From a virus: a DNA stretch of 26,720 nucleotides. The notes beneath the pieces were generated by a model. The model was not told the DNA's origin, ran no database searches, and saw nothing but the letters and a program-made list of their open reading frames with translations. Below, piece by piece: positions 1-26,720 of the stretch (positions within the stretch are counted from its first letter, which is position 1; each line of letters begins with the position of its first letter). Location of the stretch: positions 1-26,720 of the IMG/VR virus record IMGVR_UViG_3300049482_000052; one strand, given 5' to 3'. Both the position numbers and the translations under genes were made by a program.

Positions 1-979
1 GCTTCAGGCTCTCATCGCGGTTCATCGCATCCTTCATCACGAAGGCGGCGAACTCCTGCTGCGGGATGCGCTTCAGGTAGGTCACGATGTTCTGCGAGTT
101 CGGCTCCGTCATGCGACGGGACAGGGCTGCGCAGACGGCATGCTTCAGGGCCGGATCATTCGGCACCTCGGCATTCATCGGGTCGCGGATCAGGGCGTCG
201 ATGTCAGGCATCTTGCTGACCACCCGGAGGTAGGCGTGGAAGTCAGCCGCTGCCTTCTTGCCGACCTGCCCCTCCATGGCGAAGGCCATGCAGCGAGGGT
301 CCACGTTGAAGGTGATTATGGTACCGACACGCTCCCACGAACGGGGCGACGGGCAGGCATCCAGATCACGATCAAACTGGTGCAGGAACTCGGGGCGGTG
401 ACGCAGGTAGCCACAGATACGCTCATCCACGCCGACTTGGTTGAAGTACGCCAGCGTGTCTTCCAAATCAGCCTCGACCGGGCAGTACAGAAGACGGTCC
501 CGCAAGTGGGTCGGGATGGTGCTGGTCGCCGCCTTGTCGGTGCTGCGGTTGCCCGCCGCAACGATGAAGCAGTTGTTCGGCAGCAAGTGGGGACCGATGC
601 GGTGTTCGTTGGTCAACTGCGCGAAGAGGTTCTGCACTGCGGGTGCAGACTGCGGCAACTCGTCAAGGATCAACAGGGTCGGCTCCTTGCCGTCCGGAAG
701 CCAGTCCGGAATGCTGCGGGACATGCGCCCGGTGTCACCGATGGGGATCGACCACCCGGCCAGTTCGGCAGGGTCGTACTGCGAACCGATCAGGGTGATG
801 GGGCGAAGCCCAAGCTGAGTGCCGATCTGGCGCAGGACGGAGGTCTTGCCCACGCCGGGGCCGGAGGTCCAGTATGGGATGATGTACTGCGCATCACGAC
901 CGCGCATACCTTGCTCGTTCAGTGTTATCCCGGCTAGCAACGCTTCGCGGGTGATGGCCGAAGCCTGACTGATCTTCAT
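1..979 (-). CDS. MoxR-like AAA+ ATPase, 3' end cut by window
   Basis: Translating the minus strand from the ATG at 979 gives an open frame of 326 codons that runs off the left edge. Walker A is GPGVGKTS (residues 40-47), Walker B LLILDELP (102-109), sensor-1 Asn lies in VAAGNRS (about 144), and HLRDRL (158-163) can supply the arginine finger. This is the MoxR/dynein-related AAA+ layout. Such ATPases remodel protein complexes and are often encoded beside a von Willebrand A-domain partner, which would lie beyond the window. The start is set by GAGAGGAAG seven or so bases upstream. A palindromic element (1005-1020) sits just before that ribosome site, so the gene may have its own control. The fold is clear; the phage function is not known. 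Confidence 0.88.
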   Translation of the reverse strand, partial: MKISQASAITREALLAGITLNEQGMRGRDAQYIIPYWTSGPGVGKTSVLRQIGTQLGLRPITLIGSQYDPAELAGWSIPIGDTGRMSRSIPDWLPDGKEPTLLILDELPQSAPAVQNLFAQLTNEHRIGPHLLPNNCFIVAAGNRSTDKAATSTIPTHLRDRLLYCPVEADLEDTLAYFNQVGVDERICGYLRHRPEFLHQFDRDLDACPSPRSWERVGTIITFNVDPRCMAFAMEGQVGKKAAADFHAYLRVVSKMPDIDALIRDPMNAEVPNDPALKHAVCAALSRRMTEPNSQNIVTYLKRIPQQEFAAFVMKDAMNRDESLK

Positions 980-1004
980 CGTCTTCCTCTCTCTCTCTGG
1001 AAAA

Positions 1005-1020
1005 TAGTTCAATGGAACTT
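1005..1020. promoter_or_regulatory. 16-bp dyad element, copy 1
   Basis: TAGTTC-AATG-GAACTT is one of seven copies of an AAGTTC-N4-GAACTT inverted repeat. It touches the stop codon of the gene at 1019-1306 and lies just upstream of the ribosome site of the AAA+ ATPase gene. It could bind a dimeric regulator or fold as a 5-6-bp RNA hairpin. Confidence 0.55.
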
Positions 1021-1306
1021 ACTGCGGTTCATCCGTCAGCTTGTTGATGACTTGTTCGGTGATGACCCAGTCGCCGTACCGCGATGTGAAGCCGTCACCG
1101 TGGATGATCTCGGTTCCCGGCTCTGCAAGTGCGTTCAAGAGACGCGTTGCGAGGTCTTCATGCAGCCCGGTCATGACAAGTGTCTGGGTATTGGTGTCGC
1201 TGTTGATCCACAGCGTGATCGTGGTGGTGTTTGCGTCGTACAGTTCCACCTCGATCCGGCTGACGTTCTCAAGGACAAGGGTGTCCGGTTGGTCTTTTTC
1301 GGACAT
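1019..1306 (-). CDS. hypothetical protein, 95 aa
   Basis: The protein starts MSEKDQPDTLVLENVSRIEV. The ATG at 1306 is chosen because AGAGGAGA lies six bases upstream; a longer frame to 1372 lacks a ribosome site and would swallow the upstream hairpin. The sequence is acidic, predicted mostly beta in the first half (VELYDANTTTITLWI) and ends in a short helix. It has no membrane segment or catalytic motif that I recognise. It follows the hairpin at 1333-1357 and precedes the AAA+ ATPase gene. Confidence 0.7.
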   Translation of the reverse strand: MSEKDQPDTLVLENVSRIEVELYDANTTTITLWINSDTNTQTLVMTGLHEDLATRLLNALAEPGTEIIHGDGFTSRYGDWVITEQVINKLTDEPQ

Positions 1307-1332
1307 TTCTGTCTCCTCTGGCGCATGGTATG

Positions 1333-1357
1333 GCAGACCATCGGGGTGATGGTCTGC
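1333..1357 (-). promoter_or_regulatory. intergenic hairpin of the stop-hairpin-RBS cassette
   Basis: GCAGACCATC and GATGGTCTGC form a perfect 10-bp stem with a 5-base loop. It lies between the stop at 1369 and the ribosome site of the 1306 start. There is no U-run after it, so it looks more like an mRNA stability or processing element than a classical terminator. Confidence 0.65.
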
Positions 1358-1368
1358 GCAGCGATGCG

Positions 1369-1494
1369 TCACTGATCGTTGCTCTCTGCCCAGCAGGTGA
1401 GTTCATCACCGCACTTGTCAAAGCCATAGCCAAGAAGCATGAAGGCCCCCAGCGTAATCCATAGGGCAAGAAGCCCAAGAATATCCCGGATCAT
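1369..1494 (-). CDS. small single-pass membrane protein, 41 aa
   Basis: Translation gives MIRDILGLLALWITLGAFML, then LGYGFDKCGDELTCWAESNDQ and a stop. Residues 4-24 form one hydrophobic membrane segment. The tail is acidic and holds two cysteines (28 and 34) that could pair outside the membrane. The start overlaps the upstream stop as ATGA, which indicates translational coupling. The size and layout recall tiny phage membrane proteins such as Rz-like or superinfection-exclusion peptides, but nothing fixes the role. Confidence 0.6.
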   Translation of the reverse strand: MIRDILGLLALWITLGAFMLLGYGFDKCGDELTCWAESNDQ

Positions 1495-1682
1495 GCTACG
1501 CCCCCTTCAATCCCAAGGTCGCCGATCTGGGAAGTTGTCCACACCGTCTCTGCTTGGATGACGTAGCAGTGCCGACCAGTTGCTCGGTGAAAGGCGACTG
1601 CCGTTTCCTTGGCCGAAGACAGAGTTCGGATGGGGACGCTGATCTTGTCACCCGTGTCGGTGGCGAACACAAAATAAATCAT
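1491..1682 (-). CDS. hypothetical protein, 63 aa
   Basis: The protein begins MIYFVFATDTGDKISVPIRT. The ATG at 1682 overlaps the upstream stop as ATGA, and its own stop overlaps the next start in the same way, so three genes are coupled in a row. An alternating beta and helix pattern (IYFVFATD, then SSAKETAVAFHRATG) suggests a compact folded domain. I do not recognise the family. Confidence 0.68.
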   Translation of the reverse strand: MIYFVFATDTGDKISVPIRTLSSAKETAVAFHRATGRHCYVIQAETVWTTSQIGDLGIEGGVA

Positions 1683-1879
1683 GCCCGTGCCTCGCACTGC
1701 CCGGCTTCGATCAAGGCGGCACAGGTGCGCCCGACGTGACCCTGAAGCTGCCATGCCACACCCGTGTCGATGAGGTGCTGGCAGGCCAAGATGAAGTTCT
1801 CCTCGCAGGGTTCTGCGTCCACGAGGTCCCACGCTCCGTCAAGGATCATGGCGGCGTCAAAGGTTGTCATCTGCGTCAT
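1679..1879 (-). CDS. hypothetical protein, 66 aa
   Basis: The protein starts MTQMTTFDAAMILDGAWDLV and is rich in helices, Cys and acidic residues, with four cysteines (at about 25, 32, 53 and 62). These are not spaced as a standard zinc finger. The ATG at 1879 follows the upstream TGA by one base, so translation is probably coupled; the upstream GGGG is only a weak ribosome site. An inner ATG at 1870 is the alternative start. Function unknown. Confidence 0.62.
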   Translation of the reverse strand: MTQMTTFDAAMILDGAWDLVDAEPCEENFILACQHLIDTGVAWQLQGHVGRTCAALIEAGQCEARA

Positions 1880-1880
1880 G

Positions 1881-2141
1881 TCAGTACCCCAGTTCTGCGA
1901 GAAGTTCGCTGGCATCAGATATCAGCCCCTCGGGGACTGCGCGGGTTCGGATGTTGGATGCGCTGGTTTCGACCGGGCGGTTGGCACGAAGCACGATGCG
2001 CAAAAGAGCCTCGCCAAGGCGCTGCTCTGCCTCGGTGCGGGGTGACCCTGCCGGAGCGGGCTGAAGGGCCTCCTGCGCCTTCGTTGATGCCTCTACGGGC
2101 ATGATGAAGGGTGGGGGTATGCGACGACTGGTAAGGAACAT
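1881..2141 (-). CDS. hypothetical protein, 86 aa
   Basis: The protein begins MFLTSRRIPPPFIMPVEAST and has a Pro/Ala-rich first third. An amphipathic helix follows (EAEQRLGEALLRIVLRAN), then a leucine-rich C-terminus. The start at 2141 is supported by GAGGA about nine bases upstream and by a TGATG overlap with the small basic gene before it. No known domain seen. Confidence 0.58.
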   Translation of the reverse strand: MFLTSRRIPPPFIMPVEASTKAQEALQPAPAGSPRTEAEQRLGEALLRIVLRANRPVETSASNIRTRAVPEGLISDASELLAELGY

Positions 2142-2278
2142 CAGTTCTTTCCTCTGTGCTTGGCCTTGCGTGGCAAAACCTTCTTGCGGTTGGGGATGAT
2201 CTTCAGGCGCAGCGCGCCAGCAGACTTGAGGTGTGACGCAGGGTCACGCGGTTTCGGGACCAAGGTAGCCTCCTGCAT
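2141..2278 (-). CDS. small very basic protein, 45 aa
   Basis: The frame encodes MQEATLVPKPRDPASHLKSA followed by a Lys/Arg-rich half (RLKIIPNRKKVLPRKAKHRGKN). It overlaps the end of the preceding gene by 35 bases, and its stop overlaps the next start as TGATG. The layout, an RDP motif then KK-x3-RK-x-KH, recalls the C-terminal part of the ribosome-rescue factor ArfA and a common class of small phage basic proteins. That likeness is from memory and weak. It could equally be a nucleic-acid-binding peptide. The ribosome site is poor, which lowers confidence. Confidence 0.45.
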   Translation of the reverse strand: MQEATLVPKPRDPASHLKSAGALRLKIIPNRKKVLPRKAKHRGKN

Positions 2279-2591
2279 TTGCCCACGCTTCGACGCGCGA
2301 CACGCTGCGGTAGCAGTCGCTGGGGGCGTAGTTGTAAAAGAACTTGATCAGTCGTTCCATGTTGGCGATGGAAATCTGATCTGCTCGACCGTAGGCACCG
2401 AACAGGTCGTTCGAAAGGACGGCGGTCAGGAAGTGGCCCGGCGCGATGCCCTGCAGGATGTAGCGGGCGATGGCACCTTGCAGATTGTGCGGAAGAAGTC
2501 CCAGTGCAGGACCCCAATCAGGGAATACTTCACTGTAGGCGGTGACGTACTGCCCTTGGTTCATCAGGGCGATAATGTATCCACGGTCCAT
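2244..2591 (-). CDS. hypothetical protein, 115 aa
   Basis: The protein starts MDRGYIIALMNQGQYVTAYS. The ATG at 2591 is preferred over an in-frame ATG at 2606 because GAGAGGA lies just before it. It is mostly helical with many aromatics (LIKFFYNYAPSDCY) and has no signal peptide or catalytic motif. The upstream gene for the HEIAH protein ends 11 bases before this start, so the two are in one operon. Function unknown. Confidence 0.72.
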   Translation of the reverse strand: MDRGYIIALMNQGQYVTAYSEVFPDWGPALGLLPHNLQGAIARYILQGIAPGHFLTAVLSNDLFGAYGRADQISIANMERLIKFFYNYAPSDCYRSVSRVEAWANAGGYLGPETA

Positions 2592-2602
2592 GGTGGTTCC
2601 TC

Positions 2603-2932
2603 TCATGAGTTGCGGTGATCACTTGCCCATCCGTTGCAGTGGGCAATCTCGTGCCGCAGGATATCTGCGACTGGCGCGCGGTGCGTCTTGGTGGCCAGAT
2701 AGATCGTGCAGGCTTCGTCACCCACTTGGGCACACCCTGCCACGTCTTCGCGAACGTCCTGCCGCCCCATGTCGGAACACTGCAACCAGACATCCGGCTT
2801 GTTGATCCGGTGAACTATCAGGGCACCGGCATAGGGGTGGTCGTACTGTGCTGGCGGATCAAGCGGCGTCCCGCCACTGGCCTGCCCTGACATCATCAGG
2901 AAAAGCGCAGCAAAAGCAGATGCGCGGTTCAT
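2603..2932 (-). CDS. exported small zinc-metallopeptidase-like protein, 109 aa
   Basis: The ATG at 2932 has AGAGGAGA six bases upstream. Residues 1-20 (MNRASAFAALFLMMSGQASG) look like a signal peptide, with AXA-like cleavage near residue 18-20. HEIAH at 94-98, followed by CNGW, is the HExxH zinc motif of zincin peptidases; the third ligand may be the later Asp103 or His104. Cys52, Cys67, Cys75 and Cys99 could form disulfides after export. The protein is much shorter than usual peptidases. A periplasmic role, for example in envelope modification, is inferred only from the signal peptide and motif. Confidence 0.72.
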   Translation of the reverse strand: MNRASAFAALFLMMSGQASGGTPLDPPAQYDHPYAGALIVHRINKPDVWLQCSDMGRQDVREDVAGCAQVGDEACTIYLATKTHRAPVADILRHEIAHCNGWASDHRNS

Positions 2933-2957
2933 TGGTCTCTCCTCTGGCACACAGTGA

Positions 2958-2977
2958 CAGGCCCCTTGCGAGGCCTG
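2958..2977 (-). promoter_or_regulatory. intergenic hairpin with GCAA tetraloop
   Basis: The minus-strand RNA folds as CAGGCCUC-GCAA-GGGGCCUG. That is an 8-bp stem with one U-G pair and a GNRA tetraloop. It lies between the stop at 3002 and the AGAGGAGA before 2932. Confidence 0.68.
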
Positions 2978-3001
2978 CTGCAGTGGGTCAGTTCTTGGGG
3001 G

Positions 3002-3358
3002 TCAGGCGGCTTCCATCACCTTGGCGTCAGCCACGCGGGCCTTCGCTGCGAAGCGCAGGGACGGTGCGCCGGTCTTCAGGACGCGCTTCAGGGCTGCCGG
3101 GGTCAGCATCTTGCGCAAGAGGTCCATGTTCACGGACGTCTTTCCGTCGCACTGGCTGATGGTCACGCGGGCGATCTGGCCCTCGATCTCGATCATGCCG
3201 TCCACGAAGGACAGGCCCGAAGACAGCATGATTGCCTTCAAGTTCTTTTCCTTCACGGCCAGTTCGGACTGCGCCGCCTTCAGGGCCATGAACGCATCGG
3301 CTGCGTTCTGCGCACCGACAAGCATCGCTGCGGTCATCGCCTTGGTCTGTTTTGCCAT
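3002..3358 (-). CDS. conserved-looking phage protein, 118 aa
   Basis: Two ATGs stand in tandem (3361 and 3358). The second gives the six-base gap to AGGAG seen in neighbouring genes, so MAKQTKAMTAAMLVGAQNAA is taken as the start. Residues 10-50 form a long Ala/Lys/Glu-rich helix, probably a coiled coil. A beta region follows (MIEIEGQIARVTISQCDGKTS), then a basic helical tail (LRKMLTPAALKRVLKT). A nucleic-acid-associated or dimeric role is possible but unproven. Confidence 0.72.
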   Translation of the reverse strand: MAKQTKAMTAAMLVGAQNAADAFMALKAAQSELAVKEKNLKAIMLSSGLSFVDGMIEIEGQIARVTISQCDGKTSVNMDLLRKMLTPAALKRVLKTGAPSLRFAAKARVADAKVMEAA

Positions 3359-3385
3359 CATTCTCTCCTCTTCTGGCACATGCAC

Positions 3386-3426
3386 CTGCATGGGATGCCA
3401 CCCCTCATGGGGTGGTCACCGATACA
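3386..3426 (-). repeat. 41-bp hairpin repeat, copy 1
   Basis: This stretch is the same as 6075-6115 at 36 of 41 positions, and all five differences are adjacent, in the loop. The stem is CCACCCC/GGGGTGG with loop TCAT on the plus strand. It sits between the stop at 3485 and the ribosome site before 3358. A second small hairpin (GACCT...AGGTC, 3433-3448) lies beside it. Confidence 0.72.
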
Positions 3427-3484
3427 CGGCGCGACCTTGTTTCAGGTCAAGCTATTCGCTGGCGTTGCTCCGGATCAGGGCATG

Positions 3485-3808
3485 TCAGGCCCACTGCAGA
3501 CCTTCTTCCTCCATGGCTGCCTTCATTCTGTCCAGCGGGATGCCGGGCAGTTCCCGAATGAAGCATTCGGGTTCGTGGTAGACCGAACGGAAGGCCACAT
3601 CGACGCCACGCGCTTTCGCGGCTTCGACAAAGACGGCAGCGTCACAGTCTTCTTCAAGGTAGAAGATCACGTCAAAGCCGGGCTGCCCGCAGTACGAATA
3701 CCCGGACAGCTTGGCCAGACTGGCACCGACACCCAGAAAGGTCTTCAGCGGGACTTCCAGCCAGCCATGGCCGGGGTCCTGATGGTAGTTCACGGTCAGT
3801 TGTTTCAT
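3485..3808 (-). CDS. conserved phage/plasmid hypothetical protein, 107 aa
   Basis: The protein starts MKQLTVNYHQDPGHGWLEVP at 3808, with GAGGAG five bases upstream. The YHQDPGHGWLEVP opening and a later YLEEDCDAA match a small protein family I remember from phages and plasmids of proteobacteria. It has no assigned activity. The mix of beta strands and a central helix suggests an alpha/beta fold. It is 11 bases downstream of the 3820-4026 gene and probably co-translated. Confidence 0.75.
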   Translation of the reverse strand: MKQLTVNYHQDPGHGWLEVPLKTFLGVGASLAKLSGYSYCGQPGFDVIFYLEEDCDAAVFVEAAKARGVDVAFRSVYHEPECFIRELPGIPLDRMKAAMEEEGLQWA

Positions 3809-3819
3809 GTGTTCTCCTC

Positions 3820-4026
3820 TCACCATATTGCGTGGTCCTGCCACGTCCACTGACTGGGCGTGACGGGGTCGATGTCAGCGGCAAAGATGACCGTATCGCG
3901 GGCGGGGTCGATGTCGCCCCACATGCGATGGTCGTGCCACTTATGGATGAAGTCAGGCTTGCCCCAGACCTTCTGGGCGCGGACGAAAGCGTCGTCCTTG
4001 AAGCCGACGAAATGGACATGGCCCAT
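3820..4026 (-). CDS. conserved phage hypothetical protein, 68 aa
   Basis: The protein begins MGHVHFVGFKDDAFVRAQKV and continues WGKPDFIHKWHDHRMWGDI. GAGGAG six bases before the ATG at 4026 sets the start. It has six histidines and six tryptophans in 68 residues, which is unusual and could bind metal, but no known site is clear. The general pattern (HFVGF, PDFIH, DTVIFA) resembles small phage proteins found near replication or host-takeover genes. Function unknown. Confidence 0.72.
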   Translation of the reverse strand: MGHVHFVGFKDDAFVRAQKVWGKPDFIHKWHDHRMWGDIDPARDTVIFAADIDPVTPSQWTWQDHAIW

Positions 4027-4050
4027 GGTCGTCTCCTCTCTTGGAATGTG

Positions 4051-4115
4051 TACCCCCGGCAGGTGTCGAACCTGCGCGCCCCGTTCTCACGCACGGGGCT
4101 GACCCTCTCGGGGGC
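4051..4115 (-). tRNA. tRNA-like element lacking a D arm (possible relic or attachment core)
   Basis: On the minus strand, GCCCCCG (4115-4109) pairs over seven bases with CGGGGGT (4058-4052), with A at 4051 as discriminator. A perfect T arm GCAGG-TTCGACA-CCTGC spans 4075-4059. A CCCCG/CGGGG stem at 4098-4079 takes the anticodon-arm place, but its loop is 10 bases (TGCGTGAGAA). Only about ten bases lie where a D arm should be, so the whole is 65 nt. CCA is not encoded. It may be a degenerate tRNA, a tRNA mimic, or the 3' half of a tRNA kept as an attachment core. The identity is open; GAG is the best anticodon guess. Confidence 0.4.
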
Positions 4116-4164
4116 CGGGATCATCACCGTGAGGCTTCCTGATCCCTTGGATGGCAGCGAACAA

Positions 4165-4180
4165 AAGTTCACTTGCACTT
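4165..4180. promoter_or_regulatory. 16-bp dyad element, copy 2
   Basis: AAGTTC-ACTT-GCACTT matches the shared dyad with one mismatch in the right arm. It lies upstream, on the minus strand, of the tRNA-like element and of the 4026-3002 gene group. Confidence 0.5.
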
Positions 4181-4337
4181 TTCAGGATCATGCATGCCCG
4201 CCTATGGGCGGCAGGGCTTCCTCGCCTTCCCCCTCCACGCTGCAGGCGCTTCGACAGGGTCGGGTCCAGTGTACCCATGCGTCCATGGGGTTTCCCGGCG
4301 ATCAACCGGGTGCATGATCCAGAGAAAAGCAAGAGAT

Positions 4338-4361
4338 GGGCAGCCCCCGAAGGGGCCACCC
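4338..4361 (-). promoter_or_regulatory. hairpin with UUCG tetraloop after the 4370 gene
   Basis: The minus-strand RNA has GCCCC-UUCG-GGGGC, a C(UUCG)G tetraloop, with an outer GGG/CCC extension past a 2x2 mismatch. It starts eight bases after the stop and is followed by a pyrimidine-rich CTCTTGCTTTTC. It could act as a weak terminator. Confidence 0.68.
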
Positions 4362-4369
4362 GTTGATGG

Positions 4370-5029
4370 TCAGGCGACTTCCATCTTGTCCATGACCTCA
4401 CCGAACTCGGCGTTCTGGGCCGCGATCTTCGCTTCGGCCATCGCGGCGGCATCCTGCGAAGCGGCGCGGGCCGCCTTCAGTTCCCGGACGATGTTTTCGA
4501 AGCGTTCGAAGTCGGCTTCAACGAAGTCGGTGGGCTTGAACACGCCCTGCACCCGTTCACCCGCCTCATTCTTGCGCGTGGTGAAGCGACCGACCAACTT
4601 CTCGGCCAAGGCGCGCAGGCTGTCCTTTTCGTCTTCGCCCGACACCCGCTTGGCCAACTGGTTCTCGCTCTTGACGTTTTCGCTCGCCAAGATGTCGGCG
4701 ACCAAGGACGGGGTGGCCTGCGTCGGGATGTTGAACTCGCGCAGCGCACCGACCGAGTTTTCAAGGTATCGCTTGGCGGTAGCCTCTTTCAGACCGGCGT
4801 TTTCCAGAAGGCCCTTGCGGACCTGATTGGAAACGGCGCGCGGCAGGTTGCCCTTGATCAGCTTGTTGCTGGCCAGCGCGGCAATCAGGACCGAGTAGGC
4901 AGCGACCTTGCGTTCGTTCGCAGCTTCGCTGTTCTCTTTGGCCGTGCCCTTGAATGCGGTGATGGACTTCTCGGCGGCGTTGATCTCGGCGAAGACGTTC
5001 AGGTCGATGGTCGGGGCTTGGTTGGTCAT
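4370..5029 (-). CDS. hypothetical helical protein, 219 aa
   Basis: The largest complete gene of the left block starts MTNQAPTIDLNVFAEINAAE. AAAGGA about seven bases before the ATG supports the start. It is almost all helix, rich in Ala, Lys, Glu and Asn. A central part (LIKGNLPRAVSNQVRKGLLE) looks like a small DNA-binding helical bundle. Its C-terminal 50 residues (FERFENIVRELKAARAASQD) look like a coiled coil. No Walker or nuclease motif is present. A structural DNA-binding role is a guess from composition. Confidence 0.8.
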   Translation of the reverse strand: MTNQAPTIDLNVFAEINAAEKSITAFKGTAKENSEAANERKVAAYSVLIAALASNKLIKGNLPRAVSNQVRKGLLENAGLKEATAKRYLENSVGALREFNIPTQATPSLVADILASENVKSENQLAKRVSGEDEKDSLRALAEKLVGRFTTRKNEAGERVQGVFKPTDFVEADFERFENIVRELKAARAASQDAAAMAEAKIAAQNAEFGEVMDKMEVA

Positions 5030-5088
5030 GGAAAGTTCCTTTCAAAGTGAAGCACTTGTTTCCGGCTGCGGCTTCTGAGCATGGTGAT

Positions 5089-5108
5089 GCAGGCCCCGTG
5101 GGGTCTGC
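5089..5108 (-). promoter_or_regulatory. intergenic hairpin
   Basis: The minus-strand RNA pairs GCAG-A-CCC with GGG-C-CUGC around a CACG loop, with one A/C mismatch. It stands between the stop at 5119 and the start at 5029. Confidence 0.55.
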
Positions 5109-5118
5109 ACTGCGATGG

Positions 5119-5319
5119 TCAGGCGGCGTGGATGGTGACGGCTTCTCTCAAGGCCAGATCACGGACCCAGATGACCGGCACCCCGGTCATGTCGGCGACG
5201 GTCTCACACAGGCCTTTGGCCCGGTTCAGGAACATGTCGGACATGCACCCATCGGGCTGTTCAAGCCACTGCGCGAAGTTTTGCGCGGCTGCATCACACA
5301 GACTGGAGGGGTCAAGCAT
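5119..5319 (-). CDS. hypothetical protein, 66 aa
   Basis: The protein begins MLDPSSLCDAAAQNFAQWLE. The ATG at 5319 overlaps the stop of the upstream small membrane-protein gene as TGATG, with AAGGA nine bases upstream. An in-frame GTG just before it (5322) is possible. It is helical with a Cys8 and Cys26 pair and a hydrophobic stretch (MTGVPVIWVRDLAL) too short and polar for a membrane segment. Function unknown. Confidence 0.65.
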   Translation of the reverse strand: MLDPSSLCDAAAQNFAQWLEQPDGCMSDMFLNRAKGLCETVADMTGVPVIWVRDLALREAVTIHAA

Positions 5320-5432
5320 CACAGATAATCCTTCATGAAGGTTGCAAGGGCAGCGCAGGCAAGCAGCGCGAACAGGATGATCCAGCCGGGCGCATCGAAG
5401 GGCGCGGCGGTCATGGCAGGATGAAACGTCAT
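5319..5432 (-). CDS. small membrane protein, 37 aa
   Basis: The frame gives MTFHPAMTAAPFDAPGWIIL then FALLACAALATFMKDYL. Residues 16-33 form one membrane segment, with a short charged C-terminus. AGAGGAG lies seven bases before the ATG at 5432, and the stop overlaps the next start. It is preceded by the hairpin at 5459-5476. The role is unknown; tiny membrane peptides of phages can affect lysis or exclusion. Confidence 0.62.
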   Translation of the reverse strand: MTFHPAMTAAPFDAPGWIILFALLACAALATFMKDYL

Positions 5433-5458
5433 TTTCTCTCTCCTCTGGTCACCAGTGA

Positions 5459-5476
5459 TGCAGCATCTCTGCTGCA
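5459..5476 (-). promoter_or_regulatory. intergenic hairpin
   Basis: TGCAGC/GCTGCA form a 6-bp stem with a 6-base loop. GTCACCAGTGA lies between it and the ribosome site, a near-palindrome also seen at 5805-5816. Confidence 0.55.
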
Positions 5477-5486
5477 CTTCTTGTGA

Positions 5487-5789
5487 TCAGTACGGCGTCA
5501 GACGAAAGTTCGCCGCTTTTATGGCAGCCGTCTGGTCAGCGAAGGCGTGGACCCAAGTTGCACCGGGGGCGATCTCGATACCGGCCCAGACGTCATCGAC
5601 TTTGCCGCTTGCGAAGGTCATCTCGACTTTCACGACATACATGGCGCGGTCACCGATGGTGCCGACATGCAGGACGCGGGGCAGGCCTTCCGGGGCATTC
5701 ACGCGCACCCCAAGCTTGGCGAGACGCTGCACGGCTTCGGTGGTGATGGTGCCGTAGCCCATGCCTGCGTGGTTCATGGTCAGGTTCAT
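5487..5789 (-). CDS. hypothetical protein, 100 aa
   Basis: The protein starts MNLTMNHAGMGYGTITTEAV, with AGAGGAGGA before the ATG at 5789. A short N-terminal helix (EAVQRLAKLGVRV) is followed by several beta strands (VLHVGTIGDRAMYVVKVEMT). I see no catalytic motif or membrane segment. It is bounded on both sides by cassette hairpins and so is a single-gene unit of the operon. Function unknown. Confidence 0.74.
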   Translation of the reverse strand: MNLTMNHAGMGYGTITTEAVQRLAKLGVRVNAPEGLPRVLHVGTIGDRAMYVVKVEMTFASGKVDDVWAGIEIAPGATWVHAFADQTAAIKAANFRLTPY

Positions 5790-5814
5790 TGGTTCCTCCT
5801 CTGGTCACTGGTGA

Positions 5815-5832
5815 CAGGCCCCGGAGGGCCTG
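5815..5832 (-). promoter_or_regulatory. intergenic hairpin with UCCG tetraloop
   Basis: The minus-strand RNA folds as CAGGCCC-UCCG-GGGCCUG, a perfect 7-bp stem closed by C(UCCG)G. The perfect palindrome GTCAC-TG-GTGAC (5805-5816) overlaps its edge. Confidence 0.7.
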
Positions 5833-5842
5833 CTGCAAGGGA

Positions 5843-6058
5843 TCAGAACGCTTCCGCCATCACGCTGCCCCTCTGCTCTGCAAGCAGGAGGACAACCTCG
5901 TGGCAATTCTGGATGGCGGTGGCCTTGTTTTCGGCACCTTCGATGTAGTCGGCGATGTCTTCGTCCGACCAGCACTCGACAAGGTAGTCCCAGCCATCTT
6001 TGTTGTAGTACCGCATGGCATGCGCCCGCACGGCGTCGATCAGGTATTGTTCGGCCAT
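5843..6058 (-). CDS. hypothetical protein, 71 aa
   Basis: The protein begins MAEQYLIDAVRAHAMRYYNK and continues DGWDYLVECWSDEDIADYIE. It is acidic and mainly helical. AGAGGAGA seven bases before the ATG at 6058 fixes the start. Two cysteines and four tyrosines are present, with no recognised motif. The sequence pattern is that of a small soluble phage accessory protein. Confidence 0.73.
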   Translation of the reverse strand: MAEQYLIDAVRAHAMRYYNKDGWDYLVECWSDEDIADYIEGAENKATAIQNCHEVVLLLAEQRGSVMAEAF

Positions 6059-6074
6059 TTCAGTCTCTCCTCTG

Positions 6075-6115
6075 CTGCATGGGATGCCACCCCCGTGAGG
6101 GTGGTCACCGATACA
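6075..6115 (-). repeat. 41-bp hairpin repeat, copy 2
   Basis: This is the second copy of the element at 3386-3426. Both 5' and 3' flanks of the loop are identical (19 and 17 bases), while all five bases between differ. The stem is CCACCC/GGGTGG. It starts directly after the stop codon at 6116. Confidence 0.74.
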
Positions 6116-6430
6116 TCAGTCTGGCCGACTGGCTGCATGGGCATCATAGCCGCAGTCCCGCAGCGCCTTGGCATAGGCACGGGCACCCACTTCATGGATG
6201 TCCATCGACTGACCATGATATTTGCCGGGCGACCACACTTGCCACCCTTTTTTCCAGTGCTTGTCGCCGACACCCATGGCCTTCATCTGCTTGACAAGGG
6301 GGCTGCGACCGTCCGGGATTTCCACCCAAGCGAAGCCACAGTAAGCGCCTTCGCCACGCTGGGAAAGGGCGATATCCTGCGCCGAAGAAGCGGCGGCTTG
6401 GGCATTGTTGATCACGTCACGAAGGTCCAT
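6116..6430 (-). CDS. conserved phage hypothetical protein, 104 aa
   Basis: The protein starts MDLRDVINNAQAAASSAQDI and carries GFAWVEIPDGRSPLVKQMKA and a WQVWSPGKYHGQSMDIHEVG segment. I remember this order, GFAWV then a K-rich helix, W..W, then SMDIHE and a final Ala-rich helix, from small phage proteins of unknown role found in many phage families. The ATG at 6430 has AGAGGAGA five bases upstream. The basic middle and the conserved His and Glu could bind nucleic acid or metal, but that is speculation. Confidence 0.77.
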   Translation of the reverse strand: MDLRDVINNAQAAASSAQDIALSQRGEGAYCGFAWVEIPDGRSPLVKQMKAMGVGDKHWKKGWQVWSPGKYHGQSMDIHEVGARAYAKALRDCGYDAHAASRPD

Positions 6431-6456
6431 TTTTCTCTCCTCTGAACTTGTGGATA

Positions 6457-6470
6457 CGGCCCGTAGGCCG
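6457..6470 (-). promoter_or_regulatory. intergenic hairpin with UACG tetraloop
   Basis: The minus-strand RNA is CGGCC-UACG-GGCCG, a 5-bp GC stem capped by C(UACG)G. It lies between the 17-residue gene and the ribosome site of the 6430 start. Confidence 0.65.
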
Positions 6471-6482
6471 CACTGCAGAAGG

Positions 6483-6536
6483 TCAGATCAGAAACACTGC
6501 ACCCAAGAGGGCGACAAGAAGAAGCATGGTGATCAT
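6483..6536 (-). CDS. 17-residue hydrophobic micropeptide
   Basis: A minus-strand frame reads MITMLLLVALLGAVFLI and stops. AAAGGAAAACACC lies just before the ATG at 6536. The cassette architecture supports it as a real gene: tetraloop hairpins lie on both sides (6573-6590 upstream, 6457-6470 downstream) at the usual distances. The whole peptide is one short membrane helix with no charged residue. It could be a toxin-like, lytic or partner-binding membrane peptide. Its size makes the call uncertain. Confidence 0.45.
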   Translation of the reverse strand: MITMLLLVALLGAVFLI

Positions 6537-6572
6537 GGTGTTTTCCTTTGGTTGACTGTCTGAAGCTATGAA

Positions 6573-6590
6573 TGCAGCCCGTAGGCTGCA
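6573..6590 (-). promoter_or_regulatory. intergenic hairpin with UACG tetraloop
   Basis: The minus-strand RNA is UGCAGCC-UACG-GGCUGCA, a perfect 7-bp stem with a C(UACG)G loop. It lies after the 6601 stop and before the micropeptide gene. Confidence 0.7.
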
Positions 6591-6600
6591 CAGCAAAGGT

Positions 6601-6762
6601 TCAGGCCCAAACCCAGACAAGGTTGGTTGCCACGGCCATCACGGTGGCATGCGGTGCCATCTCTGGCCAGATCAGCGCCATGGTGGAAGAGGTGACGCAG
6701 CCAATGGTGATGAAAACCTTGACGCCTTCCCGCTTTCCCACATGGATGCGGTGTATCTGCAT
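6601..6762 (-). CDS. small membrane protein, 53 aa
   Basis: Translation from the ATG at 6762 gives MQIHRIHVGKREGVKVFITI then GCVTSSTMALIWPEMAPHAT and a final VMAVATNLVWVWA. The N-terminus is basic. Two hydrophobic stretches (14-32 and 40-53) could form a hairpin in the membrane. The GAGGAG ribosome site overlaps the Glu-Glu-stop end of the upstream gene, so translation is coupled. The layout resembles small phage holin-like or exclusion proteins, without a family match. Confidence 0.62.
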   Translation of the reverse strand: MQIHRIHVGKREGVKVFITIGCVTSSTMALIWPEMAPHATVMAVATNLVWVWA

Positions 6763-6766
6763 TGCG

Positions 6767-6949
6767 CTACTCCTCGATCAGGAAGTTGAACAGGACAACC
6801 AGCCCCAAGACACCACCAATCATGGCATAGAAGCCGTGACCCTCGATGAACAGGACCGAGCAGTAGGCGGCGTGAACAACGGTCTCGCTCTTGTGCGAAA
6901 CCTTCGCCAGCTTTTCGTGCTGTGCGACGTATTGGTGAATACGCTTCAT
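6767..6949 (-). CDS. small membrane protein, 60 aa; first gene of the left operon
   Basis: The protein starts MKRIHQYVAQHEKLAKVSHK. The ATG at 6949 is preferred because AAGGAGG lies just upstream; the longer frame to 6973 has none. A soluble basic helix (1-25) precedes hydrophobic residues 26-57 (AAYCSVLFIEGHGFYAMIGG then VLGLVVLFNFLIEE), which fit one or two membrane passes. It heads the minus-strand operon, 60 bases after a dyad element and just after the hairpin at 6979-7002. Confidence 0.7.
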   Translation of the reverse strand: MKRIHQYVAQHEKLAKVSHKSETVVHAAYCSVLFIEGHGFYAMIGGVLGLVVLFNFLIEE

Positions 6950-6978
6950 TCTTTCCCTCCTTGATTGAACCACCAGAA

Positions 6979-7002
6979 CAGGCGGCTCTCTCTTGCCGCC
7001 TG
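6979..7002 (-). promoter_or_regulatory. leader hairpin of the left operon
   Basis: CAGGCGGC/GCCGCCTG form an 8-bp stem with an 8-base loop, upstream of the ribosome site of the first left gene. It begins the series of cassette hairpins. Confidence 0.6.
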
Positions 7003-7008
7003 CTCAAA

Positions 7009-7024
7009 TTGTTCAATTGCACTA
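7009..7024. promoter_or_regulatory. 16-bp dyad element, copy 3
   Basis: TTGTTC-AATT-GCACTA is the most divergent copy. It lies about 60 bases upstream of the first minus-strand gene, in the divergent control region. Confidence 0.45.
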
Positions 7025-7562
7025 AACCGCGCCGCCACACAGCGACACGGTGAGTGCATCATTCTTTTCGGGGTTGGTCTGGCGTGTCTCTCTGGTCCTG
7101 CATGTGTCTCACGACAGGCGCAGCCATATCCTGATCACAGCCAGTCCATTGCCCCTTGATGTGAGGGTTGCCGTTAGGTTTCCTCCGAGGAGCGTCTCAC
7201 CCTACCGCATCTCTGCTCGGGCTGGGGCCATGATGACCGGGTGTCCCTGAAAGGCTGGACGGTGGGCGAGACAAAGAGCGCGGGGGCAAGGCCCCCTGCC
7301 GAACCCTAGAACGTCTGGGCCGGTCCGATATGTATGGGCCTTTGTCTGATACCTTGTCAAGGGGGTTCCAAGCCACCTTTCTTCTGTCTGAGACGATTAT
7401 TCCCTTAACGGGCCTTAATGTGTCTTTCATGTCACAGTCTGGGACCGCGACCCGAGTGAAGCGACGGCCTGTCTCGACAAGTTCAATGGCACTTATCTGC
7501 CTTGTGGTGTACGATCAGGTCCACATCCTGCCATGGTGGCAGTGCAGCGAAGGGTGGGCACG
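7025..7562. other. divergent intergenic control region
   Basis: About 540 bases between the diverging gene blocks hold no gene that I can support. Visible structures are a GGGGGC-AAG-GCCCCC hairpin (7282-7296), the near-palindrome TTAACGGGCCTTAA (7404-7417) and a dyad element (7479-7494). Promoters for both directions are expected here, but I cannot place a -10/-35 pair with confidence. Confidence 0.55.
7479..7494. promoter_or_regulatory. 16-bp dyad element, copy 4
   Basis: AAGTTC-AATG-GCACTT has one mismatch to the consensus and lies about 70 bases upstream of the small terminase gene. TACGAT follows 15 bases after its right arm; the copy at 19524 has TACACT at the same distance, which could be a -10 box. 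Confidence 0.55.
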
Positions 7563-8318
7563 ATGGACAAGACAGAGACACCGAAGCGCAAGGGTGGCAG
7601 GCCCTTTGGGTCCAAGGGTCAGGTCAGTCTGAGACTGGTACCAAAGACTGGCATGCAGCCTGCCATTGCGGCCAAGGTGAAGTCTGGTCTTGGTGAGGCG
7701 ATCAGTGGGTCTGCCAAGCTTGGTGAGTGGTCTGATTCTCTGTCTGATCATGACGCATCCAGCCCTCGTCGGTCTGGTGCTGTGTCTGATACCACCGCGC
7801 CCGGACCCGAGAAGGCAAGGCCTTCGACTAACACCGGGTTGCCTAAGAACAGTAAGGGAGTGAAGACGAAAGAAAGATCAGGGATCATCCCTCATCTTGG
7901 TATCACGACCAAACAAGAAGCTTTCTGTCAGGCAGTCACAAGTGGCAAGTCATTGGCAGATGCGTATCGGTCAGCCTACGTCACTGACAACATGACAGAT
8001 AACACCCTCCATCATCTGGCCTGTCGGCTATTCGCTGACCCAAAGATCAGGGGACGCCTCCAGTCTATCAACGTGGAGATGGAAGGGAACCGGCGCATGA
8101 TGGCCGCTTCTGACGTCGCTTTGGGCCTCCGTGTGCTGCGTGAACTGGCCGAAAGTGCAGACAGTGACGCTGCCCGTATCCGTGCTGCCGAACTACTGGC
8201 TAAGGTGGGAGGTGCCTTTGTCGAACAGGTTGATATCACTGACAAAAGGGACAGATCACCCGAAGAGATCGAGACTGCGATTAAGGCCAAGCTTGCACGT
8301 CTGGGTCTGGCGTCCTGA
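7563..8318 (+). CDS. terS: terminase small subunit
   Basis: The 251-residue protein starts MDKTETPKRKGGRPFGSKGQ; the ATG at 7563 follows AAGGGTGGG, whereas the in-frame ATG at 7533 has no ribosome site. The N-terminus has an AT-hook-like KRKGGRPFG. Residues 31-110 are a low-complexity linker. Residues 117-165 (KQEAFCQAVTSGKSLADAYR then SAYVTDNM and FADPKIRGRL) match the helix-turn-helix of small terminases. The C-terminal helix region (185-220) fits the oligomerisation domain. The protein binds phage DNA at the packaging site and recruits the large subunit, here encoded 1.8 kb downstream, which is unusually far. Confidence 0.85.
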   Translation: MDKTETPKRKGGRPFGSKGQVSLRLVPKTGMQPAIAAKVKSGLGEAISGSAKLGEWSDSLSDHDASSPRRSGAVSDTTAPGPEKARPSTNTGLPKNSKGVKTKERSGIIPHLGITTKQEAFCQAVTSGKSLADAYRSAYVTDNMTDNTLHHLACRLFADPKIRGRLQSINVEMEGNRRMMAASDVALGLRVLRELAESADSDAARIRAAELLAKVGGAFVEQVDITDKRDRSPEEIETAIKAKLARLGLAS

Positions 8319-8352
8319 TCACCGTCTGACACACCATCGACACACCACATCT

Positions 8353-8381
8353 TGTGCCCTGACCGTCATGGTTGGGGCACA
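8353..8381 (+). terminator. hairpin after the small terminase gene
   Basis: TGTGCCC pairs with GGGCACA, with a further ACC/GGT pair around GTCAT. It begins 34 bases after the stop. No U-run follows, so termination is uncertain. Confidence 0.35.
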
Positions 8382-8815
8382 GTCATGCTAACCCATTGGT
8401 ATCATGTGATATCAGACAGGACATAATGTGGGTTATGCGCCTTCTTCTACCTGAGGTAGCAGAGCATGGCGTTGCGCCTCGGCCTGTCACCTCCGGGAAA
8501 ACACCCCCCTCCCCCTCGGTTATCCATGCGATGCCACCGTACAGGCGTCAGGAGGTCCGCCAGATGGCCGTTGTGGGTGTATCGGCTAGGGTACCCGCCT
8601 AGAACAGGCAAGGCCACTGTACGGCCTGATTTGACGGCCTAGCGCACGGGGTCGATCTGGAGGTGCATCCCCGGTACCCCACGGGGGGGGTATGCCCCCC
8701 TATGAGCGGCCCCCTCCCCATGAGCCAGTATACTATTCCCCACGTTCTCTCACCATATATTTTGACTAAAATACCTAAAAATCCCACTATATGACCCTCT
8801 TTACAACCTTTAGTC

Positions 8816-8852
8816 GAGTACACCCTCCTAGAGTACACAACTATAGGGTGTA
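8816..8852. repeat. nested direct and inverted repeats in AT-rich block
   Basis: GAGTACAC occurs at 8816-8823 and 8831-8838 (15-base period). TACACCCT (8819-8826) is repeated inverted as AGGGTGTA (8845-8852). Confidence 0.5.
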
Positions 8853-8934
8853 TTCTGTCTGATACTGTACCTGTTTGTGCCTGAAATCCGTGTGAAGATG
8901 ATATGGTCAGCTTCTTTCCACCCTCACCGACGAA

Positions 8935-8950
8935 AAGTTCTATCGAACCT
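8935..8950. promoter_or_regulatory. 16-bp dyad element, copy 5
   Basis: AAGTTC-TATC-GAACCT has one mismatch to the consensus and lies about 120 bases upstream of the Gly/Met-rich protein gene. Confidence 0.5.
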
Positions 8951-9071
8951 TTCCTCGCCGACGCTGGAAAGAACCCGACACAGCGATGGTTTTGCCAATG
9001 GTGTCTGTTCTTGGCCTTTTGCTGCCATTGGTGTAGTCTTCCTGCAGAAAATCCATCGTTGGAGAGATGAA

Positions 9072-9677
9072 ATGGCACAATCGGGGATCATGCAGAGGCT
9101 TGCTGGTGGTGGAGGGTCTTCTCAGGCTGCTCCTGTGCAGAGGGCACCGATGAGTTCACCCTTGCAGGGGCTGAAGTCGTTCCTGATGGGGGACAAGGGA
9201 TGGCAGCCGGGTCAGGGGACGTCGTTTGCGCAGCATGCACAGATGCAGGCAGCCCCTCAGGCGCAGGCTCCGGACATGGCGGCACTGGCAAAGATCATCC
9301 GGGAAGGAACGCCGGAGCAGAAGGCAGCCGCGATGACCCAACTCAGGGCAGCGACGGGCAGTGTCGGGATGGCGATGGGGGGTCCTGTCGCAGGCAAGGA
9401 CATGGGACAGCCTGCCGGTGGTGGAATGCCCATGGGTCCCGAGAGCATGAGTGGGATCATGGGATTGATGAAGGGTGGTCAGGGCGGTGGGATGAGTGGT
9501 CTGATGTCTCTGCTCCAGAAGCGGGGTGGAGGTATGCCGGTGAACTTCGGTAGTCACACGGGTCCCGTGATGCAGAAGCCCGGAGGTGGCATGGGAATTC
9601 CGACCAACATGGGTCCGGGAAGTGGTCTCGCCCCCGTAGGATACCCGATGCAGCCGGGAAGGATGCCGTATCGGTGA
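9072..9677 (+). CDS. Gly/Met/Pro-rich low-complexity protein, 201 aa
   Basis: The protein starts MAQSGIMQRLAGGGGSSQAA. GGAG seven bases before the ATG at 9072 decides against the longer frame to 8877. A short ordered segment (about 70-95, MAALAKIIREGTPEQKAAAM) stands in otherwise disordered sequence. The C-terminal half is rich in Gly and Met (GGGMPMGPESMSGIMGLMKG). This composition is known in some virion or inner-capsid proteins and in flexible linkers. Its place between the terminase genes suggests a packaging or virion role, but I do not recognise a family. A terminator follows at 9766. Confidence 0.72.
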   Translation: MAQSGIMQRLAGGGGSSQAAPVQRAPMSSPLQGLKSFLMGDKGWQPGQGTSFAQHAQMQAAPQAQAPDMAALAKIIREGTPEQKAAAMTQLRAATGSVGMAMGGPVAGKDMGQPAGGGMPMGPESMSGIMGLMKGGQGGGMSGLMSLLQKRGGGMPVNFGSHTGPVMQKPGGGMGIPTNMGPGSGLAPVGYPMQPGRMPYR

Positions 9678-9740
9678 TCAGCCGGTATAAGGCACCCGCG
9701 CGGTAAGGATTACTGACTACGCGCGCACTAACGTTACTCA

Positions 9741-9863
9741 TATCCGTAATACCCTTATCCGTATAAAGACACCCTAATGGGTGTCTTATTATACATACTT
9801 GTTCTTTCTTTCTTACTTCCTTTCTTCTTCTTCTTCTTCTTACGGATAATCCGTATACGGATA
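9741..9863. repeat. five copies of TATCCGTA in both orientations
   Basis: TATCCGTA is at 9741 and 9756 on the plus strand. TACGGATA is at 9841 and 9856, with AATCCGTA at 9848 between them. The last group includes the 14-base palindrome ATCCGTATACGGAT (9849-9862). The copies flank a terminator and a polypyrimidine tract. The arrangement is iteron-like or operator-like. Confidence 0.6.
9766..9787 (+). terminator. rho-independent terminator-like hairpin
   Basis: AAGACACCC-TAAT-GGGTGTCTT is a perfect 9-bp stem with a 4-base loop, followed by a T-rich tail (ATTATACATACTTGTTC). It lies about 90 bases after the Gly/Met-rich gene. Confidence 0.7.
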
Positions 9864-9885
9864 AGATATAAAAAAAAGACATACA

Positions 9886-9957
9886 CCTCTTAGTATAACA
9901 CAGGAGTCTCTTCTAGTAGTACCCTCTTAGTATAACATGAATAGTCTTCTGTAGTAC
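9886..9957. repeat. two tandem units of about 36 bp
   Basis: The 15-mer CCTCTTAGTATAACA is exact at 9886-9900 and 9923-9937. Each copy is followed by a related AGTCT-CTTCT-GTAGTAC tail, giving units of 37 and 35 bases. Confidence 0.65.
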
Positions 9958-9996
9958 AAGAGTAGTAAGTAAGAGTAGTAAGTAAGAGAAGTAAGT
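9958..9996. repeat. three tandem 13-bp repeats
   Basis: AAGAGTAGTAAGT occurs twice in a row, and a third copy has one change (AAGAGAAGTAAGT). They follow directly on the 36-bp units. Confidence 0.7.
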
Positions 9997-10000
9997 AAGA

Positions 10001-10033
10001 CGCGCGCGAGGCGTATACGTGCGCGCACACGCG
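10001..10033. other. alternating purine-pyrimidine tract, possible Z-DNA
   Basis: CGCGCGCGA is followed after one break by 23 bases (10011-10033) of unbroken purine-pyrimidine alternation. Inside are the palindromes CGTATACG and GTGCGCGCAC. Such tracts can adopt left-handed DNA under supercoiling. Confidence 0.6.
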
Positions 10034-10069
10034 AGGGCAGCAAAAAACACTTGTTGCGGAGATGGAACC

Positions 10070-10123
10070 ATGGCAGAAAAAGGATGCGTCCACATGGACT
10101 GCGACCTCCCTCAACTGACCTGA
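10070..10123 (+). CDS. possible 17-residue leader peptide ahead of the large terminase
   Basis: A frame reads MAEKGCVHMDCDLPQLT and stops. GGAG lies eight bases upstream, and the stop overlaps the first arm of the hairpin at 10117-10143. The setting, a short peptide running into a hairpin before a major gene, resembles a leader peptide. It may also be chance. Confidence 0.25.
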   Translation: MAEKGCVHMDCDLPQLT

Positions 10124-10143
10124 CGTTCCAGTAGCGTCAGGTC
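10117..10143 (+). terminator. hairpin just upstream of the large terminase
   Basis: GACCTGACG and CGTCAGGTC pair perfectly over 9 bp around a 9-base loop, followed by TTCTT. It ends 15 bases before the large terminase ATG. It may be a terminator, an attenuator or a structure controlling the ribosome site. Confidence 0.5.
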
Positions 10144-10158
10144 TTCTTACAGGTAGAG

Positions 10159-12558
10159 ATGCTCAAGAACTTCGACATCATGAGAGCATTGAAGACCATG
10201 CCCTCACATGAGCGTGAACAGCTTCTCAAGGACCTTGAGGCTCTCGATGACGCGAGGACACGCAAAGAAGCGCAATTGAACTTCTTGCCGTTCGTGAAGG
10301 CGATGTGGCCTGCCTTCATCGAAGGACGCCATCACAAGATCATGGCAGAAGCCCTCGATGATGTCGCTTCAGGCAAACTCAAGCGTCTGATCATCAACCT
10401 CGGACCACGCCACACGAAGAGTGAATTTGGCAGTTTCCTGTTCCCGGCATGGTTCATGGGCAGATTTCCGGACAAGAAGATTATCCAAGCCTCCAACACC
10501 GGAGAACTGGCAGTCGGCTTTGGTCGAAAGGTCAAGAACCTCATCGACACCGAAGACTACCAGAACATCTTCCCCGGAACCAAGCTTGCCGCTGACGCAA
10601 AGGCAGCGGGACGGTGGGCGACGACCAAGCGAGGTGAGTACTTCGCCATCGGTGTCGGCGGTACTGTCACCGGCAAGGGCGCAGACGTCCTTGTGATTGA
10701 CGACCCTCACTCCGAACAACAGGCAAAACTGGCAGAGAGCAATCCGGAAATCTACGACGGTGTTTATGACTGGTACACCTCCGGCCCCCGTCAACGTCTT
10801 CAGCCCGGTGGTGCCATAATCGTCATCATGTGCATGACCGGAGACACCGACGTCCTCATGGGCAACGGCATCACCCGGAAGTTGCGCGATGTTCGAAAGG
10901 GTGATCTTGTCGCCACCTACGAGGATGGCCGCATCACCACGGCCAAGGTCACAAACTGGCAGTCAAACGGCGTTGACGCAGTATTGAAAGTTCAAACGCA
11001 ATCTGGCAGGATCATCCGCGCAAACGCGAGGCACCCGTTCCTCGTGGACCGAGATGGAGCCATATCATGGGTGAGACTGTCGGAACTGCAACCGGGCATG
11101 GAACTTGTCTCACTGAAGGGTGTGGGCGACCAACCAAGGCAAAGTTCAAGCCCGGACTATGCGGAGCCTGTCAGGCAAGGGCATCCTACCACCGCAAACA
11201 CCCAGACGCCCCATACCGGGAACTCGGCTTCCACGGAAAGTGGAGAGGGCAGGGATGCGCTTGCGGAAATCCTGTCCATGCTAAGGGTCTGTGCAGGGTC
11301 TGCTACCAGCGACAGTACACGCCTCCAGCCGAAACGCCGGAAAAGCGCCGGGGTCGCCGCATCAAGAACCGCTACGGCATCACCCTTGAGCAGTATCAGG
11401 CCATGGTCGTGGAGCGTGGTGGACGGTGTGATGTCTGTGGCGAACTACCTTCTCGGCAGAACACCCGTGCCCATTGGGGTGGCAAACTGTGCATTGATCA
11501 CGACCATGAGACCGGAAAGGTCAGAGGGCTTCTCTGCAACGACTGCAACCTTGCAGTCGGGTACGGCAGAACGGCAGGCAACCTCATCCGTGCGGCTGGA
11601 TACCTGCAGCGTCACGCTGGACCCGATCCTCTCGATCCAGCCTGATGGCGAGGAGGAGGTCTTCGACGTCGAGATCGACCGGACGGAGAACTTCATCGCC
11701 AACGGCGTCGTCAGCCACAACACCCGCTGGTCCAAGCGCGACCTGACAGGGCAGATCATCAAGCGATCCACCCAGAGAATTGGCAGTGATGAATGGACGG
11801 TGATAGAACTTCCCGCCATCATGCCATCAGGACTGCCGCTCTGGCCCGAGTTCTGGTCTCTCGAAGAACTGATGGCGACAAAGGTCGAGATCGGGATTTC
11901 GAAGTGGAACTCCCAGTACATGCAGACCCCCACCGCCGACGAGGGTGCCCTCATCAAGCGTGACTGGTGGAAGCAATGGCAGAAGGTTGATCCCCCGAAG
12001 TGCGAAGCAGTGATCCAGTCATGGGACACCGCCTTCGAGAAAACACAAAGGGCAGACTACTCTGCCTGCACCACATGGGGGGTGTTCTACTGGCCTGACG
12101 ATGAAGGCAAGAGCAGGCCGAACGTTATCCTTCTGGATGCTTACAGGGCAAAGCTTGAGTTCCCCGAACTGAAAAAGAAGGCACAGGAGAAGTACCGGGA
12201 GTTCGAGCCAGACCAGCTTATCATTGAGAAGAAGGCATCTGGTGCCCCGCTGATCTACGAACTTCAAGCTATGGGATTGCCTGTGACGGCCTTCACTCCG
12301 ACCCGTGGCAACGACAAGATCGCCCGTGTCAACGCCGTCTCCGACTTGTTCTCTTCCGGTGTGATCTGGTACCCGGACAAGTTGTGGGCAGACGAGGTCA
12401 TCGAAGAATGTGCCTCATTCCCCGCAGGTGACCATGATGACTTTGTGGACAGCGTCAGTATGGCCCTCATACGCTTCAGGCAGGGTGGATGGATCAGGAT
12501 AGACAGTGATGAAGAAGACGACAAAGACCGGGATCATGCACCTGTCGAGTACTACTGA
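10159..12558 (+). CDS. terL: terminase large subunit interrupted by an intein
   Basis: The 799-residue precursor splices to about 502 residues, a normal length for this ATPase-nuclease. ATPase motifs: Walker A variant GPRHTKS (82-88) and Walker B VLVIDD (177-182). The coupling motif IVIM|TRW is split by the intein after residue 224. The RNase H-like nuclease shows D623 (QSWDTAF), E690 (LIIEKKASG) and D760-D761 (HDDFVDSVSMAL). The protein pumps DNA into the prohead and cuts it. The ATG at 10159 has AGGTAG five bases upstream. A 9-bp hairpin lies just before it. Splicing must occur for ATPase activity, because the insertion breaks the motif. Confidence 0.93.
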   Translation: MLKNFDIMRALKTMPSHEREQLLKDLEALDDARTRKEAQLNFLPFVKAMWPAFIEGRHHKIMAEALDDVASGKLKRLIINLGPRHTKSEFGSFLFPAWFMGRFPDKKIIQASNTGELAVGFGRKVKNLIDTEDYQNIFPGTKLAADAKAAGRWATTKRGEYFAIGVGGTVTGKGADVLVIDDPHSEQQAKLAESNPEIYDGVYDWYTSGPRQRLQPGGAIIVIMCMTGDTDVLMGNGITRKLRDVRKGDLVATYEDGRITTAKVTNWQSNGVDAVLKVQTQSGRIIRANARHPFLVDRDGAISWVRLSELQPGMELVSLKGVGDQPRQSSSPDYAEPVRQGHPTTANTQTPHTGNSASTESGEGRDALAEILSMLRVCAGSATSDSTRLQPKRRKSAGVAASRTATASPLSSIRPWSWSVVDGVMSVANYLLGRTPVPIGVANCALITTMRPERSEGFSATTATLQSGTAERQATSSVRLDTCSVTLDPILSIQPDGEEEVFDVEIDRTENFIANGVVSHNTRWSKRDLTGQIIKRSTQRIGSDEWTVIELPAIMPSGLPLWPEFWSLEELMATKVEIGISKWNSQYMQTPTADEGALIKRDWWKQWQKVDPPKCEAVIQSWDTAFEKTQRADYSACTTWGVFYWPDDEGKSRPNVILLDAYRAKLEFPELKKKAQEKYREFEPDQLIIEKKASGAPLIYELQAMGLPVTAFTPTRGNDKIARVNAVSDLFSSGVIWYPDKLWADEVIEECASFPAGDHDDFVDSVSMALIRFRQGGWIRIDSDEEDDKDRDHAPVEYY
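10831..11721 (+). mobile_element. TerL intein (297 aa) with out-of-frame nested endonuclease
   Basis: The intein runs from Cys225 of the precursor to Asn521, before Thr522. Block A starts CMTGDTDVLMGNGITRKLRD. Block B is GRIIRANARHPFLV, with its His. Block F is EEVFDVEIDRTENFIANGV and block G is VVSHN, followed by Thr. All splicing residues (Cys1, block B His, penultimate His, terminal Asn, +1 Thr) are present, so it is predicted active. The removal site rebuilds IVIMTRWSKRDLTG, the conserved terminase motif. Between blocks B and F its own frame has no LAGLIDADG motifs. It reads as Ser/Thr/Pro/Arg-rich filler, because this DNA encodes the endonuclease in another frame. Confidence 0.92.
11067..11645 (+). 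CDS. nested HNH / endonuclease VII-type homing endonuclease, 192 aa
   Basis: This gene lies wholly inside the intein, in the -1 (+2) frame. The ATG at 11067 has GGAG seven bases upstream, and an in-frame TGA (10974) closes the frame further upstream. Two zinc-finger-like Cys clusters come first (C14, C19, C32, C35 and C64, C66, C76, C79). The endonuclease VII core then has CDVC (121-124), LCIDHDHETGKVRGLLCNDC (141-160) and N161. This beta-beta-alpha-metal core cuts DNA and is typical of free-standing phage homing endonucleases. It starts just after intein block B and ends at the base before block F begins. It is therefore the likely mobility enzyme for the intein. Confidence 0.9.
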   Translation: MGETVGTATGHGTCLTEGCGRPTKAKFKPGLCGACQARASYHRKHPDAPYRELGFHGKWRGQGCACGNPVHAKGLCRVCYQRQYTPPAETPEKRRGRRIKNRYGITLEQYQAMVVERGGRCDVCGELPSRQNTRAHWGGKLCIDHDHETGKVRGLLCNDCNLAVGYGRTAGNLIRAAGYLQRHAGPDPLDPA

Positions 12559-12742
12559 GCCACCCAGACCCATGTCGGTGGAGGCAGAAGAGCAACATGC
12601 CAGTCTGAAACTCAGACACGCCCGTGCCCATGACCGGCTGAAATCCGGAGGAGGCAGGCCGTCTCGTGCCCACCACGAAGAGGAAGAAGTAGCCAGAGCC
12701 AATTTAAGGGCTTTTGAGCGGAAATACGGCTTGACATCCTGA
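12509..12742 (+). CDS. small helical protein after the large terminase, about 77 aa
   Basis: The frame overlaps the terminase end by 50 bases. AGGA lies nine bases before the ATG at 12509; later starts at 12536 and 12572 (MSVEAEEQHASLKLRHARAH) are possible but have no better ribosome site. The last 50 residues are a highly charged helix (HHEEEEVARANLRAFERKYG), probably a coiled coil. It vaguely resembles the short YdcH-like helical proteins seen near phage packaging genes. Function unknown. Confidence 0.55.
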   Translation: MKKTTKTGIMHLSSTTEPPRPMSVEAEEQHASLKLRHARAHDRLKSGGGRPSRAHHEEEEVARANLRAFERKYGLTS

Positions 12743-13113
12743 CCCAGACGGGTATCTTCACCCATGCCAAGTTCCGACTGGTGGTTTGAGTGCTACGCCT
12801 CGCGCGTGTGATCGCGAAAGCCAAGGGCAAGAACAGGGACAACGGTTTCCCCCGTATGCAGGGAAGGGCCGTGGGGTGTTCTCTCCTCCCTCACACCTCA
12901 CGGCCAACCCACCGCCTTCTGGTGGTGCATCTTTCGGACGATTGGGCGTAGTCGATCCGGTCAACCAACGCCAAGGTTGGGATGTACCTCCTGAGTGCGG
13001 CAGGACATTTGCAGAGTGGTTGCGAAAGCCCCACAACGGTCCTCTGTCAACGCTGCAGTAAGACGGTCGCCGCACTCTTCACCTTCCCCTTCCCGTGAGC
13101 GATGATCTCCTGT
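12743..13113. other. gene-free stretch upstream of the portal gene
   Basis: About 370 bases hold no gene I can support. A 91-codon frame (12786-13061) starts only with TTG and looks random. A 38-codon frame near 12980 has a weak AAGG upstream. The stretch ends in the dyad element at 13114. It probably carries the promoter of the head genes. Confidence 0.5.
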
Positions 13114-13129
13114 AAGTTCAATGGAACTT
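13114..13129. promoter_or_regulatory. 16-bp dyad element, copy 6 (perfect)
   Basis: AAGTTC-AATG-GAACTT is a perfect inverted repeat ending two bases before the GGGAG ribosome site of the portal gene. The same order, dyad then ribosome site then start, is seen before the AAA+ ATPase gene at 979. Confidence 0.62.
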
Positions 13130-13144
13130 TTCGGGAGACAGCCC

Positions 13145-15625
13145 ATGAACATGGTCGCGCCACTTCTGCCCAATGACATCGAGATCGAGCAGGACGAACC
13201 TCCGGTCGAAGTCGAAGTTGAAGGTGAGGCAAGTCTCACCGAGAACGAAGACGGCAGTGTGGACATCGAGTTCGGGGAGCCGGAGGGCGAAGTCGCAGAT
13301 GTGATCCCCCATGAGGCAAACCTTGCCGCCAACCTGAAGGAAACCGACTTGATGGGCCTTGCTTCTGACCTTGTTCAGAAGTTCGAGGCTGACCGCATGT
13401 CTCGCAAGGACTGGGCTGTGGCCTACGTGAAGGGTCTGGACCTCCTTGGTATGAAGATCGAGGACCGCAGCCAGCCATGGGATGGAGCCTCCGGCGTCTT
13501 CCACCCGATGATGCTTGAGGCAGCCGTCAGGTTCCAAGCGCAAGCGATGGGGGAACTCTACCCTGCCTCTGGACCCGTCCGGTCCAAGGTCATGGGGAAG
13601 ATGACCACCGAGAAGTTCGATCAGGCAAACCGCGTCCAGACCGAACTGAACTATGTGATCACCGAGAAGATGACCGACTACCGTGAAGAGACGGAGCAGA
13701 TGCTCTTCCGTCTTTCCCTTGCAGGCTCTGCCTTCAAGAAGGTTTACTTCGACATCAACACCGATATGCCTCGCTCCGTTTTCATTCCCGCTGAAGACTT
13801 CGTGGTCGAGTACGGGTCTTCCAGTCTGGAGGATTGCGAGCGGTACACCCACGTCATGCGCAAGACGAACAACGAGGTGAAGAAGCTGCAGGCGGCTGGC
13901 CTCTACTGCGAGTGCGATCTCCCTGCCCCTGCCTCCGACGCCAACATCATCAAGCAGAAGACCGACCAGTTGAAGGGCGAGACCGAGCCTTTCATCGAGG
14001 ATGGCAGGCACATCCTTCTGGAGATGCACGTCGAACTGGTCCTGCCCGGAGAGATCGACGGAGAACTGGCCCGGCCCTACATCATCACCATCGACAAGAC
14101 CTCCACCAAGGTCCTGTCCTTGTACCGGAACTGGGCGGAAGACGACGTCCTGAAGCGCAAGCGCATGCACTTCACCCATTACCAGTACCTCCCCGGCATG
14201 GGTTTCTATGGCATTGGATTGATCCACCTGATCGGTGGTCTGACCAAGAGCGCCACATCCATCATCCGCCAGCTTATCGACGCTGGCACCCTTGCCAACC
14301 TTCCTGCCGGTCTGAAGGCGCGGGGTCTCCGGATCAAGGGCGACAACACCCCCCTGAAGCCGGGAGAGTTCCGGGATGTCGATGTGCCGGGTGGCTCGAT
14401 CCGGGATGCCATCACCTTCCTTCCGTACAAGGAACCCTCTGGTGTCCTCTACTCGCTCCTTGGGAACGTCGTGGAAGAGGGTCGGCGCATCGGATCGGTG
14501 GCAGACGTCAAGATCAGCGACATAAGCGCACAGGCCCCTGTTGGCACCATGCTGGCCATCCTTGAGCGAAACCTGAAGGTGATGTCGGGCATTCAGGCCC
14601 GGCTTCACAATTCCATGCGCAAGGAACTCCGCCTCATCGCGGCGATCATCTACGACTACATGGACGACGACTACGCCTACGACGTCGGTGGAGACTTTTC
14701 CAGAACCGAAGACTTTGACGGTCGGGTGGATGTGATCCCGGTGTCTGACCCCAACGCCGCCACCATGGCGCAAAGGGTCGTTCAGTACCAAGCGGCGCTG
14801 CAACTCGCACAGCAGGCACCGCAACTGTACGACATGGGGAAACTTCACCGGCAGATGCTGGAGGTCCTTGGCATTCAGGACGCCGGAGACATCATCAAGC
14901 TTCCGGACGACATCAAGCCGAAGGACCCTGTGAGCGAGAACATGGCGATCCTCAAGCAGGAGCCTGTGAAGGTTTTCCTCTATCAGGATCACGAGGCTCA
15001 CATTTCCGTCCACATGGCTGCGATGCAGGACCCCAAGCTTCAGCAGATGGTCGGGCAGTCCCCCTTCGCCAGCGCGATCCAGTCTGCCATGGCATCTCAC
15101 ATCACCGAGCATGTGGCGATGCAGTACCGCAAGGAGATCGAGAAGACCCTTGGTACCTCCATGCCTTCCGAAGACGAGATCATGCCGGAGGACGTCGAGG
15201 TCGAACTCTCCCGGCTTGTGGCGATGGCAGCGGGCAAGCTTCTGCAGAAGAACCAAGCGGAAGCTGCAGCAGCAGAGGCAGCGAAGCAGGAGGCCGACCC
15301 CCTCACCCAAATCCAGAAGCAGGAACTGGCGATCAAGGAAGCCAAGGTCCAAGGCGATCTGGCGAACGATGCCAAGCGCATTGCTCTGGACGAGAAGAAG
15401 GCCGACGACAACATGGCCATCCAGCGCGAGCGCCTCGCCTCCGAGAACAAGAGGGCAGGGGCACAGCTTGGTGTCCGTGTCGCCTCCCAGATCGAAGATG
15501 TGAAGGTCAAGCAGAAGACCGAAGGGGCGCGACTTGGCATCAAGGTCGCGACAGACCTTGCCAAGATCGACCTGCAGAAAGAGCAGATGAAGTACCAGAG
15601 GAAGAACAACAACGATGGAAACTGA
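13145..15625 (+). CDS. portal protein, 826 aa
   Basis: The start is MNMVAPLLPNDIEIEQDEPP at 13145, with GGGAG seven bases upstream; the in-frame ATG at 13121 lies inside the dyad. After an acidic N-terminus (15-55) comes a portal core with WDGASGVFHPMMLEAAVRFQ, then SLAGSAFKKVYFD, then FIPAEDFVVEYGSSSLEDCE. The last 130 residues are an Ala/Gln/Lys/Glu-rich coiled coil. These motifs match portals of podovirus-type phages that I remember. Twelve copies would form the DNA entry ring at one capsid vertex and anchor the terminase and tail. Order (after terminase, before scaffold and capsid) agrees. Confidence 0.88.
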   Translation: MNMVAPLLPNDIEIEQDEPPVEVEVEGEASLTENEDGSVDIEFGEPEGEVADVIPHEANLAANLKETDLMGLASDLVQKFEADRMSRKDWAVAYVKGLDLLGMKIEDRSQPWDGASGVFHPMMLEAAVRFQAQAMGELYPASGPVRSKVMGKMTTEKFDQANRVQTELNYVITEKMTDYREETEQMLFRLSLAGSAFKKVYFDINTDMPRSVFIPAEDFVVEYGSSSLEDCERYTHVMRKTNNEVKKLQAAGLYCECDLPAPASDANIIKQKTDQLKGETEPFIEDGRHILLEMHVELVLPGEIDGELARPYIITIDKTSTKVLSLYRNWAEDDVLKRKRMHFTHYQYLPGMGFYGIGLIHLIGGLTKSATSIIRQLIDAGTLANLPAGLKARGLRIKGDNTPLKPGEFRDVDVPGGSIRDAITFLPYKEPSGVLYSLLGNVVEEGRRIGSVADVKISDISAQAPVGTMLAILERNLKVMSGIQARLHNSMRKELRLIAAIIYDYMDDDYAYDVGGDFSRTEDFDGRVDVIPVSDPNAATMAQRVVQYQAALQLAQQAPQLYDMGKLHRQMLEVLGIQDAGDIIKLPDDIKPKDPVSENMAILKQEPVKVFLYQDHEAHISVHMAAMQDPKLQQMVGQSPFASAIQSAMASHITEHVAMQYRKEIEKTLGTSMPSEDEIMPEDVEVELSRLVAMAAGKLLQKNQAEAAAAEAAKQEADPLTQIQKQELAIKEAKVQGDLANDAKRIALDEKKADDNMAIQRERLASENKRAGAQLGVRVASQIEDVKVKQKTEGARLGIKVATDLAKIDLQKEQMKYQRKNNNDGN

Positions 15626-15803
15626 GATCATTGCAGCGATCATGGAGCGCATCGCTTCCATGAAAAGTGCAAACGAACTATTCCTTGCCGGTGGCGGGGC
15701 CAAGTCCTTCGAGGAGTACTGCAGGATCGTCGGAGAGTATTCCGCCCTTCAAAAGGTCGAAGGAGAACTAAAAGACCTTGAGCAACGCTACATTGAAAGC
15801 TAG
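15615..15803 (+). CDS. small coiled-coil protein, 62 aa
   Basis: The protein starts METEIIAAIMERIASMKSAN. Its ATG overlaps the portal end by 11 bases, so translation is coupled. It is nearly all helix, ending in a heptad-like YSALQKVEGELKDLEQRYIE. Small proteins of this kind are common after portal genes; the role is unknown. Confidence 0.76.
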   Translation: METEIIAAIMERIASMKSANELFLAGGGAKSFEEYCRIVGEYSALQKVEGELKDLEQRYIES

Positions 15804-15866
15804 TGTGCGTTCCAAGGCCTGAGCAGCCGGGTGACTGTGGTACCCTGAACCACTGCGGAGTGAGAG

Positions 15867-16235
15867 ATGTACACACCTGAAAAGGTAGACGACGAGGAAC
15901 TGCTTGCGAAGCTTCCTCAGCCCCAAGGATACCGGCTGCTTATCGCGATCCCCGAGATCACCGAAAAGACAGAAGGCGGAGTGTTCATCCCGGATGAGCG
16001 CCGCGCCGGGGAAGAGACAGCCTCCATCATCGGCTATGTCATGCGAGTGGGGCCGGATGCCTATTCTGATCCAGCCCGCTTTCCACTAGGGCCGTGGTGC
16101 AAGGAGGGAGACTTCGTGATCTTTCGTTCCTACTCGGGCACCCGCTTCAAGGTTCAGGGCCGTGAGTTTCGCCTGATCAACGATGACACCGTGGAAGCCA
16201 CGGTCGAAGACCCAAGGGGGTACAGCCGCGTATGA
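15867..16235 (+). CDS. GroES-like co-chaperonin
   Basis: The 122-residue protein has the chaperonin-10 pattern. YRLLIAIPEITEKTEGGVFI (22-41) covers the first strand and mobile loop. SIIGYVMRVGPDAY (53-66) and CKEGDFVIFRSYSGTRFKVQ (78-97) follow, with FRLINDDTVEATVED at the end. GGAG six bases before the ATG at 15867 supports the start. Phage GroES-like proteins work with the host GroEL to fold the capsid protein, which fits the place among head genes. The normal mobile-loop hydrophobic triad is not obvious, so partner use could differ. Confidence 0.82.
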   Translation: MYTPEKVDDEELLAKLPQPQGYRLLIAIPEITEKTEGGVFIPDERRAGEETASIIGYVMRVGPDAYSDPARFPLGPWCKEGDFVIFRSYSGTRFKVQGREFRLINDDTVEATVEDPRGYSRV

Positions 16236-17152
16236 ACGTCAAGGTGGGTGAAGAAGACGACGATCTGGACGGGATCGAAATCGAGGTGGTGGATGACACC
16301 CCGGAAGAAGACCAGAACCGGCCCCGTCGCCCGGAGGACGCAGAGCCTGCGATCCCGGACGATGACGAGATTGCCGGGTACTCCGAGACGGTGCAGAAGC
16401 GCATCAAGCGTCTCCGTTACGAGTTCCATGAGGAGCGCCGTGGCAAGGAGGCCGCAACCCGTGAGCGGGACGAGGCCATCGAATTAGCCCGGCGTACATC
16501 GGAGGAACTGAAGCAGGCCCGCCAAAACGTGACGCAGGGCGAGACCGTCGCCATTGATCAGGCCAAGAAGCGGGTTCAGGCCCAGCTTGAGCAGGCGGAG
16601 AGGGCCTACAAGGAGGCTTACGAGAGTGGTGACAGTGATGCCCTTGTGAAGGCTCAGGGTGCCCTCACCGACATCAAGAACGAGCAGTACCGCCTTGCCA
16701 CCTTCAAACCCCAGCAGCGGCCCGTAGCGACCCCACAGACCCCCGCTGCGACCCCGCAGGCTCCGACAGTGCCGAAGCCTTCTGTCCGCGCTGAGGGATG
16801 GGCAGAGAAGAACGACTGGTTCGGCAAGCCCGGAAGTGAGGATTTGACGGCACAGGCATTCGTCGCTCATGAGCGCGCAATCAAAAGCGGGATTGCTCCA
16901 GACACTGATGAGTACTATAAGTTCATTGACGGGGCGGTTCGAAAGACCTTCCCTGATCGGTTCCAAGACGTTGACAAGGGTCAGCAACAGCGTCAAAGAC
17001 CGAGCGTCGTGGTTGCTCCGGCTGCGCGGTCTGCCAGTCAAAACCCACGCAAAGTGACGCTGACCGCGACCCAAGTCTCCATCGCCAAGAGGCTCGGGGT
17101 TTCATTGCAACAGTATGCGGCGCAAATGTTGAAGGACCAAAGCAATGGCTGA
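16232..17152 (+). CDS. scaffolding protein, 306 aa
   Basis: The ATG overlaps the GroES-like stop as ATGA. The protein is acidic at first (EEDDDLDGIEIEVVDDTPEE). A long coiled coil follows (about 50-155, YSETVQKRIKRLRYEFHEER onward). Next is a Pro/Ala/Gln linker (about 160-185) and a C-terminal domain with basic helices (KVTLTATQVSIAKRLGVSLQ). This composition and the position just before the capsid genes are typical of scaffolding proteins, which guide prohead assembly and then leave. The C-terminal basic helices probably contact the capsid shell. Confidence 0.8.
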   Translation: MNVKVGEEDDDLDGIEIEVVDDTPEEDQNRPRRPEDAEPAIPDDDEIAGYSETVQKRIKRLRYEFHEERRGKEAATRERDEAIELARRTSEELKQARQNVTQGETVAIDQAKKRVQAQLEQAERAYKEAYESGDSDALVKAQGALTDIKNEQYRLATFKPQQRPVATPQTPAATPQAPTVPKPSVRAEGWAEKNDWFGKPGSEDLTAQAFVAHERAIKSGIAPDTDEYYKFIDGAVRKTFPDRFQDVDKGQQQRQRPSVVVAPAARSASQNPRKVTLTATQVSIAKRLGVSLQQYAAQMLKDQSNG

Positions 17153-17591
17153 CCGTACTCCCCGCGTGCAAACCAACCGCGAAAGTGGAGAACGGAAAAA
17201 AGGCTGGAAACGTCAGTCCCTCTTGCCGACCCCCGACCCCGAAGACGGATACAAGTTCCGTTGGGTTCGCACCTCCACCATGGGCGCAGAGGACAACAAG
17301 AACGTGTCGAGCCGTTTCCGCGAGGGTTACATCCCTGTGCTGTCTGCCGACCACCCTGAACTCAAGATCATGTCTGACCACAACTCGCGGTTCCCTGAGA
17401 ACATCGAAGTCGGCGGTCTGATCCTGTGCAAAATTCCCGTAGAGTTTGCGGAAGACCGCATCGAAGGGCAGCTTGAACAAGCCAAGGCCCAGATGGACGC
17501 GGTAGACCGGAACTACATGCGAGACAGCGATCCTCGGATGCCAATGCTGCGGCCCGAGCGGTCATCGAAGACAACCTTTGGGCGGGAATGA
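17145..17591 (+). CDS. head-region protein, 148 aa
   Basis: The protein starts MADRTPRVQTNRESGERKKG and overlaps the scaffold end by eight bases, with AAGGA before the ATG. The N-terminus is basic and disordered. The middle (EDGYKFRWVRTSTMGAEDNK) has a compact beta pattern, and the end is helical. A protein of this sort between scaffold and capsid is common in related phages and may be a virion protein. No specific role is known to me. Confidence 0.76.
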   Translation: MADRTPRVQTNRESGERKKGWKRQSLLPTPDPEDGYKFRWVRTSTMGAEDNKNVSSRFREGYIPVLSADHPELKIMSDHNSRFPENIEVGGLILCKIPVEFAEDRIEGQLEQAKAQMDAVDRNYMRDSDPRMPMLRPERSSKTTFGRE

Positions 17592-17622
17592 TCCCGTCTT
17601 GAACCGACACGGAGGATGAGAC

Positions 17623-18243
17623 ATGGCAACTATTGCCTCTCCCTACGGTCTACGCCCAATCAAGCGGGCAGACGGCATTGCGTATGCCGGGGCCAACTCT
17701 ATCTATGCGATTGATCCTGCCGGTACGGCGACCAACCTTTTCTACGGTCAGGTCGTCCACATGAACGCCAGTGGTTTCATCGTTCTGTCAACCGCCACGG
17801 GCGCTGACGCAACAACCAACGCGCTGCCGACTGGCACCACCCTCACCGGCTCCCTCGGGGTCTTTGTGGGCTGCGAGTACGTCAACGCACAAGGCCAAGT
17901 GATCCAGTCCCAGTACTACCCGGCTGGCTACGTCGCCCCCACCGGCACGGACATCAAGGCCTACGTCATTGACGATCCGAACGTGCTGTTCCAAGCCCAG
18001 CTTTCGGGCACTGGCGCGCAGACGATCCTTGGGACAAATACCTTCTTCACGGCAGTACAGTCCACTTCGACTGGCTTCACGCGGACGGGTAACTCGACCT
18101 CGTCTCTGACGTCTTCCGTGGTCACGACGACCGCAGCCTTCCGCATCGTCGGACACGTTTCGCCGACCACTGACGCCTTCGTTGACGTTCTGGTCAAATT
18201 CAACCCCGGCTATCACAGCCTGACCAACGCTGTTGGCCTGTAA
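17623..18243 (+). CDS. capsid-associated structural protein, 206 aa
   Basis: The protein starts MATIASPYGLRPIKRADGIA, with GGAGGA upstream of the ATG at 17623. It is rich in Thr, Ser, Gly and Ala and predicted all beta (AYAGANSIYAIDPAGTATNL). The opening MATIASPYGLRP is a hallmark I remember from virion proteins encoded directly before the major capsid protein. A decoration or minor capsid role is the best guess. It pairs with the major capsid gene 13 bases downstream. Confidence 0.8.
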   Translation: MATIASPYGLRPIKRADGIAYAGANSIYAIDPAGTATNLFYGQVVHMNASGFIVLSTATGADATTNALPTGTTLTGSLGVFVGCEYVNAQGQVIQSQYYPAGYVAPTGTDIKAYVIDDPNVLFQAQLSGTGAQTILGTNTFFTAVQSTSTGFTRTGNSTSSLTSSVVTTTAAFRIVGHVSPTTDAFVDVLVKFNPGYHSLTNAVGL

Positions 18244-18256
18244 GGAGGGCTGAAAC

Positions 18257-19162
18257 ATGGCAATTTCTCGCGCACAGGCCCTCAAGGAACTGCTTCCCGG
18301 TCTCAATGCCCTCTTTGGCCTTGAGTATGCGAAGTACGAAAATGAGCATGCCGAAATCTACGACACCGAAACTTCGGAGCGCAGCTTCGAGGAAGAACTC
18401 AAGCTTTCTGGCTTCGGGGCTGCCCCGGTAAAGCCCGAAGGCACCGCCATCGCCTATGACAACGCGCAGGAGGCTTTCACTGCCCGTTACAACCACGAGA
18501 CCGTGGCGATGGGCTTCTCGATCACCGAAGAGGCAATGGAGGACAACCTCTATGACAGCCTCTCGGCTCGGTACACGAAGGCGCTGGCACGGGGCATGTC
18601 CTACACCAAGCAGGTGAAGGCTGCCTCCCTACTGAACTTTGGCTTCACCACTGCCATCGGTGGCGACGGTGTGGCTCTGTTCTCCACCGTCCACCCTACG
18701 GTTCAGGGTGTCGTCAACCGCAACCGCCCGACCACCGACGTTGACCTGAACGAGACCGCAATCGAACAGGCCATCATCGACATCGCGGCCTACGTCGATG
18801 AGCGCGGTCTTCTGATCGCGGCCAACGCTCGGAAGCTGATCGTTCCCCCGGCACTGATGTTCGTGGCCACCCGTCTTCTGCAGACGGAACTGCGCGTCGG
18901 CACGTCGGACAACGACCTGAACGCGATGAAGCAGATGGGGTCGATCCCGGAGGGGTTCCGTGTGAACCACTACCTGACCGACAACGACAGTTGGTACATC
19001 AAGACCGACATCCCGAACGGCTACAAGCACTTCGTTCGTGTCGCGATGACCACGGCAATGGACGGGGATTTCGACACTGGGAACGTGCGCTACAAGGCGC
19101 GTGAGCGTTACTCCTTTGGCGTGTCAGACCCTCTGGCCTTTTACGCATCTACCGGCGCTTGA
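18257..19162 (+). CDS. major capsid protein, 301 aa
   Basis: The protein starts MAISRAQALKELLPGLNALF, with AAGGAGGG before the ATG at 18257. ELLPGLNALFGLEYAKYENE, then ETVAMGFSITEEAMEDNLYD and SARYTKALARGMSYTKQVKA, match a common HK97-fold capsid family of tailed phages, related to the Mu-type capsid proteins. The spine-helix region and an AIGGDGVALFSTVHPTVQGV loop are intact. The length is normal. It assembles the icosahedral shell with the scaffold encoded upstream. A strong terminator follows within 30 bases, as expected for the most abundant virion protein. Confidence 0.9.
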   Translation: MAISRAQALKELLPGLNALFGLEYAKYENEHAEIYDTETSERSFEEELKLSGFGAAPVKPEGTAIAYDNAQEAFTARYNHETVAMGFSITEEAMEDNLYDSLSARYTKALARGMSYTKQVKAASLLNFGFTTAIGGDGVALFSTVHPTVQGVVNRNRPTTDVDLNETAIEQAIIDIAAYVDERGLLIAANARKLIVPPALMFVATRLLQTELRVGTSDNDLNAMKQMGSIPEGFRVNHYLTDNDSWYIKTDIPNGYKHFVRVAMTTAMDGDFDTGNVRYKARERYSFGVSDPLAFYASTGA

Positions 19163-19190
19163 CGTAAATTCCACAGGGATAGAAGAACCG

Positions 19191-19220
19191 AAGGGGGCAA
19201 GGAGAAATCCTTGCCCCCTT
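19191..19220 (+). terminator. strong rho-independent terminator after the capsid gene
   Basis: AAGGGGGCAAGG and CCTTGCCCCCTT form a perfect 12-bp stem with loop AGAAAT, followed by TTTCCCTTTCC. It lies 28 bases after the capsid stop codon. Confidence 0.88.
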
Positions 19221-19261
19221 TCCCTTTCCGGCCTACTATTCCCTGAACACAGGAGATCATC

Positions 19262-19522
19262 ATGAGCGATGCTGTAAGCAACGTCCTCTCTCCGTGGGGG
19301 TGTCTTCCTCCAGAACGCATAGTGATCAAGGAACTTGTCGATGGCCTTGAGAAGATGCTTGAGAAGGCGAGGGCCGGAGAGATCGTCGGCGCTGTCCTTG
19401 TCTCCGGACATCACGATCAAACTTCTTCCTTTTCCATTCTCGGGGCTGTCGGCACCTACTCCCTCGTTGGTGCCATGACCATCGCTGCGAGGAACTTGGA
19501 GCATATCACCAACAGTGAGTGA
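19262..19522 (+). CDS. hypothetical protein, 86 aa
   Basis: The protein starts MSDAVSNVLSPWGCLPPERI, with AGGAG six bases before the ATG. A helix (ELVDGLEKMLEKARAGEIVG) is followed by beta strands (AVLVSGHHDQTSSFSILGAV) and a final helix (VGAMTIAARNLEHI). This helix-strand-strand-helix pattern with ARAGEI and a late GA-helix recurs in small phage proteins that I cannot name. It is transcribed separately from the capsid gene, between a terminator and a dyad element. Confidence 0.75.
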   Translation: MSDAVSNVLSPWGCLPPERIVIKELVDGLEKMLEKARAGEIVGAVLVSGHHDQTSSFSILGAVGTYSLVGAMTIAARNLEHITNSE

Positions 19523-19523
19523 A

Positions 19524-19539
19524 AAGTTCACTAGAACTT
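19524..19539. promoter_or_regulatory. 16-bp dyad element, copy 7 (perfect)
   Basis: AAGTTC-ACTA-GAACTT is a perfect inverted repeat, just after the 19522 stop and about 70 bases before the next gene group. TACACT lies 15 bases after the right arm (19555-19560), a possible -10 box for the tail genes. Confidence 0.62.
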
Positions 19540-19610
19540 CTTCACCGCCTCGCGTACACTGTCGCTGTTCCTGATGGGATCATCCCAACAAGCCACGACA
19601 GGAGTTCAAC

Positions 19611-20075
19611 ATGGCAAAAGCAACATTCCAAGGACTTGTACGGTCCACTGGCGGCGCGGCTCGTGAGACCGGCGTCACCCCGGCTCCGCTCATCATGAGC
19701 GTGGTCATCTCCTTCAACCCCACCCTCGGCACCGCAACCCCGGTTCGCGTCGGAACCTCTGCTGTCGCTGGTCTGCTCTTCACCCTTCCTGCGGGTGCAG
19801 TACCGACGACTTTCGTCTCCCTTGGCGGAGCGACAGGTGGTGCCTCCCCGACCGTTGACATCGGCACCGTCGCCTCTCCGGACGGCTTCTTCAACGAAGC
19901 GGACGCGGACACCAAGGGCGTCATCACTGGCAACAACGGCACCATCTCGGCCAACGGCGGCATCCCTGCTGCTGTGGTTGTCACGGGCCGTGTCGGAGCC
20001 TCTGCGGCGGCTGGCGGTACCACCACGGGCATCTTCAGCTACACGATGGCAGACGACGCCTCCGAACTGAACTAA
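19611..20075 (+). CDS. virion structural protein, 154 aa
   Basis: The protein starts MAKATFQGLVRSTGGAARET, with AGGAG before the ATG. It is rich in Gly, Ala, Thr and Val and predicted all beta (VVISFNPTLGTATPVRVGTS). A long Gly/Ala/Thr tail (GGIPAAVVVTGRVGASAAAG) follows. Such composition is typical of virion decoration or head-fibre proteins in marine phages. It heads a new group of genes after the dyad element. Confidence 0.72.
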   Translation: MAKATFQGLVRSTGGAARETGVTPAPLIMSVVISFNPTLGTATPVRVGTSAVAGLLFTLPAGAVPTTFVSLGGATGGASPTVDIGTVASPDGFFNEADADTKGVITGNNGTISANGGIPAAVVVTGRVGASAAAGGTTTGIFSYTMADDASELN

Positions 20076-20085
20076 GGGGTAGATC

Positions 20086-20367
20086 ATGGCTCAGAACCAG
20101 ACCACGGTCACATGCCCCGCTGGGGTCTGGACCCAACTGACCAACTCTGACGTGACGGAGATCACCTTTCAGGTTCAGACCGGATCGGTGTACATCCGCT
20201 TCACGACCGACACGACCACCCCCGTGGAGACACGGGGCATGCAGTACAATGAGGGAGAGGGTGAGTTGCAGAAAGCAATGACTGACCTCACCTCTCTCGC
20301 TTCGGCTGACCGTGTGTGGGCAAGGCCGTTGGGTCGGCGAGCAATTGTGGTGGTGGACACCAACTGA
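20086..20367 (+). CDS. virion-associated beta protein, 93 aa
   Basis: The protein starts MAQNQTTVTCPAGVWTQLTN, with AAGGGG before the ATG. Predicted beta strands dominate (TEITFQVQTGSVYIRFTTDT), and the end (DRVWARPLGRRAIVVVDTN) closes a small sandwich. Compact proteins with this opening occur as minor virion proteins in several phages. The stop overlaps the next start as TGATG. Confidence 0.72.
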   Translation: MAQNQTTVTCPAGVWTQLTNSDVTEITFQVQTGSVYIRFTTDTTTPVETRGMQYNEGEGELQKAMTDLTSLASADRVWARPLGRRAIVVVDTN

Positions 20368-21884
20368 TGAAGACTTTCCATTCCCGGCCTTTTGGCATGC
20401 TCTCGCCGTTCTGGGGCGGGGATGGTCTTTCTCTGTCTCAGCAGGTGGGGAAAATCCTTGAAGGTTCGGCGGGCTTTGTTCTCGATCCTCTCGACCTCAC
20501 CCGGATGTGGCAGGACAGCGGCGGCACTACCCCGGTCACTGTGGCCGGTGATCCAGTCGGTCGGATCAGTTCAAACTTTGGCTCGGGGGTTCGCAACTTC
20601 CTGCAAAGCACCGCTGGCTTTCGCCCCACCTTCGACATCTACGGCAACCTTGTTCTGGACGGAACGGATGACCGGCTGGTCTTTGCCAACACTTCCGCCT
20701 TCCGGGGTGTTTCAGCAGCGACCGTCATCTGCAGCATCAAGCCGAGTTCCTTGGCCGCGCAGTGTTCGCCCTACCATTTCAGCAACGGGCTTGTGGCTTC
20801 AGATCAGCGCATGAGTGCAGAGATCGAGACAACCGGGGCCGTCACCTTGACCATGCGCAGGCTGGACGCTGATGCCGCCCAAGTCATGGTCTCTGCCGCT
20901 GGCGTCGTGAACACCTCAGAGACAGCAATCATTTCGCACGATGTCAGCTTCTCCTCCACCGGCAACGCCCGGTGCTGGGTCAATGGGGTGCTGGTTGCCA
21001 GCATGACGATTGGAGGCAGCCTTGGCGTCTCCGAAAACGTCAACAGCCTCGTTGCCAACATTGGCTCCCGCGACACCCTTGATGTCTTCCCCGGCCAGAT
21101 CGGGCGCGTCTTTGTCGCTCCATTCCTTCTGACCGATGCCCAGCGCGCGATTGTCGAGGCGTGGGTCGGCGAGTATGCCATGGTCGATCCGCTGACTTTG
21201 TTCACCGCTGGCGGTGGTTCTGGCACTGGCGTTCTGTTCGACACCAAGCAAAGCCCAATGTTCTCTGATGCCGGGGTTACGCCCGCCGTTCCTGCCGGGT
21301 CGGTCTATCGGATTACTGATCGGGTGGCGGGCCAGTTCTCGGATCAGCCCACCGCAGGCTTTCAGGGCATCCTGCAGGCTGGCGGCGGTATCCTGACGGA
21401 CGGTGTGGATGACCTGATCCCGTCGCCCCTTACGCCTTTTGCAATCAGTGCTGGTGCCTACACCATTGTCACCGTGACGGCACTGGATGCCGTCCAGAGT
21501 GGGTCAGTTGACGCTTATCTCTTTGCCCAGCGCACCAACAATGGAAACCGCCAGATGATCATGTCTACCCTCTCGACGGGGCGGGCGCAGGTTGTCGTAG
21601 GAAACTCGGGCAACAATATCAACGAAAACCTTTCGTCTCCGATCCTTAACGGAACAACGAGAGTTGTGGTAATGACGCGCGATGCAAGTGGCGTCATCCA
21701 ACTTTTTGTCGATGGTGTCTCTTGGGGGACCGCCACCTCTGACGCGCCCTCTGCAGCAGCACCAGCATGGCACGGCCATTCGGCTATCGGAGGTTTTCTC
21801 AAGGGCGTCTTCAAGGGCGGTCTCATCATCAGTCGCGTCATGACTCCGGCTGAAATGCTCCGCTGCAAGAGGTATTGGCAATGA
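20367..21884 (+). CDS. two-lobed LamG/concanavalin-like protein, 505 aa
   Basis: The ATG at 20367 overlaps the previous stop as TGATG and is preferred to an upstream start at 20316. Two similar lobes are visible. The first (about 35-280) has LVLDGTDDRLVFANTSAFRG, CWVNGVLVASMTIGG and IGRVFVAPFLLTDAQRAIVE. The second (about 290-505) has DGVDDLIPSPLTPFAI, QLFVDGVSWGTATSD and LIISRVMTPAEMLRCKRYWQ. The order D-G-D-D, later W/F-V-N/D-G, then a closing strand is that of laminin-G-like jelly rolls, which bind sugars or proteins. It is probably a virion adhesin or head fibre. The end LRCKRYWQ resembles closing helices of such modules. Confidence 0.8.
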   Translation: MKTFHSRPFGMLSPFWGGDGLSLSQQVGKILEGSAGFVLDPLDLTRMWQDSGGTTPVTVAGDPVGRISSNFGSGVRNFLQSTAGFRPTFDIYGNLVLDGTDDRLVFANTSAFRGVSAATVICSIKPSSLAAQCSPYHFSNGLVASDQRMSAEIETTGAVTLTMRRLDADAAQVMVSAAGVVNTSETAIISHDVSFSSTGNARCWVNGVLVASMTIGGSLGVSENVNSLVANIGSRDTLDVFPGQIGRVFVAPFLLTDAQRAIVEAWVGEYAMVDPLTLFTAGGGSGTGVLFDTKQSPMFSDAGVTPAVPAGSVYRITDRVAGQFSDQPTAGFQGILQAGGGILTDGVDDLIPSPLTPFAISAGAYTIVTVTALDAVQSGSVDAYLFAQRTNNGNRQMIMSTLSTGRAQVVVGNSGNNINENLSSPILNGTTRVVVMTRDASGVIQLFVDGVSWGTATSDAPSAAAPAWHGHSAIGGFLKGVFKGGLIISRVMTPAEMLRCKRYWQ

Positions 21885-22429
21885 GTTTTTCCGCCATTAT
21901 CCCAGCCGCCAACCTTGCAGCCGCCAACGCAACGCTGCAGGCGCAGGGTTACGGCCCCGGAAACTTCTCCGTCCCTTTGCGGGTGGGTCCGACCGATGCA
22001 GAGGCCAGTCATGTCGGCATGAACGCGATTGCGGGTAGCGCCGCCTTCCGCGCTGCCGTTGCGGCCTTGCCGGGAGTATCCATGCGGGACGCGCCGCTGG
22101 GTGCAGTCGAGTTTGCCCCGCACACAACAGCACAGGCTCTGCGCTGGGAAGGTCCGGAGAACTGGATTGCCAGCCCGGTGATGATCGGCGCGCAGCGCAG
22201 CTATTCCGGCAAGACTTGGGAAAGCCTTGTCGATTACAACGTCTGGACGCCACCTGTCGCATGGCGCGAGGTGGTGGTCACGGGCTATCCGGCATGGGTC
22301 CAGCCGACCGGGGCGCATGATGCTTATGCTCTTGGCTTCATCGTGACGCACCTTGGCCAGAACTGGATCAGCGACTATGCTGCGAACGTGTGGGCACCCG
22401 GCGCGTTCGGCTGGACTGTGAAACCATAA
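21881..22429 (+). CDS. carbohydrate-binding (CBM5/12-like) virion protein, 182 aa
   Basis: The ATG overlaps the previous stop as ATGA. The N-terminal half is an Ala-rich helical region. The C-terminal half has two tryptophan-rich repeats. Residues 97-128 have SYSGKTWESLVDYNVWTPPV. Residues 138-178 have FIVTHLGQNWISDYAANVWA then PGAFGWTV. The G-x-W-x-S, N-x-W-x-P, W pattern is that of CBM5/12 chitin-type binding modules. With the LamG-like protein upstream, it probably helps the virion bind surface glycans. Being encoded between head and connector genes rather than with tail fibres is unusual. Confidence 0.78.
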   Translation: MSFSAIIPAANLAAANATLQAQGYGPGNFSVPLRVGPTDAEASHVGMNAIAGSAAFRAAVAALPGVSMRDAPLGAVEFAPHTTAQALRWEGPENWIASPVMIGAQRSYSGKTWESLVDYNVWTPPVAWREVVVTGYPAWVQPTGAHDAYALGFIVTHLGQNWISDYAANVWAPGAFGWTVKP

Positions 22430-22443
22430 AAGGATACCAAGTG

Positions 22444-22614
22444 ATGCCACAACTCGGACCACACATCTACCCGGACACTGACGAGGGAAAAGAGGCCCAC
22501 AGAGCGATGAAGGCCCGGATGGAGGGTAAGGGTGCCAAAAAGGCCAAAGCCCCTCCTGCGGTCTCCGTTGAGCCTGTAGAGGCCACTCCCGAACCAGTGG
22601 ACCCCAAGGAGTAA
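22444..22614 (+). CDS. small disordered protein, 56 aa
   Basis: The protein starts MPQLGPHIYPDTDEGKEAHR. AAGGA lies nine bases before the ATG at 22444; an adjacent GTG (22441) is possible. The first half is a charged helix. The second half is Lys/Ala/Pro/Glu-rich and disordered (AKAPPAVSVEPVEATPEPVD). Function unknown; it sits just before the connector genes. Confidence 0.62.
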   Translation: MPQLGPHIYPDTDEGKEAHRAMKARMEGKGAKKAKAPPAVSVEPVEATPEPVDPKE

Positions 22615-22617
22615 CCC

Positions 22618-23295
22618 ATGCCATCAGTCGTTCCGGACATGCCTGATCTTTTCGAGGAAGCCTATGAGAGGGCTGGCCTTGAGATGCGTTCCGGGTATGA
22701 ACTGAAGACGATCCGGCGCAGCTTGAACATCATGACGCTGGAGTGGGCCAACCGGGGTATCAACCTCTGGACCATCGAAGAGGGTACCCTCACCCTTGTA
22801 GCCGGGACCGCAACCTACACCCTACCGGCTGACACTATCGACCTGATCGAGCATCAGCTTCGCACCGGCACCGGGTCCAGTCAGACGGATACCTTTGTCG
22901 AGAGGGTGTCTGTCTCCACCTACGCACAGCAGACCAACAAGAACCTGCAGGGCAGACCGACCCAAATCTTCATCCAGCGCCTTGCCACCAGCACCACTGC
23001 GACCATGTGGCCTGTCCCTGATGCTCGCATCCCCTACACGCTGTTCTACTACCGCCTGAAGGGCATCGACGGCCTCACGGGTGGTATAGGGGCCACGGTC
23101 ACCTCCGTGCCTCCACGTTTCGTCCCTGCGCTTGTGGCGGGCCTCGCCTTCCATATTGCCTCGAAGAAGAAGGAAGCCATGCAGATGGTCCCCATGCTCA
23201 AGCAGGAGTATGAGGCTCAGTTCGCTCTGGCGGCAGAGGAGGACCGGGATCGCTCCTCGGTCTCCTTCGTTCCCTACAACTCTTGGGGGTCATGA
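22618..23295 (+). CDS. head-tail connector or tail-tube-like protein, 225 aa
   Basis: The protein starts MPSVVPDMPDLFEEAYERAG at 22618, four bases after the previous stop and with AAGGAG upstream. It has a helical N-terminus (LKTIRRSLNIMTLEWANRGI), then a beta core (NLWTIEEGTLTLVAGTATYT, GRPTQIFIQRLATSTTATMW) and a helical end. I remember the WANRGINLWTIEEG block from connector-type proteins in podovirus-like phages, next to genes like the two that follow. It probably sits between portal and tail. The stop overlaps the next gene as ATGA. Confidence 0.74.
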   Translation: MPSVVPDMPDLFEEAYERAGLEMRSGYELKTIRRSLNIMTLEWANRGINLWTIEEGTLTLVAGTATYTLPADTIDLIEHQLRTGTGSSQTDTFVERVSVSTYAQQTNKNLQGRPTQIFIQRLATSTTATMWPVPDARIPYTLFYYRLKGIDGLTGGIGATVTSVPPRFVPALVAGLAFHIASKKKEAMQMVPMLKQEYEAQFALAAEEDRDRSSVSFVPYNSWGS

Positions 23296-23606
23296 TGGCC
23301 TACGCGCGTGGCAGCAAGGCGCTTGGTGTGTGCGACAAGACAGGGTTCACTTACCTTCTGAAGGACCTTGTCTTCGAGTACGTCAACGGGCAGCGCACCG
23401 GCTTCAAGGTTGGCAGGGATGTTGCCGATCCTGATCACCCGCAGAACTTTCTCGGGCAGTTGAAGATCAACGATCCTCAGTCCCTCTTTCAGCCCCGGCC
23501 AGACAGCAACCGGGATGAAGGCAACGCTCTCTGGGGATGGAGGCCGGTCGGGCATCCCTCCGTGCTGATGACTGCAGGCGTCGGAACTGTGACGGTGACA
23601 ACATGA
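23292..23606 (+). CDS. conserved phage protein with degenerate zinc ribbon, 104 aa
   Basis: Two tandem ATGs overlap the previous stop. The sequence includes VCDKTGFTYLLKDLVFEYVN and DVADPDHPQNFLGQLKINDP, then LWGWRPVGHPS. I recall this family with a CxxC pair near the start and another CxxC before the DPDHPQ block. Here only one cysteine (VCDK) is left, so the zinc site is lost. The protein lies between connector genes and is probably a minor virion or assembly protein. Confidence 0.74.
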   Translation: MMAYARGSKALGVCDKTGFTYLLKDLVFEYVNGQRTGFKVGRDVADPDHPQNFLGQLKINDPQSLFQPRPDSNRDEGNALWGWRPVGHPSVLMTAGVGTVTVTT

Positions 23607-24253
23607 CCTATGCTGAGTTGGTTGCCGCGATACAGTCGTATACGGAAAACTACGAATCCACCTTCGTGGCCACCATTCCGACGTTCGTGCGTCAGGTCGA
23701 AGAGCGCATACACCGCTCCCTGATGATCCCCGAACTCCGCAAGAACGTCACCGGCAACATGACGGCCAACAACCGTTACCTTGCCCGACCTGCCGACTTT
23801 CTTTCGCTGTTCTCCTTTGCCGTGATCGACGGCACCGGAGCCTACAGCTACCTGATCGACAAGGACATGAACTTCATCCGGGAAGCGTACCCCAATCCTA
23901 CCACCACCGGGGTGCCTCGCTTCTATGCCCAGTTCGATGGTGAAGTTCCCACCCTGACCGGCAACTTCCTTCTCGGGCCGACCCCAGATCAGGCTTATGG
24001 GGTGGAACTGCAGTATTACTACGATCCTCCTTCCATTGTGGACGCGGGAACGTCGTGGCTTGGTGAGAACGCAGAGACCGTCCTTCTCTATGGCAGCCTT
24101 TTGGAGGCTTACACTTTCATGAAGGGTGACGGCGACATGATGTCGGTCTACAAGTCCCGGTATGAGGATGCTTTGGCGGGGATGGGGATCATCGACGTCA
24201 GAAGCAAGAGGGACAGCTACAGGGATGGCGACATGAGGGTCCAAGAGCAATGA
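23603..24253 (+). CDS. adaptor / tail-tubular-protein-A-like protein, 216 aa
   Basis: The ATG at 23603 overlaps the previous stop as ATGA; the longer frame upstream lies inside the previous gene. The protein starts MTYAELVAAIQSYTENYEST and continues FVRQVEERIHRSLMIPELRK. Later come NRYLARPADFLSLFSFAVID and NAETVLLYGSLLEAYTFMKG. This is a helical ring protein pattern, as in the gp11-like adaptors of T7-type podoviruses. It would bind below the portal and carry the short tail. It ends with a charged tail and overlaps the next gene as ATGA. Confidence 0.78.
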   Translation: MTYAELVAAIQSYTENYESTFVATIPTFVRQVEERIHRSLMIPELRKNVTGNMTANNRYLARPADFLSLFSFAVIDGTGAYSYLIDKDMNFIREAYPNPTTTGVPRFYAQFDGEVPTLTGNFLLGPTPDQAYGVELQYYYDPPSIVDAGTSWLGENAETVLLYGSLLEAYTFMKGDGDMMSVYKSRYEDALAGMGIIDVRSKRDSYRDGDMRVQEQ

Positions 24254-24546
24254 GCAGCAGCATCATCGACATCCCGCGTGACCGGGTCGTGGTAGGGGTC
24301 CATACTACCAGTGGCAGGGGCTTTACTCCGGAGGAGATCGCGGCCCGCGCCTCTCGTCAGATCATGCACGTCGCTGAAACAGCGCCCGCTCCGATCCGTG
24401 ATCAGGCCATGGCATTTCAGGCCCAGATCGAAAGGGCAATGGTCGAGTACATGAAACAAGCCATCGCCAGCCACAACACGACGGTGTACAATGTTCTCAA
24501 AGAAGGCGGTTATCATGATGCCGCCGAACTGATCAGGAAACTGTGA
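24250..24546 (+). CDS. conserved phage protein, 98 aa
   Basis: The ATG overlaps the adaptor stop. The protein starts MSSSIIDIPRDRVVVGVHTT. Residues 50-98 are helical (RDQAMAFQAQIERAMVEYMK then QAIASHNTTVYNVLKEGGYH). I remember the IRDQA-x-AF...YM-x-QAI pattern from small proteins next to phage connector genes. It may be a chaperone or minor virion protein. It is the last of a run of overlapping genes before a hairpin and the ATC-start gene. Confidence 0.72.
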   Translation: MSSSIIDIPRDRVVVGVHTTSGRGFTPEEIAARASRQIMHVAETAPAPIRDQAMAFQAQIERAMVEYMKQAIASHNTTVYNVLKEGGYHDAAELIRKL

Positions 24547-24565
24547 GACCTAGAAATAAGTCTCA
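24544..24565 (+). promoter_or_regulatory. weak hairpin after the overlapping gene run
   Basis: TGAGAC and GTCTCA form a 6-bp stem around CTAGAAATAA, overlapping the stop codon of the preceding gene. No U-run follows, so it is not a clear terminator. Confidence 0.4.
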
Positions 24566-24587
24566 TACGAGCAGATAGGAGGCTATC

Positions 24588-25034
24588 ATCGCTTTCACAG
24601 GTAATTTCGTCGCCACCAGTTTCAAGCAGCAACTGCTTGAGGGCGCGCATGACTTCCGCCTGACATCGGGCGACGTCTTCAAGCTGGCTCTCTACACCAA
24701 CTCCGCTTCCTTCACGGCGGCAACCACGGCCTATACTGCGACCAACGAGGTGGGTGCTTCAGGTTCCTACGCGGCTGGTGGCGGGACGCTGACCAACATC
24801 AGCCCCACGGCCTCCGGCACCACAGCCTTCACGGACTTCGCCGACCTGACCTTCACGGTCGCTACGATCACTGCCCGTGGTGCCCTGCTCTACAACACCA
24901 CCCCGACCCACACCTACACCAACCCTGTCTGTGTGGTCTTGGACTTCGGCTCCGACCGAACCTCCACAGCGGGAGACTTCACCATCGTCTTCCCGACCGC
25001 CGACAGCACCAACGCCATAATTCGCGTGGCATAA
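24588..25034 (+). CDS. virion structural protein with apparent ATC start, 148 aa
   Basis: In-frame translation from ATC at 24588 gives (I)AFTGNFVATSFKQQLLEGA, then HDFRLTSGDVFKLALYTNSA. A perfect AGGAGG (24577-24582) lies five bases upstream. An in-frame TAG (24576-24578) rules out an upstream start, and the next ATG/GTG-type start is GTG at 24750, deep inside. I know this beta-rich family as beginning MAFTGNF, with the same GDVFKLALYTNSA and SNAIIRVA-type ends, so ATC stands exactly where ATG is expected. Translation from ATC, a sequencing error, or a nonfunctional gene are the options. The rest of the frame is intact. Confidence 0.75.
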   Translation: MAFTGNFVATSFKQQLLEGAHDFRLTSGDVFKLALYTNSASFTAATTAYTATNEVGASGSYAAGGGTLTNISPTASGTTAFTDFADLTFTVATITARGALLYNTTPTHTYTNPVCVVLDFGSDRTSTAGDFTIVFPTADSTNAIIRVA

Positions 25035-25045
25035 GGAGACACCCC

Positions 25046-25471
25046 ATGGCCATCCAATCCCAAGGTGCCCGGACGTCTGGCGTCACCATCGCCAACGCCA
25101 ACTTCGGCATCTACCCTCCCGCCACCGTCCGTTCGGCTTTGCTTGAATACGGCATGATCCAAGCGACAGGTACTGCCCAGTCCATCGGCTTGGGTCGCCC
25201 GGCCACTCTGGGCACCACGTCAGGCCCGGTGCTGTTCCAGCAAGACGACCCCGGTGATCCGGCGTCTGTGGTCAACGGTCATGTCACATGGTCCGTGCAG
25301 CCCACCACTCCGGCGATCTTCCACCGTCGCTGGAACTCGGCTGCCACCATTGGTGTCGGCATCATCTGGACCTTCCCTCGCGGCCTTGTCATTGCGGCCT
25401 CTGGTGCAGTGGTCGGCTGGAACATCACCACTGCCGTCGCCATGGACGTGAACGCAGTCGTAGACGCCTGA
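25046..25471 (+). CDS. virion structural protein, 141 aa
   Basis: The protein starts MAIQSQGARTSGVTIANANF, with AAGGAG before the ATG. It is all beta and rich in Val, Ala, Thr and Gly (GHVTWSVQPTTPAIFHRRWN, then GIIWTFPRGLVIAASGAVVG). Its end, GWNITTAVAMDVNAVVDA, looks like a closing strand. It sits 11 bases after the ATC-start gene and is probably a co-expressed minor tail or decoration protein. Confidence 0.74.
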   Translation: MAIQSQGARTSGVTIANANFGIYPPATVRSALLEYGMIQATGTAQSIGLGRPATLGTTSGPVLFQQDDPGDPASVVNGHVTWSVQPTTPAIFHRRWNSAATIGVGIIWTFPRGLVIAASGAVVGWNITTAVAMDVNAVVDA

Positions 25472-25482
25472 TCGAGGTTCCG

Positions 25483-25737
25483 ATGCTGGATGAAGATCGT
25501 TTCTTGCGGATGAAGCGGGACGCTGAAAGCGCGCCTGCCTACGTCTGCACGATCAAGATCAGCGTCAACTTCGACGGCACCATGAGCATGGACGGTCCCT
25601 TCGGTGACAAGGACCTGTTCCTGACCATTCTGGATCAGGCACGGGACTGCGTGAAGGCAAACGCCAAGCCCAAAGGTACCCTCATCGTTCCGCCCGATCA
25701 TGGCGAAGCGAAGGCAAGACCAGAGGGGTACTTCTGA
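25483..25737 (+). CDS. small conserved phage protein, 84 aa
   Basis: The protein starts MLDEDRFLRMKRDAESAPAY; GAGG lies five bases before the ATG at 25483. A beta segment (CTIKISVNFDGTMSMDGPFG) is followed by a helix (DLFLTILDQARDCVKANAKP). The beta-then-helix layout with a DG-x-MS-x-DGPFG loop is seen in small phage proteins of unknown role near tail genes. The stop overlaps the next start as TGATG. Confidence 0.7.
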   Translation: MLDEDRFLRMKRDAESAPAYVCTIKISVNFDGTMSMDGPFGDKDLFLTILDQARDCVKANAKPKGTLIVPPDHGEAKARPEGYF

Positions 25738-26231
25738 TGAGCCAGATGCTGGGCGGCGCTGAGATCACCACTGTTCTGGGCCGTAAGGATCGGAGACTTG
25801 TTCCGACCTATCAGGTCATCCGGCGTGAGCGGGACTTCATTGTGGACCGGGACCTACCGACATCCTATCCCGGAGGCTACGCAAACAACTTCTGGCCGGG
25901 TGGGCGTGGGTTCACTGGCGATGGAAGCGCGGATGTCGCCATACAGACCGCTGTGTGGGGTAGGTCGATAGCAAGACTGGCATGGGGCGCGGGAAGCCGT
26001 GTGGGTTTCGTCGGGATCACCTTCGATCAGAACGGAAACGTCCTTGCCGCTGTGACCTGCTCCCTGTTCCGGACCTCCACCAAGGAGTGGATTATGGATA
26101 TCGTTTCGGGTACAGACGGCAGCTTCCTCTTGCAGTCGTGGTACTCACCCGACAACCACTTCATTGTCTTTTCGAAAGCCGGGTCTCCGGAAGTTTTCGG
26201 AACCACAAGGCAAACGCTGGTAGGGGCATGA
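25737..26231 (+). CDS. virion protein with transthyretin-like domain, 164 aa
   Basis: The ATG overlaps the previous stop. The protein starts MSQMLGGAEITTVLGRKDRR. The last 75 residues (GFVGITFDQNGNVLAAVTCS then LFRTSTKEWIMDIVSGTDGS and FLLQSWYSPDNHFIVFSKAG) follow the pattern of carboxypeptidase-regulatory or transthyretin-like Ig folds: G-x-x-x-D-x-NG-x-x-L, then V-S-x-x-DG-x-F. Such domains decorate phage tails and fibres. The N-terminal part is not recognised. Confidence 0.74.
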   Translation: MSQMLGGAEITTVLGRKDRRLVPTYQVIRRERDFIVDRDLPTSYPGGYANNFWPGGRGFTGDGSADVAIQTAVWGRSIARLAWGAGSRVGFVGITFDQNGNVLAAVTCSLFRTSTKEWIMDIVSGTDGSFLLQSWYSPDNHFIVFSKAGSPEVFGTTRQTLVGA

Positions 26232-26232
26232 T

Positions 26233-26720
26233 GTGGCCATCTATGTCTGGCTCTATGCACATCAGGATGGCAACAACGGCCATCTGACGCAGGCTGACGC
26301 CCGCGAGCAGATTTACGGGTTTCTCGAAAGCGAAAACTCGACCACGCCCCCGAACCCTGCCAACGGCTACCTCAGAACAGAGCGCCTGTTCCTTCCTCCG
26401 CAAAACCTTGGCCCCGTCAACGTATCGACCACGCTGGTCGGACAGTCCGTCGTTGTCAATGTTGGAGATGTCACTGTCACCACCGGGGCGGTCAACGTCT
26501 CGGTCAACGTTACCGGACAGGCTGTCACTGCTTCGGTCGGCACGGCGGTCGCCAATGGGAGCGCAGTCACCTCCGTCACCGGCCAAACCACCACCGCTTC
26601 GGTGGGATCGGCAGTCGCCAACGGCAAGGCAATCACTTCGGTATCCGGACAGGCCGTACAGGCGTTTGTAGGAGCGGCACAGGCCATAGGCGCTGCTCTG
26701 GTAGGGGTTACCGGCCAAGC
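26233..26720 (+). CDS. repeat-rich tail protein, 3' end cut by window
   Basis: No ATG fits. GTG at 26233, two bases after the previous stop and with AGGGG six bases upstream, opens a frame to the window end: (V)AIYVWLYAHQDGNNGHLTQ, then ADAREQIYGFLESENSTTPP. From about residue 80 it consists of imperfect repeats (GQAVTASVGTAVANGSAVTS, GQTTTASVGSAVANGKAITS) of roughly 24 residues. Such VTGQ-type beta repeats occur in phage tail fibres and in adhesins. It is probably a tail protein; its main part lies outside the window. Confidence 0.72.
   Translation, partial: MAIYVWLYAHQDGNNGHLTQADAREQIYGFLESENSTTPPNPANGYLRTERLFLPPQNLGPVNVSTTLVGQSVVVNVGDVTVTTGAVNVSVNVTGQAVTASVGTAVANGSAVTSVTGQTTTASVGSAVANGKAITSVSGQAVQAFVGAAQAIGAALVGVTGQ

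Follow-up and report, generated by a model that had tools for sequence, protein, structure and literature searches.

What function is served by the 481 non-coding bases (positions 9678-10158) that separate a Gly/Met-rich open reading frame (ORF; stop at 9677) from the terminase gene terL (start at 10159) in a viral sequence of 26,720 nucleotides, the whole of which (IMG/VR record IMGVR_UViG_3300049482_000052) is referred to here as the window? An earlier note, made from the sequence alone, had drawn attention to a concentration of repeats at this place and had proposed either a replication origin or a packaging site. Comparison with related phages suggests that control of transcription is the most likely role, favoured over both of these proposals.

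Phage identity and gene context

The window represents part of the genome of an HTVC023P-like phage, with homologous TerL, portal, GroES and capsid proteins and a matching order of late genes that is closest to that of Planktothrix phage Pag-Yong1; it differs from the HTVC023P-type podoviruses (PMC9599517) in that its TerL carries an intein. These phages, described as widespread (PMC9599517), are the cultured relatives of the window together with Pag-Yong1 and phage DSL-LC04. The words intergenic, noncoding and promoter are absent from the HTVC023P-type paper searched (PMC9599517), the searched literature gave no account of a late control region or packaging site for phages of this type, and a literature search for the region or for a matching system returned nothing relevant. 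Viral relatives, with identities of up to 74%, were collected through TerL-based scans (their stretches bear L numbers below); scanning viral contigs with the portal protein and with TerS yielded none, and a TerL scan of bacterial genomes was set aside, its matches being mostly to the intein. Many viral relatives with a TerL of about 800 residues appear to carry an intein too.

Genes within 1-6973 of the window run leftward, among them one for an AAA ATPase (phrog_1297), and the late genes run rightward from terS on. Non-coding DNA (8319-9071), the Gly/Met-rich ORF, for which a search detected no relatives, and the repeat region follow each other from terS to terL. The earlier placement of the region between the terminase genes holds in that both flank it, but the genes are not strictly adjacent, the Gly/Met-rich ORF intervening. 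The features of the locus are as follows.

7533-8318, plus strand: terS (phrog_51; weak match to Terminase_2)
about 8710-8750, plus strand: probable copy, weakly scored, of an element linked to terS, with C-tract CCCCCTCCCC (8710-8719) and TATACTATTCCCCAC core
9072-9677, plus strand: Gly/Met-rich ORF, likely ATG start at 9072
9678-10158, plus strand: non-coding, putative control region 5' of terL (ORF map, repeat and GC analysis)
9741-9763, plus strand: left cluster, two direct TATCCGTA octamers with a spacing of 15 bp (repeat search)
9766-9787, strand not applicable: hairpin AAGACACCC-TAAT-GGGTGTCTT, -15.5 kcal/mol, without a T-tail (folding and terminator scan)
9802-9841, plus strand: pyrimidine tract, CTT/TTCT (repeat search)
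9841-9863, strand not applicable: right cluster TACGGATAATCCGTATACGGATA, overlapping palindromes including a perfect one of 14 bp (repeat search)
9886-9937, plus strand: two CCTCTTAGTATAACA repeats 37 bp apart, TAGTA-rich (repeat search)
9958-10000, plus strand: 13-bp tandem repeat AAGAGTAGTAAGT, 3.3 copies
about 10001-10031, strand not applicable: CG/CA-alternating tract (read from the sequence)
10070-10123, plus strand: possible 17-codon leader ORF MAEKGCVHMDCDLPQLT (read directly from the sequence; a lead only)
10117-10143, plus strand: hairpin GACCTGACG...CGTCAGGTC, -17.7 kcal/mol, immediately 5' of the terL ribosome-binding site
10159-12558, plus strand: terL with intein (Pfam Intein_splicing, PF14890, residues 251-521)

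The repeat region

Repeated 8-mer pairs number 57 in 9678-10158 compared with 5.0 in dinucleotide shuffles, none of 1000 of which reached 57, and the next-best count elsewhere in the window is 27, within the portal gene. No other part of the window is as dense in repeats, and the clustering lies far beyond chance. That nothing like it is seen elsewhere in the window, as the earlier note had it, is borne out for the repeats but not for AT-rich non-coding DNA, a second stretch of which is found at 8728-8875 (GC 0.385). The mostly AT-rich setting is confirmed by a GC content of 0.441 in the region and 0.341 in 9735-9960, compared with 0.587 for the whole window. A DNA similarity search of the region against cultured phages gave a single match, which was dismissed as chance, and gapless comparison of the non-coding DNA of the window with the closest relative (L169) gave nothing beyond chance.

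The word ATCCGTA occurs five times in the window, every copy lying inside the region. Five octamers in both orientations had been described; both orientations are present, and four copies are exact TATCCGTA octamers (9741 and 9756 on the plus strand, 9841 and 9856 on the minus strand; 0.12 expected), the fifth being the heptamer ATCCGTA only. This heptamer, at 9849 on the plus strand, pairs with the copy at 9856 to form the perfect palindrome ATCCGTATACGGAT (9849-9862). The polypyrimidine tract, the 13-bp tandem repeat, the CG-alternating sequence flagged as potential Z-DNA and the final hairpin were all recovered, and the supposed 36-bp tandem repeat exists in the form of two perfect 15-bp direct repeats, starting at 9886 and 9923. 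The proposed terminator was not recovered: the two strong hairpins (9766-9787 and 10117-10143) both have perfect 9-bp stems, but neither qualified in a T-tail terminator scan, the stems being present and the T-run absent.

Some of these elements have counterparts in relatives: the CCTCTTAGTATAACA repeats recall the TAGTATA array of L169, a CG run also occurs in L215, and GTGCGCG tracts are present in L003. The ORF at 10070-10123, which has a plausible ribosome site and a stop that falls within the hairpin just before terL, may encode a leader peptide.

Word arrays in relatives and a probable control of late transcription

Many relatives with a TerL 50-74% identical have a non-coding terS-terL region that carries an array of words of 7-9 bp, the word differing by lineage: CAACTAG in L002-L004, CTAGGAA in L007, GTATATA in L169, CGTTAAA in L199, ACTAGTTATAACTAGT in L165, L172 and others, and GTCATAC in Pag-Yong1. 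The arrays within the terS-terL interval of L169 (eight copies), L199 (seven), L007 (nine), L002-L004 (seven), L165 and L172 beat all 200 shuffles, in statistics that were computed, like those for promoters below, after the sequences had been inspected. The words are nearly confined to this interval, which holds 7 of 7 copies in L003 (a locus of 10.4 kb) and 9 of 10 in L007. In L169, terS and terL are separated by 725 bp of non-coding DNA alone, without the Gly/Met-rich ORF, and this DNA contains a TAGTATA array and a promoter-like site. An array between terS and terL is lacking from many relatives whose two terminase genes abut, some of which have arrays further upstream; arrays adjoining leftward genes are found 2-3 kb before terL in L179, L227 and L234.

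Seven marine relatives share a ACTAGTTATAACTAGT array that is 90% identical among them, whereas identity falls to 54% in the non-coding DNA on its upstream side and to 64% in the neighbouring ORF; because it is conserved so far above its neighbours, the array is, as judged by this comparison, a selected site in these seven, a result that covers a word other than the ATCCGTA of the window. The occurrence of different words in a matching stretch points to a fast-changing binding site. The earlier suggestion that the region is functional and of a protein-binding type is strengthened by the matching arrays in relatives, the footprint in the seven and the statistical excess.

Sense sigma-70-like sites lie beside arrays in L169 (TTGACA-17-TATACT, p 0.005), L003 (TTGTCA-15-TAAAAT, p 0.01), L007 (TTGACA-17-TAAAGT, p 0.01) and L231 (p 0.04), and marginally in L182; the Fisher value of 1.9e-4 over 12 relatives is exploratory, the regions having been chosen after promoters had been seen in some. 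No sigma-70-like promoter was found in 9678-10158 of the window (p 0.965; none in a second scan), where the sigma-70 consensus may not be that of the host. The palindrome ATCCGTATACGGAT recurs in L261, part of an unrelated viral contig, as paired sites inside a TTGACA-18-TATTCT promoter.

Because promoter-like sites adjoin the arrays in relatives and ATCCGTATACGGAT lies inside the promoter of an unrelated virus, we favour, with moderate confidence, a reading in which 9678-10158 controls the rightward late operon (terL, portal, capsid) and its repeated words form an operator array. A dimeric DNA-binding regulator, probably encoded by the phage, would recognise the ATCCGTA half-sites and the palindrome as its operators and turn late transcription on or off; the right cluster (9841-9863) is proposed as the main operator, and the downstream repeats and the two hairpins would belong to the promoter-leader. 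Binding of a regulator at this place, its action on transcription and the position of the window's own promoter are what we infer from the relatives. An operator region for a dimeric regulator should contain repeated palindromic sites, and ATCCGTATACGGAT, its half-sites and the excess of repeat pairs (57 vs 5.0) fit this expectation; against palindromic operators, some arrays consist of direct repeats, such as the GTCATAC array of Pag-Yong1. Repressor-operator arrays (operators of the CI/Cro or LexA type) occur at phage promoters. The likeness to them lies in several short palindromes or half-sites by a promoter, and in the same 14-bp palindrome within the promoter of an unrelated contig; the differences are that the window has no recognisable promoter and that its array precedes a terminase gene rather than lying in an immunity region. 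The turnover of words between relatives resembles changed regulator specificity, and might account for immunity or incompatibility among phages of this kind.

The unrelated contig (3300047574_000004; L261 2993-3030, and L298) contains six ATCCGTATACGGAT palindromes, the paired ones overlapping the promoter, an arrangement that resembles a phage operator set, and L298, a neighbouring stretch of L261, carries a helix-turn-helix-like ORF. Phages with ATCCGTATACGGAT were considered as terminase relatives and rejected, only a weak TerL match being found in L296. Among possible regulators, no helix-turn-helix protein other than TerS was recognised in the window. L013 and L045 each carry a LexA-type winged-helix ORF that matches Pfam LexA_DNA_bind, and in L006 and L199 palindromes lie directly 5' of a small ORF of similar appearance, as judged by eye; small ORFs of this type occur near the 5' side of terL in many relatives (L005, L006, L013, L022, L045, L199, L207 and L214), as tested with Pfam for L013 and L045 and judged by eye for the rest. 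A conserved early protein of 219 residues (4370-5029, minus strand) has no family match; its homologues in the array-bearing L240, L241, L165 and L172, also encoded in the early region, are 26-50% identical. Considered as a candidate regulator, it gave a structure model of moderate quality and no informative match in a fold search.

A replication origin, in which an initiator would bind the words as iterons and the AT-rich part would serve as the unwinding zone, seems unlikely to us. P4 provides an example of an iteron-type phage or plasmid origin, and the likeness is one of anatomy: octamer-type words in both orientations, direct repeats included, adjoin AT-rich DNA (GC 0.34), and the corresponding place in L169 is occupied by a long TATA-rich tract. 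However, no initiator gene was recognised in the window, itself a fragment, which also shows no independent sign of a replication start; GC skew, computed for five complete relatives, either tracks the direction of the genes or is monotonic, and is uninformative, and the promoter-like sites beside the arrays fit transcription better. The anatomy allows the origin proposed by the earlier note, but nothing independent supports it.

Possible packaging and RNA-level roles, and the element beside terS

The other proposal, a packaging-initiation site at which the small terminase would bind the repeated words and TerL would cut nearby, is likewise improbable. The region does sit between terS and terL, its short words form two clusters around a central tract, and bent A-tract elements accompany it in relatives. 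The arrangement recalls the pac site of P1, where hexanucleotide clusters flank the cleavage zone, both systems having short repeated words in two clusters near a terminase gene. A pac or cos site, however, is expected to be a sequence-conserved site at or near terS, and the array word changes with each lineage; conservation among relatives is found instead in a separate element beside terS, which in the window falls at about 8710-8750, outside 9678-10158. In diverged relatives (L002-L004, L060, L061 and L063) an A-tract element near GCAAAAAATTTTTTGC, likely bent DNA, lies upstream of terL.

The separate element consists of a C-tract followed, 20-75 nt on, by about 26 bp (consensus TATACATACTAATCCGCACAAACAAT; also given as TATACATACTAATCCGCACAaaCAAT), and is present beside terS in about 60 relatives, on the terL strand, where it precedes terS, overlaps its 3' end or closely follows it (for example L003 3611-3636, and in L233, L218 and L182). 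The starts of six contigs fall no more than 45 nt before it, and that of L210 apparently inside it, contig starts being suggestive only. Because of its conservation in about 60 relatives and the six contigs that start near it, this element is a better candidate for the packaging site than 9678-10158; the copy in the window is weak (score 7.3, p 0.04 within 8319-9071). Each genome offers two testable targets: (i) the lineage-specific, operator-like array of the terS-terL interval, and (ii) the family-wide conserved element beside terS.

The two functions could also be joined, if the small terminase of the phage itself, or a co-evolving partner, bound the array, with one lineage-specific code that would both regulate the late operon and mark the DNA for packaging, the word changing fast to keep packaging phage-specific; we consider this quite unlikely. 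Control at the RNA level, in which the palindromes would fold into hairpins of the terL leader and act, together with a short leader peptide, by attenuation or by occlusion of the ribosome site, could draw on the stability of the hairpins (-15.5 and -17.7 kcal/mol), on the 17-codon ORF that ends in the last of them and on the palindromes of L003 that abut the terL ribosome site, but is very improbable given that copies of one word recur in both direct and inverted orientation, and within the Pag-Yong1 array in direct orientation alone, a reuse that RNA folding does not need, and that an Rfam search gave no match.

The Gly/Met-rich ORF has apparently been inserted between the element beside terS and the array. 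In L241 the terS-linked element is separated from a palindromic, AT-rich tract by a minus-strand gene, sulfotransferase-like by eye, at about 100-750 nt 3' of terS; because this gene and the Gly/Met-rich ORF of the window occupy corresponding positions, the spot between the element and the array seems to accept cargo genes.

Follow-up and report, generated by a model that had tools for sequence, protein, structure and literature searches.

Can a phage gene lying in a head-tail block be translated from an ATC codon? The question is raised by a gene in an IMG/VR virus record, of which a stretch of 26,720 bases (hereafter the window) was analysed. We propose, with a probability of about 0.8, that translation of this gene begins at the AUC at 24588, and that this AUC is a genuine, functional and repeatedly arisen start, read by the ordinary initiator tRNA with the help of a strong Shine-Dalgarno (SD) sequence.

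The start site and its leader

The ATC start behind a perfect AGGAGG that an earlier note had pointed out is indeed present. On the plus strand, the SD sequence AGGAGG (24577-24582) is separated by a 5-base spacer from the ATC (24588-24590), and an ATG would have its G at position 24590. A second ATC (24585-24587) lies directly 5' of it, and the codons that follow are GCT TTC ACA GGT AAT TTC. An in-frame TAG (24576-24578, plus strand) overlaps the ribosome site, and only GAG GCT ATC ATC stand between this stop and codon 2. We thus agree with the note that no start exists upstream, as no NTG is found from the in-frame stop to the conserved N-terminus. Over codons 1-60, the single NTG in frame is the GTG at 24750 (codon 55), and a start there would take away one third of the conserved protein. 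The 21 other listed genes of the window have NTG starts at their listed places.

The leader GATAGGAGGCTATC (24574-24587, plus strand) contains the perfect inverted repeat GATAG-GAGG-CTATC, whose 4-base loop holds part of the SD sequence. A regulatory hairpin was considered on this basis and rejected, the fold being no better than that of shuffled sequences: positions 24566-24610 give -8.1 kcal/mol with a z of -1.22, which is not significant, and the z values are -0.20 and -1.22 for the window stretches and +0.50 for the related locus L083. The loci with ATT, described below, retain only TAG-GAGG-CTA of the repeat. An Rfam search found nothing near the site; its one match (E 0.81) lies elsewhere on the other strand, far below the gathering score. 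A DNA near-search among phages gave no match.

The upstream gene (24250-24546, plus strand, 98 aa, TGA stop at 24544-24546) has no match in PHROG or Pfam, and its C-terminus ...AELIRKL is similar to the one, ...AELIRRL, found in the preceding frame of many relatives with ATG. Upstream neighbour genes vary among loci. The stop is separated from the ATC by a spacer (24547-24587, plus strand), whereas in many relatives the start comes immediately after the upstream stop. Downstream, a gene of 141 aa (25046-25471, plus strand) has an ordinary AAGGAG ... ATG start.

The gene product

From the ATC, the frame runs intact over 148 codons (24588-25034, plus strand) to a TAA stop at 25034. The protein matches PHROG 644, a family without assigned function, over residues 6-144 (E 1.6e-17). 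An AlphaFold2 model, built with 84 family members, has a mean pLDDT of 95. Its best structural matches are viral proteins, among them the 'Structural protein' of Agrobacterium phage 7-7-1 (Foldseek E 2.8e-5); against the PDB, Foldseek returned no chain at E <= 0.001 and a sequence search nothing convincing. The window is a head-tail gene block comprising the small and large terminase, portal, a GroES-like co-chaperonin and the major head protein, with two SU10-adaptor-like genes upstream of the ATC site. We infer from this neighbourhood of terminase, portal, head and SU10-adaptor genes, and from the match to the 7-7-1 protein, that the product is probably a virion protein. The earlier description of it as an abundant one is not borne out: the gene does lie within the head-tail block, yet no function is assigned to PHROG 644. 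As a side observation, the co-chaperonin gene (PHROG 3188, 15867-16235) is located between the portal and head genes.

Start codons in the family

We then looked at the start position in 80 relatives taken from the more than 600 matches of a protein scan. It is ATG in 71 of them, GTG in five, TTG in one and ATT in one, and the remaining two have a different N-terminus with their own ATG one codon on. The family N-terminus MAFTGNF given in the earlier note was recovered among these 80. A variant beginning MAITQA... in place of MAFTGNF, with the ATG one codon later, was seen in L047, L056, L272, L275, L276 and L280. Relatives are found in six GenBank phage records, and the one opened starts with ATG. 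None of 18 relatives on genome contigs has ATH at the start position; these contigs come from metagenome bins of many phyla and from one single-cell style record, which does not by itself name a host. In the class of G001, none of the 385 searched genomes has the leader-ATH pattern.

Residue 8, an almost invariant Met across the family, is Val (GTC, 24609-24611) in the window, as it is in L007. An internal start at codon 8, where nearly all of the family has ATG, was therefore discarded, the window having GTC there and no SD-like site being seen before this codon.

IMG/VR was scanned twice for other contigs of the family with ATC or ATT. The first scan, for GGAG, a gap of 3-10 bases, ATH and the family N-terminal codons, returned 10 contigs, of which eight are real, L087 and L091 being chance matches with 8-codon frames. 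The second, in which no ribosome site was demanded and more N-terminal codons were used, recovered exactly the same eight contigs. The start codon is ATC in five of them (L083, L084, L085, L088 and L090) and ATT in three (L053/L082, L086 and L089). They come from eight metagenome ids, and all eight have AGGAGG followed by a 5-base spacer, whether the SD sequence had been demanded or not. This spacing of exactly 5 bases before ATH in every contig is more than chance, and non-NTG starts thus occur outside the window as well. The five ATC contigs and the window have GATAGGAGGCTATCATCGC in common and differ in the preceding bases; the L083 group is identical to the window from the start of the leader (24574) through ATCGC.

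Scans for CTG, GTG and TTG starts returned 39 contigs, and neither CTG nor ATA, both covered, gave any row in the family. In total 249 loci were scanned, 12 of which gave no row, and 185 distinct rows resulted. As non-ATG starts were searched exhaustively and ATG was not, the ATG rows are at least as many as counted, the start-codon proportions are biased and no ATH frequency can be derived from them.

Selection on the gene

Between the window gene and nine relatives, pS is 0.59-0.78 and pN 0.12-0.20 over the whole gene, and codons 2-8 remain MAFTGNF-like despite many silent differences. Between L083 and L084, both with ATC, differences are found at 15.8 of 113 silent sites and 3.2 of 328 replacement sites; selection, which is strong here, thus maintained the protein while its start was ATC. 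The window gene is intact and under purifying selection. The earlier note had also considered a recent mutation. A one-off recent mutation, or a read error, does not agree with ATC or ATT behind the same AGGAGG and spacer in eight other contigs from eight metagenome ids, nor with purifying selection on the copies. It had further named ATG in relatives as a refutation: most relatives do have ATG, but the window start is not refuted by this.

Origin and spread of the ATC and ATT starts

A tree was built with 183 rows including the window, after removal of rows shorter than 130 aa and of those in which a protein recurred with an unchanged start codon. Every ATC or ATT row falls in one 33-row clade, which also contains many GTG and TTG rows. 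In a DNA tree of the coding sequence without codon 1, the nearest row to the window is L007, with ATG (support 90/97), and the sister of the L083 group is L153, also with ATG (100/97). Forcing all ATC and ATT rows together was rejected (p-AU 3.6e-5), as was forcing the three ATC rows together (p-AU 1.1e-9). A single origin being rejected, either several separate start changes took place or a short leader and start were exchanged by recombination. The common leader TAACGGRTAGGAGGCTA of L083 (ATC) and L086 (ATT) favours some exchange.

SD strength and start codon

The computed SD-antiSD duplexes of the ATH rows range from -10.2 to -11.0 kcal/mol, against a median of -9.3 for 114 ATG leaders. The window and L083 reach -11.0 kcal/mol and the ATT leaders -10.2 to -10.3. 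The difference between ATH and ATG has a p of 0.017, from five leaders and uncorrected for relatedness. On the other hand, the duplexes of GTG and TTG rows are not stronger than those of ATG rows (p 0.69), and after correction for relatedness weak starts in general showed no significant association with AGGAGG (sign test, median p 0.69). When ATH is taken separately, two pairs go the same way and none the other way, which are too few pairs. AGGAGG is also present in 17 distinct ATG rows, so that a weak start is not required by a perfect SD.

Proposed initiation at AUC and alternative explanations

How could such a codon be used? The perfect AGGAGG with its 5-base spacer would set the 30S subunit with the P site over the AUC. 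The ordinary initiator tRNA, with its CAU anticodon, would pair with the first two positions and leave a mismatch at the third, and the protein would begin with Met. IF3 may disfavour this AUC without excluding it: in passages of PMC10158994, IF3 is reported to reduce the product both of AUU decoded by a CAU anticodon and of weakly paired AUC. Less protein would probably be made than from AUG, and this output would be sensitive to the IF3 of the host. The lower expression suggested in the earlier note is in this respect plausible. Concerning initiation help encoded by the phage, no tRNA gene was found in the window or in eight loci.

Another explanation is termination-reinitiation, in which a ribosome that finishes at the TAG, or close to it, would restart on the nearby AUH, the identity of this codon having little weight. 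We consider it possible, though rather unlikely. In the loci read, the upstream frame stops about 4-24 bases from the start. The window has a possible mini-ORF of 11 codons (24543-24578, plus strand), whose GTG overlaps the upstream stop (GTGA) and which ends at the TAG in the ribosome site, at -12; it could feed reinitiation. The corresponding stops are at -17 in L083 and L086 and at -2 in L089. Moreover, non-canonical starts are usable in reinitiation and excess IF3 inhibits it, according to passages of PMC2268962. However, equally close upstream stops are observed in ordinary ATG relatives, so this arrangement does not mark the ATH cases. Reinitiation is in any case compatible with initiation at AUC and not exclusive of it.

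One could also assume that the TAG is read through or recoded, the gene starting upstream and the ATC being an internal Ile codon. The window would then offer a GTG 15 codons before the ATC, and TAG ends none of the 22 listed window genes (7533-26231). This is nevertheless very unlikely, being already largely refuted by two loci: L089 has neither TAG nor NTG between the preceding stop and its ATT, and L286, from another family, has no NTG even if TAG is read. In addition, AGGAGG stands exactly 5 bases from the codon aligned with the ATG of relatives, the extensions that readthrough would add show no relation from one locus to the next, and no suppressor tRNA was found in the window or in eight loci.

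An assembly or sequencing error hiding a true ATG has slightly less credit still. The window is one virus record and most relatives have ATG, but the five ATC and three ATT contigs, from eight metagenome ids and all with AGGAGG at 5 bases, make an error very unlikely. The 19-base identity with the L083 group is also kept despite a DNA identity of 72.5% between the L083 and window genes, and errors would yield other near-ATG codons too, such as the ATA and CTG for which the family gave no row. Finally, decay of the gene into a relic that lost its start is the least probable explanation: loss of ATG in one record would look alike, but the 148-codon frame is intact, a perfect SD is retained in all ATH loci, and the purifying selection seen even between two ATC copies already refutes it, unless these copies have only very recently derived from ATG ones.

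The same leader before other phage genes

We also checked whether the leader precedes other genes. A scan for TAGGAGGCTANN-ATH-NCN-TTY, which requires [A/S/T/P]-F at residues 2-3 and thus samples part of the possible cases, returned 12 contigs. Seven belong to the PHROG 644 family, three have long, unrelated ORFs and the other two short frames. A slightly wider leader-ATH scan gave 26 contigs and one further unrelated ORF. Eight of the 26 belong to the PHROG 644 family and four are other probable virion ORFs; the remainder consists of three near-identical 45-codon frames with ATG upstream, four short frames (L283, L285, L301 and L302) and seven sites that lie within a longer frame or have a long open one before them.

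AGGAGGCTANN-ATH therefore stands before four unrelated probable virion or tail ORFs, as in the PHROG 644 family. The ORF at L282:3087 (ATT, 234 aa) matches an SU10 adaptor / PHROG 6013 tail protein from residue 2, that at L284:8684 (ATC, 104 aa) matches a PHROG 26298 virion structural protein from residue 2, and that at L286:5499 (ATT, 330 aa) has a tail collar domain and a PHROG 30879 match from residue 2. The fourth, L309:10322 (ATC, 208 aa), is tail-fibre-like, its N-terminus lying outside any profile match. A long open frame precedes the L282 ORF too, but terminates at the TAG. Among annotated phages, the relatives examined for L282, L284 and L286 have ATG starts. In other IMG/VR phages, ATAGGAGGCTATC followed by ATG GCT TTT is found before unrelated short virion-like ORFs (MAFARVGLCRIGG..., MAFALSGL..., MAFTKANL...), the loci with this ATG-type leader being L251, L253-L260, L262 and L263.

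As the leader is present before unrelated ORFs with either ATG or ATH, it is a strong ribosome site common among the virion genes of phages, and the third base of the start is not always G. A more tentative hypothesis, which we think doubtful at present, would be that (A)TAGGAGGCTANN-ATH is a recurring transferable initiation leader of at least five unrelated virion families. It would combine a very strong SD with a deliberately poor AUC or AUU, its output would track the IF3:ribosome ratio and rise late in infection, and it would be missed by gene callers restricted to ATG, GTG and TTG.

Comparison with known systems

A parallel can be drawn with infC, which starts with ATT in E. coli but with ATC in Streptomyces according to passages of PMC5472188, and which has, like the window gene, an AUH start behind an SD sequence. 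The earlier note had proposed infC-type starts for comparison, and we judge this the right one. An AUH is located where homologues have their AUG; a strong SD lies at a working distance in the window, as in all eight family contigs with ATH; no usable in-frame NTG is present in the window, L089 or L286; and the start is kept in relatives, with five ATC and three ATT contigs in several lineages mixed with ATG sisters. Unlike the window gene, a probable phage structural gene with no IF3 link of its own, infC belongs to the host and encodes a product that reads the start of this very gene, and in PHROG 644 most members start with ATG.

Passages of PMC13009471 describe conserved starts behind extended SD sequences in Staphylococcus aureus, in cvfC1 (AUU), ccpN (AUA) and infC (AUA), and report that AUU and AUA starts with a strong SD give about 10% of the AUG output in poor medium. 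Like the window, this set joins a non-canonical start to an unusually strong start-proximal SD, whereas it consists of low-copy bacterial genes with another leader sequence and, in those passages, includes no phage virion gene. Streptomyces sigR, with a GTC start repressed by IF3 (passages of PMC5472188), is similar in having a conserved non-canonical start missed by gene callers. It is different in its codon and in being a regulator gene, and the control by IF3, tested in sigR where it sets the level, would apply to the window by analogy. According to PMC5622118, the SD strengthens after switches from AUG to GUG or UUG, again a weaker start with a stronger SD, but our family concerns AUC and AUU and its general weak-start trend was not significant.

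Within the open-licence literature, we found no paper describing phage virion genes that start with AUC or AUU; prior reports are possible in subscription papers. The mechanism is known from bacterial genes, and its recurrence in phage virion or structural genes is the new part. Very few genes starting with AUC or AUU have been characterised, and those compared here are bacterial, several of them regulatory. Gene callers limited to ATG, GTG and TTG would shorten or miss such genes, and the window gene would then begin at codon 55 (GTG 24750). A structural phage gene that repeatedly loses its AUG and keeps a perfect SD provides natural replicates for the SD strength that an AUC or AUU start needs, and the same replicates bear on whether phages tune their protein ratios through the start codon.
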